Origin: Scrofimicrobium sp. R131
Lineage (GTDB): Bacteria; Actinomycetota; Actinomycetes; Actinomycetales; Actinomycetaceae
Direction: 5' to 3'
DNA length: 64,000 nucleotides
Assembly (NCBI RefSeq): GCF_040256745.1
Contig: NZ_CP138335.1
Coordinates: forward strand, 1 to 64,000
Below the pieces are notes generated by a model. That model was not told the origin of the DNA. It worked only from the letters and a program-made list of their open reading frames with translations, and ran no database searches. The translations under genes and the position numbers were made by a program. Below are positions 1-64,000 of the stretch, piece by piece. Numbering within the stretch: position 1 is the stretch's first letter; every line of letters starts with the position of its first letter.

Positions 1-126
1 GCCACTCTGTCAGCATGATCGAACACGTTGGCATGCAATATCTAGGGCAGAGCGAGCAAGCAACTTTCGCTCCATTTCGCGTAACTGTTCTCGGTCTCGC
101 CTCTCCTCCTCAGGCGTGGCAGTGAA
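1..126. other. Unresolved stretch downstream of nrdF
   Basis: No gene is assigned here. One minus-strand frame (about 138 down to 10) stays open for 42 codons and reads as a charged, helix-like peptide rich in Glu and Arg, ending in a TGA at 10-12. However, its only start candidate is a TTG inside the nrdF terminator stem, with no usable ribosome binding site. It may be a decayed gene fragment or chance. Confidence 0.3.
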
Positions 127-175
127 AACACCAAACAAGCCCCCGACCCGCGAGAACTCACGGACCAGGGGCTTG
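127..175 (-). terminator. Intrinsic terminator of nrdF
   Basis: CAAGCCCC (136-143) pairs perfectly with GGGGCTTG (168-175). Between them CCGCGAG and CTCACGG can form a second inner stem. Read on the minus strand the hairpin is followed by a T-rich run (TTTGGTGTTTT). It lies 36 bases beyond the nrdF stop, so nrdF transcription probably ends here. Confidence 0.8.
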
Positions 176-210
176 CGCAGACTACTTGGGAACAGCTTTG
201 GGGGTGGGCG

Positions 211-1320
<1,110 letters not shown>

Positions 1321-1346
1321 TCATTTTCAATAGATTTGGAGCTGTT

Positions 1347-2681
1347 TTGTCTACCGACATTTCACCCGCCCTCACCCCCGAACTGATCGAGCGATGCCGC
1401 TCGGTTGTCGATTCCAACTCGGCCGCTCGCCTGTCGCGGAACGCGGTCACCCTCAGCGGGCTTGACGCGGTCAGCCTGGACCGGGCCAAGGCCACCACCC
1501 CAACTTCGATGTCGACCAAGCTCGACAAGTGGAAGGTGACCAACCAGAAGAAGTCCGGTCGCTGCTGGCTGTTTGCCGCGCTCAACCTCATGCGCGTCGA
1601 CGCGATGGAGAAGATGGGCCTGAAGGACTTCCAGCTGTCCCAGAACTACGCGGTCTTTTGGGAGAAGTTCGAGCGGTCCAACTATTTCCTGGAGGACCAG
1701 ATTTCCCTGGCCGAGGCGGGGGAACCGCTCGATTCCCGCCTAACTCAGTTCCTCCTCGCCGATGTCCTCAACGACGGGGGCCAGTGGGACATGCTGGTCG
1801 GCGTGTTTGAAAAGTACGGCGTTGTTCCGCAGGAAGCCATGCCGGAAACCGAGGCCAGCTCCAACACGGGCCGGATGAACTCGCAACTGCGGCTGCTGCT
1901 GCGCCGGGTGGCCCTGGAACTGCGGGAGCTGCCCACGGTTGAGGCGCGGCGTGAGCTGAAGGCCAAGACGATGGAAGAGGTTTACCAGATCCTGGTGATC
2001 AACCTGGGCGTGCCTCCGCGCGCGTTCGACTGGCAGTGGCGCGACCAGGACGGACAGTTCCACCGGGACGGCGAACTGACCCCGCTGGAGTTCAAAGCCA
2101 AGTACGTCTCGCTGGACCTGACCGAATACGTCTGCCTGGTGGATGATCCCCGGACCGCACACCCGAAGAACGCTCCCCTGACCGTGGACCACCTCGGCAA
2201 CGTCGTCGGTGGCCCCAGCGTCCTCTACCTGAATGTCGACATTTCCGTGATGAAAGAGCTGGCTGCCCGGTCTCTGCGCGACGGCCACCCGGTTTGGTTC
2301 GGCTGCGATGTCGGCCAGCAGTCCGAGCGGAAGGCCGGCCTGCTGGTGGCCGACCTGTACGACTACCAGGGCGTGCTGGGGGTTGACCTCACCACCACCA
2401 AGGAGCAGCGCGTGCTGATGGGCGAATCCCTGATGACTCACGCAATGGTCCTGACCGGGGTGGACGAGGTTGACGGTCAGCCGCGCCGCTGGCGCGTCGA
2501 GAACTCCTGGGGCGACGAGATTGGCGACCAGGGCTTCTTCACGATGGACGATCAGTGGTTCAGCGACTACGTCTTCGAAGTCGTGGTCAAGAAGGCCGAG
2601 TTGCCGGAGCAGCTCCGGGCCGCACTGACCCAGGAGCCGCTGGTTCTGCCCGCCTGGGATCCGATGGGCGCACTGGCCTAG
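1347..2681 (+). CDS. pepC: Aminopeptidase C / bleomycin hydrolase (peptidase family C1B)
   Basis: Cytosolic cysteine aminopeptidase that trims residues from the N terminus of peptides. The 444-residue length is normal for PepC. The papain-like catalytic set is complete: Gln67 and Cys73 in NQKKSGRCW, His365 in MTHAMV and Asn386 in RVENSWGD. There is no signal peptide. I prefer TTG at 1347, where GGAG lies five bases upstream and the N terminus (STDISPALTPE) matches the family start; an in-frame GTG at 1311 with GAGGAG is the alternative. The gene diverges from nrdF and converges on the hydrolase gene, from which it is separated by a bidirectional terminator. With the Opp importer further right it fits peptide use as a nutrient source. 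Confidence 0.93.
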   Translation: MSTDISPALTPELIERCRSVVDSNSAARLSRNAVTLSGLDAVSLDRAKATTPTSMSTKLDKWKVTNQKKSGRCWLFAALNLMRVDAMEKMGLKDFQLSQNYAVFWEKFERSNYFLEDQISLAEAGEPLDSRLTQFLLADVLNDGGQWDMLVGVFEKYGVVPQEAMPETEASSNTGRMNSQLRLLLRRVALELRELPTVEARRELKAKTMEEVYQILVINLGVPPRAFDWQWRDQDGQFHRDGELTPLEFKAKYVSLDLTEYVCLVDDPRTAHPKNAPLTVDHLGNVVGGPSVLYLNVDISVMKELAARSLRDGHPVWFGCDVGQQSERKAGLLVADLYDYQGVLGVDLTTTKEQRVLMGESLMTHAMVLTGVDEVDGQPRRWRVENSWGDEIGDQGFFTMDDQWFSDYVFEVVVKKAELPEQLRAALTQEPLVLPAWDPMGALA

Positions 2682-2694
2682 CCAAGACAGAGTA

Positions 2695-2726
2695 TTGGGG
2701 GCGCATCCAACCGGGTGCGCCCCCAA
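2695..2726. terminator. Bidirectional terminator between pepC and the hydrolase gene
   Basis: TTGGGGGCGCA (2695-2705) and TGCGCCCCCAA (2716-2726) form a perfect 11-bp stem with a 10-base loop between two convergent genes. Confidence 0.85.
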
Positions 2727-2745
2727 ACTTGTGTTCACCCGTCAG

Positions 2746-4014
2746 CTAGTGGTCAAACATGAGCGTCTTAAGTCGCGCGAAGACATCCCCGGCCCGCAGC
2801 CCGTCGTGCTGGAACTCGTTGGTCACCAGCGTGCGCGCCCCGAGCAGTGCCGCCGTTTCCAGGGAAAGCTCACGCGGAACGAACATGTCGTCGTAGTAGA
2901 CGGCCGCCGCGATCGGCACGTCAATCTGGCTCAGCACCGACTGGTCGTAAATTTGCGCCCAGTCAGTTTTTTCAGCCAGCAGGTCGACCGCGCCCAGGTA
3001 CGGAACCAGGCTCGGATCCTCCTCAAAGAAGGCGCGGAACATGTGCTCCCCGGTGAGATACCAGGGTTCGCTCTGGTCCAGCGGGTCGGCCTCCAGGTTG
3101 AACCCGGCGAACTCACCCGCCAGCCGCTCGGCTGCCCACCTGGTTCCAGCCGGAGAGGTGGGACCGTAGATGGCTTCCTGCAGCGCAGCGTAGAGCGGCC
3201 GTCCGGCGTGCGACACCTGAGCCCCAACGCCCGCCAGGAAACTCGGGGTCAGTCGCCGCTCGCCCCCACGCGAAACGAAGGGACCTTCCAGCAGGTAGTG
3301 CAGCAGATCGTAGGCCGTCTGGGTTCCCAGCGACATTCCCAGCATCCGCAGCCGGGTGGGGGTGAGCCGCTCCCCGGTGGGCAGGCGTTCTTCCACCTGT
3401 TCGAGGTGGCCAGCCACGGCCCGCAAGGTCGCCTCGTCCTGGGGGTAGTGGCGGAAATAGGCCCGGTTCCGGGCAGCTGTTGCCCGGTAGGTTAGCCGGT
3501 AGATCTCGTCGATTGACCCCAGCCCAGGCAGGCCCCCGGTGATGAACGAGCGCTCAATCGCCTCGGGGTGGGCGGACAGGTAGGCCAGGGTGAGGAACCC
3601 GCCGTAGGACTGACCCAGCGTCACCCACCGGTCGACCTCAAGGTGGGCTCGCAGCGCCTCCGCGTCGGCGATGATCTGATCCTGCAAGAACAGGCTCAGG
3701 TGGTCGGCCAGGGCCCGGTCTGAGGCCGGCAGGACCGCGTCCTGCGAGGACTGTCCAGTTCCGCGCTGGTCCAGCAACACCACCCGGTAGTCCGCCAGCG
3801 CCTCCCCGATCCAACCGGTGGCGAAGTCCCCCGGGCGGGGGCCGGCCCCTCCCGGACCGCCCTGCAGAAAGAGGAGCGGAGGGAGCTTTTCCCCACCCGG
3901 GCGCGTCACCTCGCGGGCGAACAGTTCGATCTGCTCCCCGTGGGGTTCACGGTGGCTGAGGGGGACGGTCAGACGGTGTTCGCGGACCTGGTGTCCGTGC
4001 TGTGTGTAGTTCAT
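2746..4014 (-). CDS. Alpha/beta hydrolase, proline iminopeptidase-like (family S33)
   Basis: Predicted cytosolic serine aminopeptidase or related hydrolase of 422 residues. It shows the S33 landmarks: the oxyanion strand GGPGG (about 52-56), DQRGTGQS (82-89), the nucleophile elbow GQSYGG with Ser136, the acid in YYDDMFVP and the histidine in NEFQHDG near the C terminus. This architecture is that of the proline iminopeptidase/tricorn-interacting-factor group, which releases N-terminal proline; true substrate specificity cannot be read from sequence. Its ATG overlaps the stop of the upstream MFS gene (ATGA), so the two are translationally coupled. No secretion signal is present. Confidence 0.88.
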   Translation of the reverse strand: MNYTQHGHQVREHRLTVPLSHREPHGEQIELFAREVTRPGGEKLPPLLFLQGGPGGAGPRPGDFATGWIGEALADYRVVLLDQRGTGQSSQDAVLPASDRALADHLSLFLQDQIIADAEALRAHLEVDRWVTLGQSYGGFLTLAYLSAHPEAIERSFITGGLPGLGSIDEIYRLTYRATAARNRAYFRHYPQDEATLRAVAGHLEQVEERLPTGERLTPTRLRMLGMSLGTQTAYDLLHYLLEGPFVSRGGERRLTPSFLAGVGAQVSHAGRPLYAALQEAIYGPTSPAGTRWAAERLAGEFAGFNLEADPLDQSEPWYLTGEHMFRAFFEEDPSLVPYLGAVDLLAEKTDWAQIYDQSVLSQIDVPIAAAVYYDDMFVPRELSLETAALLGARTLVTNEFQHDGLRAGDVFARLKTLMFDH

Positions 4015-5180
4015 GATTCCTTCTGCAGGGGTCGAGCTGAGGGAACAGCCAGCATGGCCAGAACCGAAACCAGGCTCACCAGGAGCAGTCCTCGCAGGAT
4101 CCCAAAATGATCACCCAGGAACCCGAGGACCGGCGGGCCGGCCAGGAAGGCCATATAGCCAATAGTAGCCACCACCGAGATTCGCATGGGGGCCCGCGCC
4201 GGGTCGTCTGCCGCCGCCGACATGCCGACCGGGAAGCCCAGGCTGGCTCCGACCCCCCAGATGGCGGCGCCAATGAAGGCCACCGTCGTGTTCCCAAAAA
4301 TGACTAGGACCGAGCCGGCGACGGCCGCCCCAAACATCAGGTAGAGCACCGGCAGGCGCCCGTAGCGATCCAGCAGCGCGGTGCCGGCAATTCGTCCGAT
4401 CGTCATCGCGGTCAGGAACACTGCCAGCGCCAGGACGCCGGTTGCCTTCTGGACCCCGTGCCCATCAACAAAGGCCACCGCCATCCAGTCGTTGGCGGTC
4501 CCCTCGGTGAAGGCCGCTGCCAGCACCATCACCCCAATCATCAGGGTGCGTGGTTCCAGCCAGGCCGAGCGGGCCGGCTCGGTGCCGGGTTCGGAGCTCT
4601 GGGCGAGCGGGGGCCGGGATGGCAGGAAGGCGGAGGTAGCCCACCAGGCACCTCCGGCCGCAATTAGGCAGACAACTAGGAGGTGCCAGAGGACGGGCAC
4701 TTTCAGGGCCACGATCGCTGCCCCCACCAGCGCCCCCAGCACCGTCCCGCCGCTGAACCCGGCGTGGAACCAGGGCATGATGGATTTTCCCTGGGCCTGC
4801 TCAACCTCGGTTCCTTCGAGGTTTTGGGCCACGTCCCAGACCCCGTTGCCAAAGCCCAGGAAGCACATTCCCGGCATCACCAGGAACATAGAGAGTTCAA
4901 CGTGAACCGCCAGGGCCGCCGCCACCAGCCCGATCGTGGCCAGGACAATGCCGATCCGCCCGGCCCGGCGAGCCCCAACCGCATCGGTGATCCGCCCCGC
5001 GAGGGGCAGGCCAATCAGGGCTCCCGCCGACGTTCCCAGCAGCATCACCCCCAGTTGGCCCGGCGTCAGCCCCAGAATCGACTTGACGTCGGGGAGCCGG
5101 GCCATCCAGGAGGCGAACATGAAGCCATTGCAGGCAAACATTAGGAGGGTGGCGTTTCGGGCGCGGGCAATACTGGTCAT
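4011..5180 (-). CDS. MFS transporter, 12 transmembrane segments
   Basis: 389-residue major facilitator superfamily protein. The N-terminal half carries the family loop GRITDAVGARRAGR between helices 2 and 3, and hydrophobic segments alternate along the whole length. The overall look (LPDVKSILGLTPGQLG near the start) resembles the YbjJ-type predicted transporters, whose substrates are unknown. It sits 39 bases downstream of the ABC permease gene on the same strand and overlaps the next gene by four bases. It is therefore probably in the operon controlled by the GntR regulator at 6733-7104, which would fit a role in efflux. Confidence 0.85.
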   Translation of the reverse strand: MTSIARARNATLLMFACNGFMFASWMARLPDVKSILGLTPGQLGVMLLGTSAGALIGLPLAGRITDAVGARRAGRIGIVLATIGLVAAALAVHVELSMFLVMPGMCFLGFGNGVWDVAQNLEGTEVEQAQGKSIMPWFHAGFSGGTVLGALVGAAIVALKVPVLWHLLVVCLIAAGGAWWATSAFLPSRPPLAQSSEPGTEPARSAWLEPRTLMIGVMVLAAAFTEGTANDWMAVAFVDGHGVQKATGVLALAVFLTAMTIGRIAGTALLDRYGRLPVLYLMFGAAVAGSVLVIFGNTTVAFIGAAIWGVGASLGFPVGMSAAADDPARAPMRISVVATIGYMAFLAGPPVLGFLGDHFGILRGLLLVSLVSVLAMLAVPSARPLQKES

Positions 5181-5219
5181 GGGATTCTTTCTGGAAGCGT
5201 TCCCACCCAGTCTATCGAG

Positions 5220-6044
5220 CTACCGGAGGGAAGTGTGCTTCTCCACCGCGTTGATGCCCCAAAGTGCCAAGCAGACGGTGACCACCAGATTGACCAGGTA
5301 CGAACCGAGTCCCACCAGGCTGGTGGAGTCGCCGTGCTCAATTGCCCGGAGCGTATCGTGCAGCATAGTCGTGAAGACAATCTGCCCGGCATCGGGACCG
5401 TAGATCACCAGGGAGATCGGGATCAGCGCCATCGCGGCCAAAGTCAGCACCTGCAGGACCACGTAGTAGATGATGCCGCCGATGATCGGGGCGCCAATTC
5501 CCAGGGAGTTGTACCGGCTCTGCGCCCCAATGGACAGGATCGCGGCTCCGTCAATGATCGTGACGATCATGCCAAAGACGACTGAAATCAGAATGAACCA
5601 CCAGACGGGGGCGGGCATCTCGGTCAGGATTTCGCGCCATACGTTGCCCGCGTCCGCCCAGGTGGCCCGCTGGCCCACCACCATTCCGGCCACCAGGATC
5701 AGGATGCTCAACCCGGTCAGCACCAGGGAGACCGCGGCGACAGCAAAGCCGTAGAGCACCTTTCCGATCGCCAGTTGGCGCCCGGGAATCGGCAGGGTGA
5801 ACGTGAAGTATCCGCGGCGTCCGTACATCGACTGCCAGTAGTTGTAGGCCAGGCCCAGCAGGGCTCCGGGAATAATCAGCGTGGCAGCCAGTACCCCGAG
5901 GACCATGAACAAGATCATCAGAATCGGGTTCCCGATCATCACCATCAGGGAGGACACCACGACGACCAGGAAGAGACTGCCCAGAATCACCGACAGCAGG
6001 CGACGCGAATCGAGGTAGTCCTGCTTAAACACTTTGCTGATCAT
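5220..6044 (-). CDS. ABC transporter permease (YtrC/ABC-2-like)
   Basis: 274-residue integral membrane protein with about six hydrophobic segments and a short cytoplasmic N terminus (ISKVFKQDYLDSRR). It lacks recognisable catalytic motifs. Its ATG overlaps the stop of the ATPase gene by four bases, and the set GntR-ATPase-permease is the standard arrangement of small ABC exporters under YtrA-type repressors in Gram-positive bacteria. The likely role is export of, or sensing and resistance to, a cell-wall-active or membrane-active compound. That role is inferred from context only. Confidence 0.85.
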   Translation of the reverse strand: MISKVFKQDYLDSRRLLSVILGSLFLVVVVSSLMVMIGNPILMILFMVLGVLAATLIIPGALLGLAYNYWQSMYGRRGYFTFTLPIPGRQLAIGKVLYGFAVAAVSLVLTGLSILILVAGMVVGQRATWADAGNVWREILTEMPAPVWWFILISVVFGMIVTIIDGAAILSIGAQSRYNSLGIGAPIIGGIIYYVVLQVLTLAAMALIPISLVIYGPDAGQIVFTTMLHDTLRAIEHGDSTSLVGLGSYLVNLVVTVCLALWGINAVEKHTSLR

Positions 6045-6736
6045 GCTTGGTACACCTTCCGGAACAGGGCATCGAGGCCCATCTGATACTGAGAGCGAAG
6101 CTCGTCCGCGTTGCCGGCCAGCAGGACCTGCCCGGCTCGCAAGAAGACCACCGAGTCGACAATCGGTTCGACGTCGTGAACCAGGTGGGTCGAAAGCAGC
6201 ATGAGCGACTGCGGCGCAAACTGGGTGATGATCCCCCGCATGATGATCTCGCGCGAGGCCGGGTCCACCCCGGAAATCGGCTCGTCCAGCAGGTAGACGT
6301 TGGCGTTTCGAGCCATCGTCAGGGAGATCTGCACCTTTTCCTGCATCCCCTTGGACATTTCCTTCAGCCGTTGCGTCGGAGCCAGGCCGAAGTACTCGAT
6401 CATCTGGTGGGCCCGCTCCTGGTCGAAGTCGGCGAAGAACCGGGCGTACTGGGCAATGGCCAGTTCAGGGGTCAAGTTCGGACGGAGGAACGACACGTCC
6501 GGCAGGTAGGAGACCATGGCTTTCGTTTCTGGTCCCGGTGTCTTCCCAGCGATCGTGACACTTCCCTGCCAGTCGGCCAGCAGTCCGGCCAAGATTTTCA
6601 ACAGGGTGGTCTTTCCCGCTCCGTTGTCTCCCATCAGACCGACCACCTGGCCGGCCTCCAAGTTCAAGGACAGGTCGTAAATTGCGGGTCGCGGTCCATA
6701 GAACTTGGTTAAGTTCCGCACTTCAATGAGGCTCAT
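6041..6736 (-). CDS. ABC transporter ATP-binding protein (exporter type)
   Basis: 231-residue nucleotide-binding domain. It has Walker A GDNGAGKTT (about 37-45), Walker B VYLLDEP, and the H-loop in LLSTHLVHD. The signature is a variant, MSKGMQEKV in place of LSGGQ, as is common in YtrB-type exporters. The start is ATG at 6736, which overlaps the TGA of the GntR gene and has AAGGAGGGGG just upstream; the longer frame reads through that ribosome binding site. It would power the permease encoded immediately downstream. Confidence 0.92.
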   Translation of the reverse strand: MSLIEVRNLTKFYGPRPAIYDLSLNLEAGQVVGLMGDNGAGKTTLLKILAGLLADWQGSVTIAGKTPGPETKAMVSYLPDVSFLRPNLTPELAIAQYARFFADFDQERAHQMIEYFGLAPTQRLKEMSKGMQEKVQISLTMARNANVYLLDEPISGVDPASREIIMRGIITQFAPQSLMLLSTHLVHDVEPIVDSVVFLRAGQVLLAGNADELRSQYQMGLDALFRKVYQA

Positions 6737-7104
6737 GCCCCCTCCTTGCTTTCCCATCGCTGCTCCACCAGGTTTAGCGCTTCAGCTAACTTCAATCCCA
6801 CGGCTCGAGCGGTTTCCACGTAGGCGGTGGCCGCATGTCCGGCCAGATGGGATCTGGTGGATCGGATCAGATTTTGGTCGTCGGCTACATAGCGTCCCGC
6901 GGTTCGCTCGGACAGGGTCAATCCCTCCCGGTCGAGCTCAGCGAGCGCCTTTTGAACGGTGTTGGGGTTGACCCCCAACTCGAGTGCCAGTTCGCGCACA
7001 CTCGGAATTCGGTTTCCGGGTTTCCACTGACCGCCGCCGATGCGCCGGTGGAACTCATCCACCAGCTGCGTCCACAACGGCCGGGCTTCATCAAAGTCCA
7101 CCAC
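6733..7104 (-). CDS. GntR-family repressor, YtrA subfamily
   Basis: 123-residue regulator with an N-terminal winged helix (IPSVRELALELGVNPNTVQKA region) and only a short C-terminal helical tail, which defines the YtrA subfamily. The start is one of two adjacent GTG codons (7104 or 7101) preceded by GGAGGAGG. It heads the operon whose next genes are an ABC ATPase and permease. A perfect inverted repeat overlapping its promoter (7122-7145) argues for autoregulation. YtrA-type proteins usually release DNA when the exported compound is present. Confidence 0.9.
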   Translation of the reverse strand: MVDFDEARPLWTQLVDEFHRRIGGGQWKPGNRIPSVRELALELGVNPNTVQKALAELDREGLTLSERTAGRYVADDQNLIRSTRSHLAGHAATAYVETARAVGLKLAEALNLVEQRWESKEGA

Positions 7105-7121
7105 AGCTCCTCCTCCATCTG

Positions 7122-7161
7122 ACTGTATTAGAACAGTAATACAGTTTTCGCCCCCGGTCAA
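7122..7161 (-). promoter_or_regulatory. Promoter and operator of the YtrA-type operon
   Basis: On the minus strand a -35 TTGACC (7156-7161) is followed 17 bases later by a -10 TACTGT. ACTGTATTA (7122-7130) and TAATACAGT (7137-7145) form a perfect 9-bp inverted repeat with a 6-base spacer, overlapping the spacer and -10. Binding there would block RNA polymerase, which is the expected arrangement for an autoregulated YtrA repressor. Confidence 0.75.
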
Positions 7162-7200
7162 CCGCGCTCTTACCCCCCACCGTCCAATCGGGTCAGTTTT

Positions 7201-7212
7201 CGAAACGTTTCG
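7201..7212. promoter_or_regulatory. 12-bp perfect palindrome upstream of an MFS gene
   Basis: CGAAACGTTTCG is a perfect palindrome with a central CG, the shape typical of LacI-family operators. It lies about 90 bases before the MFS start at 7305. A second inverted repeat, GGCAGGTT (7255-7262) and AACCTGCC (7283-7290), sits closer to the gene. No LacI gene is in the window, so the binding protein is unknown. Confidence 0.4.
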
Positions 7213-7304
7213 CAGTATCTCGCGGCAAACTGGATGTTTAAATGTGACGATTCAGGCAGGTTTGGGGGGCGAAAACCAGGTCAACCTGCCGATAAGCTGG
7301 GGTA

Positions 7305-8564
7305 ATGTTTGGTCGGTATCGCGAAATTCTCTCATTGCCTGGCGCCCTTAAGTTTTCGATCGCCGGTGTTTTCGCGCGCTTCCCGATGGCACTGGTTGGC
7401 ATCTCAATCATCCTGATGGTGAAGCAGCTCTACGGCAATTACGCTCTGGCCGGAGCGGTCTCCGCCGCCGGCGTGATCTCTTTTGCGGTTGGGGCACCCC
7501 TACTTTCCCGACTGGTCGACGCCCACGGGCAGGCTCGCATCATGGTGCCCTCCCTAATTATTTCGGGCATCTCCCTGTCGATCCTGACCGTGGCCGCCAT
7601 GAACCAGGCCGATCCGTGGATTCTTCTGGTCACCAGCGCCATCGGCGGGGCCACCTCCGGCTCAATGGGCGCCCTGGTTCGAGCCCGCTGGGCCTTCGTC
7701 ACCGACCGCCCCGGCCAGATTCAGGCCGCCTATTCTCTCGAAGCCGCTTTTGACGAGGTGGTCTTCGTGATCGGACCGGTTTTGGCCACCCTGATGGCCA
7801 CCTCGATCCACCCCACCGCCGGACTCTGGCTGGCCGTGCTCCTGGTCGTTTTCGGGGGCCTCTGGTTCCTGAGTCAACGCAAGACCGAGCCGCCGGTAAT
7901 CAAGCCCGACGCCCACGTCGGGGGTCGATCGGTCATGCTCAATCCCGCCATGATCGTCCTGGCCCTGACCTACGTCGGCGCCGGTGCCCTCTTTGGCGCC
8001 AACGACCTCGCGGTGGTGGCCTTCACCGAAGAACACGGGCAGCCCGGCCTAGCCGGCGTCCTGCTGGCAGTCTTCTCTTTCGGCTCCCTGATCGGTGCAC
8101 TGGTTTACGGCGCCCGCACCTGGCGCTGGCCCCTGTGGAAGCTGTTCGGAGTGGGCGTGTTTGTCCTCGGACTGGGCGTCTCCACCTTCGTCTTTGCCAA
8201 CTCACTGGTCATGCTCGCGATCATCATGGTGCTGACCGGCCTGGTGGTGGCCCCCACCATGACCAACGTGTCCACCGTGGTTCAGCGAATCATGCCCTCC
8301 TCGCGTCTGACCGAAGGGCTGGCCTGGATGTCAACCGCGATGAACATCGGCGTCTCGATCGGGGCCGGGGTGGCCGGACCGGTGGTGGACGTCCAGGGGG
8401 CCCACGGCGGCTTCGTCGTCGTGATTGGTTCCGCCTGGCTGATGGTGCTCGCGATGGCGCTCGGTTTGCGCACTTTGCGGCGCGAAACCGAAGAGTTGCC
8501 GCGGGCGATCGATACTGGCATCATGGCCGTTAAACCCACCCCGAATGTGAAAGTCGACCAGTGA
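7305..8564 (+). CDS. MFS transporter
   Basis: 419-residue major facilitator superfamily protein with about 12 hydrophobic segments and a charged C-terminal tail. The N-terminal half has the loop LSRLVDAHGQARI and a motif-C-like stretch in the region AAFDEVVFVIGP, features of drug/H+ antiporter-like members. It diverges from the GntR operon and is first of three overlapping genes: its TGA overlaps the GTG of the APP1-type phosphatase. Substrate unknown. Confidence 0.87.
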   Translation: MFGRYREILSLPGALKFSIAGVFARFPMALVGISIILMVKQLYGNYALAGAVSAAGVISFAVGAPLLSRLVDAHGQARIMVPSLIISGISLSILTVAAMNQADPWILLVTSAIGGATSGSMGALVRARWAFVTDRPGQIQAAYSLEAAFDEVVFVIGPVLATLMATSIHPTAGLWLAVLLVVFGGLWFLSQRKTEPPVIKPDAHVGGRSVMLNPAMIVLALTYVGAGALFGANDLAVVAFTEEHGQPGLAGVLLAVFSFGSLIGALVYGARTWRWPLWKLFGVGVFVLGLGVSTFVFANSLVMLAIIMVLTGLVVAPTMTNVSTVVQRIMPSSRLTEGLAWMSTAMNIGVSIGAGVAGPVVDVQGAHGGFVVVIGSAWLMVLAMALGLRTLRRETEELPRAIDTGIMAVKPTPNVKVDQ

Positions 8565-9631
8565 CCCTAACCTCAATGGCCCTGCGGACCATTGAGCAGT
8601 TAACCACCTGGAACGCCCAGCTGCTTGAGCTGGCCAACTGGCACCCAACCGTGGTCGCTTACGGGGGATACGGCAGTCAGAAGCGCGCCCGGGTCCAGGG
8701 TCGGGTCCTGATGGGCACCCGCTCCGACCAGCGCAACTGGCTCGGCGAAAAACGGGGTTGGCGGCAGTATTTTGACGCCCAGGTTCCCGGGCAGCCGGTG
8801 CTGGTTCGCCTGGGGGAGGCCCACACTGTGGCCGAGGCGGATCGCGGCGGGTACGTCGACGTGGTTCTGGAACGGCACGGGCTCACTCCCGGCTGGCACA
8901 CCGCGCAGATCCAGGTGCTGCACCGCCACGACCTGGCCGCGGGTCGATCGCCTGTGCGCGCGAGTCGCCCGGTGCTGGCACCGGTGCGGATCATCGGTCC
9001 GGACGAACAGTTCGGCGTGATCACCGACGTCGACGACACCATTATGGTGACGATGGTGCCGCAGCGGTTGCAGGCACTGCGCTACGTGCTGCTGGAGCAT
9101 TCCTCACAGCGCCGGGCCGTGCCCGGAATGGCGCCCTTCCTGCACGAGCTGTCGCAGGGCGCCCCGGTCATCTACCTGTCCAACGGGGCCTGGAACGTGG
9201 CTCCCACCCTGCGCCGGTTTCTGCACCGAGCCGGGTTCCCCTCGGGCTCGCTCCAGCTTCGACCGTGGGGGATCAGTCGGCAAGGCTTCCCACTCGGCGG
9301 CTTTGACAACAAGGTGGCCCAGTTCAAGCGAGTGGCCGAGATCCTGCCCCACCTGCACTGGGCACTGGTGGGTGACGACGGCGAACGCGACCCCCGGATC
9401 TACCAGCACCTGGCGCAAACCTACCCGGGAACGATCCGGGCGATCTTCCTGCGCACGCTGAAAGAGCACGAACACTTGGCGGTGCACGGAACGCTGCGCC
9501 CCATCGACCCCGATCTGCCCGAGACGCTGGGCGAAGTGCCCACCCGGCGCGGACGGGACGGCCACGAACTGCTCGCCCAACTGACCCCCGAGCTGCGACG
9601 AAAGATTCTAAGCTGGCCCTGTGAGGACTAG
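8561..9631 (+). CDS. APP1-type phosphatidate phosphatase domain protein (DUF2183)
   Basis: 356-residue protein. The N-terminal ~140 residues are a beta-rich region. The C-terminal half is a HAD-like phosphatase: motif I is DVDDT (Asp156, Asp158, Thr160), followed by the conserved serine in IYLSNGAW and the late acidic motif GDDGERD. In this family the yeast member App1 dephosphorylates phosphatidic acid; bacterial members are mostly uncharacterised, so the lipid substrate is an inference. The GTG start overlaps the MFS stop, and an ATG at 8576 is an alternative. Coupling to membrane transporters on both sides suggests a membrane-lipid or envelope context. Confidence 0.85.
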   Translation: MTLTSMALRTIEQLTTWNAQLLELANWHPTVVAYGGYGSQKRARVQGRVLMGTRSDQRNWLGEKRGWRQYFDAQVPGQPVLVRLGEAHTVAEADRGGYVDVVLERHGLTPGWHTAQIQVLHRHDLAAGRSPVRASRPVLAPVRIIGPDEQFGVITDVDDTIMVTMVPQRLQALRYVLLEHSSQRRAVPGMAPFLHELSQGAPVIYLSNGAWNVAPTLRRFLHRAGFPSGSLQLRPWGISRQGFPLGGFDNKVAQFKRVAEILPHLHWALVGDDGERDPRIYQHLAQTYPGTIRAIFLRTLKEHEHLAVHGTLRPIDPDLPETLGEVPTRRGRDGHELLAQLTPELRRKILSWPCED

Positions 9632-10607
9632 CGTCGAGAATCTGGCCCCCGGCTGGGGAGCTGCGGTCATGGGTACCGCCGTCATCTCCGTGGTGTTTAC
9701 CGGTTTGGGCGCCGATTTATGGGCGCAAATATTCCTGGTGGTGGCCCTGCTGGTCGCCCTCCCCGTACTGGGTTTGACTACTTGGCGATGCCTGCGCTTT
9801 CCCGGCGCGGTGGCAGCCGACCTGTCCAACCCGGTCAAGGGCGCGCTGTTCGCCACCTTCCCCGGCGGCTTCCTGGTCCTGGCCACCGCCCTGGGCCGGG
9901 CCGGCCAACTGCTGTTCGGCTCGTCCGCGGCCATCTTTTTGACCTACCTGTTCGCTACCGTCGGGGCGCTGCTGGCCCTCGCGATCGGCCTCTGGTTCCT
10001 CAGCGACATTTTTTCCCGCGGTGGGGCGGCGCCCCCGCAGATCACCGGGGCCTGGTTCATCCCACCGGTGGTAACGATCATCGTGCCGACCGCCCTGGCC
10101 CCCATCCTCACCTCGCCCGCACTGTACTGGCTCTGCTGGGCATTCTTCGGGATCGGGTCCCTGCTCTACCTGATTGTGCTGGCCAGTTTGTTCTTCCGCT
10201 CCGCCACCGCTCCGTTCCCGCCCGCTCTGCTCGCCCCCACCCTGATCATTGGGATGGGACCGGCCGGGCTGTTGGCCACCAACCTGGTGCTGCTGTCGCG
10301 GGCCGGGGAACGCCTGGGGCTCGGCGGGCTTGGGCCGATTGGGCAGGTGGGCGCGGTTAGCTTCTGGGCGTTTGGGCTCTGGTGGGGCCTGGTCTCCGTC
10401 CTGACCATCGCCCGCGCACACCGGCGCCTGCCCTACGCCCTGACCTGGTGGAGCTTTACCTTCCCCCTGGGAGCCTGGGTCAGTTCCGGCCTGACCATCG
10501 ATGTCTCTCTCATTCGGCTCACCTCCACGGTCGGCGCGGTGTTGCTCCTGCTGGTCTGGCTGACCGTCGTGGTGTTTACCGGCCGCGACCTGGTTCGGTC
10601 CCGCTAG
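9621..10607 (+). CDS. TDT/SLAC1-family transporter (TehA-like)
   Basis: 328-residue membrane protein with about ten hydrophobic segments and almost no polar loops. The spacing of glycines and the N-terminal NLAPGWGAAVMGTAV match the tellurite-resistance/dicarboxylate transporter (TDT) fold also used by SLAC1 anion channels. Likely substrates are dicarboxylates, sulfite or other small anions; the sequence does not decide. It starts at a GTG that overlaps the preceding gene by 11 bases, giving a tightly packed operon MFS-phosphatase-TDT. The convergent mgtE gene follows after 13 bases. Confidence 0.85.
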   Translation: MRTSVENLAPGWGAAVMGTAVISVVFTGLGADLWAQIFLVVALLVALPVLGLTTWRCLRFPGAVAADLSNPVKGALFATFPGGFLVLATALGRAGQLLFGSSAAIFLTYLFATVGALLALAIGLWFLSDIFSRGGAAPPQITGAWFIPPVVTIIVPTALAPILTSPALYWLCWAFFGIGSLLYLIVLASLFFRSATAPFPPALLAPTLIIGMGPAGLLATNLVLLSRAGERLGLGGLGPIGQVGAVSFWAFGLWWGLVSVLTIARAHRRLPYALTWWSFTFPLGAWVSSGLTIDVSLIRLTSTVGAVLLLLVWLTVVVFTGRDLVRSR

Positions 10608-10620
10608 TGGGCGGACCGGA

Positions 10621-12024
10621 CTAGAGCCCGGAAATGACCGTCTGCGCCACCGTGAAGTAGATCAGCAGACCGGTCCCGTCCACAATCGTAGAGATCATCG
10701 GACCGGACACGACCGCCGGGTCCACCCCCAGGCGACGCAGCAGCAGCGGCAGGATGGAGGCGATCAGCGCCGACCAGAGGACGATGGCCGCCAGCGCCAG
10801 GACCACGGTGAGCACCACCTCGCCCGCCACGCCCAGAGTCCAGGCGCGAATGGCCCCCGCCGTGGCCATCGTGATGGCCGTCAGCAAACCGGTTCGCGAC
10901 TCCTTCCAGATGACCCGGCCCAGGTCGCGCAGGTGCACCTCGCCCATCCCCATCGCCCGAATCAGCGTGGTGGTGATCTGGGTGGCCACGTTGCCGCCGG
11001 TGCCGATCAGCAGCGGCACGAAGAATGACAGCGCCACCACGGCCTCAAGTTCATCCTGGAAGGCCTGCATCACGTTGCCGGTGTACATGGCTCCGGCAAA
11101 CAGCACCAGCAGCCAGACCACGCGCTTGGACCAGAGCAGGATTGGGCTGGCCTGCAGGTAGGGCAGATCCAGCGGAGCCGAACCACCCTGACGTTCAGCG
11201 TCCTCGGTGGCCTCTTCCTGCAAGATGTCGGCGACGGTGTCGCTGGAGATTACGCCCAGCAGGTACTTGCCATCCATCACGGGAATCACGTCCGCGTCGC
11301 GTTCGCGAGCACGGAAGCTGACCTTTTCCTGGTCGTCGAGCGGCTTGATTGCCCACTGTTCGAGGCGGGAGACCGGCGTCATCTGGGTGGTCACCGGGTG
11401 GGCCCGCCGGCCCAGGACCAGCGCGCTTGGGGAGAGCCACCCGTGGACGATCTGCCCGGCCTTGCCATCGGTGGTGACGAAAACGCCTTCGGCCAGGTCG
11501 TCCGGGTCACCGCGGGCGGCATCGACCGCATCCTGAATGGTGGCTTCCGGGCCGACGTGCAGGAAGTCGGGGCGCATTCTCGAAGCCGCCGAGTCTTCAG
11601 GCCAGGCCAGCAGTCCCCGCACCAGGGCCGAATGAGAGTTCTCCATTGCCCGCAGAATCCGCTGGCGTTCGTCCTCGTTCATCAGGTCGACAATCCGGGC
11701 GGCCTCGTCGGAGTCCAGGGACTCCAACAGCCCAGCCGCCATCTGCACGGGCAGGAACTTCAGGAAGGCAAACGCGGTGTGCGGGGACACCGATTCAAGC
11801 AGTTCCTCGGCGCTTTCCGGGGTGAGCAGATCGGTCAGCGATAGGGATTGCTCCCGGTTCAACTGGCCGAGCTGGGTGTCACGTTCGTCGTTATAGGTAG
11901 AGGCCAGCCACAGGGCCATGGCCCGGGGGGTGCCGATCTGAACTACCTCTTGCAGCGAGGTGGGCACGCTGCGAGGAGACCTGGTTTCAACCGTGATTTT
12001 CCGGCGGGTGAACGGAATCTTCAT
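10621..12024 (-). CDS. mgtE: Magnesium transporter MgtE
   Basis: 467-residue Mg2+ channel/transporter. It has the three standard parts: an N-terminal superhelical domain (about 20-135), a CBS pair (about 140-270, including the ligand-type stretch RERDADVIPVMDGKYLLGVIS), and five transmembrane helices from about 295. The pore-forming part contains the family motifs PLLIGTGGNVATQ and the C-terminal GTGLLIYF. The cytoplasmic domains close the pore when intracellular Mg2+ is high. The gene stands alone and has a long upstream region with a hairpin directly before its weak ribosome binding site. Confidence 0.94.
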   Translation of the reverse strand: MKIPFTRRKITVETRSPRSVPTSLQEVVQIGTPRAMALWLASTYNDERDTQLGQLNREQSLSLTDLLTPESAEELLESVSPHTAFAFLKFLPVQMAAGLLESLDSDEAARIVDLMNEDERQRILRAMENSHSALVRGLLAWPEDSAASRMRPDFLHVGPEATIQDAVDAARGDPDDLAEGVFVTTDGKAGQIVHGWLSPSALVLGRRAHPVTTQMTPVSRLEQWAIKPLDDQEKVSFRARERDADVIPVMDGKYLLGVISSDTVADILQEEATEDAERQGGSAPLDLPYLQASPILLWSKRVVWLLVLFAGAMYTGNVMQAFQDELEAVVALSFFVPLLIGTGGNVATQITTTLIRAMGMGEVHLRDLGRVIWKESRTGLLTAITMATAGAIRAWTLGVAGEVVLTVVLALAAIVLWSALIASILPLLLRRLGVDPAVVSGPMISTIVDGTGLLIYFTVAQTVISGL

Positions 12025-12337
12025 ACATCACAACCTGACTTGCGCTGGCGCAAGCTGCGCCTGGGGTTAGAAGCGAAGCGTCAGAGAAGATGCACCCGGC
12101 AGTGACAACCGTGGCGGCAAAGAGAAATTAGTTCGCCGACTCCGGCCTGCGGGGGGCCTGACGCGAACCGGGACTATGACTTCCCATCTGGTGGGCCACC
12201 CCCTTAGGTCGACTGAAACACGTTCCGCAGCCAGTGTAGCAATCAGCGCGACAAATGGGCCGAAAACGGCTCTGATCAGGGCGATTGTGGGCAAAGTAAC
12301 CGGGCCAAATCGCGGCCATCGATTAAGATAGAACATT
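12025..12337 (-). other. Long leader region of mgtE and shared promoter with the GNAT gene
   Basis: 313 bases without a gene. CTTGCGC (12039-12045) and GCGCAAG (12048-12054) form a perfect stem 15 bases upstream of the mgtE ATG, close enough to mask its ribosome binding site. Mg2+ transporter genes often carry regulatory leaders, but I could not fit this one to the M-box consensus. The right end must hold the GNAT promoter. No further element is recognised. Confidence 0.4.
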
Positions 12338-12934
12338 ATGGATATTCGCGCCGCCCAGTCATCTGACCTTCCCCGAGTAGCCGAGCTGCTCGGCCAAGTG
12401 TTCGCCGCGGATCCAGTCCTACTCGAATACGTCGGCTACCCCACTGATCCCGAGCGGGTCCTGACCGAGCTGTTCGCCCTCCAGCTGGACACCTTTTACC
12501 TGCCCACCGGCGAGGTGGACCTGGCCTGGTCGGGTGACGAGTTGCTCGGGGCCGCCCTCTGGGCCGCGCCGGGCACCTCGGAGAACATCACCCGACAGTT
12601 GCCGACACTGGCTCGTCTGCTGGGGCGCCACCTGCCGCGAGCCCTGCGCCTCCAGCGGTCCTGGAGTGAAGCCACCCCCCGTTTCCCGCACTGGTACCTC
12701 TACACCCTGGCGGTGAGTCCTCAAGCTCGCGGTCGCGGGGTGGGGACGGCGCTGCTCGATCACGGGATTGACCGGGCTGAGGAAATGCCGATTTATTTGG
12801 AGGCGACCAGCGAGCGGGCTGCCGCCCTCTATACCCGGCTCGGTTTCGTCCGCCTGGGTACCGTTCCGGCCCCCACCTCGATCGACGAGATCGGCATGTG
12901 GCGACCCGGCGAAGCCCAGTCACTCGCCAGCTAG
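12338..12934 (+). CDS. GNAT-family N-acetyltransferase
   Basis: 198-residue Gcn5-related acetyltransferase. The acetyl-CoA binding motif A is clear: LYTLAVSPQARGRGVGTALL (about 121-140), followed by the motif B region EATSERAAALYTRLGF. The target amine is unknown; it may be a small molecule or a protein N terminus. The ATG at 12338 has only a weak ribosome binding site. The gene is monocistronic, between mgtE and the peptide importer. Confidence 0.85.
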   Translation: MDIRAAQSSDLPRVAELLGQVFAADPVLLEYVGYPTDPERVLTELFALQLDTFYLPTGEVDLAWSGDELLGAALWAAPGTSENITRQLPTLARLLGRHLPRALRLQRSWSEATPRFPHWYLYTLAVSPQARGRGVGTALLDHGIDRAEEMPIYLEATSERAAALYTRLGFVRLGTVPAPTSIDEIGMWRPGEAQSLAS

Positions 12935-13215
12935 ATTCTGTGACCGCGGTCATACTTTTGAATGTGTCCCAGGGCCCGACAATTCTAACGATTTGATAAC
13001 GACCTATTTCAGGATCTGAAGAACGCCCTTTCTCGACCAGGACTTTTCCGCACGATTCCGCCACTTCGTCGAACGTTGCGTCTTGATAACATTTTTTGCT
13101 TCTCAGCAGGCGGGCAAGTGGTTGAACCCGTCACAGTCGGCCGATAACCTGCCCTTTGTCTGGAATAGCCATATTCCAACAAATCCTTACGTTTCCCATC
13201 CATTCAGGAGGAACA
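12935..13215. other. Promoter region of the opp operon
   Basis: About 280 bases without a gene. TGACCGCGGTCA (12941-12952) is a perfect 12-bp palindrome just after the GNAT stop. TTGATAAC occurs twice (near 12993 and 13084) and may mark promoter elements. AGGAGGAACA precedes the oppA ATG. No specific regulator site is recognised. Confidence 0.4.
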
Positions 13216-14850
13216 ATGAAATTGAAGCGCGCATGGCTGGCTGTGCCGGCCGTTCTCGCCCTGTCGCTGGGCGCCTGCTCCAGCGGTGGCGGCGACAAGG
13301 ACCAGTCCGGCACCGACGAGAAGGACAATGCCGTCAGCTCGGAGGGCACGTCGGGCGGTGTTGTCACCGCTAACGGCACCGAGCCGCAGAACCCGCTCAT
13401 CCCCGCCGACACCAACGAGGTAGGCGGCGGTCGGATCGTCGACCTGCTCTTCGCCGGGCTGCTGTACTACGACAAGGACGGCCAGGTCCACAACGACATG
13501 GCTGAGTCCATCGAGACCGAGGACTCCCAGACCTACACCGTGACCCTGAAGGAAGGCCAGACCTTCTCCGACGGTTCCCCGGTGACCGCCTCCTCCTTCG
13601 TGGATGCGTGGAAGAAGGCTGCCGCCGAGGATGCCCTGAACATCAACTTCTTTGAGCCCATTGAGGGCGCCGACGACTACGGTGCCGGCGATCTGACCGG
13701 CCTGAAGGTCATCGACGACACCCAGTTCACCATCACGCTGAAGCGCCAGGAAGCCGACTTCCCGCTGCGCTTGGGCTACTCCGCCTTCTACCCGCTTCCC
13801 CAGTCCACCCTGGACGACAAGGAGGCCGGCGGCGAGAACCCAATCGGCAACGGTCCCTACATGCTGGCCGGTGACGGAGCCTGGGTTCACAACGAAAAGA
13901 TTGATCTGGTTCCGAACCCCTCATACCAGGGTGACCGCAAGGCCAAGAACGCCGGCGTGACCTTCGTCTTCTACACCGAAGCCACCGCTGCTTACAACGA
14001 TCTGCTGGGTGACTCGCTGGACGTGCTGGACCAGATTCCGGACGACGCCATCACCGTCTTCCAGGACGACCTGGGCGACCGCGCCATCAACCAGCCGGCC
14101 GCTGTGGTTCAGACCTTCACCATCCCGGAGCGCCTCGCGAACTTCGACGGTGAAGAGGGCAACCTGCGTCGTCAGGCCATCTCGCACGCGATTGACCGCG
14201 CCGAGATCACCAAGACCATCTTCAACGACACCCGCACCCCGGCTCAGGACTTCACCTCTCCCGTGGTCACCGGCTACGCCGAGGGCCTGCCCGGCTCCGA
14301 GGTGCTGAAGTTCGACCCGGAGAAGGCCAAGGAACTGTGGGCACAGGCCGAAGAGATCGCTCCCTTCGAGGGCACCTTCGAAATTGCGTACAACGGTGAC
14401 GGCCCCCACGAGGCTTGGGTGACCGCGGTGACCAACCAGCTCACCAACAACCTGGGCATCGATGCGCAGCCCAAGGCGTTCCCGGACTTCAAGTCCTTCC
14501 GTGATGCCATCACCAACCGGGAAATCACCACTGCCTTCCGGACCGGCTGGCAGGCCGACTACCCGTCGGCGTTCAACTTCCTGTCCCCGCTGTACTTCAC
14601 CGGGGCCGGCTCGAACGACGGTGACTACTCCAACCCCGCTTTTGATGCGGCTCTGACCGAGGCGGCTGCCGCCACTTCGGTTGACGAGTCCAACAAGAAG
14701 CTGGACGAGGCACAGACGATCCTGTTCGAGGATCTTCCCGCCATTCCTCTTTGGTACCAGAACGGCTTCGGCGGCTACTCCACGCACGTGCAGAACGTGG
14801 AGTTCGGCTGGAACTCCGTGCCGCTCTACTACGAGATCACCAAAGACTAG
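13216..14850 (+). CDS. oppA: Oligopeptide ABC transporter substrate-binding lipoprotein
   Basis: 544-residue lipoprotein that captures peptides outside the membrane for the OppBCDF importer. The signal peptide ends in the lipobox LSLGAC with Cys21 lipidated. The mature protein is a family 5 (SBP_bac_5) solute-binding protein, with recognisable stretches GGRIVDLLFAGL, YTVTLKEGQTFSDGSPVTA and the late LPAIPLWYQNGF. The start is ATG at 13216, with GGAGGAAC immediately upstream; the 20 extra codons upstream in frame lie in the leader. A strong hairpin follows the stop, so oppA is probably made in excess over the rest of the operon. Confidence 0.95.
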   Translation: MKLKRAWLAVPAVLALSLGACSSGGGDKDQSGTDEKDNAVSSEGTSGGVVTANGTEPQNPLIPADTNEVGGGRIVDLLFAGLLYYDKDGQVHNDMAESIETEDSQTYTVTLKEGQTFSDGSPVTASSFVDAWKKAAAEDALNINFFEPIEGADDYGAGDLTGLKVIDDTQFTITLKRQEADFPLRLGYSAFYPLPQSTLDDKEAGGENPIGNGPYMLAGDGAWVHNEKIDLVPNPSYQGDRKAKNAGVTFVFYTEATAAYNDLLGDSLDVLDQIPDDAITVFQDDLGDRAINQPAAVVQTFTIPERLANFDGEEGNLRRQAISHAIDRAEITKTIFNDTRTPAQDFTSPVVTGYAEGLPGSEVLKFDPEKAKELWAQAEEIAPFEGTFEIAYNGDGPHEAWVTAVTNQLTNNLGIDAQPKAFPDFKSFRDAITNREITTAFRTGWQADYPSAFNFLSPLYFTGAGSNDGDYSNPAFDAALTEAAAATSVDESNKKLDEAQTILFEDLPAIPLWYQNGFGGYSTHVQNVEFGWNSVPLYYEITKD

Positions 14851-14869
14851 TTTGTGATCTGACAGGTTT

Positions 14870-14896
14870 GGTGGGGGAACTTTCGGTTCCCCCACC
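14870..14896 (+). terminator. Stem-loop between oppA and oppB (partial terminator)
   Basis: GGTGGGGGAAC (14870-14880) and GTTCCCCCACC (14886-14896) form a perfect 11-bp stem with a 5-base loop, followed by ATTTCTGTT. It would reduce read-through into oppB and protect the oppA message, the usual way binding protein is overproduced relative to the membrane subunits. Confidence 0.8.
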
Positions 14897-14954
14897 ATTT
14901 CTGTTCCACTGTGAAGCAGGGTAACCTGTCCCATACACAGACAAAGAGGAACCT

Positions 14955-15881
14955 ATGGCTCGATACCTAGGGCGCCGACTACTGCAGACCATCCCAGTGT
15001 TTTTCGGCGCGACATTTCTGATTTTTGCGATGGTCTACCTCATGCCCGGAGATCCGGTTGCGGCTCTGGGTGGCGACAAGGGGCTCGACCCCGTTGTCCA
15101 GGAGAGAATCCGGGCCGAATACAACCTGGACAAGCCGTTCTGGATGCAGTACCTGCTCTACCTCAAAGGGGTCTTCACCTTTGACTTCGGAAAGACTTTT
15201 TCCGGTCGACCCGTCTCTGAGGTGATGGCACACGCCTTCCCGATCACCGTCAAGCTCGCGCTGATGGCGATTGCCTGGGAGGCGATTTTTGGCATTATCC
15301 TCGGGGTCATTGCCGGCCTGCGCAAGGGCAAGCCCGTCGACTCGACCATTCTGGTCCTGTCCATGCTGCTGATCTCGGTCCCCACCTTCGTGATGGGCTT
15401 CCTGCTCCAGTTCTTCGTCGGGGTGAGGTGGAAACTACTGCCAATTACGGCCAGTTCCACTACGGACTTCAAGTCCCTCCTGATGCCATCCATAGTGTTG
15501 GCAGCCGTCTCGCTGGCGTACGTGATCCGGTTGACCCGACAGTCTATCTCTGAGACCACCAGCGCCGACTTTGTTCGCACCGCCCGCGCCAAGGGCCTGT
15601 CTGGCGGGTCGGTGATGAACCGGCACATTCTGCGCAACTCCCTGATCCCGGTGGTCACGTTCATCGGAGCGGACCTGGGGGCACTGATGGGTGGAGCCAT
15701 CGTCACCGAAGGCATCTTTAACGTCAAGGGCATCGGCGGCATGCTATGGGAGGGGATCAAGAAGGGCGAACCCAGTACCGTGGTTTCAATTACCACCGCC
15801 CTGGTCCTGGTCTACATCGTCGCCAACCTGCTGGTGGACCTGCTTTACGCGGTCCTGGACCCGAGGATCCGTTATGAGTGA
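14955..15881 (+). CDS. oppB: Peptide ABC transporter permease OppB/DppB
   Basis: 308-residue inner-membrane subunit of the peptide importer. It begins with the family signature RYLGRRLLQTIPVFFGATFLIF, has six hydrophobic segments, and carries the EAA coupling loop (RTARAKGLSGGSVMNRHILRN, about 212-232). It pairs with OppC to form the pore. An AAGAGGAACCT ribosome binding site precedes the ATG. Its 3' end overlaps oppC by eight bases. Confidence 0.94.
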   Translation: MARYLGRRLLQTIPVFFGATFLIFAMVYLMPGDPVAALGGDKGLDPVVQERIRAEYNLDKPFWMQYLLYLKGVFTFDFGKTFSGRPVSEVMAHAFPITVKLALMAIAWEAIFGIILGVIAGLRKGKPVDSTILVLSMLLISVPTFVMGFLLQFFVGVRWKLLPITASSTTDFKSLLMPSIVLAAVSLAYVIRLTRQSISETTSADFVRTARAKGLSGGSVMNRHILRNSLIPVVTFIGADLGALMGGAIVTEGIFNVKGIGGMLWEGIKKGEPSTVVSITTALVLVYIVANLLVDLLYAVLDPRIRYE

Positions 15882-16848
15882 GCACCTAATTCCATCGAAG
15901 AACATCAAGCGCACCCGCCACGGCCAGGATCGCTACGTCTCAGACGTGGACGAGACCGGCCTGGGCGCAGTAGACGCGGTCAAGGACGAGTCGGCACCCT
16001 CCTCCATGTGGGGTGAAGCCTGGAAGAACCTGCGCCGCCGGCCCCTGTTCTGGATTGCGGCCTTCATCATCACACTCGTGCTGATTACCGCGCTGTTCCC
16101 CAGCCTGTTCTCCAGTCAGAACCCCCGCTTTTGCGAGCTGACCAACTCGTTGGCTCCCGCGGGACCCGGACACCCGTTCGGCTTTGACAAGCAGGGGTGC
16201 GACATTTACTCCCGCGTCATTTACGGCGCCCGCGCCTCGGTGACGGTGGGTCTGTTCACCACCCTCTGCGTGGTGATTATCGGCACCGTGCTGGGAACCC
16301 TGGCCGGCTACTTCGGCGGCTGGGTGGACACGCTGAACTCGCGTTTCACCGACATCATTTTCGCCGTCCCGCTGCTGCTGGCCGCGATCGTGATCATGCA
16401 GCTGTTCGCCGCCAAGCGCAACGTCTGGATGGTGGTGATGGTCCTGGCCATCTTCGGCTGGCCCCAGATTGCCCGCATTACTCGCGGCGCGGTGATGGCG
16501 GCCAAGAATGAGGAGTACGTGACGTCGGCGCGGGCACTCGGTGCCTCCACCTGGCGAATCATCACCTCCCACATTCTGCCCAACGCGGCCGCGCCGATTA
16601 TCGTCTACGCGACCGTGGCGTTCGGTACCTTCATCGTGGCCGAGGCGACCCTGTCCTTCCTGGGGTTGGGCTTGCCCGCCGACGTGGTCTCCTGGGGTGG
16701 GGATATCTCCCGCGCTCAGGTGTCCCTCCGCGTGCAACCGATGGTGCTGTTCTACCCAGCGTTGGCTCTGGCCCTCACCGTCCTCAGCTTCATCATGATG
16801 GGGGACGTGGTCCGTGACGCTCTTGACCCGAAGGCTCGTAAGCGATGA
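15874..16848 (+). CDS. oppC: Peptide ABC transporter permease OppC/DppC
   Basis: 324-residue partner permease. An unusually polar cytoplasmic N terminus of about 55 residues precedes the first helix (LFWIAAFIITL). The DppC-type N-terminal domain and the EAA loop (SARALGASTWRIITSHILPN) are both present. The start at 15874 overlaps the oppB stop; the 61 upstream in-frame codons belong to oppB in another frame. Its stop overlaps the start of the ATPase gene, so B, C and DF are translationally coupled. Confidence 0.94.
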   Translation: MSEHLIPSKNIKRTRHGQDRYVSDVDETGLGAVDAVKDESAPSSMWGEAWKNLRRRPLFWIAAFIITLVLITALFPSLFSSQNPRFCELTNSLAPAGPGHPFGFDKQGCDIYSRVIYGARASVTVGLFTTLCVVIIGTVLGTLAGYFGGWVDTLNSRFTDIIFAVPLLLAAIVIMQLFAAKRNVWMVVMVLAIFGWPQIARITRGAVMAAKNEEYVTSARALGASTWRIITSHILPNAAAPIIVYATVAFGTFIVAEATLSFLGLGLPADVVSWGGDISRAQVSLRVQPMVLFYPALALALTVLSFIMMGDVVRDALDPKARKR

Positions 16849-18671
16849 CTGACAAGACATTTTTCCCCGGCGATGAGCCGCTGCAGGAGTACGAGGACTG
16901 GAAAGACCAACCCGATCCTCTGACCGAGCAGTCCGACCGCCTCGCCGAAGCCGAAATCAAAACCGAGACCCCCTCCATCCCGACAGAGGTCCACCCCGAG
17001 GACGCCAATCCGCTGCTGCGGATCACCGACCTGGACGTGGCCTTCCAGTCCTCGACCGGGATGGTGCCGGCCGTGCGCGGCGCGAACCTGACCGTTTATC
17101 CCGGTCAGACGGTCGCCATCGTCGGTGAGTCCGGCTCGGGCAAGTCCACCACCGCGGCTGCGGTGATTGGGCTGCTACCCGGCACCGGCAAGGTCACCGG
17201 CGGCACCATCGAGTTTGACGGGCGCGATATCACCAACCTGTCCAAGCACGAATGGGTGGAGCTGCGCGGTTCGGGCATCGGAATGGTGCCACAGGACCCG
17301 ATGACCAACCTGAACCCCGTTTGGCGGGTCGGGACCCAGGTGAAGGAAGCCCTGCGGGCCAACAACGTGGTCCCCAAGTCCGAGGTCGGACAGCGCGTGG
17401 CCGAAGTATTGGAGGAAGCCGGTCTGCCCGACGCGGAACGTCGCGCCAAGCAGTTCCCGCACGAGTTCTCGGGCGGGATGCGCCAGCGGGTGCTGATCGC
17501 CATCGGGATGGCTGCCAATCCCAAGCTGCTGATTGCCGACGAGCCCACCTCCGCCCTGGACGTGACCGTTCAGCGCCGGATTCTGGATCACCTGGCCTCA
17601 ATGGCGGCCGAGAAGGGCACCGCGGTGCTTTTCATTACGCACGACCTGGGGCTGGCCGCCGAGCGCGCCGAACAGCTGGTGGTCATGCACCGCGGACGCG
17701 TGGTCGAATCCGGGCCCGCTCTGGATATCCTGCAGCACCCGCAGCACCCGTATACGAAACGGCTCGTGGCCGCGGCCCCCTCCCTGGCGTCCAAGCGGAT
17801 TGAGACCGCTCACGCCCAGGGGATCGAGGTGACCGAGGAAGAGCTGATCGGATCAGGGGCTGGTGCCACCTCGACCGAGGCAATCGTCAGCGTGCGGAAC
17901 CTGGTGAAAGAGTTCGACGTGCGCGGGGCCAAGGGAGAAGCCCGGATCCTGCGGGCGGTCGACGACGTCACTTTCGACGTCCGGCGCGGCACCACGTTGG
18001 CGCTGGTGGGCGAGTCCGGTTCAGGCAAATCCACCGTGGCCAACATGGTCCTGAGTCTGCTCACCCCGACCTCCGGTCAGGTGTTCTTCAACGGGGAGGA
18101 CCTCTCCACCTACTCCAAACAGCAGCTGTTCGCCATGCGGCGGAAGCTCCAGGTGGTGTTCCAGAACCCGTACGGCTCGCTGGATCCGACCTACTCGATC
18201 TTCCGGATCGTGGAGGAGCCGCTCCGCATTCACGGGGTCGGCACGCGGAAGGAACGGATCGACCGGGTCACCGACCTGCTGGACCGGGTCTCCCTGCCTC
18301 GCTCGGTAATGCGTCGCTACCCGAACGAGCTCTCCGGCGGTCAGCGTCAGCGGGTGGCAATTGCCCGCGCCTTGGCACTGGACCCGGAAGTGGTCGTGCT
18401 GGACGAGGCGGTCTCCGCCCTGGACGTGCTGGTTCAGGATCAGATCCTCAAGCTCCTGAACGAGCTCCAGTCGGATCTGGGCCTGACCTACCTGTTCATC
18501 ACCCACGACCTGGCGGTGGTTCGCCTCCTGGCCGACGACGTGGTGGTGATGGAGAACGGCAAGATTGTTGAGCGGGCCAGTGCCGACGACCTGTTCGACA
18601 ACCCGCGTGAGAAATACACGCAGGAGCTGATCGAGGCGGTCCCCGGCCGTCAGATCCAGCTGGCTCTCTAA
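16845..18671 (+). CDS. Fused peptide ABC transporter ATPase (OppD-OppF in one chain)
   Basis: 608-residue protein joining the two ATPases of a peptide importer, which are separate genes in many bacteria. Domain 1 (about 60-310) has Walker [10 protein letters not shown], signature FSGGMRQRV and Walker [13 protein letters not shown]. Domain 2 (about 345-600) repeats the set with [18 protein letters not shown] and [12 protein letters not shown]. Domain 2 has Ala-Val where most relatives have Pro-Thr (DEAVSALD), a common variant. An acidic tail of about 55 residues precedes domain 1. The start overlaps the oppC stop (ATGA) and a terminator follows. Confidence 0.94.
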
Positions 18672-18677
18672 GCGCAG

Positions 18678-18706
18678 ACCCCCGAACCGATTGGTTCGGG
18701 GGTTTG
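18678..18706 (+). terminator. Intrinsic terminator of the opp operon
   Basis: ACCCCCGAACC (18678-18688) and GGTTCGGGGGT (18693-18703) form a perfect 11-bp stem with a 4-base loop, followed by TTT. It lies directly after the OppDF stop. Confidence 0.88.
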
Positions 18707-18739
18707 CTACGCTTAGACCAGCCCGGTGAAAGGAAACTC

Positions 18740-18922
18740 ATGTCCCAAGTGTGGTTGTGGTCCTCGCTGCAGACGCAGATGGCCCACTCCCCCAAGCCTA
18801 AGGACAAGGGCCTTCACATTGAGGTATCGACCATTGTGCTGGAGCCGGGCGAAGAGTACGAACCCCCCGAGCCCCTCTGGCTCCACCTGCTGCTGGAACA
18901 CGACTGGCCGGAGGACTACTAG
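18740..18922 (+). CDS. Small protein of unknown function, 60 residues
   Basis: Not recognised. The ATG at 18740 is preceded by GAAAGGAAACTC, a good ribosome binding site. The peptide has a Trp-rich N terminus (SQVWLWSSLQ), a basic middle (SPKPKDKG) and an acidic, proline- and tryptophan-containing C terminus (EPGEEYEPPEPLWLHLL and HDWPEDY). It has no signal peptide or membrane segment. It lies between two strong terminators/convergent genes and its stop codon overlaps the GTG of a second tiny gene, which argues for a real coupled pair rather than chance. Confidence 0.6.
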   Translation: MSQVWLWSSLQTQMAHSPKPKDKGLHIEVSTIVLEPGEEYEPPEPLWLHLLLEHDWPEDY

Positions 18923-19074
18923 TGCCCATTGAGCGAAACCTGCCCAGCAAAACGCTGGAAGAGATCATGGCCGAAATCAGCCTGGACTCAGAGTTGGAGC
19001 CCAGCGCCCAGGTGCTGCCCCCGGTGGGGGAAACCCTGGACGAGGAAGAGTGGACCCCGCTCGACCTGCCCTAG
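18922..19074 (+). CDS. Small acidic protein of unknown function, 50 residues
   Basis: Not recognised. It starts at a GTG that shares its first base with the TAG of the preceding tiny gene, the classic overlap of coupled genes. The product is strongly acidic (KTLEEIMAEISLDSELE, then TLDEEEWTPLDLP) with one probable amphipathic helix and a Trp-containing tail. The acidic Trp-Pro ending resembles the tail of the upstream peptide, so the two may have related or interacting roles. It is convergent with the UvrA paralogue 12 bases away. Confidence 0.5.
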   Translation: MPIERNLPSKTLEEIMAEISLDSELEPSAQVLPPVGETLDEEEWTPLDLP

Positions 19075-19086
19075 GCGCCGCTTCGA

Positions 19087-21417
19087 TCAGAAAGCCACGT
19101 ATTCGGCCAGGTGCTGGCCGGTGAGCGTGTCCGCCTCCGCCACCATCTGAGCGGGTGGGCCGGTGAACACCACCAGACCGCCATCCTTCCCCGCGCCCGG
19201 ACCCAGGTCGATCACCCAGTCCGCGTGGGCAATCACCCCGCGGTGATGCTCGACCACCACCACTGTGTTCCCGTCCTCGACCAGCTGATCCAGCAGCGTC
19301 AGCAGCTGCGCCACGTCGGCCAGGTGCAGACCCGAAGTCGGTTCATCCAGCACGTAGATGTCCCCACTCTGCCCCAGCTGTACCGCCAACTTCAGGCGCT
19401 GGCGCTCACCGCCGGAGAGGGTGGACAGTGGTTGGCCCAGCGTCAGGTAGCCAAGCCCCACCTGAACCAGGCGCTTGGTGACCGGAACGGCTTTGGGCAC
19501 CACCTCGGCAAAATAGTCCACCGCCTCGGCCGCCGTCAGATCCAGCACCTCGACAATGTTTTTGCCCCCGAGCTGGTAGTCCAGCACCTCTTCCCGGTAG
19601 CGCTTGCCCTCGCACAGTTCGCAGGGGCTGGTCACCGAAGCCATCATCCCCAGATCCGTGGTGACGACGCCCGCTCCCTTGCACTGGGGGCACCCGCCTT
19701 CAGAGTTGGCGCTAAACAGGGCCGGTTTGACCCCGTTCGCTTTGGCGAAGGCCGAACGAACCGGGTCCAGCAGCGAGGTGTAGGTGGCGGGTGAGGAGCG
19801 GCGGGACACCCGCAGCGCACTCTGGTCGATAATCGTCACCCCATCGCGCCCGGCCAACTGTTCCTCCACCAGCGAGCTTTTGCCCGAGCCGGCCACCCCG
19901 GTAATGGCGGTCAGGACCCCGAGGGGCAGGTCCACGTCCACCCCGCGCAGGTTGTGCAGGTTAGCCCCGCGCAGTTCCAGCTGACCGGTCGGGGTTCGAA
20001 CCTGCTCTTTCAGGTGTCCCCGGTCGCTCAGGTGCCGGCCCGTGACCGTGTCGCTCCGGCGCAGCTCTGCCACGGTCCCGGTGAAGGTGACGTTGCCCCC
20101 GGCCTGGCCCGCCCCCGGCCCCAGGTCGACGACAAAGTCGGCCGCCTCGATCATCTCCGGGTCGTGCTCGACCACCAGCACCGTGTTCCCCTTGTCGCGC
20201 AGGCGCAGCAGCAGGGAGCGCAGCCGATGGGTGTCATGGGGGTGCAGGCCCGCGGTCGGCTCGTCAAAAATGTAGGTGACGTCGGTGAGGGCAGAGTTCA
20301 GGTGGCGGACCATCTTGGTCCGCTGGGCTTCCCCGCCCGACAGGGTGGCGGCGGTCCGGTCCAAGCTCAGGTAGCCCAGGCCAATCTCGACGAAAGACTC
20401 CAGCAGCTCCCGCAGGGCCGCCAGCAGGGGGGCGACCGTCGGCTCGGACAGCCCCGCCACCCAGCGGGCCGCCTCAGAAATCGGCATCGAGCTGACATCG
20501 GCAATGCTCAGGCCCCCGATTTTCGCCGAGCGTGCCAGCTCGGTCAGCCGGGTCCCCTCGCACTCCGGGCAGGGTGCAAACACGACCGCCCGCTCGACAA
20601 ACGCCCGAATGTGGGGCTGCATGGCTTCCGGGTCCTTGCTCAACATGGATTTGCGGATCCGGGGAATCAGGCCTTCAAAGGTCAGGTTCACCCCTTCCAC
20701 TTTGATTCGGATCGGCTCCTGATAGAGGAGTTGGTCCAGCTTCTTCTGGGAAAAGTCGCCCAGCGGCGTGTCCAGGTCGAAGCGGTCCCCAAAGATGCGC
20801 CCCCACCAGCCGTCCATTGAGTATCCGGGGACCAGGATCGCGCCCTCGTTCAGAGTCTTCGTCGGGTCGATCAGGGCGGCCAGGTTGAAATCCGTCACCG
20901 TTCCGCGTCCCTCACACCGGGGACACATCCCGCCGACAACGCTGAAAGAGCGACGTTCCTTGATGGTGCGGCCGTGCTTCGAGGTGGTCACGGCTCCGGC
21001 CCCACTGATGCTGGCCACGTTGAAAGAGAATGCCTGCGGGGGACCAATGTGCGGCTCGGCCAAACGGGAAAAGAGGATCCGCAGCAGCGTGCCCGCGTCG
21101 GTGGCCGTTCCGACCGTCGACCGCGGGTCCGTCCCCAGCGCCTGCTGGTCCACACTGATGGCGGGGGTGAGTCCCTCGAGCACGTCCACGTCCGGGCGCG
21201 GCAACTGGGGCATAAAGCTTTGGACAAACCCCGGGTAGGTCTCATTGATCAGGCGTTGTGATTCGGCTGCAATCGTGTCAAAAACCAGCGAGGTCTTTCC
21301 TGAGCCCGACACTCCAGTAAAGGCGGTTAGTCGCCGTTTGGGCAGCTCCACATCCACGTTCTGCAGGTTGTTTTCGCGGGCGCCGCGGACGCGGAGGACA
21401 TCGTGGGAATTAGTCAT
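19087..21417 (-). CDS. UvrA paralogue (UvrA2/DrrC-like ABC ATPase)
   Basis: 776-residue tandem ABC ATPase of the excinuclease UvrA family. Both halves have the family Walker A (GVSGSGKTS near 35 and GVAGSGKSS near 500), signatures LSGGEAQR and LSGGERQR, and Walker [11 protein letters not shown] and [10 protein letters not shown]. Zinc-binding CxxC pairs are present (CPRC, CPEC, CPQC with CELC). It is about 170 residues shorter than true UvrA, whose UvrB-binding part is missing here, as in UvrA2 and the drug-resistance protein DrrC. It may therefore bind damaged or drug-modified DNA without feeding the UvrB pathway. No uvrB or uvrC is nearby. Confidence 0.9.
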
Positions 21418-21507
21418 GCGGTTCAGACTAAAGTGTCTCGAGGCATTTGACTAGAGGGGACGCCAAAGGGCGAGTCGAACGACTAGGAGCCGGGGCCGCC
21501 CCGCCCC

Positions 21508-22440
21508 CTAAACCAGCACCCGAACGAGCCGGGGAGCCCCGTCCACCCGGACCGGCGTGTGCCCCAGCAGGTCCCCGTCCGCCATCACCGGCAGGGACGG
21601 GTCGGCTTCAATCGTGACCCCAACCCCGCGGAACAGCTTCACGAGCGGGGAATCCGGCGCGCGGCGGGACAGCACCCGCGCCAGGAGCGGCAGGGCCCGC
21701 CAGCGGCTGATGTTGCCCACGTTGAACACCTCGAGCATCCCGTCGCTTGGATCCGAGGAGGGAACCAGCTGGATCCCCCCGCCGATCCGGCCCGTGTTGG
21801 AAACCGAGGCAATCCACCCGGAAAAGTCGTGTTCGCGCCCGTCCACCGTCCCGCTGACCAGGCCGCGTCGGTGGCTGAAGAACGCGTGCAGGCCACCCCA
21901 GGTGTAGGACAGGGGACCGTGACGAATCCAAGACCGGTTGGCCACCAGGTTGGCGGTGGCGTCGATTCCGAGCGAGACGACCCCCAGCGCCAACTGGCGC
22001 TCATCCCGGTCAGCGGTCCGCACCCACATCCCGTCCAGCCGCTGAACCCGCTGGGCCAGCTCCGCCTCGTCCGCCTCGGCCAACGACCGGGCGCGCGCCA
22101 CCGGGTCGACCCCCAATCCCAGGGTGCGGCACAGGTCATTGCCGCTTCCGGCTGGGAATGGAACCAGGATCCCTCCGCCGCCGTTGACCACCCCTCGCGC
22201 CACCGCCGACAGGTAGCCGTCCCCGCCGACAGCGCCGACGAGGGGGCCACCAGCCGCCTCGGCCAGATCGGCCGGAATGTCGCTCAGGTCGGTCAGTTGG
22301 ACGGTCACGTCCCAGCCGGCCGCGCGCAGAATCCGAAGGGCTTCGCGCCCCTGACGTTCGGCGCGTCCGCGAGCCGAGATCCGTGAAACCAGTAGGGTCA
22401 TTTGCCGAGTCAACGGCGCCGGTGCTGTGGGGTGGGTCAA
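21508..22440 (-). CDS. Diacylglycerol/lipid kinase family protein
   Basis: About 310 residues with the DAGK catalytic fold. The nucleotide-binding motif is VGAVGGDGYLSAVARGV, followed by the second glycine motif VPFPAGSGNDLCRTLGL and the conserved ISRW/DGDLLG region near the C terminus. It would phosphorylate a lipid alcohol such as diacylglycerol, or a related lipid, with ATP. The longest frame begins at 22551, but I prefer TTG at 22440 because GGGAGG lies four bases upstream; ATG at 22401 is another candidate with no good ribosome binding site. The gene diverges from the NSS transporter. Confidence 0.85.
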   Translation of the reverse strand: MTHPTAPAPLTRQMTLLVSRISARGRAERQGREALRILRAAGWDVTVQLTDLSDIPADLAEAAGGPLVGAVGGDGYLSAVARGVVNGGGGILVPFPAGSGNDLCRTLGLGVDPVARARSLAEADEAELAQRVQRLDGMWVRTADRDERQLALGVVSLGIDATANLVANRSWIRHGPLSYTWGGLHAFFSHRRGLVSGTVDGREHDFSGWIASVSNTGRIGGGIQLVPSSDPSDGMLEVFNVGNISRWRALPLLARVLSRRAPDSPLVKLFRGVGVTIEADPSLPVMADGDLLGHTPVRVDGAPRLVRVLV

Positions 22441-22617
22441 AATGCCTCCCGTTGGGAATGGGGACAGCTCAACTATAGGTGAGTTCTCGAGCGCGCCTCG
22501 CCCGGGACCATTTGCCCAAATCGGACGCGCATCACACCCACACGGCCACATGGTGAAATCGTTGTCCGGGCAGGTCCAGGCCGCCCTAGAGTGGCGTCAG
22601 TTTGAAGGAGAGTCCTG

Positions 22618-24189
22618 GTGTCAAAAACTGCTGTTCAACCCGCGCGCAAACGCGAGACTTGGAATAGCCAAACCGCATTCCTGATTGCCGCCATCGGCTC
22701 GGCCATCGGGTTGGGCAACATTTGGCGATTCCCCGGTGTGGCCTACTCAAATGGGGGCGGGGCCTTCCTGATTCCCTACGTGGTGGCGCTGCTGGTCATC
22801 GGGGTCCCCATCCTGCTGCTGGACTATTCGGTTGGGCACAAGTTCCGCGGCTCACCGCCGTTGGCTCTGCGCCGGATCACCCCGAAAGGGGAGCTGCTGG
22901 GCTGGTTCCAGGTCGGGGTTTCCTTCGTCATCTTCACCTACTACGCGGTGGTGTTGGCCTGGGCTGCCCGCTACGTGTTCTACTCCTTCACCGAGGCGTG
23001 GCACGGGGACTCTCTCAACTTCTTCCTGACCGACTTCCTGCAGGTGACGCAGGCCGAAACGGAGTTCTCCCTCACCCCGGTCGCAGCGGTGACGATTCCG
23101 CTGGTCCTGGTGTGGATCCTGGCCATCTTCATCACCGCCCGAGGGTTGACGAGGGGGATCGCCGCGGCCAACAAGGTGTTCCTGCCGCTGCTGATCATCC
23201 TGTTCCTCGCCCTGGTGATCCGGTCCCTGTTCCTGCCCGGGGCAATGGAAGGACTGAACGACTTCTTCTCCCCGCAGTGGTCGGCCCTGGGCGACTTCCA
23301 AGTTTGGCTGGCGGCGGTGGCGCAGATCTTCTACTCGCTCTCGGTGGCGTTCGGAATCATGGTCACCTACGCCTCCTACCTGCCGCGGAAAGCCAACCTG
23401 ACCGGGGCCGGTCTGGTGGCTGCCTTCGCCAACTCTTCGTTCGAAATCCTAGCGGGGATCGGCGTCTTTGCCGCCCTCGGGTTCATGGCCTTTAGCCAGG
23501 GGGTGGCCGTGGGCGACCTGGAGGGACTGACCGGGCCGATCCTGTCCTTCGTCACCTTCCCGCAGATCATCTCGATGATGCCTGGTGGAGCCCTGTTCGG
23601 GGTTCTCTTCTTCTCCTCGCTGGTGCTGGCCGGCTTCACCTCGCTGCTGTCCCTGCTGCAGGTGGTGAGCGGAGGCATCCAGGACAAGTTCGGGTTCTCC
23701 CCGCGCAACGCGGCCCTGATCATGGGGATCCCGGCCATGGTCGTCTCCGTGGCACTTTTCGGCACCCAGTCGGGGCTAAACGCGCTGGATGTGGTCGACT
23801 CGTTTATCAACAACCTCGGGGTGGTGGCGTCGGCCGTGGCGCTGACACTGCTGGTCTCGTGGATGGGTCCCCGCCTCCCGTTCCTGCGGCGCCACCTGAA
23901 CTCGGTTTCGTCCATCAAGGTTCCCCGGGTCTGGGAGGTGCTGGTTGGCATTGTCGCGCCCGCCGCCCTCGGGTTCATGCTCATTAGTGCCATCTGGAAC
24001 TACCTGCAGTCCGGATACGGCGACTTCTCTGACCGTTACCTGGCAATTCTCGGGTGGGGGGCCGTCGGATTCGCGATTGCGTTCGCGCTGATCATGACAG
24101 CACTGCCCTGGCGGGTCAATCGACCCGGGGAGGACCCCCTCGACCAGGCCGTCCACCCACTGGTTGGAGCCGAAAGGAGCCGCTCATGA
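22618..24189 (+). CDS. metP: Sodium-dependent amino acid transporter (NSS family, MetP-like)
   Basis: 523-residue neurotransmitter:sodium symporter homologue with about 12 membrane helices. The N-terminal signature WNSQTAFLIAAIGSAIGLGN and the unwound helix 1 followed by WRFPGVAYSNGGGAFL form the Na+ and substrate sites in this family. The downstream tiny gene is the small subunit that accompanies MetP-type methionine/alanine importers in actinobacteria, so methionine and alanine are the best-guess substrates. The GTG start has GAAGGAGAG upstream. The stop overlaps the small-subunit start. Confidence 0.9.
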   Translation: MSKTAVQPARKRETWNSQTAFLIAAIGSAIGLGNIWRFPGVAYSNGGGAFLIPYVVALLVIGVPILLLDYSVGHKFRGSPPLALRRITPKGELLGWFQVGVSFVIFTYYAVVLAWAARYVFYSFTEAWHGDSLNFFLTDFLQVTQAETEFSLTPVAAVTIPLVLVWILAIFITARGLTRGIAAANKVFLPLLIILFLALVIRSLFLPGAMEGLNDFFSPQWSALGDFQVWLAAVAQIFYSLSVAFGIMVTYASYLPRKANLTGAGLVAAFANSSFEILAGIGVFAALGFMAFSQGVAVGDLEGLTGPILSFVTFPQIISMMPGGALFGVLFFSSLVLAGFTSLLSLLQVVSGGIQDKFGFSPRNAALIMGIPAMVVSVALFGTQSGLNALDVVDSFINNLGVVASAVALTLLVSWMGPRLPFLRRHLNSVSSIKVPRVWEVLVGIVAPAALGFMLISAIWNYLQSGYGDFSDRYLAILGWGAVGFAIAFALIMTALPWRVNRPGEDPLDQAVHPLVGAERSRS

Positions 24190-24356
24190 GTGGAGCCGCC
24201 CTGATCATGATGGCCGTTACCCTGCTGATTATTTGGGGTGGGCTGGTGGCCTCGGTAATTGCTCTGAAAGTGCTGCCGGTCCCGACGGATCAGCCGGGGG
24301 AAAACGCGGAGGCCGCCGGGGAAACTGCGGGGGAGAATGCTGGCGAATCTGCGTAG
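24186..24356 (+). CDS. metS: Small subunit of a MetPS-type methionine/alanine importer
   Basis: 56-residue protein with a single transmembrane helix (ALIMMAVTLLIIWGGLVASVI) and an acidic cytoplasmic tail built from near-repeats of GENA/GETA/GENAGESA. The gene starts at an ATG overlapping the stop of the large subunit (ATGA). The Corynebacterium MetPS system needs this kind of small subunit for activity. Size, topology, motif (LIIWGGLxASV) and position all match that family. Annotation pipelines often miss it because of its length. Confidence 0.88.
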   Translation: MSGAALIMMAVTLLIIWGGLVASVIALKVLPVPTDQPGENAEAAGETAGENAGESA

Positions 24357-24502
24357 CAAGCTGCGGGGGAACCCGCCGGCGACTGAGCTTTCGCAGCTAG
24401 CTTAGCTCTCGAAGGTGTCGGTGCACCCGGGTATCGTGGAGATTGCCCACCGGACTGGGGGAGTCCCACTCCTACCAGCACCCCCAACCCTGAGGCCGAC
24501 AG

Positions 24503-25561
24503 ATGAGCGCAATTAGCTTCCAGCAGGTCACCAAGCGATACCCCAACGGCACCCTGGCGGTGTCGGATCTGAACCTGGAGATTGCCCGCGGCCAAACCAC
24601 CATGCTGGTGGGGCCGTCCGGGTGCGGGAAGACCACCACCTTGCGGATGATCAACCGGATGATCGAACCCACCTCCGGCACCATTTTGATCGACGGGGTC
24701 GACACGGCGACCCGGCCCAAGGCGGCCCTTAGGCGCTCAATCGGCTACGTCATTCAGAACGCGGGCCTGTTCCCCCACCGAACCGTGCTGCAAAACATCA
24801 TGACGGTGCCCCGCCTCTCCGGGGTTGGGGCCCGGGAGGCCGCCGGGCGGGCCCGGGAACTAATGGAACTGGTGGGGTTGCCGACCGAATTGGCCCCCCG
24901 CTATCCGGCCCAACTGTCCGGGGGACAGCAGCAGCGGGTCGGGGTCGCGCGGGCACTGGCCGGACAGCCGGACCTGATCCTGATGGACGAGCCGTTCTCG
25001 GCCCTGGACCCGGTGGTTCGCGGCGAGCTGCAGGCAGAGTTTGCCCGACTCAAGCGCGAGGTGGGGATGACGGTCGTGTTCGTTACCCACGACATTGACG
25101 AGGCGATCAAGCTGGGCGACCAGGTGGCCATCTTCGCCGAGGGCGGCCACCTCGCCCAGTACGCCCCGCCCGCTCAGCTTCTCCGGTTTCCCGCCTCCGC
25201 CCACGTGGCCGAGTTCATTGGGCGCGACCGCGGGTTCAGGGCACTCTCCTTCACCCCCCTGAATCTGCCGGGCGACTTCAAGTTGGACCCGCTGCCCGAG
25301 GTGACGCACACGGTTGACCCCGCGGCCACCTCGCCCACCCTGGTGACCGATCAGTCCGGTGTTTTCACCGGCTGGGTGGCGCCCGGGCAGGGCCAGGTCA
25401 GTTCCTTGGCCGGGTCGTTCCCCCCGGATGCGACCCTGCGAGAAGCACTGGACGCGGTCCTGGCCAGTCCCCTCGGCAAAGCTGTCGCTTTGGACGAGGC
25501 GGGGCGACCCCGCGGGCTCCTGACCCTGGCTCATCTGTCCCAGCTGGGACTGGTTCCGTGA
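24503..25561 (+). CDS. Osmoprotectant ABC transporter ATPase (OpuCA/ProV-like)
   Basis: 352-residue ATPase of a glycine betaine/choline/carnitine-type importer. Walker A is GPSGCGKTT, the signature LSGGQQQRV, Walker B LILMDEPFSALD and the H-loop FVTHDIDEA. The C-terminal ~110 residues are a divergent regulatory region; only one weakly CBS-like segment (TLREALDAVLASPLGKAVAL) is visible, fewer than in classical OpuCA. It is first of four overlapping genes (ATPase, permease, permease, binding protein). The binding protein's fold supports a compatible-solute substrate. Confidence 0.92.
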   Translation: MSAISFQQVTKRYPNGTLAVSDLNLEIARGQTTMLVGPSGCGKTTTLRMINRMIEPTSGTILIDGVDTATRPKAALRRSIGYVIQNAGLFPHRTVLQNIMTVPRLSGVGAREAAGRARELMELVGLPTELAPRYPAQLSGGQQQRVGVARALAGQPDLILMDEPFSALDPVVRGELQAEFARLKREVGMTVVFVTHDIDEAIKLGDQVAIFAEGGHLAQYAPPAQLLRFPASAHVAEFIGRDRGFRALSFTPLNLPGDFKLDPLPEVTHTVDPAATSPTLVTDQSGVFTGWVAPGQGQVSSLAGSFPPDATLREALDAVLASPLGKAVALDEAGRPRGLLTLAHLSQLGLVP

Positions 25562-26202
25562 TGTGGCAGTGGCTGGTCGACAACTCCGCCCGGGTGACCC
25601 AACTGGGCGCGCTGCACCTGCTGCTCGCGGTGTCCGCCACCGTGATCGGGCTGGTGGTGGCGATTGGGGCCGGTGCGCTGACCGCTCACCACCATCGGCT
25701 AGCCACCTTTGGGGTGGTGCTGTCCGGAATCATCTTCACAATTCCCTCCCTCACCCTGTTCATCTTCATCCCCCTGGTGTTGGGGACCAAGATTTTGAAC
25801 CCAATCAACATTGTGATCGCCCTGTCCATCTACGCGTTCGCCCTGATTTACGGCGGCGTGGTGGAGGCCCTGCGCGGCGTCAACCCCGAGACCCGGCAGG
25901 CAGCTGAGGCGATGGGGATCGGGCCAGCGCGGCTGTTTTGGACGGTGGAGCTGCCGTTGGCGATTCCCGTGTTGGCCGCCACCACCCGGGTGGCTGCCGT
26001 CTCGTCGGTCTCCCTGGTGTCGGTCGGCGCCCTGATCGGGGTGGGGGGACTGGGAGATCTGTTCACCGAGGGATTCCAGCGGGCCTACCCGGTCCCAATC
26101 CTCTGGGGCATTATCCTCAGCATGGCTCTCGCCCTGGCGGTCGACCTGGCCATCGTCGGGATTGAACGACTCGCCACCCCCTGGCTGCGGGAGGCCCGAT
26201 GA
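25561..26202 (+). CDS. Osmoprotectant ABC transporter permease (OpuCB-like)
   Basis: 213-residue membrane subunit with about five or six helices and the EAA-type coupling loop (RQAAEAMGIGPARLFWTVELP, about 117-137). I use ATG at 25561; an adjacent GTG at 25558 is equally possible. The start overlaps the ATPase stop and its own stop overlaps the second permease. Such paired permeases and a periplasmic-type binding lipoprotein are the OpuC arrangement. Confidence 0.92.
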   Translation: MWQWLVDNSARVTQLGALHLLLAVSATVIGLVVAIGAGALTAHHHRLATFGVVLSGIIFTIPSLTLFIFIPLVLGTKILNPINIVIALSIYAFALIYGGVVEALRGVNPETRQAAEAMGIGPARLFWTVELPLAIPVLAATTRVAAVSSVSLVSVGALIGVGGLGDLFTEGFQRAYPVPILWGIILSMALALAVDLAIVGIERLATPWLREAR

Positions 26203-26852
26203 TTTGGCAGCAGATCCTGGACTTCTTCGCCACCAGCTGGACCGGGCCGGCGGGCATTCCCGCCCGACTGGGCGAACACCTGGCCTACACCGCCATCGTG
26301 GTGGTCATCGCCCTGCTGATCGCCTTCCCGATTGGTGCTGCGATCGGACACACGCGGAAGGCCTCCTGGTTGATCATCAATCTGGCCAACGCGGCTCGAT
26401 CCCTGCCCACACTGGGCCTGCTCACCCTGCTGGTCCTGCTGCTGGGGCTGGGGTTCACTCCGGCCGCGATCGGCCTGGTGATTTTGGCGGTTCCCCCAAT
26501 CCTGACTGCAACCTACGCCGCGGTGAAAGGCGCGAATCCGGTGGTGGTGGACGCGGCCCGCGGGATGGGTATGAGTGAGTGGCAGATCCTGACCCGGGTG
26601 GAGATCCCCCTGGGCTTGCCGGTCATTTTGGGGGGCTTGCGTTCGGCGGTCCTGCAGGTGATCGCCACCGCTACCGTGGCCGCCTACATTGCCCTGGGAG
26701 GACTGGGACGCTTCATCCTGGACGGGCTGGCGGTTCGAGATTACGGGCAGATGGCTGGGGGAGCCATCCTGGTGGCCGGGTTGGCTTTGGTGGCCGATCT
26801 GGCCTTCGCCCTGCTGACAAGACTTATTCCCACGAGAGAGGAAAAACCATGA
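26199..26852 (+). CDS. Osmoprotectant ABC transporter permease (OpuCD-like)
   Basis: 217-residue second permease. It shares the coupling loop pattern (VDAARGMGMSEWQILTRVEIP) and ends in a short basic tail. Family-typical stretches ALGGLGRFILDGL and NAARSLPTLGLLTL are present. It overlaps the first permease and the binding-protein gene by four bases on each side, so all four products are likely made in step. Confidence 0.92.
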   Translation: MIWQQILDFFATSWTGPAGIPARLGEHLAYTAIVVVIALLIAFPIGAAIGHTRKASWLIINLANAARSLPTLGLLTLLVLLLGLGFTPAAIGLVILAVPPILTATYAAVKGANPVVVDAARGMGMSEWQILTRVEIPLGLPVILGGLRSAVLQVIATATVAAYIALGGLGRFILDGLAVRDYGQMAGGAILVAGLALVADLAFALLTRLIPTREEKP

Positions 26853-27766
26853 AGAAATCCTACGCCTGGGCGGCAGCCGCCACCCTGGGAGTCACGGTCC
26901 TGGCGGGTTGCGGATCACCCGAATCCCTGGATGGAACCGGCCAGTCCGGCCAGTCCAACCAGAGCGAAGGGGGCTCCGAATCACTGATCGTGGGCTCCTC
27001 CAACTTCTCAGAGAACGTCGTGCTGGCCAACATTTTTGCCGAGGTGCTGCGAGACGAGGGCTTCGACGTCACCGTCAAACCCAACATTGGCTCGCGCGAG
27101 GTCCTGATGCCCGCCCTGGAGGACGGCTCGGTGGACCTGGTGCCGGAGTATTCCGGGTCGCTGTTGGCCTACTTGGATTCCACCGCTGACGTGACCGAAG
27201 CGGATCAGATCATCGAGCAGCTGCACCAGGTCCTGCCCGAGGGGCTGACCCTGCTGGAGCCCGCCGAAGCGCAGAACAAGGACTCCATCATTGTCACCCC
27301 CGAGTTTGCGGAGGAACACGGAGTGAAGGCCATCCCGGACCTGGCGCCGCTGGCTTCCGAACTGACCTTCGGCGGCCCGCCGGAAAGCAAGGAGCGCCGG
27401 GCGGGCCTGGGCGGATTGGAGAGCGTCTACGGACTGAAGTTCAAAGAGTTCAAGCCGATCGACCTGGGGGGACCGCTGACGATCGCCGCCCTGCAAAAGG
27501 GCGACATTCAGGTGGGTCAGATGTACTCCACCCAGCCGGCCATCGCCGACTTCGTGGTGCTGGAGGACCCCGAGCACACCTCCACGGCCGAGCAGGTGGT
27601 GCCCCTGGTCCGGACGGATGCGAACAACGAACGGGTGCAGGCCGCCCTCGATCGGGTCATGCAGCAGCTGACCACGGACGATCTGATCGCGCTGAACACG
27701 AAGGTTGAGACGGACAAGCAGGACCCGCAGAAGGTCGCCCGCGAGTTCGTGGACTCGCTGCAGTAG
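26849..27766 (+). CDS. Osmoprotectant-binding lipoprotein (OpuCC/ProX-like)
   Basis: 305-residue lipoprotein. The signal peptide ends in TVLAGC, with Cys21 as the lipidation site, followed by a Ser/Gly/Gln-rich linker. The mature domain begins LIVGSSNFSENVVLANI and includes DLVPEYSGSLLAYL, the typical type II binding fold of the OpuC/QAT group that cages quaternary amines. The ATG (26849) has GAGAGGAAAAACC upstream. The long upstream in-frame extension belongs to the permease in another frame. A terminator follows. Confidence 0.92.
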   Translation: MKKSYAWAAAATLGVTVLAGCGSPESLDGTGQSGQSNQSEGGSESLIVGSSNFSENVVLANIFAEVLRDEGFDVTVKPNIGSREVLMPALEDGSVDLVPEYSGSLLAYLDSTADVTEADQIIEQLHQVLPEGLTLLEPAEAQNKDSIIVTPEFAEEHGVKAIPDLAPLASELTFGGPPESKERRAGLGGLESVYGLKFKEFKPIDLGGPLTIAALQKGDIQVGQMYSTQPAIADFVVLEDPEHTSTAEQVVPLVRTDANNERVQAALDRVMQQLTTDDLIALNTKVETDKQDPQKVAREFVDSLQ

Positions 27767-27780
27767 TCACCGCGGGGATT

Positions 27781-27814
27781 GGGCCGGGGAGGGGCGGTTA
27801 CTCCCCGGCCCTTT
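27781..27814 (+). terminator. Intrinsic terminator of the OpuC-type operon
   Basis: GGGCCGGGGA (27781-27790) and TCCCCGGCCC (27802-27811) form a perfect 10-bp stem with an 11-base loop, followed by TTT. Confidence 0.85.
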
Positions 27815-27819
27815 CGTGC

Positions 27820-27943
27820 GCCCGGGGTGTGCTGGGGTGGCGGCCGGGGTGCGCTGGGGTGGGTGTGCTGGGTTGTGTTGGGTCGGGTGGGTGGGCCCGG
27901 TGGCCGGGGTGCGGGTTGGGTGGGTGTGCTGGGGTGGCTAATC
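27820..27943. repeat. G-rich low-complexity tract
   Basis: The top strand is built from irregular copies of GGGTGTGCTGGGGTGG and GGCCGGGGTGCG, with runs of three or four G separated by short spacers. It can form G-quadruplexes on paper. No reading frame here has a ribosome binding site or family resemblance. It lies just beyond the OpuC terminator and directly next to the 105-bp repeats. Confidence 0.65.
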
Positions 27944-27944
27944 C

Positions 27945-28154
27945 TGGCAAACATGTCCAAACGCTGGCAAACCTGGGACCCAACGGTCCGAAGCAGCCCA
28001 ATCAGCCAACATTTGCCAGCACTCCGATACGTTTGCCAGCGGCAGAGACTGGCAAACATGTCCAAACGCTGGCAAACCTGGGGCCCAACGGTCCCGACCG
28101 GCCCGATCAGCCAACATTTGCCAGCACTCCGCCACGTTTGCCAGCAGCAGAGAT
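27945..28154. repeat. Two tandem 105-bp repeats with internal inverted repeats
   Basis: Copy 1 spans 27945-28049 and copy 2 spans 28050-28154, differing at only about a dozen positions. Each copy has nested inverted repeats. In copy 1 CTGGCAAAC (27944-27952) pairs with GTTTGCCAG (28031-28039), GCTGGCAAA (27963-27971) with TTTGCCAGC (28012-28020), and a central GGACC-CAAC-GGTCC closes the hairpin. The unit therefore carries four TGGCAAA half-sites. The period is a multiple of three, so frames on both strands read as 35-residue repeats, but none has a ribosome binding site. Confidence 0.85.
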
Positions 28155-28209
28155 AGCCAGCCCCAACTACCGCCGGCAAACCCGGCCCACTTTCCGGCAG
28201 AAATAGACC

Positions 28210-28235
28210 GGGGGGCGGACTCTCGCCCGCCCCCC
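28210..28235 (-). terminator. Terminator of the oxidoreductase operon
   Basis: GGGGGGCGG (28210-28218) and CCGCCCCCC (28227-28235) form a perfect 9-bp stem with an 8-base loop, followed on the minus strand by a weak T-containing run. It lies 24 bases after the stop of the GltD-like gene. Confidence 0.75.
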
Positions 28236-28258
28236 TGCTCGCCGCACCTTTGAGGCGG

Positions 28259-29899
28259 TTACACCTCCTCGGGCACCATCGAGATGGACCCGCTCGGGCA
28301 CTCCTCCGCGCAGATTCCGCAGCCCTTGCAGTAGTAGTACTTGAACTCGTACTCGCCGGGCTTGATCTTCGTAATCGCGTTGTCGGGGCAGACTCCGAAG
28401 CAGTTGTCGCAACCGAAACAGTTGCCACAACTCATGCACCGGCGCGCTTCAAACAGGGCTGACTCTTCGTCCAAGCCCTGAACCACCTCGTCAAATGTGG
28501 AGGCTCGGCGCGCCCCTTCCAACTTGTCGCGCACCTGATGAGGCGCATCGGAGTAGTACCAGGTGTTCATTCGGGAAAGGGAAGCCTCCGGGTGCTTCGG
28601 AGCCGGTTGGTAGGCTCCCCCGCGCAGGTAGGCGTCGATGTAGCGGGACGCCTTCTTCCCGTGTCCGATGGCGACAGTCACGGTGCGCTCGGACGGGACC
28701 ATGTCGCCACCGGCGAAGACGCCCGGAATCCCCGTCATCATCTGCGAGTTGACCTTGACGACGCCGTCGTCAATCTCAATTCCCGGGGCGTTCTCCACCA
28801 GCGACAGGTCTGACTCCTGCCCGAGGGCCATCACCAGGGAGTCGGCACCCAGCTCCTCGATCTCGCCGGTCGGCTGGGGGAACCCGTTCTCATCCAGCTC
28901 CATCTTTTCGACCTGGATCTTGCCGCCCTCCACGTGCTTGATGGTGGAAAGCCAGCGCATCATGATGCCCTCTTCCTCCGCCTCGGTCACCTCCGAGTCG
29001 TGGGCTGGCATCCGGTCCCGGGTCCGGCGGTAGACGATGATCGCTTCCTCGGCGCCCAGTCGCTTCGCGGTCCGCGCCGCATCGATGGCGGTGTTGCCGC
29101 CGCCGTAAACCACGACCCGACGACCAAGCAGCGGCTGCTCGCCCACCTCGGTGTCAGCCAGCAGGCCGACCGCGTCCATAATCTTCGCGGACTCACCGGC
29201 GGGAATCTGGGCCCGCCGACCAATGTGGGCTCCCACCGCAATGAAGACCGCGTCGTAATCTTTCGTCACCTCGGCGATGTTCTCCACCTTGGAGTTGAAC
29301 TCAAAGTTCACGCCCAGGTCTTCGATCCGTTTGATTTCGGCGTCCAGAATGTCGCGGGGCAGGCGGTACTTGGGAATCCCAAACCGCATCATCCCCCCGG
29401 CCATCGGACCGGCATCGCGAACCGTGACCCGGTGCCCCAAGAGGCGCAGGTGGTAGGCCGCCGACAGCCCGGACGGGCCCGCCCCCACCACCAGGACGCG
29501 TTTGCCCGACGGGGGTGCGGTCACCTCCACATTCCAGCCGGCGCTGATGGCCTTGTCCCCCAGGAATCGCTCAATCGCGTTGATCCCGACCGCCTCGTCC
29601 ACCTGGCCTCGGTTGCAGGCCGTCTGGCACGGGTGATAGCAGACCCGACCCATCACCGCCGGGAACGGATTGTCCACCATGATCTGGCGCCAGGCCGATT
29701 CATAGTCGCCATCCTCGGCCTTGTACAGCCACTGCTGGATGTTCTCACCCGCGGGGCAGGCAATGTTGCAGGGAGGCAGCAGGTTCACGTAGACGGGACG
29801 CTCGGTCCGCCACGAGCCGGTCTCATTCAGCAGGGACGAGCCGACCTCCAGCGTGATGGCAAAGGGTTCGGTGTCGCGCCTCGGTTCAGTTTTGCTCAT
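28259..29899 (-). CDS. GltD-like NAD(P)-dependent flavoprotein with C-terminal ferredoxin domain
   Basis: 546-residue iron-sulfur flavoprotein. The N-terminal part has the GltD-type cysteines (CNIACPAGENIQQW, CYHPCQTACNRG). Next comes an FAD-binding Rossmann fold (VLVVGAGPSGLSAAYHL), then an NAD(P)-binding fold (VVVYGGGNTAIDAARTAKRLG) and the FAD end motif GVFAGGDMV. The C terminus is a 2x[4Fe-4S] ferredoxin-like module (CMSCGNCFGCDNCFGVCP and CKGCGICAEECP). It is the last gene of the 2-oxoacid oxidoreductase operon, overlapping porB by 14 bases. The likely role is to pass electrons from the oxidoreductase to NAD(P), standing in for the usual delta (ferredoxin) subunit. The start ATG has GGAGAAGTC upstream. 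Confidence 0.9.
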   Translation of the reverse strand: MSKTEPRRDTEPFAITLEVGSSLLNETGSWRTERPVYVNLLPPCNIACPAGENIQQWLYKAEDGDYESAWRQIMVDNPFPAVMGRVCYHPCQTACNRGQVDEAVGINAIERFLGDKAISAGWNVEVTAPPSGKRVLVVGAGPSGLSAAYHLRLLGHRVTVRDAGPMAGGMMRFGIPKYRLPRDILDAEIKRIEDLGVNFEFNSKVENIAEVTKDYDAVFIAVGAHIGRRAQIPAGESAKIMDAVGLLADTEVGEQPLLGRRVVVYGGGNTAIDAARTAKRLGAEEAIIVYRRTRDRMPAHDSEVTEAEEEGIMMRWLSTIKHVEGGKIQVEKMELDENGFPQPTGEIEELGADSLVMALGQESDLSLVENAPGIEIDDGVVKVNSQMMTGIPGVFAGGDMVPSERTVTVAIGHGKKASRYIDAYLRGGAYQPAPKHPEASLSRMNTWYYSDAPHQVRDKLEGARRASTFDEVVQGLDEESALFEARRCMSCGNCFGCDNCFGVCPDNAITKIKPGEYEFKYYYCKGCGICAEECPSGSISMVPEEV

Positions 29900-31166
29900 C
29901 TGACTTCTCCTTCACGATGGTGGGGGACTCCCCGGTGCCGGTGCCCGCTTCGACGTGACCGTGACCCTGCGCGCCACCAGCGCGCTTGTCGACCGGTCGG
30001 GTGTCCGCGTGGGCCCGCTTGGTCCGGGCGGTGGCTCCGCGCAGAGCCTCGTACCCATCCATCGACTCGTACCGGCCCTCCGGATCGTAAGGGGCGGCCA
30101 AAACTCGCTCCAGCACGTCCTCGTCCAGTTGCTCTTCCGCGATCAAGCCATAGCGACGAATGTTGCGGTCGCACATGGCTTGCAGTCGGGCAATCGTCTC
30201 TTCGTCCCGTCGGGGGCGGTAAAGGTGGGCAAACCGCTTCTGCGGACGCAGGTAGGCCTCCACCGACACGGGCCGGCGGATCTTCTGAACGGAGGTAACC
30301 TCGCCCGCCTCAGCCTCGAACACGGGGAAGAACCCGCTTTGGGTCGCGGCCCGAGCCAACTTCAGCGTCTCGTTGGAGAGGGAACCCCAGCCGAGCGGAC
30401 ACGGGACCAGCACGTGGATGTACCGGGCTCCGTGCATGGTCATTGCTTTGCGGACTTTGTACTCCAGGTCCCGCAGATCCGCGACCGTGGCCGTGGCAAC
30501 GTAAGGAATCTCGTGGGCCATGGCGATTCGAGCCATGTCTTTGCCCTGCCCAAACGTGTTACCCGGGTGTTCACCCACCGGTTGGGTGGTGGCGGTGCGC
30601 GCTGTCGGCGGGGTCGCGCCCGAGCGCTGCACGCCGGTGTTCATGTAGGCCTCGTTGTCGTAGCAGATGTAGAGCACGTCGTCGTTGCGCTCAAACATGC
30701 CCGACAGGGTGCCCATCCCAATGTCCACCGTGCCGCCGTCGCCACCCTGCGCGACCACCCGGGTTTTCTTTCCCCGGGCTTTCAGCGCGGCCGCCACCCC
30801 GGTGGCTACCGCCGGTGCGTTGCCGAACAGCGAGTGAAGCCACGGGACCGTCCAGGCGGTCTCCGGGTAGGGGGTGGAAAAAACTTCCAGACATCCGGTC
30901 GCATTGACCGCCACCAGGTCTCCGCCGGAGGCGTCCATCGCCGTGTCCAGGGCGTAGCGGGCACCGAGCGCCTCGCCACAACCCTGGCAGGCCCGGTGAC
31001 CCGACGTCAGCGAGTTGAACCGATCGGGGTCCGACTGGACGGACCTGTCGGCCAACTCGGCCAGGCGGTTGCCTACGGCAAAGGACCCAACCTGGTAGAA
31101 CTTCACGTTTTCCCGCGCGGGAATTTCCGTCGGGCGGTAGGCGGGAATGCCCAGTTCGACTTCCAT
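29886..31166 (-). CDS. porB: 2-oxoacid:ferredoxin oxidoreductase beta subunit
   Basis: 426-residue thiamine-diphosphate-binding subunit, probably of pyruvate:ferredoxin oxidoreductase, which oxidises pyruvate with CoA to acetyl-CoA. It has the cluster-ligand motif CQGCGEAL, a further Cys in NATGC, and the TPP/Mg2+ motif GGDGGTVDIGMG with YDNEAYMNTG. The C-terminal ~130 residues extend beyond the core and end in a low-complexity Gly/His/Glu tail. I use ATG at 31166, which has GAAGGAG six bases upstream; a GTG at 31172 overlaps the porA stop. It sits in an operon with the alpha and gamma subunits. Confidence 0.92.
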   Translation of the reverse strand: MEVELGIPAYRPTEIPARENVKFYQVGSFAVGNRLAELADRSVQSDPDRFNSLTSGHRACQGCGEALGARYALDTAMDASGGDLVAVNATGCLEVFSTPYPETAWTVPWLHSLFGNAPAVATGVAAALKARGKKTRVVAQGGDGGTVDIGMGTLSGMFERNDDVLYICYDNEAYMNTGVQRSGATPPTARTATTQPVGEHPGNTFGQGKDMARIAMAHEIPYVATATVADLRDLEYKVRKAMTMHGARYIHVLVPCPLGWGSLSNETLKLARAATQSGFFPVFEAEAGEVTSVQKIRRPVSVEAYLRPQKRFAHLYRPRRDEETIARLQAMCDRNIRRYGLIAEEQLDEDVLERVLAAPYDPEGRYESMDGYEALRGATARTKRAHADTRPVDKRAGGAQGHGHVEAGTGTGESPTIVKEKSDEQN

Positions 31167-31168
31167 GC

Positions 31169-32431
31169 TCACTCCTTCACTACCGCGGGTTGGTACTTCT
31201 CATGCAGGTCGCGGACGATGTTTTCCGCCATTGGACCGGAGCGGCGCACGAGGCGCTCCCGCTCAAGTTCGCGATCCACCAGATCCCGATCTAGATCCAG
31301 GAAGGTGAGGAACTCCAACTGGTCCGCGCCCGCCTGCTCAAAGAGCTGATGCAGCGACGCCTTGGTGATGGGTCGACCACCCAGGCCCGCCACCACCTCG
31401 TAGCAGGTGATGCCTTCGCCGCGCACGGCCGAGCGAACCATCGAGGACACGATGCCGCCAATCCCCACGGAGAACGCCTTCTCGACCACCACCATCCGCT
31501 TCACGTGCCGGATGGCTTCGTGAATGGCCGCCACCGGGAACGGGCGGAAGCTGACGATTCCCAGCGCCCCAATCATTTCGCCCTGGGCCCGGCGCTCGTC
31601 GATCACATCCTTGATCGTGCCCATCACTGAGCCCAAGCCGATCACCACCGTCTCGGCGTCTTCCAGCCGATACGGACGAATCAAACCACCCGAGTCGCGT
31701 CCAAAGATCTCCTGGAAGTCGGACTGTACCTGCGGGATCAGGTCCAGCGCCTGCATCTGCTTGTGGTGGGCCAGGTAGCGCACCTCCGTGTACGCCTCGG
31801 GCCCAACCATGGCGCCAATCGAAACCGGATGCTCCGGGTCCAACACCTGCCGCGGCTCGTAAGGGGGGAGGAATCGGGCTACCTGCTCCGCCTCGGGCAC
31901 GTCCACGACTTCAACCGCGTGGGTCAGGATGAATCCGTCCATGCACACCATCACCGGCAGTGACAGTTCCTCTGCGATTCGGAAGGCCTGGACGTGCAGG
32001 TCTGCCGCCTCCTGGTTGTCCTCCGCGTAGAGTTGCAGCCACCCGGAGTCACGCTGACTCATGGTGTCGGTGTGGTCATTCCAGATGTTAATCGGGGCAC
32101 CGATCGCCCGGTTGGCCACCGTCATCACGATCGGCAGGCCCAGGCCCGAAGCGTTGTACACCGCCTCCACCATGAACAGGAGACCCTGCGAGGCGGTGGC
32201 GGTGTAGGTGCGGGCCCCGGCCGCCGAGGCGCCAATGCAGGCGGACATGGCCCCGAACTCGGACTCCATGTTGATGTACTCGCACCCCTCCAGCTCCCCG
32301 CTTTTCACCAGGGCCGAAATGGCTTCCACAATGTGGGTTTGGGGGCTGATCGGGTAGGCGGCCACCACTTCCGGGCGGCAGGCCGCCACCGTGCGGGCCA
32401 CCGCCTGGGACCCCTCAATTTGCTGACGCAT
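31169..32431 (-). CDS. porA: 2-oxoacid:ferredoxin oxidoreductase alpha subunit
   Basis: 420-residue subunit with the pyrimidine-binding domain of the oxidoreductase: AAYPISPQTHIVEA near the N terminus, and the region NMESEFGAMSACIGASAAG, which contains the catalytic-type glutamate. The middle has RDSGWLQLYAEDNQEA and the later domain II region RMVVVEKAFSVGIGG. The domain order is that of multi-subunit pyruvate or 2-ketoisovalerate oxidoreductases. Pyruvate is the most likely substrate but a branched-chain 2-oxoacid cannot be excluded. It overlaps the gamma-subunit gene by 17 bases. Confidence 0.92.
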   Translation of the reverse strand: MRQQIEGSQAVARTVAACRPEVVAAYPISPQTHIVEAISALVKSGELEGCEYINMESEFGAMSACIGASAAGARTYTATASQGLLFMVEAVYNASGLGLPIVMTVANRAIGAPINIWNDHTDTMSQRDSGWLQLYAEDNQEAADLHVQAFRIAEELSLPVMVCMDGFILTHAVEVVDVPEAEQVARFLPPYEPRQVLDPEHPVSIGAMVGPEAYTEVRYLAHHKQMQALDLIPQVQSDFQEIFGRDSGGLIRPYRLEDAETVVIGLGSVMGTIKDVIDERRAQGEMIGALGIVSFRPFPVAAIHEAIRHVKRMVVVEKAFSVGIGGIVSSMVRSAVRGEGITCYEVVAGLGGRPITKASLHQLFEQAGADQLEFLTFLDLDRDLVDRELERERLVRRSGPMAENIVRDLHEKYQPAVVKE

Positions 32432-33005
32432 GGGCTTCCTCCTTCACGCCGGATCCAGCGGCGCGCAAGTACTCGTAGGCATCCTGGGCCGCGGCCACGT
32501 TTGCGTTGGCAATGTGCCCGCGGAACCGATGTCGGATCGCTTCCTCCACCGAACTCAACTTGACCACGCCGGTGGCGGCGGCAACCGCCCCCATCAGGGC
32601 AGCGTTCGGCAGGGGTTTGCCCACGTGGCGTTTGGCCAGGTCCGAGGCGGGAATAGTCACCAGCGTCCGGTCGGGCGGCAGGTCCGGCAGATGCAGTTCC
32701 GCCACCGATTTGGTGGTGTTCACAATGGCGAAGCCACCGGGCTTCAGTCCGGCGAAGACGTCAACTACCGCGAGCAGGGTCGGATCTTGCACGATCAAGA
32801 TGTCCGGCTCCAGCACGGGTTCGCGAGTGCGGATCGGTTGATCCGAGATCCGACAGTAGCTGACAACGGGGGCTCCGGTTCGTTCGGAGCCAAACGAGGG
32901 GAAGGCCTGCGCGTAGTGGCCTTCGGAAAAAGCGGCCGTAGCGAACATGTCAGCCGCTGTGACGACTCCCTGTCCTCCTCGACCATGGATTCGTATTTCT
33001 ACCAT
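32415..33005 (-). CDS. porG: 2-oxoacid:ferredoxin oxidoreductase gamma subunit
   Basis: 196-residue gamma subunit. The N terminus is diagnostic: EIRIHGRGGQGVVTAADMFA, followed by AQAFPSFGSERTGAPV, the CoA-side domain of the complex. It is first in the operon gamma-alpha-beta-flavoprotein, with ATG at 33005. No separate delta (8Fe ferredoxin) gene is found; that function appears to be in the last gene. On the minus strand CTGACA about 40 bases upstream may be the -35 of the operon promoter. Confidence 0.92.
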   Translation of the reverse strand: MVEIRIHGRGGQGVVTAADMFATAAFSEGHYAQAFPSFGSERTGAPVVSYCRISDQPIRTREPVLEPDILIVQDPTLLAVVDVFAGLKPGGFAIVNTTKSVAELHLPDLPPDRTLVTIPASDLAKRHVGKPLPNAALMGAVAAATGVVKLSSVEEAIRHRFRGHIANANVAAAQDAYEYLRAAGSGVKEEAHASAN

Positions 33006-33178
33006 GAGGCCACTCTAGTTTTAAGTGTTTAACCACTTTTGTCAGCCTGAGTTTGACGCACGGTCATGCGGAAGAGCCCGCGTCAGCGTCCACCGAGACC
33101 CGGGTCATAACGCAAGTCTGGCGTCATGAAAGTGTACAACCCAACCTGGACCTGCGCCGATGGCGAGGCGCCGGCCGG

Positions 33179-34540
33179 CTAGAACGGATCCGCGCCCGGA
33201 CCGGGTGAGCGGGCCATGTTGGCGAACCGAGCCAGCTGACCCTGGAATGCCACCGGAATCGTCCGGGTTTCACCGTTTCGGTGCTTGGCCACGATGATGT
33301 CGGCCTCACCCACCCGTTCGTCCTCGTTGTAGTAGTCGGGCCGGTGCAGCAGCATGATCACGTCGGCGTCCTGTTCCAGCGAGCCGGACTCACGCAGGTC
33401 GGCGATCATCGGTTTCTTGTCGGTGCGCGCCTCGGGCCCACGGTTCAGCTGCGCCACCGCCACCACGGGAATATCCAGCTCTTTGGCCAGCAGTTTCAGC
33501 TGGCGCGAAAACTCAGACACTTCCTGCTGGCGGGACTCCACCTTCTTACCCGAGGTCATCAGCTGCAGGTAGTCGACCACCACCAGCCCCAAGTTCTGCT
33601 GCTGCTTCAGGCGCCGACACTTGGACCGGATCTCCATCATGGTCAGGTTGGGCGAGTCGTCAATGTACAGGGGCGCCGAGGCGACGTCGGACAGGCGTTT
33701 GGAAACGCGGGTCCAATCCTCCGGGGTCATTTGGCCGGAACGCATCTTGGAGAGGAACACCCCGGTTTCGGCCGACAGCAGGCGCATGGCGATTTCGGAG
33801 CGCGACATTTCCAGCGAGAAGATGGCCGAGGTGATGCCCTTGTGTAGGGAGGCCGACCGGCAAAAATCCAGCGCCAGCGTCGACTTCCCCATCGCCGGAC
33901 GGGCCGCAATGATGATCATTTGCCCGCCGTGCAACCCCTGGGTGAGGCGATCCAGGTCCTCAAACCCGGTGGGCACACCCGAGAGCTTGCCGTCGCGCGA
34001 GGCGATGTCCTCCAGCTCTTCCAAGATCGCCTCGGACATGTCCGCGAACCGGATGTAGTCCTCCCGCTGACGCTTTTCGGCGATCGCAAACACCTCGGCC
34101 TGGGCGGCATCGACAATGTCGTCCACATCCCCGCCGTCCTGGGCGTATCCGAGCTGGACGATCCTGGTTCCGGCCGAAACCAGGCGCCGCAGGATTGCGT
34201 TTTCGCGCACGTGGCGCGCATAGTAGGCGGCGTTGGCGGCGGTGGGGACGAGGGAAACCAGGGTGTGCAGGTAGGGCGCGCCGCCGATCCGCTGCAGGTG
34301 ACCGGCCCGCTTCAGTTCCCCCGCCACGGTGATGACGTCGGTGGGGGCACCCTGGGAGGAAAGCTCGACAATCGTGTCGTGGATGGTTTCGTGGGCGGGC
34401 TGATAGTAGTCCGCGGAGGTGAGGATTTCGGCCACTTCCATGATGGCGTCTTTGGAGAGCATCATGGAGCCGAGGACTGCCTGTTCTGCCTCCACGTCGT
34501 GCGGGGGAACCCGATCAAACCCATCGCTCAACGGATCCAT
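33179..34540 (-). CDS. dnaB: Replicative DNA helicase DnaB
   Basis: 453-residue hexameric helicase that unwinds DNA at the replication fork. The N-terminal domain starts RVPPHDVEAEQAVLGSMM. The RecA-like motor has Walker A ARPAMGKSTL, the H1a/H2 region VVVDYLQLM, and the late motifs QLNRGPEART and RESGSLEQDADVI. No intein interrupts it. I choose ATG at 34540, preceded by GAGAGGGGGAAG, over the frame start at 34588. It is transcribed away from the DnaA-box-rich region 34651-34848 and lies close to rpsF-ssb-rpsR-rplI. Confidence 0.95.
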   Translation of the reverse strand: MDPLSDGFDRVPPHDVEAEQAVLGSMMLSKDAIMEVAEILTSADYYQPAHETIHDTIVELSSQGAPTDVITVAGELKRAGHLQRIGGAPYLHTLVSLVPTAANAAYYARHVRENAILRRLVSAGTRIVQLGYAQDGGDVDDIVDAAQAEVFAIAEKRQREDYIRFADMSEAILEELEDIASRDGKLSGVPTGFEDLDRLTQGLHGGQMIIIAARPAMGKSTLALDFCRSASLHKGITSAIFSLEMSRSEIAMRLLSAETGVFLSKMRSGQMTPEDWTRVSKRLSDVASAPLYIDDSPNLTMMEIRSKCRRLKQQQNLGLVVVDYLQLMTSGKKVESRQQEVSEFSRQLKLLAKELDIPVVAVAQLNRGPEARTDKKPMIADLRESGSLEQDADVIMLLHRPDYYNEDERVGEADIIVAKHRNGETRTIPVAFQGQLARFANMARSPGPGADPF

Positions 34541-34650
34541 CAACTTCCCCCTCTCAGCCGCTCCTACTTTAGTCCGGACCTCCGACAAGCTCTGCCACAG
34601 GTCCTCCGGGCCGAGGCTAACGCCAGTGGAGAGGAAAGCAAAAACCTCAA

Positions 34651-34848
34651 TGTGGACAGAGGATGAATAAGCTGTGGAGAAAGGTCACAGTTTGGTGGAT
34701 AACCTGTGAACTACCTGTGGACTAACCTGAACGTGACCTGAGTACCGGTGGATAGTTGCCGAGTCGGACAGCCGAGATGGCAACCATTTCTATCCACAGG
34801 GATGTACACAGGCCGTGGATAACTTTGGGAAGTGAAATTGGTGGATAA
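34651..34848. promoter_or_regulatory. Cluster of DnaA-box-like sites between dnaB and a MATE gene
   Basis: About eight 9-mers resemble the DnaA box TTATCCACA or its actinobacterial form TTGTCCACA with one or two mismatches. On the top strand: TGTGGACAG (34651), TGTGGAGAA (34673), GGTGGATAA (34694), TGTGGACTA (34716), GGTGGATAG (34747), CTATCCACA (34790), CGTGGATAA (34814) and GGTGGATAA (34840). This is a high density for 200 bases. The region also holds the dnaB promoter on the minus strand and the MATE gene's on the plus strand. No AT-rich unwinding element is evident, so a regulatory or DnaA-titrating role is as likely as an origin. Confidence 0.6.
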
Positions 34849-34878
34849 CGTGGGGAGCCTCCAAACCGGGAGCCGCCT

Positions 34879-36267
34879 GTGAGCCAGAACTCTGAACCGA
34901 GGGTTGAAGGTTCGCCCGTTCAGGGCCGCCCGGTGGATTTTTCCGCCCGGGCCATCCTCTCCCTGGCCATCCCCGCGCTCGGCTCCCTGATCATCGAACC
35001 GCTCCTGATCATGATCGACTCAATCATGGTTGGGCACCTGGGCGTCACTTCCCTGGCCGGCCTGTCCCTGTCATCCACCGTCCTCAACACCCTGGTGGGA
35101 GTGTTTGTCTTCCTGGCCTACTCCACCACTGCGGTCACCGCCCGGCTGTTTGGGGCCGGTCGGCGCCGGGACGGGCTCCAGGCGGGGGTGCAGGCCCTCT
35201 GGTTGGCATTCGGCCTCGGCCTAGTTCTGGTGTTGCTCCTGGAACTGACGGCGCCCTGGTTGGTCCAGCTACTCGGCGCCGATCCGACGGTCGCGCCCGA
35301 AGCCACCGTCTACCTGCGAGCGGGCGCACCGGGAATGATCGGCATGTTGGTCATCCTGGCGGCCAACGGCGTCCTGCGCGGGCTGCTGGATACCCGCACT
35401 CCGCTGTACGTGCTGGCCGCCGGGGCCGCCTTCAACGTGGCTCTGAATGCGCTGCTGATTTACGGGCTCAACCTGGGCCTGCTGGGGGCGGGACTGGGGC
35501 TCAGCCTGGCCCAAACCGCGATGGGGTTGGCGATGACCTGGGCGGTGGTGCGCCAAGCCCGGCGCGAACAGGTGAGTCTAGCCCCCAGCCGGGCCGGGGT
35601 CCTCAGTTCTGCCGGAGCCGGCCTCCCCCTACTCATTCGGACCATTTCTCTTCGCATTGCCCTGCTGCTGACGGTGACGGTGGCCGCGCAGGCGGGAACC
35701 GTGGCCCTGGCCGGGCACCAGGTGGTGTCTTCCGTCTGGTCGATGGCGGCTTTCGCCCTGGACGCCCTGGCAATCGCGGCGCAGGGGCTGGTCGGGGTGG
35801 CCTTGGGACGGGGCCGCGGCTCCGAACTGAGCCAGCTGATTCGGCGTCTGTCCTGGTGGGGGGTGGGCGCGGCCGTTGTCATTGGCGTCGTCACCGCCGG
35901 GTTGGCCCCGTGGCTTCCGTGGCTGTTTGGTCCCGATCCCCAGATGCACGAGGTGGCCACGGCCGCGCTCCGGGTGGCGGGGCTGGCCATGCCGATCGGG
36001 GGCCTGGTCTTCATCCTGGACGGGGTCCTGATCGGTGCCTCCCAAGGTCCATATTTGGCCCGCACCGGCCTGATCACCCTGGCCGTTTACCTGCCCACGC
36101 TCCTGGCCCTCCACCTGTGGATTAGTGACCGCAGCCCGATGGACTCGGCCGGACAGGTCGAAGCCCTCACCTGGCTCTGGATCGCCTTCGCCGGCTGGTT
36201 CATGCTGGCCCGGGCCGTGACGAACAGCTGGCGAGCCTATCGACCCTCGGCTCTGCTGGGAAAGTGA
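34879..36267 (+). CDS. MATE family efflux transporter
   Basis: 462-residue multidrug/toxic-compound extrusion protein with 12 hydrophobic segments in two similar halves. Typical stretches include IPALGSLIIEPLLIMIDSIMVGHLG at the start, split as helix 1, and FALDALAIAAQGLVG in the second half; these resemble the DinF-like branch. It would export cationic compounds using Na+ or H+. The GTG start has GGGAG six bases upstream. It sits between dnaB and the rpsF operon. Confidence 0.9.
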   Translation: MSQNSEPRVEGSPVQGRPVDFSARAILSLAIPALGSLIIEPLLIMIDSIMVGHLGVTSLAGLSLSSTVLNTLVGVFVFLAYSTTAVTARLFGAGRRRDGLQAGVQALWLAFGLGLVLVLLLELTAPWLVQLLGADPTVAPEATVYLRAGAPGMIGMLVILAANGVLRGLLDTRTPLYVLAAGAAFNVALNALLIYGLNLGLLGAGLGLSLAQTAMGLAMTWAVVRQARREQVSLAPSRAGVLSSAGAGLPLLIRTISLRIALLLTVTVAAQAGTVALAGHQVVSSVWSMAAFALDALAIAAQGLVGVALGRGRGSELSQLIRRLSWWGVGAAVVIGVVTAGLAPWLPWLFGPDPQMHEVATAALRVAGLAMPIGGLVFILDGVLIGASQGPYLARTGLITLAVYLPTLLALHLWISDRSPMDSAGQVEALTWLWIAFAGWFMLARAVTNSWRAYRPSALLGK

Positions 36268-36321
36268 GCGCGCTCTCTTCCCCACCGGTTCCGAGGCAGC
36301 TGAGAAACCAGTAGACTAGAC

Positions 36322-36396
36322 GTTTGGAACTGTCCGCCCGCTCAGCGCAGCGGCAGTCCCAAACGCATAACCCTCCTGTCACGGACCGTCCGTGAC
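36322..36396 (+). promoter_or_regulatory. Structured leader of the rpsF operon
   Basis: Two hairpins precede rpsF. The first spans 36322-36364: GTTTGG.ACTG.CCGC pairs with GCGG.CAGT.CCAAAC, with one mismatch and one bulge. The second spans 36378-36396: GTCACGGA and TCCGTGAC flank a CCG loop in a perfect 8-bp stem. Leaders of rpsF operons in several phyla bind the S6:S18 complex through a motif with an unpaired CCG. The second hairpin is compatible with that but not proof. The ribosome binding site GGAGGTGGGG follows 15 bases later. Confidence 0.5.
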
Positions 36397-36425
36397 CGCT
36401 TAGACCGTAGGAGGTGGGGATTTTA

Positions 36426-36716
36426 ATGCGGAAATATGAACTGATGGTGATCCTCGATCCCAGCATCGACGAACGCACCGTCGCTCCCACGATGGACAAG
36501 CTGCTGCAGCAGGTAACCGCTGCCGGTGGTTCCGTGGAAAACGTTGACGTGTGGGGCAAGCGCCGCCTGGCCTACCCCATCTTGAAGAACAGCGAAGGAA
36601 TCTACGTGGTCATCAACATGACCACCACCTCCGAAGTTGCTCTTGAGATCAATCGTCAGCTCACGCTGAACGAAGAAATTCTTCGCACCAAGCTCCTGCG
36701 AGCTGACGAAAAGTAA
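36426..36716 (+). CDS. rpsF: 30S ribosomal protein S6
   Basis: 96-residue small-subunit protein that binds 16S rRNA as a complex with S18. The sequence begins [18 protein letters not shown] and has the conserved [10 protein letters not shown] and YVVINM strands. I use ATG at 36426, with GGAGGTGGGGATTTTA upstream; the frame could start four codons earlier but only this start fits. It leads the rpsF-ssb-rpsR-rplI operon, in the order found in most actinobacteria. Confidence 0.97.
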
Positions 36717-36766
36717 CAACGCCTTTCAGCCCAATCGGGTGCTGAGCTGCCAGAGGAGACAGACAA

Positions 36767-37327
36767 ATGGCTAATGACACGGTGATTACCGTGGTCGGAA
36801 ATCTGACCGCAGACCCCAATCTGCGTTTCACCGGCAACGGTGCAGCGGTCGTGGACTTCACTGTCGCCTCGACCCCCCGCACTTTCGATCGTCAGTCCGG
36901 CCAGTGGCGGGACGGGGAAACCCTGTTCCTTCGCTGCACCGCCTGGCGCGAATACGCCGAGAACATCGCTGATTCACTCAGCAAAGGTATGCGGGTGATC
37001 GTGCAGGGACGCCTGACCCAGAGCTCTTACGAGCGTGACGGTCAGAAGCGCACCAGCTACGAACTCCAGGTGGACGAGGTGGGTCCGGCTTTGCGTTACG
37101 CCAAAGCTCAGGTGACCCGCACTCCTCGCCAAGATGGGGGCGGCTTTAACCAGGGTGGCGGCCAGCAGGGCGGATACGCCCAGCCCGCGCAGCGCCCCGC
37201 TCAGGCCCCGCAGCAGGCTGATTACTCTCAGGGTGGTTTCGGTGCCCCCGCGGGCGGTCAGGCTGGAGATCCCTGGGGGACGCCCCCCGGTGGCGGTTCC
37301 AGCTTCGACGACGAACCCCCCTTCTAA
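36767..37327 (+). CDS. ssb: Single-stranded DNA-binding protein
   Basis: 186-residue SSB that coats single-stranded DNA and recruits repair and replication proteins. The OB fold occupies residues 1-110 ([38 protein letters not shown]). A Gly/Gln-rich flexible linker follows, and the tail ends in SFDDEPPF, the conserved acidic tip that binds partner proteins. AGAGGAGACAGACAA precedes the ATG. Confidence 0.97.
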
Positions 37328-37354
37328 ACACGCAACTTTTTCAAGGAGACCATC

Positions 37355-37594
37355 ATGGCGAAGCCGGTACTTCGCAAGCCCATCAAGAAAAAGGCCAACC
37401 CACTAAAGTCGGCCAAGATTGAAAACATCGACTACAAGGACACCGCTCTGCTGCGCAAGTTCATTTCGGACCGCGGCAAGATTCGCGCCCGTCGCGTCAC
37501 CGGTGTCTCCGTTCAGGAGCAGCGTCGGATCGCCAAGGCCGTGAAGAACGCCCGCGAAATGGCCCTGCTGCCCTACTCGTCCTCCGGACGCTGA
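37355..37594 (+). CDS. rpsR: 30S ribosomal protein S18
   Basis: 79-residue ribosomal protein that pairs with S6. It contains the family core [19 protein letters not shown] and the [13 protein letters not shown] motif. No CxxC zinc motif is present, so this is the zinc-independent (C-minus) form, which in actinobacteria often coexists with a zinc-containing paralogue elsewhere. CAAGGAGACCATC precedes the ATG. Confidence 0.97.
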
Positions 37595-37616
37595 GCTCAG
37601 AAAGGAAGATCCGATC

Positions 37617-38075
37617 ATGGCAACTCGTAAAGTTGTTCTTAACCGTGACGTGGAAAAGCTCGGCTCAGCTGGTGAGGTCGTTGAGGTTCGTGACGGCTAC
37701 GCCCGCAACTACCTGATCCCCCGCGGCTACGCGGTCAAGTGGACCAAGGGCGCCCAGCGTCACATCGACCAGATTGTTGAGTCTCGTCGCCGCCACGAAA
37801 TTGCTTCCGTGGAAGATGCCATCGCCATTCGCGAGCAGATCGGGGGCCTGGACCAGGTTTCCGTGACCCGCAAGGCCGGCTCGAACGGTCGCCTCTTCGG
37901 CGCCGTTTCCCCCAAGCATGTGGCCGAGGCCCTCAGCGCCGCCCTGGGTCGAGTCATCGACCACCGCAAGGTGGAGCTCCCCCAGGTGATCAAGTCGACC
38001 GGCACCTACCCCGTGGTGATCAAGCTGCACCCGGACGTCGTGGCCGAGTCCTCCGTCACCGTGGTGGCTGAGTAA
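37617..38075 (+). CDS. rplI: 50S ribosomal protein L9
   Basis: 152-residue large-subunit protein with two globular domains joined by a long helix. The N-terminal signature is VVLNRDVEKLGSAGEVVEV followed by DGYARNYLIPRGYAV. The C-terminal domain contains GRLFGAVSPKHVAEAL. It is the last gene of the operon and is followed by a strong bidirectional terminator. Confidence 0.97.
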   Translation: MATRKVVLNRDVEKLGSAGEVVEVRDGYARNYLIPRGYAVKWTKGAQRHIDQIVESRRRHEIASVEDAIAIREQIGGLDQVSVTRKAGSNGRLFGAVSPKHVAEALSAALGRVIDHRKVELPQVIKSTGTYPVVIKLHPDVVAESSVTVVAE

Positions 38076-38088
38076 CTTAGCAAAAACT

Positions 38089-38125
38089 AAAGGCCCCGAG
38101 AGGATCTGTTCCTCTCGGGGCCTTT
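38089..38125. terminator. Bidirectional terminator between rplI and the PBP gene
   Basis: AAAGGCCCCGAGAGG (38089-38103) and CCTCTCGGGGCCTTT (38111-38125) form a perfect 15-bp stem with a 7-base loop. The A and T flanks make it work in both directions for the two convergent genes. Confidence 0.95.
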
Positions 38126-38127
38126 GG

Positions 38128-40560
38128 CTACCCGCCCTGATCCGGGTCGGTGGCCGGGGGCTCAGTCGGCGTTGGAGTCGGGGTCGGAGTCGGCGTGGGC
38201 TCCGGGGTTGGCTCCGGCTCGGGCTCTGGCTCGGGTTCCGGTTCCGGCTCGGGCTCCTCCGTCACGGTCGGGGTCGGAGTCGGGCTGGGGGTGGTGGTGG
38301 GCGTCGGAGTCGGCGTCACGCTCGGTTTGGGCGTTGGGACGGCGACCTTCCAGGCAAAGTCAATGCTGGGCAGGTTGGCGGTCGCGGACTTCATGAACGC
38401 CAGCCAGACGTCAGCGGGCCAGTCCGAGCCGTGGAACTGACCCACCCCACCGATATTGGGCAGGGCGATGGACGAGCCGTCCTCAGCCACCCCGTACATG
38501 CTGACCGCGGTGGTGATCTGCGGAATAAAGCCGATGAAGTGCGCCGACTTCTGGTCGGTGGAGGTACCGGTCTTGCCGCCCATCGCGCGGCCGAGGACCG
38601 CCACGGTTTCGCCGGTGCCCCCGTCATCCACCACCGATTCGAGCGCGGGCATGATCGCCGAAACATTCTTCGGGTCAAAGACGCGCTCCCGAGCCGTGTC
38701 CGCCTGGAAAATCGGCACCCCGGCCGAGTTGTTGACCGTGCGGACAATGTGCGGCGTGATTCGTTCGCCGCCGTTGGCCAGGGTAGCGAAGGCGCGGTTC
38801 AGGTCGATGTTCGTCGGGGCGGCCGAGCCGAGCACGTTCAGCAGGTTCGGTTCCAGCCCGATCGTGTCGGCCGGGATCCCCGCCTTCACCAGCGTGTCCA
38901 GCGTGTTCTGCGGCCCGTACTTGGCGTTCAGCTGCGCGTAGGCTGTGTTGATCGAGTACTGCGTCGCGGTGATCATGTCGACCTGGCCAAAGGAGACGTT
39001 GTCGTTGTTTTCCACCTCGACGTCGTCGATTTCGAGCGGCGAGTTGCCGTCGTAGACGTCGTAGACGCTGCCGCCCTGCTCAATGGAACTGAGCAGTGCG
39101 AACGGCTTGAAGGTGGACCCGGCCATCGAAATGTCCTGGGTGACCGCGTTGGTCTGGACCCGCTGATAGTCGGATCCCGGATATTCCGCCAGAATCTCAC
39201 CGGTCGCGTTGTCGACCGCGGACAGGGCAACCCGAACCGTGTCGGGAGTGTCCTCGGGCATCACCTTTACCGCTTCGACCGCGGCAGCCTGCATCGTCGG
39301 ATCCAGGGTGGTGATGATGGTGTAGCCGCCCGCGTCGAGCATTTCCGGCGTGATGTCGTCGCGCCCAATCAGCTCGTTACGCACCTGCTGCAGCAGGTAG
39401 GCGTTGACCCCGGTGGCTCCCTGGCTGGGGTCGGCGGGGGGAATAGTCTCGGGGAAAGTGGCCGCGTCGACCTCGGCCTGGGTGGCCCAGCCATCCTCGA
39501 CCATCAGTTCCAGCACCCGGGCCCAGCGGGCCTTCGCCTGATCCGGGTCGATCGCCGGATCCCACGCCGAGGGGGAGGGGATGATGCCGGCCAGCATGGC
39601 CGACTGCGACAGGGTCAGCTGCGAGGCCGGGATCCCAAAGTAGGCTTGCGCTGCCGCTTCGATCCCGTAGGCTCCCCGCCCGAAGTAAATGGTGTTCATG
39701 TAGTTGCCGAGGATCTCCTGCTTGGACTGCGTCCGGTTGATCTTCAGCGCCAAGATGGCTTCCTTCACCTTCCCCCGGTAGGAGGTGGTGGTTTCGCCAA
39801 TGTAGTAGTTCTCGATGTACTGCTGGGAGAGGGTTGACCCTCCCTGGCGGGACCCGGTGCGAATGTTGGTCAGCAGCGCGCGGGCAATCCCCTTCACGTC
39901 GATCCCAGAGTTGGTATAGAAGGTCCGGTCCTCCGACGCCACGATCGCGTTGCCGACGTAGGCGGGCAGGGTGGAGGTATCGATGATGGTCCGGTTCACC
40001 TCGGAGAACGTCCCGATCTCGGTGGTCCCATCCGAGTAGTAAACCTTCGTGGTTTGGGCCTGAGAAAAGGCGTCCGGCTGCGGGATCTCCGTCCGGCCGT
40101 ACAGGTAGAAGAAGAGGGCGGACCCGCCTACCAGGGCCAGGAAGAACAGGATCAGGAGGCCCAGCAGGACCCGCTTCCACCAGGATTTTTTCTTCGGCTT
40201 CGTCGTGGTCATAGTTTCCTCTGGCTGGTCGGGGGTCCCGGTTGGCTCCGAAGTCGTCCCGGCCACGAGGCCGTCGAAGTCAGAGGGGGCGACTCGGGAC
40301 GGTTCCGCAGGGGTCGAGGCGACGGTGGCGTCGACCGGGTTTGCACTCCGGTTCAGCTCCGAACGCTTGGGGAGCGGCGGGAACCTGGTGCCAGTCGGGT
40401 CCGGTTCGGGCCCTCCGGTGGCTCCGGCTCGTTGCGAGGCGGACCGACGCTTGGGAAAGGGAACCTCACCCGGGGCCGGGGGTGGGGGCACAGAGCCCGG
40501 CTCCGGTCGCTGGTCGCCCGGACCCAGGTTTTGCCATTTAGGACCGTCAGATCCACTCAC
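38128..40560 (-). CDS. Bifunctional penicillin-binding protein (class A)
   Basis: 810-residue cell-wall synthase. A proline-rich cytoplasmic N terminus (~125 residues) precedes one transmembrane helix (about 130-155). The GT51 glycosyltransferase follows, with EDRTFYTNSGIDVKGIARA and RQGGSTLSQQYIENYY. The transpeptidase has the active-site SXXK in AGSTFKP, an SxN-type motif in QYSINTAYAQ and KTG in GGKTGTSTD. The C terminus ends in a long Thr-Pro and Glu-Pro repeat tail (about 745-800), likely spanning the wall. I choose GTG at 40560, preceded by GAGGAGGTAAAACA, over the ATG at 40623. It belongs to the actinobacterial PonA-like group. Confidence 0.93.
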   Translation of the reverse strand: MSGSDGPKWQNLGPGDQRPEPGSVPPPPAPGEVPFPKRRSASQRAGATGGPEPDPTGTRFPPLPKRSELNRSANPVDATVASTPAEPSRVAPSDFDGLVAGTTSEPTGTPDQPEETMTTTKPKKKSWWKRVLLGLLILFFLALVGGSALFFYLYGRTEIPQPDAFSQAQTTKVYYSDGTTEIGTFSEVNRTIIDTSTLPAYVGNAIVASEDRTFYTNSGIDVKGIARALLTNIRTGSRQGGSTLSQQYIENYYIGETTTSYRGKVKEAILALKINRTQSKQEILGNYMNTIYFGRGAYGIEAAAQAYFGIPASQLTLSQSAMLAGIIPSPSAWDPAIDPDQAKARWARVLELMVEDGWATQAEVDAATFPETIPPADPSQGATGVNAYLLQQVRNELIGRDDITPEMLDAGGYTIITTLDPTMQAAAVEAVKVMPEDTPDTVRVALSAVDNATGEILAEYPGSDYQRVQTNAVTQDISMAGSTFKPFALLSSIEQGGSVYDVYDGNSPLEIDDVEVENNDNVSFGQVDMITATQYSINTAYAQLNAKYGPQNTLDTLVKAGIPADTIGLEPNLLNVLGSAAPTNIDLNRAFATLANGGERITPHIVRTVNNSAGVPIFQADTARERVFDPKNVSAIMPALESVVDDGGTGETVAVLGRAMGGKTGTSTDQKSAHFIGFIPQITTAVSMYGVAEDGSSIALPNIGGVGQFHGSDWPADVWLAFMKSATANLPSIDFAWKVAVPTPKPSVTPTPTPTTTPSPTPTPTVTEEPEPEPEPEPEPEPEPTPEPTPTPTPTPTPTEPPATDPDQGG
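38150..38340. repeat. Short tandem repeats encoding the PBP tail
   Basis: The region consists of repeated 6-base units, mainly variants of GTCGGA/GTCGGC (Thr-Pro on the minus strand) and GGCTCG/GGTTCC (Glu-Pro). Eight uninterrupted Glu-Pro pairs are flanked by Thr-Pro blocks. Copy number could vary by slippage without changing frame, because each unit is two codons. Confidence 0.8.
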
Positions 40561-40696
40561 TGTTTTACCTCCTCGGAGCGGGTTTGCCCGCCCACAGGTC
40601 ATACTCGGACTCCAGTTTTCCACAGGAACCGGGCCGAGCGGCAGAAGGTATGGCCATTGTTACAGCATTTGTCAGGGTTTTGCGCCCCGGGTCACA

Positions 40697-41785
40697 CTAC
40701 TTGGGCTCAGTTTGTCCCATCAGCACCGAAGCGATCCGCACTTCGCTCTCCCAGGCATCGGTCCGGTCCAGCAGGCCGAACCGCACCTCAATCGCGGTTG
40801 TCTCACCTGGAGAGAGACTGCGAAGCAGCCCGTCGGCCTCGTTTTGTGCCCGCCCAAAGTGATGACCGGTCGAGGGCAGGCAGAAGCCGGCCGCCCGCTC
40901 GTCCACCGTGTTAGAAATCCACCGAACTGCCCGCGGCAACTCATCGGTGTGGAAAGCTACCCAGAACGCGCTGCCATCGGGGCGAACCGCCAGGAACTCG
41001 GCCACCCCGTCGGGGCAGGGGGTGGGGGTGAGGACGGCGCAGTACTCCGGGGAGATGTGCACCCGGCTGGAAACCTCGTTGGCCGCCTTCGGGTCTTGCG
41101 CGTACCGCTCCAGCAGGGCGGCGGTGGCGCCGTCCTGACCCGGGTGGGGAGCCCATTCGATTCCCCGGTCCGGGACCATCTGGTGCAGTTGGAGCGGCTG
41201 ATCCATGGTCCAGTTCAGGTGGCAGAGGTAGGAAAACTCCAGTGCCGTCTGCCGGTGGTTGGTGATCGTCACCCGGCTGGAGACAATCGGGGTGGTGACG
41301 TCTAAGCGAAGCTGGAGCTCCACCTCGTAATCGTAGGAGTGGGTCACCCGATAGCGGAACGGGCTGGTCACCTCCAGCCAGTTTTCCCCCGCCTCGCCGC
41401 CAAAAGTGAGCGTGAGTGGGCCGCAGGCGGCCACGGGCAGCTCCCCGTGGTGCAGGTGGGTGTCCCCCGGTCCGGGTGCCCCAACCCCGGTCAGGCCGCA
41501 GTGCAGCAGGAAGGCCCCGTAGCTCTGGGCAAAGTCCACAGAGGCGGTGGGCTGATCGAAGTGGGTGTGCATGGTCAGGTCCCGGCCGTCAACCAGGTAG
41601 CGCCAGATCTGCTGCCCCCGGAACGGCAGGATAATCGCCTCCACCCGCCCCACCTGCACCCGGAGCGCCTCCACCCCCGACGGGTAGCGGAAGGTGGAAA
41701 CGGAAATATTGTCCGCGGAGGCCAGCTGCCGCTCGACTCCGGAAAAATCTTCAGAGCGCACCTGCAGGCTCACTTGGCCGTTCAT
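40697..41785 (-). CDS. Aldose-1-epimerase-like protein (DUF4432 type)
   Basis: 362-residue beta-rich protein of the galactose-mutarotase fold. Features seen are the stretch VEAIILPFRGQQIWRYLVDG, the histidine-rich THLHHGELP, and a late CDGVAEF-like loop followed by AFWVAFHTDELPR. It would interconvert anomers of, or bind, a sugar; the substrate is unknown. I use ATG at 41785 with GGGGAAAGC upstream; the 49 upstream codons overlap the divergent gene's promoter. It has no sugar-pathway neighbours here, so its role cannot be inferred from context. Confidence 0.78.
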   Translation of the reverse strand: MNGQVSLQVRSEDFSGVERQLASADNISVSTFRYPSGVEALRVQVGRVEAIILPFRGQQIWRYLVDGRDLTMHTHFDQPTASVDFAQSYGAFLLHCGLTGVGAPGPGDTHLHHGELPVAACGPLTLTFGGEAGENWLEVTSPFRYRVTHSYDYEVELQLRLDVTTPIVSSRVTITNHRQTALEFSYLCHLNWTMDQPLQLHQMVPDRGIEWAPHPGQDGATAALLERYAQDPKAANEVSSRVHISPEYCAVLTPTPCPDGVAEFLAVRPDGSAFWVAFHTDELPRAVRWISNTVDERAAGFCLPSTGHHFGRAQNEADGLLRSLSPGETTAIEVRFGLLDRTDAWESEVRIASVLMGQTEPK

Positions 41786-41922
41786 GCTTTCCCCTTTGAA
41801 TGTCTGCACCCGGACCGTCGCTGTGATCGAGGTAACTGCCGCCTTCCATCGTAGGAACGCAAATGAACCGCTGTCAAAGCTGTCGCGTGCCAAGCGGTGT
41901 GCCAATGCCCTAACATGCACTT

Positions 41923-42861
41923 GTGCACACAAACTGGCTCACCCGGCTGCTGGACTCACTGCTGGTCCGACCGCGCCTGGTGGCCGCTTCGGAACCCGTC
42001 CAGCTGCACTCGCTAGATCCGGACCGGGTCCGAGCCAGCGCTCAGGTGAAGCGCCTGGCCGAGTTGGGGCCCAGGAATACCAGAATCCTCCGCCCGGATG
42101 ACCTGCTAAACCGGGCCACGCTGGCCCCGCTCCTGCGCCTCTCCCTGGAGGAGGGTTGTGCCTTTTGGCTGATCACCACCTCGTCCACCGCGGAGGAGCG
42201 CCGACTCCAGCAAGCATTTCCCGACCAGCTGGCCCCGCTCGGACCCCCCTCTGCCACCGGCACCCAGGTGTTTGGGGTTCGCCCCCTGGTCCTCCTGGCC
42301 TGGCTGCTGCGCGTCCACCCGGAATCGGCGCAGTCTTTCCTGAACCTGGATGCCAGCCGGATTCCCCGCGGGGCGCGCCAGCAGTTGGCCGAGGCGGGGC
42401 TCCCCCTCGTCCGCCCACCCTGGCTAATCCGGGTGGCCCGCCACCCCCAGTTCGTCATCTACCTGGTGTTTTTCCTCTACGCCACGCTGCGGGCCGTCCC
42501 GGTGTCGTTCGTGAAAGAGTTCCACGGCAACATCTACCTGTTCTGGGCGATCGACGTGATCACGGCGATTCCCTACACCTGGGGGGTTCTGACCCTGCTG
42601 TTCGCCGCCTCCTGGACCAAACGGATGCTCGGGGGCATCACCACCGTGGTGACGTTCGTGGCTCCCTACGTCTACTTTTGGCTTCAGGGGAAGGATTATC
42701 CGCTGTACGTTCCGGTCGTGATTGCCTGCCTAACCGCGCTGACCGTCCTCACCGAAGTGGTCAAGTACGTCCAGGAGCGCACCTTGGAACGCCACTACCG
42801 CCAGCGGATCCCGACTCTGGCACTGGTGGCCGATTCGCGCTTGCGCAGGGGTTTGCTCTAG
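41923..42861 (+). CDS. Membrane protein of unknown function
   Basis: Not recognised. 312 residues from a GTG start. The first ~175 residues are soluble, Leu/Arg/Pro-rich and contain one weakly hydrophobic segment (RPLVLLAWLLRV). The remainder has about four transmembrane helices, beginning FVIYLVFFLYATL and ending before a basic tail (QERTLERHYRQR). No catalytic motif is visible. It is divergent from the epimerase-like gene and convergent with the phosphatidyltransferase gene, whose stop codon shares the bases CTAG with its own. Confidence 0.65.
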   Translation: MHTNWLTRLLDSLLVRPRLVAASEPVQLHSLDPDRVRASAQVKRLAELGPRNTRILRPDDLLNRATLAPLLRLSLEEGCAFWLITTSSTAEERRLQQAFPDQLAPLGPPSATGTQVFGVRPLVLLAWLLRVHPESAQSFLNLDASRIPRGARQQLAEAGLPLVRPPWLIRVARHPQFVIYLVFFLYATLRAVPVSFVKEFHGNIYLFWAIDVITAIPYTWGVLTLLFAASWTKRMLGGITTVVTFVAPYVYFWLQGKDYPLYVPVVIACLTALTVLTEVVKYVQERTLERHYRQRIPTLALVADSRLRRGLL

Positions 42862-43601
42862 CTGGAAGCTACCTGCGCTCGGGCTCGTTCCTGGCGGCGG
42901 GCGGCCCGGGTCCCGATCAGTCCGGACACCACCAGCCACACTCCCGCCACCCACCAGGGCACCTCCGCCCACAGGGGCCGGTCCGGGAAGGTCACCACCA
43001 GCGCGGTGGCGGCCGCCAGCCACAGAATCACCGCCGTTACGTTGGCGGCGCGGAGCGATCGGACCCGGAACGGGTGCAGGAAAGTGATCGGCACGACGGT
43101 CAGTGCTGCCAGCACCACCACGATGGCCAGGTTCAGCCACCAGGGGGATTGCAGCACCCACAGGTAGAAAATGACGATGTTCCAGGCAGCTGGGAAGCCT
43201 CGGAAATAGTTGTCCTCGGTCTTCATCCGCACGTTGGCGTAGCAGAACATGGACGAGGCGCAAATCAGGATAAACGAAACGGTAGACAGCACCGGGCCAC
43301 CGGTCAGCCCGGACTTAAACAGGAACAGAGCCGGGATGAATGACCAGGTCAGGTAGTCCACCACCAGGTCCAGAATAATCCCGTCGAAGTTGGGGGTGTG
43401 TCGGCGCACCTCGTAGCGGCGGGCCAGCGGACCGTCTGCCGCGTCGACAATGATGGCAATCCCCAGGAATAACCACATCAGCCGCGGTTGATCCTGCAGG
43501 ATCGCCGCGGTGGCCAGGACCGCCCACACCACCCCGGTCAGGGTCAGGGTGTGAACGCCCCAGGCGGCACTTTTCTCCCGCAGGCCCGAGCGGCTATCCA
43601 C
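42858..43601 (-). CDS. CDP-alcohol phosphatidyltransferase, phosphatidylcholine synthase-like
   Basis: 247-residue membrane enzyme with about eight helices. The CDP-alcohol phosphotransferase motif is intact: DAADGPLARR followed by FDGIILDLVVDY, giving the pattern DG-AR-G-D-D that binds Mg2+ and the CDP-lipid. The spacing NFDGIILDLVVDYLTW and the overall length are those of the bacterial Pcs branch, which joins choline to CDP-diacylglycerol. Choline as substrate is therefore likely but unproven. The GTG start overlaps the end of the small upstream gene. Confidence 0.82.
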   Translation of the reverse strand: MDSRSGLREKSAAWGVHTLTLTGVVWAVLATAAILQDQPRLMWLFLGIAIIVDAADGPLARRYEVRRHTPNFDGIILDLVVDYLTWSFIPALFLFKSGLTGGPVLSTVSFILICASSMFCYANVRMKTEDNYFRGFPAAWNIVIFYLWVLQSPWWLNLAIVVVLAALTVVPITFLHPFRVRSLRAANVTAVILWLAAATALVVTFPDRPLWAEVPWWVAGVWLVVSGLIGTRAARRQERARAQVASS

Positions 43602-43818
43602 TATGGGAGGACTGGTCGACCGGGTGACGCCGGAGGAACCAGATCGGCAGCAGTCCGACCGTGTTCAACAGCGCGAGGGGAATGATCCACTTTGATTTCC
43701 CCACCTGTCGGGCCCGCCGAATAGCGGCGGCCTTCCATCCCAGATCCCACAGCGCCACCACCAGGGCCAGGGTCCGGGTGCGCTTTGATTGGCAGCAGGT
43801 CAACTCTACGGTTTCCAT
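43594..43818 (-). CDS. Small membrane protein, PLDc_N/DUF5652-like
   Basis: 74-residue protein with two hydrophobic segments and a central basic loop: LWDLGWKAAAIRRARQVGKS, then KWIIPLALLNTVGLLPIWFL. The pattern W-K--A--RA---GKSKW matches the small membrane domain also found at the N terminus of phospholipase D-type proteins, function unknown. I use ATG at 43818; a TTG at 43824 is the alternative, and no good ribosome binding site is seen. It overlaps the phosphatidyltransferase gene by eight bases and is probably co-transcribed. Confidence 0.72.
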   Translation of the reverse strand: METVELTCCQSKRTRTLALVVALWDLGWKAAAIRRARQVGKSKWIIPLALLNTVGLLPIWFLRRHPVDQSSHSG

Positions 43819-43858
43819 AGGCAAAGTGTACGCTACCCATTTGGCCGTGGACCGGGAG

Positions 43859-44629
43859 CTAGAAGAGCAAATACACCGAGGAGACGACCGTGAGGCCGAT
43901 GATGATTGGGTTGAACACTTTCGGGTTGATCTTCTTGATGATGGTTCGCCCCACCACAGCTCCGGCGAGGACGAAAGCGACCAGGAGCAGGTCGGTTCCC
44001 AGCGATGCTGCCGAGTGGAGGCCCAATCCCACCTGGAACGGAACCTTGGTCAGGTTCACCAGGAAGAAGAACCAGGCTTGCGTCCCCAGGAACCTGGTCA
44101 TGTTGAAGCCGGAGGCAATGAAGTAGAGGGACATTGGCGGCCCGCCGGAGTTGGCGACCATAGTGGTGAAGCCACCGATTGAACCGTAGGCCCACCGCGC
44201 TACCGGGCTCTGCCCAAAGGAGCTTCCCGGCGGACCCACTGCAGTTCGCCGGTTTCCCCGCCACATGAGCCACAGCGTGAGCGCGGTCAGCACCAGCAGA
44301 ATGATTCCGATCATCCGCTTCATGGAGCCGTCGGAGATGTGCTGCAGCACCGTCACGCCCGCCAGCACCCCGACCGCCACCGGAGGGGCCAGGCGCAGCA
44401 GGGCCCGCCAGTCGACGGAATGACGGTAGGTCCAAACCGCCACCAGGTCCCCGGAGATCAGCAGCAGTAGGATCACCGCGGTGGATTCGCGAGCCGGAAT
44501 GACCGAGGCGAAGGCAGCTACCGTCACGGTCGCCAACCCTGGAAGTGCAGTCTTGGAAATGCCAATCAGGAAGGAGGCGACGGCAAGAAGCGCCCAGGCA
44601 GCGGCACTCAGATCGTAGACGGGGAGCAC
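43859..44629 (-). CDS. TSUP-family anion transporter (TauE/SafE)
   Basis: 256-residue membrane protein with about eight helices in two repeated halves. Each half carries the family's Gly-rich turn: GISKTALPGLATVTVAAF near residue 25 and GGFTTMVANSGGPPMSLYF near 155. These proteins move sulfite, sulfonates or other organic anions. The gene stands just upstream of the PLDc_N-like gene on the same strand, with a short gap. Confidence 0.88.
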   Translation of the reverse strand: MLPVYDLSAAAWALLAVASFLIGISKTALPGLATVTVAAFASVIPARESTAVILLLLISGDLVAVWTYRHSVDWRALLRLAPPVAVGVLAGVTVLQHISDGSMKRMIGIILLVLTALTLWLMWRGNRRTAVGPPGSSFGQSPVARWAYGSIGGFTTMVANSGGPPMSLYFIASGFNMTRFLGTQAWFFFLVNLTKVPFQVGLGLHSAASLGTDLLLVAFVLAGAVVGRTIIKKINPKVFNPIIIGLTVVSSVYLLF

Positions 44630-44753
44630 CAGGTCAGGTTAGCCGATCGCGCTCGGGTAGATTCTGCCGGTCCGGCCGCTGGATTGCTTTCGACCAGATG
44701 CGCGTCATTTCAACGAAAACTGGACCTGTCGGAGGCAGGTAGATGATGGTGTC

Positions 44754-45701
44754 ATGGACGAAAACAAGTTTGAGCCTGAGCCAGAGCCGGCTCCCTCTGA
44801 TCAAGATACCCTGCCCATCGAATACTCTACTGACGACCAGTCCGGTTCGGTCCCCAACCCCGACCAGCCGGACCCGTCCACCCTGTTCACCGAGTCCCGC
44901 TTCTCGCCCGAGGCGCAGGCGGCGGCAACTGAACCCATGCCCGCCGTCGGGGATGAGTTTGACCCGGACATTGACACCACCGCAGAGTTTCCGGCGCCAC
45001 CGGCACGCTATCGGACACAGCCAGCACCGTCTCAGCCACTGTTTGAACTGCCCCCACCGGTCGGAGGGGCACCCGACCCGGTCGGGGCACCCAGCCCCGA
45101 ACCGAAGCGCGCCAGTTTCTGGGACAAGCGCGCCGCCGTCATCGCCATTGCCGCCGCGGCCGGGTTGGTGCTTGGGGTTGCGGCTGGAGGGGCGATAGCT
45201 GTCGGCCAGCAGAACGAGTTGAAGGCGGTGCAGGGCCAGTTAGCTGAGACTGAATCTGCTCGGCAAAGCGCTGAAGCCAAATTGCAGGACGCGCTGGATG
45301 AGGTGTCCACCCAGAAGGAACAGCTGAGTCAGTACCAGCAGCGGGAAGACGAGATTGCCGAGCGGGAAGCCTCCTTGGCCGAACAGGAGGCAGCCGCCCA
45401 GAAAGAAGCAGAGGAAAAAGCCGCCGCCGAGGCCGCCGCTAAGAAGGAGGCGGAGGAGAAAGCAAAGGCAAACACGTTTGGTTCCGGCACGATGGTGGTC
45501 GGGGTGGACATTCAGCCCGGCACCTACCGATCTGACGCTTCCGGTTCCAGCTGCTATTGGGCCCGCCTGTCCGGACTGAGTGGGACATTCGACGACATCA
45601 TCGCCAACGGTCTTCCCGACGGGCAGGCGGTGGTCACAATCGATCCGTCAGACAAGGCCTTTGACTCCACTCGGTGCGGGACGTGGACCCGGATCGAATA
45701 A
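44754..45701 (+). CDS. Membrane-anchored coiled-coil protein with C-terminal secreted domain
   Basis: 315-residue protein. Residues 1-120 are an acidic, proline-rich cytoplasmic region with repeated EPEPEP. A transmembrane helix follows (VIAIAAAAGLVLGVAAGGAIAV, about 128-149). An Ala/Glu/Lys coiled coil spans about 150-235. The C-terminal ~75 residues form a small domain (GVDIQPGTYRS, SSCYWARLSG, then STRCGTW) with two cysteines that could form a disulfide. The same terminal domain occurs in many actinobacterial and phage surface proteins, with no assigned function. The ATG is preceded by GGAGGCAGGTAG. Confidence 0.8.
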   Translation: MDENKFEPEPEPAPSDQDTLPIEYSTDDQSGSVPNPDQPDPSTLFTESRFSPEAQAAATEPMPAVGDEFDPDIDTTAEFPAPPARYRTQPAPSQPLFELPPPVGGAPDPVGAPSPEPKRASFWDKRAAVIAIAAAAGLVLGVAAGGAIAVGQQNELKAVQGQLAETESARQSAEAKLQDALDEVSTQKEQLSQYQQREDEIAEREASLAEQEAAAQKEAEEKAAAEAAAKKEAEEKAKANTFGSGTMVVGVDIQPGTYRSDASGSSCYWARLSGLSGTFDDIIANGLPDGQAVVTIDPSDKAFDSTRCGTWTRIE

Positions 45702-45704
45702 CCT

Positions 45705-46505
45705 TCAGCGCAAGGGATCGTCCGGGCCGACCGGGATGATCCCCAGCGTCCGGGCCAGCGGATCGGCCGCGCGCGCGGGACCGAACTGTCGAAGCGACTC
45801 AACCGTGTCGTCCGAGGCTCGCAGGTAGGTCCCCGCCCACGGGTCCAACTCACGATCGAGGATCGCCCCCAACAGTGCTAGCGTCCGTTCCACGGGCGTG
45901 AACTCCGTTCGGTCGGCGTGCATCTGCAGTGACCGGGCCATCTCCGTGTCCACCACCCCGGGAGCAATCCCAAAGGCCCGCAGGCCAGCGGAGTACCCGG
46001 CCACATGCAGGTCGCCAACGTTGCGAATCAGTGCCGTCTTGCTGGCGGTGTAGGCGGTGAAGGTCCCCCAGTCGCGAGCCCCAGCCCCACTCACCAGGTT
46101 CACAACTATCCCACCTCCGCGCTTCAGCATGGACGGAACCAGGAGCCGTTCCAGGTAGAACGGACCCACTAGGTTGACCTCAATGACGTCAACCCACTCC
46201 TCGGGATCCGCCTCCCACAGCGGCACCTCCGCATCCACGCGACCGGCATTGTTCACCAGCAGGTCAACCGGCCCCAACTGTTCAGTCAGATCGGTGGTGG
46301 CGGCCTGTAGCTGCGACCAGTCCGACACGTTGGCGGGGTAGGTGCACACCCTCACGCCGTGCTGCTGTCGAAGGGCCTCTCCCACCTCCTCCAGCCGGCC
46401 CCGGTTGGTGGCGATCAACCCCAGGTCCCACCCTCGACCGGCCAGAAACCTGCTGATTTCCAGTCCAATTCCGCGCGAGGCTCCCGTCACCAACGCCACC
46501 GACAT
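45705..46505 (-). CDS. Short-chain dehydrogenase/reductase
   Basis: 266-residue classical SDR. The cofactor motif is TGASRGIG near residue 10, then NNAGR, the catalytic Ser in NLVSGAG, and Tyr-Lys in YTASK. The substrate is unknown. I use ATG at 46505, preceded by AGGAGGACC; the longer frame would read through this site. It is convergent with the coiled-coil gene and separated from the MerR gene by a terminator. Confidence 0.88.
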   Translation of the reverse strand: MSVALVTGASRGIGLEISRFLAGRGWDLGLIATNRGRLEEVGEALRQQHGVRVCTYPANVSDWSQLQAATTDLTEQLGPVDLLVNNAGRVDAEVPLWEADPEEWVDVIEVNLVGPFYLERLLVPSMLKRGGGIVVNLVSGAGARDWGTFTAYTASKTALIRNVGDLHVAGYSAGLRAFGIAPGVVDTEMARSLQMHADRTEFTPVERTLALLGAILDRELDPWAGTYLRASDDTVESLRQFGPARAADPLARTLGIIPVGPDDPLR

Positions 46506-46535
46506 CCTGGTCCTCCTAGCTAGATAGGAAAGCAA

Positions 46536-46565
46536 TGGGAGCGCCGGGCCAGCCTGGCGCTCCCA
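46536..46565 (-). terminator. Terminator of the MerR gene
   Basis: TGGGAGCGCC (46536-46545) and GGCGCTCCCA (46556-46565) form a perfect 10-bp stem with a 10-base loop. On the minus strand it is followed by TTGCTTTCCT. Confidence 0.8.
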
Positions 46566-46582
46566 TCGATCCTCTCACGGGC

Positions 46583-47338
46583 CTAATCCCCCAGGTAGGC
46601 CAACAGGGCGGCGCGCACGAACTTGGCGCCCTCTACTCCGCCATAGTTGGCGGCGAAGCGTTCGTCAGCCACGTACATTTCAGCCAAGTTCCGCGCGTAT
46701 TCTGCGAGCACCTCCCCGCCCTGCGGGCCGGGGGTTCCGGGAATCGACCGCAACCACTCCACGTGGCGTCGGGCCAGCTCCTGCGCGGCGGGCGAGGTGG
46801 GGCTGATCTCAGGGTCTTCACTGGCTGCCCGCCAGTCCCGACCCATTTGCGCCACCTGCTCGGTCCAAGCCACCTGCTCCTCCTTTGACTTGGAGTCCCA
46901 CCACTTGGCGGACGAGCTCCAAGCCTGCTCACCCCACCGGTCGCGAACCTCCTGTTCATACTGCGAGTTGTCGAAGCCCTCAAAAGCCTTCTCTGCCACA
47001 AATCTCTCCTTTCCAGCTAGCGCGGCCAACGTGTGTTTGACCGACTGAATTTGACGCTCCAGATCCTCGCGCCGCTGCTCCAACAGTTCCAGGTGAAAAG
47101 CCAACGCCACCGACTCCTGGGTTCGATCCGCCAGCGCCCGGGCCACGTCGGTGAGGGACAAGCCCAACTCGCGCAGCAGCAAAATGTGCTGCAGGCGGCG
47201 CAGCTGGGTTTCGTCGTACTCCCGGTAGCCGTTGATTGGGTTCCGGTTAGGGTACAGCAAACCGGACTCTTCGTAGTGCCTGAGAGCCCGCGGGGTGGTC
47301 CCCGCCAACCGAGCAACTTCTTGGATCGTCCACGTCAT
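46583..47338 (-). CDS. TipA-type MerR-family transcriptional activator
   Basis: 251-residue regulator. The N-terminal MerR helix-turn-helix is TWTIQEVARLAGTTPRALRHYE, followed by the wing and a dimerising coiled coil (about 75-115). The C-terminal half (EKAFEGFDNSQYEQEVRDRWG) is the TipAS domain, which in Streptomyces TipA traps thiopeptide antibiotics covalently. The ligand here is unknown. Its own promoter has the long 19-bp spacer that MerR proteins correct, so it probably activates its own gene. No obvious target gene lies next to it. Confidence 0.92.
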   Translation of the reverse strand: MTWTIQEVARLAGTTPRALRHYEESGLLYPNRNPINGYREYDETQLRRLQHILLLRELGLSLTDVARALADRTQESVALAFHLELLEQRREDLERQIQSVKHTLAALAGKERFVAEKAFEGFDNSQYEQEVRDRWGEQAWSSSAKWWDSKSKEEQVAWTEQVAQMGRDWRAASEDPEISPTSPAAQELARRHVEWLRSIPGTPGPQGGEVLAEYARNLAEMYVADERFAANYGGVEGAKFVRAALLAYLGD

Positions 47339-47345
47339 AATTCAG

Positions 47346-47376
47346 AGCGTAGAGGTTGACGTAACGTTAAGGTCAA
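47346..47376 (-). promoter_or_regulatory. MerR-type promoter with 19-bp spacer
   Basis: On the minus strand -35 TTGACC (47371-47376) and -10 TACGCT (47346-47351) are separated by 19 bases, too long for normal polymerase binding. The spacer contains the palindrome TAACGTTA and the flanking TTGAC/GTCAA inverted repeat. This is the architecture activated by MerR-family proteins through DNA twisting. Confidence 0.75.
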
Positions 47377-47380
47377 GCCC

Positions 47381-47426
47381 AAAAAAGAAAATGCCCACCT
47401 CCACTCTGGGTCCAGGGAGGTGGGCA
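47381..47426 (-). terminator. Terminator of the yeiH-like gene
   Basis: TGCCCACCTCC (47392-47402) and GGAGGTGGGCA (47416-47426) form a perfect 11-bp stem. On the minus strand the stem is followed by TTTTCTTTTTT, a textbook intrinsic terminator. Confidence 0.92.
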
Positions 47427-47471
47427 GGCCTGCTGCACTTGGCGGCGTCGACAGGGACAGCAGGGGCCGGG

Positions 47472-48530
47472 TTAGAGCTGGGTGAGGAAGATTCCCACTC
47501 CGGAAATGGTCATCACCAGCACGGTGGAGAGCGCGGCCAGGACAAACGGGCGCGCCCCCACTCGAACCAGCTCTCTGATTTTGACGCCGCAGCCGAGGCC
47601 AAACATGGCCGCACTGAGCAGTGCCGTCTGAAGGAACCCGCCCACGGCCAGGACCCCCTCGGGCAGGTCCACAAATGACCGGAGCAACACCATGGCCAGG
47701 AAGCCGATGATGAACAGCGGCACCAGCGGGGGACGCTTGGCGTCCGGGTTGCTGTTTCCGGCCCGGCGCATCGACAGGGCCAGGATCAGGACCACCGGGG
47801 CCAGCATCAGGACCCGCGACAGCTTGGTGATCACGGCCAGCTCCAGGGCTCCGTGACCAATCGCCTCGCCCGCAGCCACGGCCTGGGCAATTTCGTGGAT
47901 CGAAGCCCCAGCCCAAAGTCCGTTCACCTCGGGAGGCATCCCCAACAGGTGACCGAGGGCGGGGATAAGCGGAATCATCAGGGTGCCAAAGATGACCACC
48001 AGGGCCACCGCGGTGACCACATCTTCTTCTTCGGCGTCGACCACGCCCTCCACCCCGGCCACAGCCGCAGCGCCGCAGATGGAGAACCCGCATCCGATCA
48101 GCAGCGAGAGCTTCCGGTGAATGCCGAGCACCCGGCCGAGCAGGATGGTCCCGAGGATGCCGCCGCCAACCACTGCGACCACAACCAGCAGCATCGGAGC
48201 CCCCAGACCCCAGATGTCGGACAGCACCAGTTTCAATCCCAGGAAGACGATTCCCCACCGGAGCAGTTTCTTGGCTGAGAACTGGATTCCGGGCTGCAGC
48301 CCCGCTGGAAGGTGAATCAGGTTGGTCAGGGCGATCCCGGCCACGATCGCGATAATCAGCGGACTTACGGCCGGCAGTACCTGGTTTAGGAGCATTGCCA
48401 GAGCGGTGGCTCCCAGACAGAGCGCCAAACCCGGAGCCAGTTTCCTCACGGTGGCCCAGAATCGCCCGGGCGGCGATACCGGCTCAACCGGTTGGACCTG
48501 TGGGACCTCATTAGTGGCTACGTTTGGCAT
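47472..48530 (-). CDS. yeiH: YeiH-family putative sulfate/anion exporter
   Basis: 352-residue membrane protein with about ten helices. Family stretches are GIVFLGLKLVLSDI, GCGFSICGAAAVAGVEGVV and the late GLGCGVKIRELVR. The N terminus is a Pro-rich cytoplasmic tail. YeiH proteins are annotated as sulfate or sulfonate exporters mainly from context; the substrate is not proven. It diverges from a LysR gene across a 70-base gap that contains a parS site. In other bacteria yeiH is also paired with a LysR regulator (YeiE), so regulation by the neighbour is likely. Confidence 0.88.
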   Translation of the reverse strand: MPNVATNEVPQVQPVEPVSPPGRFWATVRKLAPGLALCLGATALAMLLNQVLPAVSPLIIAIVAGIALTNLIHLPAGLQPGIQFSAKKLLRWGIVFLGLKLVLSDIWGLGAPMLLVVVAVVGGGILGTILLGRVLGIHRKLSLLIGCGFSICGAAAVAGVEGVVDAEEEDVVTAVALVVIFGTLMIPLIPALGHLLGMPPEVNGLWAGASIHEIAQAVAAGEAIGHGALELAVITKLSRVLMLAPVVLILALSMRRAGNSNPDAKRPPLVPLFIIGFLAMVLLRSFVDLPEGVLAVGGFLQTALLSAAMFGLGCGVKIRELVRVGARPFVLAALSTVLVMTISGVGIFLTQL

Positions 48531-48538
48531 GGTTCAAC

Positions 48539-48554
48539 GGTTTCACGTGAAACA
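48539..48554. promoter_or_regulatory. parS centromere-like site
   Basis: GGTTTCACGTGAAACA matches the universal ParB-binding consensus TGTTTCACGTGAAACA at 15 of 16 bases, and its 14-bp core is a perfect palindrome. Such sites nucleate ParB spreading near the chromosome origin. It sits between the divergent yeiH and lysR starts, so ParB binding might also touch their promoters. Confidence 0.85.
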
Positions 48555-48600
48555 TGGTCACGGTAGACAGCAAAACCGGATGGGGGCATACGCTAGAGCT

Positions 48601-49539
48601 ATGACTACCTGGCCCAGCCTGTTCAACTTGGAGCTTTTCGTTGCCATCGTTGAGTCCGGCAGCATCGGCGGCGGCGCCCGTCGGATTGGGATTGCCCAAC
48701 CTCACGCCTCCCACATTGTCTCGGAGCTTGAACGAAGCTTAGGAGCCCCCCTGCTGGAACGGCGCCAAAGCGGTTCAACCCCAACTGAACTGGGAGTTGC
48801 CTATGCCGCTCAGGCTCGCCAGCTCCTTGAAGCCGCCCAGCACTTTGTCCACTGGTCCCAGTCACATCCCGCCTCATTGCACCAGGTGGTCCTGCGGGTG
48901 GGAGCCTCCATGACGATTGCCGAGACCCTGGTCCCCACCTGGGTGGCAGCTCTGCACGCTGAACACCCGCACATTGCCGTCGATCTGCGGGTGCTGAACT
49001 CCAAAGATGTCCTCCTTGGAATCAGGGATGGGGCGCTTCAACTGGGTCTGGTCGAAACTCCGCATCTGCCACCCGACCTGCAGCAAAGACAGATTGGCAC
49101 CGACCAGCTGGTCCTGGTGGTCGCCCCCACCCACCCGTGGGCCACCCGAACCGACCCGCTCACAATTGAGGAGCTGGCCCGAACCCAACTGGTAGTGCGC
49201 GAGGCGGGTTCGGGAACCAGGCGCGCCCTCGACGAGGTTCTCTCCCCGTACAACCCGGTTCCCCCGGCCCAGGTGCTCTACTCAAACATGGCGGTCCGGA
49301 TTGCGGTCGCGGCGGGCGGTGCCCCCGCAGTGCTTTCCGAACTGGCCGTTCACGAGCAACTCTTAAGCGGACAGCTGATCGAGGTGCCGGTGGAGCAGAT
49401 TATTCCGCGCCCGCTGGCAGCCGTGTGGAAATCGCGGGACCGACTCACCGGCGCCGCCGCCCTGCTGATCCGCTCGGCCCTGTCCACCGGAGTGGCGGGC
49501 TGGCGCAAACGTGGCGACAGTCAGGAAGGACCCCAATGA
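48601..49539 (+). CDS. LysR-family transcriptional regulator
   Basis: 312-residue regulator. The N-terminal winged helix is LELFVAIVESGSIGGGARRIG with ASHIVSELERSLG as recognition part. The effector domain has the two-lobed LysR substrate-binding fold (GASMTIAETLVPTWVAAL, LVLVVAPTHPW). I use ATG at 48601; the frame is open much further upstream, through the intergenic region, and no strong ribosome binding site marks either choice. It probably controls the divergent yeiH gene, and its stop overlaps the start of a GntR gene. Confidence 0.86.
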   Translation: MTTWPSLFNLELFVAIVESGSIGGGARRIGIAQPHASHIVSELERSLGAPLLERRQSGSTPTELGVAYAAQARQLLEAAQHFVHWSQSHPASLHQVVLRVGASMTIAETLVPTWVAALHAEHPHIAVDLRVLNSKDVLLGIRDGALQLGLVETPHLPPDLQQRQIGTDQLVLVVAPTHPWATRTDPLTIEELARTQLVVREAGSGTRRALDEVLSPYNPVPPAQVLYSNMAVRIAVAAGGAPAVLSELAVHEQLLSGQLIEVPVEQIIPRPLAAVWKSRDRLTGAAALLIRSALSTGVAGWRKRGDSQEGPQ

Positions 49540-49895
49540 ACCGGCTGAACCTGAAGGTGGATCCGCACCTGGGGACCCCACCCTTTGAGCAAATTCGCCA
49601 ACACCTAGCCAAGATGATCACCAGCGGGCAGTTACTGCCACAGGAAAAGCTTCCCTCTATTCGACAGTTGGCCCAGGATTTGGACGTGGCGCCGGGAACG
49701 GTGGCTCGCGCCTACTCTGACTTGGAAGCGTCCGGCCTGATTGAGAGCCGTCCGCGCCTGGGGAGCCGCGTCGCCGCGTCAACCTCCGCCTCGTCCCGCC
49801 TGTCCGAGGCGGCCCACCATTTCATCTCAGAGGCACAGGCTCAAGGATTGGACCTGGCTGAATCAAAGGAGCTCTTGTCCCGGCTGTGGGACTAG
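49536..49895 (+). CDS. GntR-family regulator, YtrA subfamily
   Basis: 119-residue protein with an N-terminal winged helix (KLPSIRQLAQDLDVAPGTVARAYSDLE spanning the helix-turn-helix) and a short helical C terminus of about 45 residues. It overlaps the LysR stop by four bases (ATGA) and is followed after 24 bases by an SdpI-like membrane protein gene, the likely partner. Such small GntR proteins usually repress an adjacent transporter or immunity gene. Confidence 0.88.
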   Translation: MNRLNLKVDPHLGTPPFEQIRQHLAKMITSGQLLPQEKLPSIRQLAQDLDVAPGTVARAYSDLEASGLIESRPRLGSRVAASTSASSRLSEAAHHFISEAQAQGLDLAESKELLSRLWD

Positions 49896-49919
49896 GTAGA
49901 CAACGGAGGAGGATCAACG

Positions 49920-50348
49920 ATGACTCTCATCTTTGCGCTCGGGCTGGCACTGGTCGGGGCGGTATTACTTTCGGTTGGAATCCGAGCCCAGCAGGGTCGG
50001 TTGCCTCTCGCCGGCGCCGGCGGCTTCCGGACGCCAGCGACCATGCAAAGCGAGGAAGTTTGGGTGTACGTTCACCGAAAGGTCGGCTGGGTAATGACCG
50101 CGGTTGGCAGCGCCTTCTTTCTGCTCGCTCTGGCTGGCGGGGTGGCTGATGCCCGCGGGTGGGAAACCCCACCCTACTATTGGGCAGTTGCTATCAGCAT
50201 GGCCGTGCTGCTGGCAGTGACCGTGGGCGCGAAGAGCTGGGCTAACCGGCTGGCTTTGGGCTACCAGTTGCCCGAGTCGGACGCAGACTCGCCCGATCAG
50301 AACGGGTCGGACCCCGAGCCGGACGACCCCACCCTGCCGAGAGGGTAG
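49920..50348 (+). CDS. SdpI-like membrane protein
   Basis: 142-residue protein with about three hydrophobic segments and an acidic C-terminal tail. The loop RTPATMQSEEVWVYVHRKVGW is the conserved motif of the SdpI family (RTPWTxKSExxW), known from Bacillus as the immunity protein against the SdpC toxin. No SdpC-like toxin gene is present here. Preceded by GGAGGATCAACG. Probably co-transcribed with the GntR gene. Confidence 0.8.
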   Translation: MTLIFALGLALVGAVLLSVGIRAQQGRLPLAGAGGFRTPATMQSEEVWVYVHRKVGWVMTAVGSAFFLLALAGGVADARGWETPPYYWAVAISMAVLLAVTVGAKSWANRLALGYQLPESDADSPDQNGSDPEPDDPTLPRG

Positions 50349-50416
50349 GGGTCGGCCGGGGCGGGGCCCAGGTGGATGTATGCGTGTCTCCTGATGTTAG
50401 GTGCTGCGGGACAAGG

Positions 50417-51637
50417 TCAGGAGATGGCCTGCACCAGCCGATCTCGCACCTCCGCAACCACCTCTTCGATGGTCCGATCCCGCCGATAACTGCCCGCCAA
50501 TGACCGGGCAGCGTGCAGCACTCCTCGCGCTGCGTGGGCCCGAATAGAAGGTTCTAGAGTTTCAATATCTGTGACCTTGGCAGCCCCCACAATTCTGCGC
50601 GACATCTTTGCCAGACCAAATAGCTGCATGTCGGAAAAGAGGCTCTGCAGCAAGTCTCGGACAAACACCTCATTCCACAGCTGCGGTGACATGTTTTCCT
50701 GGTTGAGGTGCGCAAACTCCTCAGCAAAGGCCGTCCAGGTATCTCTGATTAGTCCGAGCGCCCAGTCCATCCTGTCCGTGTCCCCCTGGACTCCGGCACG
50801 GGCAGCAGCGAACACATAGTTGGCGAAGAGAGCCCCCAGGTCATATCCAATCGGTCCATAGAACGCGAACTCCGAGTCGAACGCCTTCACCGACACCGCT
50901 TCATCACCTTCAACCTTCACCATCACTGAACCGGTATGTAGGTCGCCATGGATCAGGGCCTGAGCTTCAGTCATAAACTTCCACTTAGCTCTCGCCATGG
51001 CTAGGTGGAAGACGGGGTCAGCAGACAGTTCCCTTGCGTCCACTTCGTTCTCTGGCAGGACCACGTTTCGGCCGGCATCCACCACCGGTTCGGTGAAGAC
51101 AAGGTCTTCAGTGATGGTGCAGATTTCGGGGTTCTGGGTGTGTGCGATCTCCTTGGCAACTTCACCACGATCCTGACCCAGCATGGAGGTGTGGAAAGCA
51201 ACTTGGGCGACATATGCTCCCAACTTGTTCGCGACTCCATTCGTCACGCCACCCTCGTTGAGCACCGTGCGCCAAACCCGGTGATCAAATAGGTCCTCCA
51301 TAACTATGACGAACTGGTCCGGGTCAAACTGAAGAACGTTCACCACTAGTTCGGGCATCAGGTTGTGATGCACCTTCAGCGAGTGAGCCTCGTGTTCGGC
51401 CCGGGTCGGAGTCATGGGCCAGCCTTCCCCTGTCATTCGGACATAGGGCAATGCCTGTTTCAAAATAATGCTTTTGCCCTCCTCGTCCTTGATCCGAAAC
51501 ACCAGGTTGAGGTTGCCGTCGCCAATCTCGGTCACGGAGGCGAGCGCATTGAGGTTGATTCGGTTGGCCAAGTTAGGCTGCCGAGCCAAATAGTCGACGA
51601 CCGTGTCGAGGTTCAGGATTTCGTAATTGTGTGTCAT
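50417..51637 (-). CDS. mtnK: 5-methylthioribose kinase (or 5-deoxyribose kinase)
   Basis: 406-residue kinase of the aminoglycoside phosphotransferase fold. The catalytic loop is HGDLHTGS with Asp232, and the metal-binding triad is the family-specific DSE (254-256) in FDSEFAFYGPIGYDLG, which separates MtnK from other small-molecule kinases. It phosphorylates C1 of 5-methylthioribose; some relatives also use 5-deoxyribose. It is the last gene of an operon with mtnA and a sugar importer. No mtnBCD or aminotransferase set for full methionine salvage is nearby, but aldolases are, pointing to the dihydroxyacetone phosphate-forming route. Composition is visibly less GC-rich than in the flanking genes. 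Confidence 0.92.
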   Translation of the reverse strand: MTHNYEILNLDTVVDYLARQPNLANRINLNALASVTEIGDGNLNLVFRIKDEEGKSIILKQALPYVRMTGEGWPMTPTRAEHEAHSLKVHHNLMPELVVNVLQFDPDQFVIVMEDLFDHRVWRTVLNEGGVTNGVANKLGAYVAQVAFHTSMLGQDRGEVAKEIAHTQNPEICTITEDLVFTEPVVDAGRNVVLPENEVDARELSADPVFHLAMARAKWKFMTEAQALIHGDLHTGSVMVKVEGDEAVSVKAFDSEFAFYGPIGYDLGALFANYVFAAARAGVQGDTDRMDWALGLIRDTWTAFAEEFAHLNQENMSPQLWNEVFVRDLLQSLFSDMQLFGLAKMSRRIVGAAKVTDIETLEPSIRAHAARGVLHAARSLAGSYRRDRTIEEVVAEVRDRLVQAIS

Positions 51638-51692
51638 TTTCCGCCCCCTAGAGAGTGTTTATGGTTGGTTGCCGCACACCGATTGTGCTCGC

Positions 51693-52739
51693 CTACGTAG
51701 CCGGGACGTAGCGCGATTGTTTCCGAGAGAGAGTGAACGAGAAGAGGAGTGCCACGATCAGGACAATGCCCTTCGCCGTGTCCTGCTGATAATACTGGAA
51801 GCCCATCATGGTCATGCCCGTCAAAACTATGGCAATCAAGAGCGCACCAAGCAAAGTACCCCACGCATTCGGCTTGTTCATCCCAAGGATAGACTGTCCC
51901 ACCAAAGCTACGGCCACTGCCTCGAGCAGAGCCGAAGCCCCCGCATTTACGTCACCTTGGCCGATTCTGGACACCAGGATGATTCCGGCAATCGATGCGA
52001 ACACCGCTGAAATTACGTAGGCGAGTCCGTGGTGTAGACCCACTCGGATACCGGCCAGCCGTGCCGCCTCCGGGTTAGCACCAATGGCATACATGATTCG
52101 TCCCCAAGACGTCTTGGTCAGCAAGAACCATGACAAGATCACTAGGATCATCATGATGACCACCGGCAGCGGGATAGGTCCGATCATGCCTCGGTCTATT
52201 TTCAGGAAGACTGGGTCGAACTTTCCCGGGGCAGTAGATCCGTCCGACAGGATCATCCCGGAAGAGACTGAAAGTCCTGAGACAGGGATGAGCTTTGCTC
52301 CTTGGATGACGAACATCATCCCGAGAGTGGCCAACAGATCAGGGATCTTGAGAACAACTATCAGGAAAGCGTTCACCAGACCAACAATCAGACCGGCAAC
52401 TAGAACTACTCCGACAGCCACGTAACCGGTCAGGTTGTAGAACACCATCATCATGGCCGCCAACTGCACCCCTAGGCCTGCTGTGGAGCCGATGGACAAG
52501 TCCAGCCCTCCAACAATCATGGAGAACATGACTCCCAAGCCTAAGATGGCTGTCACCGAGGCAAATTTCAGCATTGAGAAGATCGAGTTTGGCGTAGCAA
52601 AGGCTGGCTCAGTCACTGCAAAGAAGACAGCAGCCAACACGGTGACGACAATGAAACCGTATTTGACCACCCCGTCTCTGGTTCGATCCCAGGCGCTGAG
52701 AGAGGGCTCGCCGGTTTTGATTGTCTTATTCATTTTCAA
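51693..52739 (-). CDS. Sugar ABC transporter permease (RbsC/XylH-like)
   Basis: 348-residue membrane subunit of a ribose-type importer with about nine or ten helices. Family motifs are GVMFSMIVGGLDLSIGS and the coupling region AIGANPEAARLAGIRV, plus GQGDVNAGASALLEAVAVALVG. Only one permease gene is present, so it should act as a homodimer. It overlaps the ATPase gene by 14 bases. Given the neighbours, the cargo is probably a 5-deoxypentose such as 5-methylthioribose or 5-deoxyribose. Confidence 0.9.
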   Translation of the reverse strand: MKMNKTIKTGEPSLSAWDRTRDGVVKYGFIVVTVLAAVFFAVTEPAFATPNSIFSMLKFASVTAILGLGVMFSMIVGGLDLSIGSTAGLGVQLAAMMMVFYNLTGYVAVGVVLVAGLIVGLVNAFLIVVLKIPDLLATLGMMFVIQGAKLIPVSGLSVSSGMILSDGSTAPGKFDPVFLKIDRGMIGPIPLPVVIMMILVILSWFLLTKTSWGRIMYAIGANPEAARLAGIRVGLHHGLAYVISAVFASIAGIILVSRIGQGDVNAGASALLEAVAVALVGQSILGMNKPNAWGTLLGALLIAIVLTGMTMMGFQYYQQDTAKGIVLIVALLFSFTLSRKQSRYVPAT

Positions 52740-54261
52740 CTACCTCAGTCATGCTCTGAACGATTTCTTCATTGGTTACTTGGTCGGCCCGACGGTCGAG
52801 AGCGATTTCTCCTTCGACTAGGACCACGATCCGATCGGCCACCTCACGGGCCTCGTTGACATCACTGACCGCCACGACGACGCAGGTTCCAGCAGCCGCT
52901 GCAGCACGGGCCCGCCTGCCCAACTCTCGTCGGGCGCCAATATCTACCCCTCGGAAGGGCTCGTCCAGAATCAGGATGGTGCCCTGTGTCTGAAGCCAGC
53001 GAGAAACCACGACTTTCTGTTGGTTGCCTCCGGAGAGAGCATCAACTGCTTGCGTGGGTCCCGCCGCCACCACTTTAAAATCCTCCATAGCCGCTACCGC
53101 AGCCCGCCGTTCAGCCTTACGATCGAAAGTCAGTCCGCGAACATACTTACTCAGGAATGGAAGAGAATAAGTCTCCTCAACAGACCACCCTGGAAGCATC
53201 GACTGCGCAGCTCGATCTTCTGGAACTAGATAGACTCCATGGCTAATGGCGTCCTTTGGATGTCGAGCCCGGTATTTTTTCCCACGGATTCGGAGTTCTG
53301 CGCCCTTACTATCGGCTGCACCAAAAATGGTCTCTAGCAGTTCAGTCTTTCCGGCCCCAATCAACCCAATGATTGCTGTAACTTCACCGGCACGGGCCTG
53401 GAAGTCCACCGGGGCGGAGTAATCGAAAATCTGCAGCTGATTTACCTCTAGCACGACCTCGTCTCCAGTCAACTCACTGAACTGCTCGAGATCTGTCTCA
53501 ATATCCTCTCCAAGCATGGATCGGACTGCCTGGTTAAGGTCGAAGGGACTCTTCTGTCGATCGACAATCCGACCGTCACGTAGCACAGCAACATCATCAG
53601 CCAGGGCTTTGATCTCTCCCATGCGGTGAGACACGTATAGGATGGCTACGCCCTGGTCGCGCAGACGAAGAATCAGCTCAAAAAGTCGCTCAGTCTCGCC
53701 CTGAGAGAGGGTCGAAGTGGGCTCATCGAGGATGAGAACTTTGGGCTCGTTCTCCAGTGCCCGCGCAAGCAGCAGCATCTGACAATCAGCGATTCCCAAC
53801 TCATAGACATCGCGCTTAAGAAACGCGTCGTCCCAGCCCAAATTCAAGATGTCGGCAATCTGTCTGGCCTTTGGGAGTAGAGAGCGAAGAGAACTCACTG
53901 GACGGGCCTCACCTTGAGCGATCTGCTCAAACACTAGGTTTTCGGCCACGCTAAGTCCCGGGACAATTGCGTCGTCAATCCTTTGGTGAACTGTTCTGAT
54001 TCCGGCTCGACTGGCCTCCAAAGGACTGGACACATTCGCGTCCTTCCCTCCCAAGAGGATTCGCCCTCCGGTGAGTGGATACACACCTGACAGAATCTTG
54101 ATCAGGGTGGACTTCCCTGCTCCGTTGGCCCCCAAAAGGGCGGTAACGCGTCCCGGACGTAGCTTAAGGGTTACCCCTTTCAACACCCGATTCAGGCCGA
54201 AATTCTTGGTGATGTCATGCAGTTCTAGAATCGGTGCATCAGCGTCAGTGCTGCTACTCAT
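52726..54261 (-). CDS. Sugar ABC transporter ATPase, tandem domains (RbsA-like)
   Basis: 511-residue protein with two ATPase domains. Domain 1 has Walker A GANGAGKST and Walker B LILDEPTSTLS; its signature is degenerate (ELGIADCQM in place of LSGGQ). Domain 2 has a variant Walker A GLIGAGKTE, signature LSGGNQQKV and Walker B LILDEPFRGVD. The asymmetry is normal for this family. It lies between the binding-protein gene (separated by a hairpin) and the permease gene. Confidence 0.92.
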   Translation of the reverse strand: MSSSTDADAPILELHDITKNFGLNRVLKGVTLKLRPGRVTALLGANGAGKSTLIKILSGVYPLTGGRILLGGKDANVSSPLEASRAGIRTVHQRIDDAIVPGLSVAENLVFEQIAQGEARPVSSLRSLLPKARQIADILNLGWDDAFLKRDVYELGIADCQMLLLARALENEPKVLILDEPTSTLSQGETERLFELILRLRDQGVAILYVSHRMGEIKALADDVAVLRDGRIVDRQKSPFDLNQAVRSMLGEDIETDLEQFSELTGDEVVLEVNQLQIFDYSAPVDFQARAGEVTAIIGLIGAGKTELLETIFGAADSKGAELRIRGKKYRARHPKDAISHGVYLVPEDRAAQSMLPGWSVEETYSLPFLSKYVRGLTFDRKAERRAAVAAMEDFKVVAAGPTQAVDALSGGNQQKVVVSRWLQTQGTILILDEPFRGVDIGARRELGRRARAAAAAGTCVVVAVSDVNEAREVADRIVVLVEGEIALDRRADQVTNEEIVQSMTEVVENE

Positions 54262-54289
54262 CTGCCTGTTCCCTTTGTTGGCGGTGGGG

Positions 54290-54316
54290 GTGGGCGGCCC
54301 CTTAGGGGCCGCCCAC
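54290..54316 (-). terminator. Intercistronic stem-loop after the binding-protein gene
   Basis: GTGGGCGGCCCC (54290-54301) and GGGGCCGCCCAC (54305-54316) form a perfect 12-bp stem with a 3-base loop and no T run. It probably stabilises the binding-protein message or partly attenuates transcription into the ATPase gene. Confidence 0.7.
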
Positions 54317-54322
54317 TATCAA

Positions 54323-55438
54323 TCAGAAGCTAACCGACGGAATCCAGTCGGCGCTGGAGACGTCAGAGATGTTTAGCTCTGGGAAAGCTGCCCGCAGGTC
54401 TTCCATGTTGTTGATATCCTCGTCCCGGAGCATCTCCTGGGTGACCAGAATCGGCGGGAAATCAACAGTCATACCATCCAACTGCCCGGCCATATGCAGT
54501 ACCAGAGTTCGCAAAACTGCGGCACCAATTGCGTTGGGATCGGTGGCGCCGGTGGCGATCCAACGTGAACCGTCGGCCTTCATCAGCTCAATGTCGGCGT
54601 TGGAGATGTCGGCTCCGTACACTTTGATGTCCTCAGTCCCTGGGATCTGATCAAGACCTGTCAGTGTCCCCTTAGTGAACTCGTCATACGGAGCATAGAT
54701 AGCTACTACGTCCGGGTTGGCCTGGACCGCAGCCGTGACCATCGGGGCCGTGTCAGTGGCACTGGAGTTGGTGAAAGAGCCAGTCTTGAACTTTTCCTCC
54801 CAGCCGTTCTTCTCCGTATAATCGCGCCAGACAACATCACGCCGGTCGAGCGGGGCAATCCCTGCGACATTCACGTATCCCACCTGCGTATCGGTGCCGA
54901 TATCCTCAAGCATCCGATCCAAAACTAGTGAGGCCATCAGCGCATCTGACTGTTGCGTCTGGACGGCCTCCGGTGCACACTGCTGAATCTCCACGTCATA
55001 GATCACCACCGGGATACCCTGCTCGATGGCCTTGTTTACTCCCGGGCACAAGGTGTCCGGGAAACCGTGACGAACCACAATTCCATCTACCCCGGCAGCA
55101 ATGGCCTGATCCAACTGGCTTGCCTGAGCCGAGTTGTCTCCCTGGGCGTCATAGACCGAGAGGTCAATTCCCAGCGCCTCGGCCTGTTGTTTGGTCCCAT
55201 TCAAATACTGCTGAAAGTAGTCACCCTGCCCAGACTGCTGGACAATCGCAATCTTGACGCCCCCAGAAGCAAAGGGTTCTGGGGCATCAGCAGTCGTCTC
55301 AGACACGGATCCCTGGTCGGAGTTGTTGGCGTCTGAGGAGGGAGCGGACTGTTCCGCAGGTGACTGAGTACAGCCGGCGACTGTGACCGCCATGGTCAGC
55401 GCGAACCCGGCGGTAAGGGTTCTGGTTAGCTTACGCAT
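54323..55438 (-). CDS. Sugar-binding lipoprotein (RbsB-like)
   Basis: 371-residue lipoprotein. The lipobox TVAGC gives Cys23 as anchor, followed by a Ser/Asp/Glu-rich linker to about residue 58. The mature part is a periplasmic-binding-protein type I fold (KIAIVQQSGQGDYFQQYLNG, GVDGIVVRHGFPD). It would deliver the sugar to the RbsA/RbsC-like subunits. It follows mtnA by 50 bases and ends in a strong hairpin, consistent with excess production of binding protein. Confidence 0.9.
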   Translation of the reverse strand: MRKLTRTLTAGFALTMAVTVAGCTQSPAEQSAPSSDANNSDQGSVSETTADAPEPFASGGVKIAIVQQSGQGDYFQQYLNGTKQQAEALGIDLSVYDAQGDNSAQASQLDQAIAAGVDGIVVRHGFPDTLCPGVNKAIEQGIPVVIYDVEIQQCAPEAVQTQQSDALMASLVLDRMLEDIGTDTQVGYVNVAGIAPLDRRDVVWRDYTEKNGWEEKFKTGSFTNSSATDTAPMVTAAVQANPDVVAIYAPYDEFTKGTLTGLDQIPGTEDIKVYGADISNADIELMKADGSRWIATGATDPNAIGAAVLRTLVLHMAGQLDGMTVDFPPILVTQEMLRDEDINNMEDLRAAFPELNISDVSSADWIPSVSF

Positions 55439-55488
55439 CTATGCGTCCTTTCACGTTTCTTTTGCTGGTGTTGCATTACGTCGGGGCG

Positions 55489-56529
55489 CTAGAACAGGGG
55501 GCGATCTTCCACACCTGGTTCAACTACGCCATTTTCAGTGACTATTGCTGAGATGAGTTCGTGGGGAGTCACATCGAACGCCGGGTTGAATGCCTGCGCT
55601 CCTTCGGCTGCCAATGACACTCCACCAATAGTCAGTACTTCTTCAGCAGGGCGCTCCTCAATCTCAATGAGCTCCCCCCTGGGAGTGTCCACGTCAACTG
55701 TGGACGAGGGAGCAGCCACCACGAAGGGGATTCCCCGGTAGTTGGCTGCCAGTGCCAACGCTACGGAGCCGACCTTGTTCGCGGTATCTCCGTTGCGAGT
55801 AATCCGATCCGCCCCAATGACAGCAAAGTCGGCAAACCCTCTGAGGATTGTGCTTGCGGCGGCACCATCAACTTCAACCGCGTGCGGGATCCCATCGCGG
55901 CTCAGTTCCCAGGAAGTCAGGCGGGTTCCTTGGAGCAGTGGCCGAGTCTCGTCCACATAGACAAACTCCAGGCGACCCCTCAGGTGCAGCTCATGCAGGA
56001 TTCCATAGGCTGTTCCCCAAGCAGTAGTGGCCAAAGCGCCAGTGTTGCAGTGCGTAACTGCCCGCAGCGGCCGGTCCCCCAGCTGATCCAGAAGCCAGTC
56101 TGCCCCTGCGCTTGCGAGAGCCCGATTTGCCTCTTCGTCTTCAGCTGCCAATTGATGTGCTTCACTTAGTGCCTGCGAAAATGCTTCATCCGTTGCCGTC
56201 AAGGCTCGAAGGCTTCCCAGCACCCTATCGGTTCCCCATGCCAGGTTTACCGCCGTAGGCCGCGCGTCACGGATACGACCTACTTCCAATGCCAGTCGAT
56301 CATCGTCCCATTGCTCCCGCTGCCCTTGACTGATGGCTAGAGCAACTCCATACCCACCAGCAGCACCGAGAGCGGGTGCACCCCGCACTGCCAAGATTTG
56401 AATGGCATCAACCAAGTCAACAACATCGGTGATCTCGAGGTACTTTTCTTCCTTGGGAAGTAGAGTCTGGTCAATCAAACGAATTTGCGGTGGGTTGGTG
56501 GAGGCCACCCACTCGATTGCTTTTACCAC
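55489..56529 (-). CDS. mtnA: Methylthioribose-1-phosphate isomerase (or 5-deoxyribose-1-phosphate isomerase)
   Basis: 346-residue aldose-ketose isomerase. The catalytic cysteine is Cys161 in THCNTGALAT and the catalytic aspartate is Asp241 in IGADRI, with the family stretches AVRGAPALG, DETRPLLQGTRLT and NGDTANKVG. It converts 5-methylthioribose 1-phosphate (or the 5-deoxy analogue) to the ribulose 1-phosphate. It is first in the leftward operon. The GTG start has GAGGAG seven bases upstream. A promoter with an overlapping GntR-type operator lies at 56576-56605. Confidence 0.94.
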   Translation of the reverse strand: MVKAIEWVASTNPPQIRLIDQTLLPKEEKYLEITDVVDLVDAIQILAVRGAPALGAAGGYGVALAISQGQREQWDDDRLALEVGRIRDARPTAVNLAWGTDRVLGSLRALTATDEAFSQALSEAHQLAAEDEEANRALASAGADWLLDQLGDRPLRAVTHCNTGALATTAWGTAYGILHELHLRGRLEFVYVDETRPLLQGTRLTSWELSRDGIPHAVEVDGAAASTILRGFADFAVIGADRITRNGDTANKVGSVALALAANYRGIPFVVAAPSSTVDVDTPRGELIEIEERPAEEVLTIGGVSLAAEGAQAFNPAFDVTPHELISAIVTENGVVEPGVEDRPLF

Positions 56530-56575
56530 GGCGGTTCTCCTCTGAACTTCGTCGTTCGTCTACGTCTTGGAGCAT

Positions 56576-56605
56576 ACGGTATCCAGTTGACTGACAACCT
56601 GTCAA
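56576..56605 (-). promoter_or_regulatory. mtnA promoter with overlapping GntR-type operator
   Basis: On the minus strand a perfect -35 TTGACA (56600-56605) and -10 TACCGT (56576-56581) are 18 bases apart. The palindrome TGACA-ACC-TGTCA (56592-56604) covers the -35 and the start of the spacer. A near-identical site (CGACA-ACC-TATCA as read on the minus strand) lies in the promoter of the aldolase operon, so the HutC-type regulator encoded between them is the likely repressor of both arms. Confidence 0.7.
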
Positions 56606-56706
56606 CCCTCTAGAGCTATTTGTCTCAACTCGTTGATCTAGTACCCTAGCAACATGGGGAAAATGGGCCCAGTGTCCACCTAGTTGTCAAGTAGACCGGA
56701 GCGGGT

Positions 56707-57447
56707 ATGTCCACACAAGGATCAAGAGTTGCATTCGTGTCCCAAAGTCTTCGCGAAGCTATCGAGGGGGGCCAATATTCTCCCGGTGATCGTCTGCCTA
56801 CCGAAAGCCAACTTGCCAAAGAGTTCGAAGTATCCCGCCCAACGGTTCGCGCGGCTTTGCGTGATTTGCAGGCCTTAGCCCTGGTAAAGACACAACATGG
56901 TGTCGGCACTTTCGTGCAAGAGGCACAGCCGATTCATGCTGGTCTGGAACGCCTGGACTCCATCAGCGAATCGATCAGACGTAGTGGTCACGAACCGGGA
57001 ATGCAGTACCAAAGTCGAGTACTGCGCCCACTGATGCCAGAGGAAGCGGAAAAGCTGGATCTTTCCGCAGATTCTATTGCCCTTGAGATCCGGCGCTCTA
57101 TCCTCAGTGACAACCAGGTGGTGGCCTACTCCTACGACCTCATGCCCGTGGGAGTCTTTCCAGAAGGTGAGGATCCCATGGTCTTGCAGGGGTCACTGTT
57201 TACCTACCTCAAGGAAGAGCGCGGCCTGTTTCCTGACTACGCAGTCGCAGAGATCCATGCAGTAAGTTCCGATCGGATCGCCTGGGATACAAGAGCTACC
57301 AACACTTTGTACGTTCTGCTCGATCAGGTGCACTACAGTGCAGAAGACGTTCCCTTGCTTTACTCCAGAACCTACTTCCTTGAGGGACGGTACGCATTCC
57401 GGGTGATCAGGAACGCGGGAACCCAGGAGATTCTCAAGAGTCAGTAG
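56707..57447 (+). CDS. GntR-family regulator, HutC/UTRA type
   Basis: 246-residue regulator. The winged helix covers residues 10-75 (DRLPTESQLAKEFEVSRPTVRA). The C-terminal UTRA ligand-binding domain (about 95-240) has SYDLMPVGVFPEG and the late YSRTYFLEGRYAFRV. UTRA proteins sense sugar phosphates or small acids. It lies between the two arms of the 5-deoxypentose locus and probably represses both until a pathway phosphate ester appears. The start is the ATG at 56707, with CCGGAGCGGGT upstream. Confidence 0.9.
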   Translation: MSTQGSRVAFVSQSLREAIEGGQYSPGDRLPTESQLAKEFEVSRPTVRAALRDLQALALVKTQHGVGTFVQEAQPIHAGLERLDSISESIRRSGHEPGMQYQSRVLRPLMPEEAEKLDLSADSIALEIRRSILSDNQVVAYSYDLMPVGVFPEGEDPMVLQGSLFTYLKEERGLFPDYAVAEIHAVSSDRIAWDTRATNTLYVLLDQVHYSAEDVPLLYSRTYFLEGRYAFRVIRNAGTQEILKSQ

Positions 57448-57546
57448 CCCTAGACTCACGTGGGACGTTCGCCCTTGCTGCCCGGAATCTGACGTCAGGC
57501 TCGTAGCCGGGATCGAACCCGAGACTTTCCAACCTTCTTCCGTTTT

Positions 57547-57575
57547 TTGACAATCTCTGATAGGTTGTCGGACAA
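57547..57575 (+). promoter_or_regulatory. Promoter and GntR-type operator of the aldolase operon
   Basis: A perfect -35 TTGACA (57547-57552) is followed by TGATA-GGT-TGTCG (57558-57570). The latter is the reverse complement of CGACA-ACC-TATCA and matches the mtnA operator at 11 of 13 bases. It occupies the promoter spacer. The -10 (around 57570) is poor. The gene start follows 27 bases later. Confidence 0.65.
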
Positions 57576-57601
57576 CGTCGTCGGTCGAAGGAGCAAGAGA
57601 C

Positions 57602-59557
57602 GTGTCCGCTCGAACCTCATCAGATTCTATTTTCTCTCTGTCACAGCTGATTTCTGCATCGCACGTGCTTGGGAGTGATCCCTCGCTCGTGCTGCGCGGA
57701 GGAGGCAACTGTTCGGTCAAAGGGGTCTGGACCCTGCCGGACCAAACACAAGTTGAAGCTCTATACGTCAAGGGCTCGGGTCATGACCTGGGAACGTTAA
57801 CCACCGATGGATTAACACCCCTGCGTCTCGAACAGGTACGTGGCTACCTAAGTTCCCCGCTTGTCTCTCAGGACTCATTAATGGACGCTCTTCTAGCGGC
57901 CCGCCTCGACCCCAGTTTTCCTGCACCTTCGGTGGAGTCATTAGTCCATGCCGCGTGGCCCCGACCCTTTGTGCTGCACACCCACGCAGATGTCGTGCAA
58001 GGCTTGACAGACACAGCAAGTGCCGCCGAGATCGCCCACCAAGTCTGGGGGGAGCGGGCACTCTTCCTCCCTTACGCCACTCCAGGACTCCCGTTAGGAC
58101 TGGCCGTGGTTGAAGCCTTCAAGTCTCAGCCACACACTCAAATCCTCATCGTCGAATCCCACGGAGTGTTCACTGCCGGCGACAGTGCGGACGAAGCTCT
58201 GGACCTGCATCGCTGGGTGATCACACAAGCTGCCAAGTTCATCGACTCCCTTGATGTTCCACCGCTGAATCTGAGGTCACCTCTCGAACTTTCACCCAAC
58301 ACTAGCTACCAAATAGCACAGCTGCGCCAAAACCTAAGCGAGATAGCTGGGGAGCCCCTAATCCTCCGTCACTACCCCAACTCGCCTGTGGGCCGCCTCG
58401 GTGAAGACTCGCACCTACTTGCCGCCATGAAACGTGGTCCGGCCACCCCCGATCACGTCACTTGGGTTGGGCCCGGTGTGATTGAGGTGGGGAGTGTGGG
58501 CCAATATCCGGAAAAGTATCGCGAGTATGTGGCGCGTCAAGCCACACGAACAGGGTTGGAGACTGAACCTTTTGCCGGTTTTCCCCGCGCTATTGTCCTG
58601 CCCGAGATTGGCCTAGTCACCGCAGGACGACAGGGTGAGGAGGCCGATGCAACACGAGAAATCTGTGAACACACGCTAGAGGTAGTCCGAATCGCCGAAG
58701 CCTTAGGGGGCTATCGGCCAGCTCCCGAGGAACACGTTTTTGATTTGGAATATTGGCGTCCCCAACGGGAGAAATACTTCCGTCGAGAGCGGTCAGGTCC
58801 AGATGCAGGCCGGGTAGTGCTAGTGACAGGTGCCGCATCCGGAATCGGGCATGCGTGCGCAAAGGCTTTCCTAGACAGAGGCGCTAGCGTGATTGGCTGG
58901 GACCTCAGCCCAGCCGTAGTGGACGCATTTGCTTCGCCAAACTGGCTAGGTCAGGTTGTAAATGTAACCAATGTCGACCGGCAGCAGGAAGCCTTGAAAG
59001 AGGCCGTGGCGCATTTTGGTGGGTTGGACGTGTTCGTTCCGGCAGCTGGGATTTTCCCCTCAGCCGAAGACTTGTCGGAACTTAGGCTAGACGCCTGGCA
59101 ACGCACGTTGGACATCAACACGACCGCTGCAGTTGCCGGTCTAAAACTATGTCACCCGTATCTCCGTCACGCGGTTGACGGAGGCTACGTCTGCGCGATC
59201 GCTTCCAAGAATGTCGCGGCACCCGGGTACGGAGCGGCAGCCTATTCAGCCTCCAAAGCGGCTTTGACTCAAGTGCTCCGGGTAGCTGCCTTGGAGTGGG
59301 CAGGTGACGGCATTCGCGTAAACATGGTCCATCCGGATGCAGTGTTCGATACAGCTTTGTGGACGCCAGATCTGCTAGCAAAGCGTGCAGAGCACTACGG
59401 TCTCACGGTCGACCAGTACAAGCGACGAAACCTACTGCATGCAGAGATCACCTCCCAGCGAGTCGGAGAGCTTACCGCCACCATGTGCAGTCAGGTCTTC
59501 TCTTGCACCACCGGTGCGGGAGTTCCCATCGACGGAGGCAATGAACGCGTCATCTAG
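57602..59557 (+). CDS. Bifunctional class II aldolase / short-chain dehydrogenase
   Basis: 651-residue fusion. The N-terminal part (1-~390) is a class II aldolase of the RhaD/RhaE type: GGGNCSVK (33-40), a putative acid at Glu112, and zinc ligands His126/His128 (HTHAD) and His187 (ESHGVF). The C-terminal part (~400-651) is an SDR with TGAASGIG (~408), PAAGIFPSAEDL and YSASK (~549). In rhamnose-degrading bacteria such fusions split a deoxyketose 1-phosphate and process the lactaldehyde. Here, next to MtnK and MtnA, the SDR might instead oxidise the ketose 1-phosphate or the released aldehyde. GTG start with GAAGGAG upstream; first gene of the rightward catabolic operon. Confidence 0.9.
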   Translation: MSARTSSDSIFSLSQLISASHVLGSDPSLVLRGGGNCSVKGVWTLPDQTQVEALYVKGSGHDLGTLTTDGLTPLRLEQVRGYLSSPLVSQDSLMDALLAARLDPSFPAPSVESLVHAAWPRPFVLHTHADVVQGLTDTASAAEIAHQVWGERALFLPYATPGLPLGLAVVEAFKSQPHTQILIVESHGVFTAGDSADEALDLHRWVITQAAKFIDSLDVPPLNLRSPLELSPNTSYQIAQLRQNLSEIAGEPLILRHYPNSPVGRLGEDSHLLAAMKRGPATPDHVTWVGPGVIEVGSVGQYPEKYREYVARQATRTGLETEPFAGFPRAIVLPEIGLVTAGRQGEEADATREICEHTLEVVRIAEALGGYRPAPEEHVFDLEYWRPQREKYFRRERSGPDAGRVVLVTGAASGIGHACAKAFLDRGASVIGWDLSPAVVDAFASPNWLGQVVNVTNVDRQQEALKEAVAHFGGLDVFVPAAGIFPSAEDLSELRLDAWQRTLDINTTAAVAGLKLCHPYLRHAVDGGYVCAIASKNVAAPGYGAAAYSASKAALTQVLRVAALEWAGDGIRVNMVHPDAVFDTALWTPDLLAKRAEHYGLTVDQYKRRNLLHAEITSQRVGELTATMCSQVFSCTTGAGVPIDGGNERVI

Positions 59558-59574
59558 CCGGAAAGGTAACACCC

Positions 59575-59934
59575 GTGAAGAAAACCAGCATCCATCAACC
59601 AGTTGTCTATCGCCACAATGATTGGGGACCAGCTTACCTACTTAGAGACGATCCATACGAGCTAGGAGTGGTCCGGCTCCGACCGGGCGACGAAGTGGAC
59701 AACCATTATCATCGCCATTGCGTCGAGTCGTTCATCGTAATGGAGGGCAGTTGCACCCTGTGGGTTGACCAGGGCGCACCAGTGACCCTAACCGTCGGAG
59801 ACATTGTCAGCTCCGCCGCTAACGAACAGCACTATTTGCGTAACGACACCGAGGAACCGTGCAGGTTCATTTTCTTGAAGACCCCTTCAAGCCCGGGAGA
59901 TACCATCGCGGTTCCCTGGGTGCCCAGCAACTAA
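59575..59934 (+). CDS. Small cupin-domain protein
   Basis: 119-residue single-domain cupin. Motif 1 fits the consensus exactly: Gly38, His44, His46, Glu51, Gly58 (NHYHRHCVESFIVMEG). Motif 2 keeps Gly75, His86 and Asn90. Four metal ligands are therefore in place. It is too short for acireductone dioxygenase (MtnD). Its position directly before the LsrF gene suggests a keto-enol or ketose isomerase, or an anomer-converting enzyme, of the pathway; in AI-2 breakdown the unrelated LsrG does the comparable isomerisation. Function inferred from context only. Confidence 0.82.
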   Translation: MKKTSIHQPVVYRHNDWGPAYLLRDDPYELGVVRLRPGDEVDNHYHRHCVESFIVMEGSCTLWVDQGAPVTLTVGDIVSSAANEQHYLRNDTEEPCRFIFLKTPSSPGDTIAVPWVPSN

Positions 59935-59958
59935 CAGAACCAGAAAAGGAGCACTACT

Positions 59959-60843
59959 GTGGCCGACCTAGAAGGCAACTTGAACGCGAAGAACTTCCAC
60001 ACTGAAACACCAACCCCTGACTATGGGTTCCATGTCAAGGGTGCCAGCCACCTGGATTTTGGGATGAAGCGGCGCTTGTCGCGCATCTTTCAGGCGGATG
60101 GCCGGACCGTCATGCTGGCATTTGATCACGGTTATTTCCAGGGGCCCACTCGCGGCCTAGAACGAGTTGATCTCAACATTGTCCCGCTGGCACCTTGGGC
60201 TGATGCCCTTATGGGCACACGCGGGATCTTTCGATCAAGCTTCCCCGCCGATGGAAACATGCCCCTGGTTGTGCGTGCCTCAGGCGGTCCATCGATTCTT
60301 CGGGAACTATCGGACGAGCACGTGGCCTTGGACATGGCCGATGCGGTTCGCCTAGATTCCAGTGCTGTTGCAGTCCAAGTGTTTGTGGGAGGGGAACACG
60401 AGTCGCGTTCAATTCAGAATATGACCACCCTGGTCGACCAGGGAATGAAGGTAGGTATCCCAGTCCTTGGCGTCACCGCGGTTGGCAAGAACTTGGTCCG
60501 AGATTCCCGCTATCTCGGACTAGCGACCAGGATGATTGCCGAGCTTGGGGCACAGATGGTCAAGACATACTACTGCGAGCAGGATTTCGAGGAGGTGGTA
60601 GCGGGCTGCCCAGTTCCGGTCATCGTTGCGGGCGGAAAGAAACTACCGGTTCCCGAAGCGCTGGATATGGCTTACCGTTCAATCCAAGCTGGCGCGGCCG
60701 GCCTGGACATGGGTCGAAATATCTTCCAGAGACAAAGCCCAAGCGCCATGATTCAAGCAGTTCGCGGAGTTGTACATGACGGGCTGAACGTGGCTGAGGC
60801 GGTAGAACAGTATCGGGAACTGTCAGGCGGGTTGACCGACTAG
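59959..60843 (+). CDS. lsrF: LsrF-like thiolase (3-hydroxy-5-phosphonooxypentane-2,4-dione thiolase)
   Basis: 294-residue class I aldolase-fold enzyme very close in pattern to enteric LsrF: AFDHGYFQGPTRGLERVDL (54-72), the Schiff-base lysine Lys202 in VKTYYCEQ, GCPVPVIVAGGKKLP and GLDMGRNIFQ. In Escherichia coli LsrF transfers an acetyl group from the phosphorylated AI-2 derivative to CoA, giving acetyl-CoA and dihydroxyacetone phosphate. No lsrK, lsrG or lsrR is here. Instead the gene is in an operon with aldolases and a cupin, divergent from mtnA/mtnK. GTG start; GAAAAGGAGCAC upstream. Confidence 0.9.
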   Translation: MADLEGNLNAKNFHTETPTPDYGFHVKGASHLDFGMKRRLSRIFQADGRTVMLAFDHGYFQGPTRGLERVDLNIVPLAPWADALMGTRGIFRSSFPADGNMPLVVRASGGPSILRELSDEHVALDMADAVRLDSSAVAVQVFVGGEHESRSIQNMTTLVDQGMKVGIPVLGVTAVGKNLVRDSRYLGLATRMIAELGAQMVKTYYCEQDFEEVVAGCPVPVIVAGGKKLPVPEALDMAYRSIQAGAAGLDMGRNIFQRQSPSAMIQAVRGVVHDGLNVAEAVEQYRELSGGLTD

Positions 60844-60859
60844 AAAGGGGAATCAGCCT

Positions 60860-61504
60860 GTGACAAGCACCTATTTGTCCACCCGACAAGCTGTGATAGA
60901 GGTCGGACAGCGACTTTGGAAACGCGGATACGTGGCCAGCAACGATGGCAACATATCTGTCAAGGTATCGGCCGACTTGATCCTCTGCACCCCCACGGGC
61001 GTATCCAAAGGATTCATGACGCCGGACTCCTTGGCGCTGGTGCATCCGGACGGAACTGTTGTGGACCGTGGAACAGGTGGCGGTCCTTCGTCAGAGATCA
61101 AGATGCACCTTCGCGTGTATCAGGAAGATCCCTCCGTCCAAGCGGTAGTTCACGCTCACCCTCCCATTTCAACCGCATACGCGGTTCTAGGTGAACCTCT
61201 CGAAGCGAACCTATTGCCCGAAATAGCACTGCTGATGCCACGTGTACCCATTGCTCCTTATGCAACACCGTCCACCGAACAGGTACCTAATTCCGTGGCG
61301 CCGCTAGTGGCTGATCATCGAGTTTGCCTACTGGAGCAACACGGAAGTCTCTCATGGGCAGACTCACTTGAAGAAGCGTACTTAGCTACTGAACGGTTGG
61401 AATACTACGCCCAGCTTCTGTTCAACCTGCATCTTCTTGGGCGGATGCGGGAACTCACTTCCGAACAGGTTCACGCACTGCGAGTACAGTTTGGACAAGT
61501 CTAA
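60860..61504 (+). CDS. Class II aldolase (5-deoxyribulose/5-methylthioribulose 1-phosphate aldolase-like)
   Basis: 214-residue stand-alone zinc aldolase of the FucA/AraD family. It has SNDGNIS (27-33), TPTGVSKG, the catalytic Glu79 in SSEIKMHL, and zinc ligands His98, His100 (VVHAHPP) and His161 (EQHGSL). MtnB dehydratase belongs to the same family, but without MtnC/MtnD a retro-aldol cleavage to dihydroxyacetone phosphate and an aldehyde is more likely. It is the last gene of the operon, 16 bases after lsrF, and is followed by a long perfect hairpin. GTG start with AGAAAGGGG upstream. Confidence 0.88.
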   Translation: MTSTYLSTRQAVIEVGQRLWKRGYVASNDGNISVKVSADLILCTPTGVSKGFMTPDSLALVHPDGTVVDRGTGGGPSSEIKMHLRVYQEDPSVQAVVHAHPPISTAYAVLGEPLEANLLPEIALLMPRVPIAPYATPSTEQVPNSVAPLVADHRVCLLEQHGSLSWADSLEEAYLATERLEYYAQLLFNLHLLGRMRELTSEQVHALRVQFGQV

Positions 61505-61505
61505 T

Positions 61506-61549
61506 CAGTTGCGGGGAGAACTTGACGCATCAAGTTCTCCCCGCAACTG
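61506..61549 (+). terminator. Perfect 19-bp stem-loop ending the catabolic operon
   Basis: The 19 bases 61506-61524 pair perfectly with 61531-61549 around the loop ACGCAT; the core is GCGGGGAGAACTTG. It starts two bases after the aldolase stop. The T run is weak (AAGTTAAGCCTT), but stem length makes it a likely terminator and mRNA end. Confidence 0.85.
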
Positions 61550-61612
61550 AAGTTAAGCCTTGAACCGAAGCCCATGGACTAGACCATTGCAGGTCACGAT
61601 GCTCGACACCCC

Positions 61613-61660
61613 TTGCCAAACAGATCGTTTATCGATATGTTTGTCTCGATTATCAATCGA
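61613..61660 (+). promoter_or_regulatory. Promoter and possible operators of the DUF2975/XRE pair
   Basis: -35 TTGCCA (61613-61618) and -10 TATGTT (61636-61641) are separated by 17 bases. TATCGATA (61630-61637) overlaps the -10, and TCGATT-ATC-AATCGA (61646-61660) is a perfect 6-bp inverted repeat just downstream. These could be autoregulatory sites for the XRE protein of the pair. Confidence 0.6.
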
Positions 61661-61671
61661 AAGGGGTGGCG

Positions 61672-62175
61672 ATGAGTCGACTGGTTTACGGCATCTTGCG
61701 CCTGATTTTGGCCCTGCTCGCAGCAATCCTGCTGTTCTTCCAGGTGCTGGCGATCATCATCATGTCCCAGCCTTGGGGGTTTGAGAGCCCGGAGGCCTAC
61801 AAGTTCCTCATTTTCACCGTGCTGATTTTGGGCGCAATCTGCGTGCAGGTGGTACTGGCCTCGGTGTGGCACCTTCTCACCATGGCCTACCACGGCACGG
61901 TGTTCTCCCCCCGCGCATTCCGATCGGTCGACGTGGTGATCGGGGCGGCCGCCACCGCTGCCGTGCTCTCCACCCTGCTGACCTTTGTGCTTGGCTACCT
62001 GGGTCGAAGCACCGGCGAGATTCCGCCCGGGGCTGTCCTGATAGCCCTGATCCTGGCGCTTGTGGCTGTGGGCGTGGGTTTGATTGTCTACGTCCTCCGG
62101 CTCCTTCTGGCCCAAGCGGTCAGCCGCGACGTGGAGGCCAACCAGTTGGCGGCCGAACTGGACGGGGTGATCTGA
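61672..62175 (+). CDS. DUF2975 membrane protein
   Basis: 167-residue protein with four transmembrane helices (for example LVYGILRLILALLAAILLFF and the last, LIALILALVAVGVGLIVYVL) and short loops. The layout matches DUF2975, which is regularly encoded with a YozG-like XRE regulator. Function unknown; this pair is widespread in Gram-positive bacteria and often linked to stress or envelope responses. I use ATG at 61672 with AAAGGGG five bases upstream; a GTG at 61666 is possible. The stop overlaps the regulator's start. Confidence 0.82.
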   Translation: MSRLVYGILRLILALLAAILLFFQVLAIIIMSQPWGFESPEAYKFLIFTVLILGAICVQVVLASVWHLLTMAYHGTVFSPRAFRSVDVVIGAAATAAVLSTLLTFVLGYLGRSTGEIPPGAVLIALILALVAVGVGLIVYVLRLLLAQAVSRDVEANQLAAELDGVI

Positions 62176-62408
62176 TGCCGATTGTGGTGGACATCGATGT
62201 CATGCTGGCAAAAAGGAAGATGTCTGTCGGGACGCTGGCAGAGCGGATCAACCTTTCACCCGCCAACTTGGCAGTACTGAAGAACAATCGAGCCAAGGCC
62301 GTTCGCTTCACCACTTTGGACGCCCTGTGTCGGGTGCTCGAGTGTCAACCGGGCGATCTGTTGCGGTGGGTGCCTGAAGGCGACTCGGGAACCGAAGCCA
62401 GCCAGTAG
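62175..62408 (+). CDS. XRE-family regulator (YozG-like)
   Basis: 77-residue protein made almost only of a helix-turn-helix: MLAKRKMSVGTLAERINLS, then LAVLKNNRAKAVRFTTLDAL and CRVLECQPGDLLRW. The final motif is typical of the short YozG group. It overlaps the DUF2975 stop by one base. It probably controls its own operon through the palindromes at 61630-61660. Confidence 0.9.
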   Translation: MPIVVDIDVMLAKRKMSVGTLAERINLSPANLAVLKNNRAKAVRFTTLDALCRVLECQPGDLLRWVPEGDSGTEASQ

Positions 62409-62422
62409 GCCACCACCAGGCG

Positions 62423-62463
62423 AACGAGGCGGCCCCCCTCATCCGGTTGGACGCCTCGTTTTG
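62423..62463 (+). terminator. Intrinsic terminator of the DUF2975/XRE operon
   Basis: AACGAGGCG (62423-62431) and CGCCTCGTT (62452-62460) form a perfect 9-bp stem with a 20-base loop, followed by TT and GCTC. Confidence 0.75.
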
Positions 62464-62539
62464 CTCAGCACTTTTCTAGCTGTCGTCCCAGTTGGGCCGG
62501 CCACCACTTTTTCTGGTGCCGTCCGAGAGATACTGAGGC

Positions 62540-63541
62540 ATGAGGATTTTGCTCTTCGGAGGGACAGCTTGGCTTGGGCGAACCATCGCGCAAGCCGCGA
62601 TCATAGCGAACCATGACATCACCTGCGTGGCCCGAGGCTCATCGGTCCCGGCGGCAGCTCGGCTAGTACAGCTCGATCGAGATCTGGACCAAAGCCTCTC
62701 TGCCCTGCCGGCGGGCCGCTGGGATGCGGTGATCGATCTGGCCACCCAGCCTGGACACGTCCGGCGGGCGGTGGATCAGCTCCGCGAGCGGGCCGATCAC
62801 TACCTCTTCATTTCGTCCGGAAACGCCTATGCTTCGCTTTCGGACCCAGGGATTACCGAGGACGCTCCCCTCTGCCGACCGCTGGCTGCCGACTCGATGA
62901 CCGCTCCCCACGACTACGGCCCGGCAAAGGTGGCCTGCGAAGAGGCTGTCCTGTCCGCGTTTGGCCCCGACCGCACCACCATCATCCGCCCGGGCCTGAT
63001 TGGAGGACCGGAAGACCCAACCGGACGCAGCACGTATTGGCCCCTACGGTTCGCTCGGCCATCCAACCGCCAGGGTCGGGTGCTGGTCCCTGACGCACTC
63101 GATTACCCCACCTCGGTCATCGACGTGCGTGACCTGGCCGATTGGATCGTCCAACTGGCTGAGGTTCGTGGCGGTGGGATCTTCAATGCGACCGGCGAGG
63201 TGACCTCTCTTGGAAACCACCTTCAGCTGGCCCAAACGGTGACTGAGTCCGAGGGGAAGATGATTGCAGCAGCTCCTGATTGGCTGACTGCACAGGGCGT
63301 GCACGAGTGGATGGGCCCGAAATCGCTGCCCCTTTGGATCAGTGATCCGCAGATGCGGGGCATGGGGGCCCTGTCGAGCCTGCATGCCCTTGAGAACGGA
63401 CTCTCACTTCGGCCACTCCGGGACACCCTGGCTGATTCGCTGGCGTGGGCGGTTGAGGCAAACCTCCCCACCGTGGCCGGAGCCGGACTGACCGACGGTG
63501 AGGAGCAGGCTCTGCTCACCGCTCTCGACGCTCAATGCTAG
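62540..63541 (+). CDS. NAD-dependent epimerase/dehydratase family protein
   Basis: 333-residue extended SDR. The N-terminal Rossmann motif is ILLFGGTAWLGRTI, followed by the strand IDLATQPG, the Ser-containing LFISSGNAYAS, and Tyr-Lys in DYGPAKVACE. The substrate-binding half is variable. Its resemblance is to the plant-type mRNA-binding/isoflavone-reductase-like bacterial SDRs annotated as epimerases; substrate unknown. The ATG at 62540 has a weak upstream GAGAGATACTGAGGC. It is monocistronic, downstream of a terminator. Confidence 0.84.
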   Translation: MRILLFGGTAWLGRTIAQAAIIANHDITCVARGSSVPAAARLVQLDRDLDQSLSALPAGRWDAVIDLATQPGHVRRAVDQLRERADHYLFISSGNAYASLSDPGITEDAPLCRPLAADSMTAPHDYGPAKVACEEAVLSAFGPDRTTIIRPGLIGGPEDPTGRSTYWPLRFARPSNRQGRVLVPDALDYPTSVIDVRDLADWIVQLAEVRGGGIFNATGEVTSLGNHLQLAQTVTESEGKMIAAAPDWLTAQGVHEWMGPKSLPLWISDPQMRGMGALSSLHALENGLSLRPLRDTLADSLAWAVEANLPTVAGAGLTDGEEQALLTALDAQC

Positions 63542-63920
63542 ATGGATCGGAGGCAGCGCGGCTGAACCCACCGGTGGTGGCCTTAAGCGAGAAAGGCGGA
63601 AGGGCCGGGCGCGAATGTTGCGGTCCGTGCGAAATAGCAGAGAGAAGGCGCTACTGCATCTTCGTTCGCCGGCCAGGTCAATCAGCACTGTGAGAACACA
63701 AGAGAGCCGCTTCATGCCCCCTCTGAGCTACCTAGTGAAGGCGCCCTGGCAAACCGAGCTAAGGTCACCAGTTACCTAAGGTGGAAGCAATGGTGCGTCG
63801 CGGGCGAGGATAGTCTTCCACTTCATGGAGGATGGCAAAGAACACTTTGCCTAGCCGCTTTCATCGACCGGAGATACCGATCACGGGGGTCTCATCGACG
63901 AAGTGCGCACCCATCGAGCT
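63542..63920. other. No gene recognised
   Basis: About 380 bases. The longest open frame (63498-63779 on the plus strand) overlaps the epimerase gene in another frame and has no family resemblance or ribosome binding site. ACCACCGGTGGT-like symmetry occurs near 63568-63579. Several frames look like decayed coding sequence; nothing can be supported. Confidence 0.4.
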
Positions 63921-63998
63921 TCACTCCAGCTCAAGCGCACCGGCCTGGATCCACACAACCCAGGCCTGTTGCAGCACCGTGACCGCCTCGTCCCTAGT
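63921..63998 (-). CDS. Possible C-terminal end of a gene running off the window
   Basis: On the minus strand a frame entering from the right edge reads 25 codons, ending EAVTVLQQAWVVWIQAGALE-LE and TGA at 63921-63923. Codon use is GC-rich at third positions, as in neighbouring genes, and the peptide looks like an amphipathic helix. The opposite strand is also open here, so the direction is uncertain. No family is recognised. Confidence 0.3.
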   Translation of the reverse strand, partial: TRDEAVTVLQQAWVVWIQAGALELE

Positions 63999-64000
63999 GC

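Follow-up and report, generated by a model that had tools for sequence, protein, structure and literature searches.

Why should a gene cluster that encodes the kinase MtnK and the isomerase MtnA also encode an orthologue of LsrF, which is usually treated as a quorum-sensing enzyme? This question is raised by a divergent locus at positions 50417–61504 of the window, the 64,000-nucleotide stretch of the Scrofimicrobium sp. R131 genome that we analysed. Our reading of the gene content, to which we assign a probability of about one half, is that the cluster would encode an oxidative form of the DHAP shunt that acts on an imported 5-deoxypentose, with 5-deoxyribose as the likeliest substrate. It probably turns this waste sugar into two useful building blocks by means of an added oxidation and an enzyme borrowed from the AI-2 pathway. 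The use of S-adenosylmethionine leaves cells with 5'-deoxyadenosine and methylthioadenosine as by-products, and the genome encodes an MTA/SAH nucleosidase above the cut-off (115.8; cut-off 73.8), of a family that would release both sugars, 5-methylthioribose and 5-deoxyribose. The luxS gene adjoins the nucleosidase gene.

All named genes of the locus are open reading frames that match the families assigned to them in the earlier note, with MtnK, MtnA and LsrF above curated cut-offs. The importer is of the sugar-ABC type, with ATPase, permease and periplasmic binding protein. The second class II aldolase had as its best NCBIfam match the 3-oxo-tetronate 4-phosphate decarboxylase (132.8 bits, below the cut-off of 250), and this cluster gene also stayed below the cut-off of the MtnB model TIGR03328 (78.4; cut-off 137.05). 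A GntR/UTRA gene that the earlier note had not mentioned sits between the two divergent arms.

Table 1 Features of the divergent mtnK-mtnA-lsrF locus (window positions)
Feature	Position	Strand	Evidence
mtnK	50417–51637	−	TIGR01767, 375.3 bits (cut-off 275)
Sugar ABC permease	51693–52739	−	PF02653; ribose/arabinose-type permease models below cut-off
Sugar ABC ATPase, two ATPase domains	52726–54261	−	PF00005 twice
Periplasmic-type sugar-binding protein	54323–55438	−	PF13407; LsrB model 32.6 bits (cut-off 384)
mtnA, 5-methylthioribose 1-phosphate isomerase	55489–56529	−	TIGR00512, 390.1 bits (cut-off 279)
Operator before mtnA	56587–56604		Core TTGACTGACAAC; similar site before mtnA in L060, L062
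GntR/UTRA regulator	56707–57447	+	PF00392 and PF07702
Operator before fusion	57558–57576		Palindrome GTTGTCGGACAAC; similar site before fusion in L060, L062, L063
Class II aldolase-SDR fusion	57602–59557	+	PF00596, PF00106, PF13561
Small cupin	59575–59934	+	PF07883 (Cupin_2)
LsrF orthologue, predicted CoA-dependent HPD-P thiolase	59959–60843	+	NF006081, 450.7 bits (cut-off 297)
Second class II aldolase-family protein	60860–61504	+	PF00596; NCBIfam models all below cut-off

The two arms had been proposed to share operators. Indeed, across the 2.22 Mb genome the exact core TTGWCNGACAAC is confined to 56587–56598 and 57564–57576, before both arms, and its reversed control occurs nowhere in the genome. 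An 18-base pattern with up to three mismatches matched at 56587–56604 and 57558–57575 against 0.13 matches expected, and two matches were reached in one of 100 shuffles. With one mismatch allowed, the core was not above chance in the window (4 matches, a count that 14 of 100 shuffles reached, against 1.70 expected), and all four matches fell at the two operator places. A looser pattern precedes both arms in L060 and L062 as well, is missing at the matching promoters of L141, L067, L118, L178, L180 and L182, and matched five unrelated places across the ten stretches. The GntR/UTRA protein is probably the regulator of both arms and would control importer, kinase, isomerase, dehydrogenase and thiolase through one operator type.

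The homologues of MtnK and MtnA in E. coli are known to carry out the kinase and isomerase steps that lead to 5-deoxyribulose 1-phosphate, and E. coli LsrF is known to split 3-hydroxy-5-phosphonooxypentane-2,4-dione (HPD-P) with CoA into acetyl-CoA and DHAP. In the proposed pathway, imported 5-deoxyribose would be phosphorylated by MtnK and isomerized by MtnA to 5-deoxyribulose 1-phosphate, which the NAD-type SDR half of the fusion may oxidize to the dicarbonyl level. Oxidation at C4 would give HPD-P directly; if C3 were oxidized, the carbonyl would have to be moved by the aldolase-fold half or by the cupin. LsrF would then cleave HPD-P with CoA to acetyl-CoA and DHAP. The carbon chemistry set out in the earlier note is right on paper: 5-deoxyribulose 1-phosphate oxidized at C4 is HPD-P, the substrate for which NF006081 is named, and the MtnA product is thus one dehydrogenation away from the LsrF substrate. 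The gain over the aldolase route would be that the two-carbon end is saved as acetyl-CoA and not released as acetaldehyde, which, if true, changes the understanding of 5-deoxypentose salvage.

The LsrF orthologue and E. coli LsrF share 58.9% identity over 285 amino acids, and the Schiff-base lysine, which we take to be K203 in E. coli, is present in all 98 aligned rows, our protein included. Our LsrF is 73% identical to that of L142, where the kinase scores 632.7 against an AI-2 kinase cut-off of 528, and in the LsrF tree a clade with support 96 holds the mtn-type proteins of Actinomycetota interspersed with LsrFs from AI-2-kinase loci. Could the cluster itself serve AI-2, with the importer taking up DPD, MtnK or another kinase phosphorylating it, the cupin isomerizing the product and LsrF cleaving it? 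The presence of luxS in the genome and the recurrence of cupin and LsrF together in AI-2-kinase loci would fit, and the locus shares with the lsr operon LsrF for the (here predicted) CoA thiolysis of HPD-P, a sugar-type ABC importer and, in some cases, a cupin. However, it differs in having MtnK and MtnA as kinase and isomerase and an added dehydrogenase; MtnA would have no use in AI-2 degradation, and the binding protein is far under the LsrB cut-off. As the earlier note had it, the locus also does without lsrK and lsrG: no LsrK over the cut-off was found in the genome (best 234.8 bits; cut-off 528), and tblastn with E. coli LsrG (E up to 1e-3) found no LsrG in positions 49001–64000. The same search detected LsrG only in L158 and L175 among the loci searched. 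With no LsrK over the cut-off in the genome and no LsrG in the stretch searched, we rejected an AI-2 operon and regard AI-2 handling by the cluster, with MtnK or another kinase, as very unlikely. The cupin as a simple LsrG replacement was not upheld either, because LsrG and a cupin of the same profile occur together in an lsr operon on a Salmonella plasmid.

The linkage of lsrF with mtnK/mtnA, whose absence from homologous loci had been fixed beforehand as a refuting observation, recurs: lsrF and the fusion lie in the mtnK cluster in five of the seven sampled genomes with MtnK over the cut-off, from Actinomycetota and Chloroflexota, and a Burkholderiales contig also links mtnA to lsrF. The other two (G080 and G664) have neither lsrF nor the fusion in the 20 kb read; G080 carries the same divergent mtnK-ABC-mtnA/gntR locus, which ends in one stand-alone class II aldolase. 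With this protein, used as the comparator in place of E. coli Ald2, our second aldolase shares 32.5% identity. With profiles seeded from the same lsrF loci in which they were counted, 63 of the 80 loci showed an SDR, Zn-ADH or GlpD-type enzyme, three unrelated kinds of dehydrogenase, on the lsrF strand and no more than 5.5 kb away; the remaining 17 have none nearby, and some of these end at a contig edge. Among the 33 loci of at least 20.8 kb, 27 had a dehydrogenase near lsrF, against 5 in comparably sized distal stretches. In L064, L142, L144 and L145, with a kinase over the AI-2 cut-off, the aldolase part comes without an SDR domain. In these loci the substrate is a diketone from the start and needs no oxidation. 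By contrast, L112 combines a kinase above this cut-off with an SDR.

The fusion consists of a class II aldolase domain (approximately residues 11–300) and an SDR domain (approximately 400–651). It remained below the cut-offs of its nearest NCBIfam model, the bifunctional aldolase/SDR NF006196 (684.8 bits; cut-off 831), and of the RhaD aldolase-dehydrogenase model TIGR02632 (325.9 bits; cut-off 567.75). RhaD/RhaEW enzymes have the same domain layout; they cleave the sugar phosphate and oxidize lactaldehyde. A rhamnose-type fusion was rejected on the score below the TIGR02632 cut-off and on a tree that places our fusion in a different clade from the two rhamnose fusions examined; the cluster has no rhamnose genes. 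The glutamate and three histidines of the aldolase half are present in our protein and in 48 of 48 aligned rows. In the oxidative reading, however, neither this half nor the second aldolase has an assured task. In the SDR half Asp, Tyr and Lys are present, and the NAD-type Asp is found in all 43 fusion rows, in which our sequence and one contig were each entered twice.

Since the aldolase half retains its catalytic residues, plain aldol cleavage is still conceivable. In a conventional DHAP shunt this half or the second aldolase would form DHAP and acetaldehyde from 5-deoxyribulose 1-phosphate, the SDR would convert the aldehyde, and LsrF would be an add-on for another compound. The conserved aldolase residues speak for this, as do the rhamnose fusions of the same superfamily, which lie in rhamnose operons and couple cleavage to lactaldehyde oxidation. 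So does G144, whose genome gave no LsrF match: there a fusion that exceeds the NF006196 cut-off (980.8 against 831) has mtnP, mtnA and a deaminase-like gene in its vicinity; the fusion may thus serve a deoxypentose pathway without LsrF. Yet it would leave LsrF, the shared operator and the repeated pairing of LsrF with mtnK and the fusion unexplained, and both the aldolase parts without SDR in AI-2-kinase loci and the separate position of our fusion clade speak against it. We consider it rather unlikely. The MtnK-MtnA-SDR-LsrF pathway of the earlier note stood in part: family matches and recurring linkage agree with it, and G144 does not. Also against it, among the 7 genomes of the order sample that matched the fusion best, only 3 have lsrF beside it, and the fusions of G031, G119 and G105 (44–45% identical) adjoin an ABC importer in loci that lack lsrF, in genomes that lack MtnA.

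Returning to the oxidative pathway, its main substrate could instead be 5-methylthioribose, with (methylthio)acetyl-CoA and DHAP as products. The family names of MtnK and MtnA and the nucleosidase in the genome would agree with that; the closeness of our LsrF to those of AI-2-kinase loci, enzymes that act on a methyl end, and the lack of a gene for the fate of methylthioacetyl-CoA within the cluster argue against it, and we judge this substrate unlikely. Another deoxy sugar, such as 1-deoxyxylulose or a branched deoxypentose, might be accepted by the MtnK and MtnA homologues and meet the same fate with LsrF. LsrF-dehydrogenase pairs do occur with pentulose-type FGGY or DhaKL-type kinases in the place of MtnK, and G153 and G007 pair lsrF with an SDR in genomes without MtnA, so other substrates exist. 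For our locus, MtnK and MtnA score well above their curated cut-offs, which makes such a sugar quite improbable. The metagenome-assembled L067 has a fusion of our type, cupin, LsrF and second aldolase in a genome without an MtnA match. MtnA was present somewhere in 39 of the 45 lsrF genomes listed (of 80 loci; 36 over the cut-off), and 8 of 14 control genomes have it over the cut-off too; its presence is weak evidence, since MtnA is common.

B. thuringiensis reportedly converts 5-deoxyribose to 5-deoxyribulose 1-phosphate, as predicted for our locus, and has an aldolase in common with it; the disposal is said to proceed without LsrF and to end in acetaldehyde. This route of 5-deoxyribose disposal is named in PMC6302742. 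The DHAP shunt is recognized by MtnK (or MtnP) together with MtnA, both above curated cut-offs here. The shunt of E. coli ATCC 25922 (mtnK-mtnA-ald2; PMC10986504, PMC12632272) has in common with our locus MtnK and MtnA, a gene of the class II aldolase family and one for a regulator, as well as a 5-deoxypentose substrate and DHAP as product (both predicted in our case). Our locus adds the dehydrogenase fusion, cupin, LsrF and ABC importer, has a GntR instead of a DeoR regulator, and is predicted to yield acetyl-CoA in place of acetaldehyde; according to PMC10986504, the aldolase route of aerobic E. coli loses two carbons as ethanol. The MTA-isoprenoid shunt (PMC5893883) likewise draws on the MtnA product and employs a cupin, with a RuBisCO-like protein (RLP), whose gene our cluster lacks, having LsrF and the SDR instead. 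The earlier note knew of no description of the combination, and the literature covered, with few subscription journals and only the top-ranked papers of several broader searches, listed none of lsrF paired with mtnK or 5-deoxyribose; there, lsrF and mtnK appeared together only as separate lists of induced genes in one paper, and 5-deoxyribulose with acetyl-CoA only in the E. coli DHAP shunt paper.

LsrF occurs in many phyla without an AI-2 kinase beside it. Tentatively, dehydrogenation followed by LsrF thiolysis may be a general bacterial route for methyl-ended deoxypentose phosphates, with several kinases (MtnK, pentulose FGGY, DhaKL), three unrelated dehydrogenases (SDR, Zn-ADH, GlpD-like) and AI-2 degradation as the sole branch without oxidation; if true, this would explain that distribution. 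In green sulfur bacteria, an RLP gene lies in one gene run with the fusion and LsrF, and from this position the RLP, for which we know of no established role, would be an isomerase in the same tentative route.

The predicted model of the cupin has an ordinary one-domain cupin fold (mean pLDDT 77.1), and the 50 matches listed in a fold search comprised only small cupins and cupin domains, whose roles vary.

Inspection of the open reading frames bore out the gene set that an earlier note had described as one divergent locus (Table). MtnK, MtnA and LsrF of the window passed the curated cut-offs (NCBIfam); the class II aldolase-SDR fusion and the second class II aldolase passed none of the NCBIfam cut-offs listed. 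Over 285 residues, the window LsrF shares 58.9% identity with its E. coli counterpart. In a 98-row alignment it deviates at one place among the near-invariant columns, and the column of the Schiff-base lysine, which we take to be K203 of the E. coli enzyme, holds lysine in the window protein and in 98/98 aligned rows.

Features of the locus and of comparison loci (L numbers denote neighbourhood loci read from genomes)
Feature	Position	Strand	Content or setting
Divergent locus	window 50417-61504		two arms of open reading frames
Leftward arm		-	mtnA, binding protein, ATPase, permease, mtnK, in this order
Rightward arm		+	GntR regulator, class II aldolase-SDR fusion, cupin, lsrF, second class II aldolase, in this order
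Class II aldolase-SDR fusion	window 57602-59557	+	
Second class II aldolase	window 60860-61504	+	
luxS	L156:1501-2651		window genome, near 113 kb; adjoins a match to MTA/SAH nucleosidase
Fusion, two SDRs, deaminase-like amidohydrolase, MTA phosphorylase	L202:7367-13127		genome without LsrF match
SDR-less fusion-family class II aldolase	L196:5929-7179		Sinorhizobium meliloti pSymB, annotated lsr operon, after lsrB

The operators said to be shared by the two arms were recovered as well. An 18-base pattern taken from the mtnA promoter reappears before the fusion (0.13 matches expected; two matches in 1 of 100 shuffles). Across the 2.22 Mb genome, exact copies of the core TTGWCNGACAAC stand at these two promoter sites and nowhere else, and its reversed control has no exact match; with one mismatch allowed, the core showed no excess over chance in the window. 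A looser pattern found sites before both mtnA and the fusion in L060 (Actinotalea) and L062 (Cellulomonas), where the fusion-side site lies within the longest called fusion frame, yet ahead of where homology starts, and before the fusion in L063. It gave no promoter sites at L141, L067, L118, L178, L180 and L182, and one unrelated match each in the window stretch, L060, L141, L118 and L182. Since the pattern precedes both mtnA and the fusion, the importer, kinase and isomerase are probably under common control with the fusion, cupin, LsrF and second aldolase.

MtnK exceeded its cut-off in 2/296 genomes of the phylum sample (the window genome G000 and G302), 3/198 of the order sample (G000, G172, G080) and 3/151 of the Chloroflexi sample (G521, G588, G664); LsrF did so in 27/296 and 8/198 genomes of the first two. 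When the proposed search for recurring mtnK-lsrF neighbourhoods was run, lsrF and an aldolase-SDR fusion lay in the mtnK cluster in five of the seven different MtnK genomes (window, L149, L141, L182, L180). Neither lay within the 20 kb read in the other two (L178 from G080, L179 from G664); a search of the whole G080 genome gave no LsrF match, and the evidence for G664 is the 20 kb locus only. G080 has the same mtnK-ABC-mtnA/gntR layout, ending in one stand-alone class II aldolase (32.5% identity with the window second aldolase), as expected for the plain DHAP shunt, the known MtnK-MtnA-aldolase route from 5-deoxyribose to DHAP and acetaldehyde. The window gene set also occurs in L060 and L062 (the ATPase being outside the listing), which were found through LsrF and are hence outside the 5/7 count. 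In a quick tree the Chloroflexi fusions came out as a separate lineage, which long branches connect to rhamnose fusions, so the pairing of lsrF and fusion with mtnK may have arisen twice.

In the DHAP shunt of E. coli in air, the two-carbon end is lost as ethanol, according to passages of PMC10986504. The association of mtnK and mtnA with LsrF appears to depart from this route, and no description of either gene with LsrF was found in the titles, abstract starts and some passages of the open-licence literature. As far as the consulted passages go, 5-deoxyribose and its phosphate are substrates of E. coli MtnK and MtnA (PMC10986504), and LsrF cleaves phosphorylated AI-2 to acetyl-CoA and DHAP (PMC7828210). 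Sequence itself establishes the families, the shared operator and the recurrent linkage; from these we propose that the SDR would oxidise 5-deoxyribulose 1-phosphate to 3-hydroxy-5-phosphonooxypentane-2,4-dione (HPD-P), directly or via a carbonyl shift which, if needed, the aldolase fold or the cupin would catalyse, and that HPD-P would then undergo CoA thiolysis. In 43/43 fusion rows, the SDR part carries the Tyr and Lys as well as an Asp of the NAD type. The MTA/SAH nucleosidase of the window genome should set free both 5-deoxyribose and methylthioribose in the cell, and the importer suggests that sugar is also supplied from outside.

The fusion may instead work by plain aldol cleavage, in a DHAP-shunt role. 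The Glu and three His ligands of its aldolase part are kept in 48/48 rows (the window and one contig being entered twice), and the phosphate loop is kept in the patterns listed. Moreover, fusion, LsrF and MtnA occur apart. The G144 genome, which has no LsrF match, encodes a fusion 46% identical to that of the window and over the NF006196 cut-off. Its neighbours are two more SDRs, an amidohydrolase akin to MTA and 5'-deoxyadenosine deaminases (below their cut-offs) and an MTA phosphorylase over its cut-off, with mtnA about 8.5 kb further; the L202 cluster is a possible nucleoside-to-DHAP route. In G031, G119 and G105, fusions of 44-45% identity stand beside an ABC importer in loci without lsrF and genomes without MtnA (G105 has lsrF elsewhere). 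Among the best fusion matches of the order sample (at least 449 bits), lsrF lies alongside in 3/7 genomes (G000, G172, G153). The L067 MAG gave no MtnA match; at the start of one of its contigs it carries a fusion of the window type, a cupin, LsrF and the second aldolase. The fusion thus occurs independently of LsrF, and LsrF independently of MtnA, so a DHAP-shunt role may still apply.

For oxidation ahead of LsrF, loci with a kinase over the AI-2 kinase (LsrK-type) cut-off are instructive. L064, L142, L144 and L145 carry the aldolase part with no SDR domain attached (in L144 the kinase is 8.3 kb off on the other strand, which also bears two SDRs at 4.8 and 6.7 kb); the SDR thus seems to be missing where oxidation should be superfluous. 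An exception is L112, which has such a kinase and also an SDR 4.6 kb away. Where fusion and FGGY kinase share one run, the kinase is below the AI-2 cut-off in the three loci compared (L087, L140, L176; a second Shinella locus, L174, was outside the comparison). Sagittula has an SDR-less aldolase of the fusion's family next to lsrF and to an FGGY kinase that was outside the cut-off comparison. The window LsrF and other Actinomycetota mtn-type LsrFs share one supported clade with LsrFs from loci with an AI-2 kinase; that of L142 is nearest to the window protein (73% identity). That nearly the same LsrF serves both settings would be best explained if both make HPD-P. No AI-2 kinase over the cut-off was found in the window genome. 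Neither lsrF nor lsrG is annotated in the pSymB lsr stretch shown.

An LsrF profile scan of genome contigs gave, among the matches listed, 80 best-scoring loci, a choice that biases the sample to close relatives. A same-strand SDR, Zn-dependent alcohol dehydrogenase (Zn-ADH) or GlpD-like enzyme, by profiles built from these same loci, lay within 5.5 kb of lsrF in 63/80 (SDR 50, Zn-ADH 8, GlpD-like 7; two kinds together in two loci) and in none of these forms in 17/80. With 14 Chlorobiaceae loci left out, the count was 49/66. In the 33 of the 80 loci that span at least 20.8 kb, a dehydrogenase was near lsrF in 27 and in the distal 5.5-10.5 kb windows in 5.

All 14 Chlorobiaceae loci among the best 80 (L078, L081, L085, L088, L107, L111, L113, L121, L122, L123, L125, L127, L129 and L131, near the lsrF match) carry fusion, LsrF, a RuBisCO-like protein (RLP) and SDR on one strand in that order. 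The RLP was checked as PF00016 in L085 and identified by profile in the others, and we assume that these RLPs belong to the Photo clade. MtnA was over its cut-off in 5/5 Chlorobiaceae genomes tried (L078, L081, L085, L107, L129). The conserved gene order appears to tie the RLP to LsrF, and that it acts on a 5-deoxy compound in the LsrF pathway is a testable idea. Passages of PMC5893883 connect the tepidum RLP with stress response and sulfur oxidation.

Scores of 351.4, 328.5 and 263 place the GlpD-like proteins from three loci below the glycerol-3-phosphate dehydrogenase cut-offs of 360. On paper, GlpD-type oxidation adjoining the phosphomethyl group of 1-deoxypentulose 5-phosphate would likewise yield HPD-P. 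The actinobacterial lsrF loci L068, L069, L071, L072, L073, L079, L087 and L140 combine a GlpD-like enzyme with an FGGY kinase, possibly a further oxidative LsrF route; the kinases of L068, L140 and L087 are below the AI-2 kinase cut-off. DhaK and DhaL homologues directly adjoin lsrF in L074, L146, L147 (by profile) and L177 (by annotation), and in L074 a fusion-type SDR stands alone; a DhaKL-type kinase may therefore feed LsrF. In L080, L086 and L115, 2-oxoacid dehydrogenase-type genes (checked as E1 and transketolase-like in L115 and as E2 in L086) lie near LsrF, an RPE-family epimerase and an SDR, and L080 has a PfkB kinase and a D-lyxose isomerase as well. Two genes near lsrF (clusters c129 and c127) are conserved between L098, L108 and L114; in L098 and L114 a Zn-dependent alcohol dehydrogenase lies upstream.
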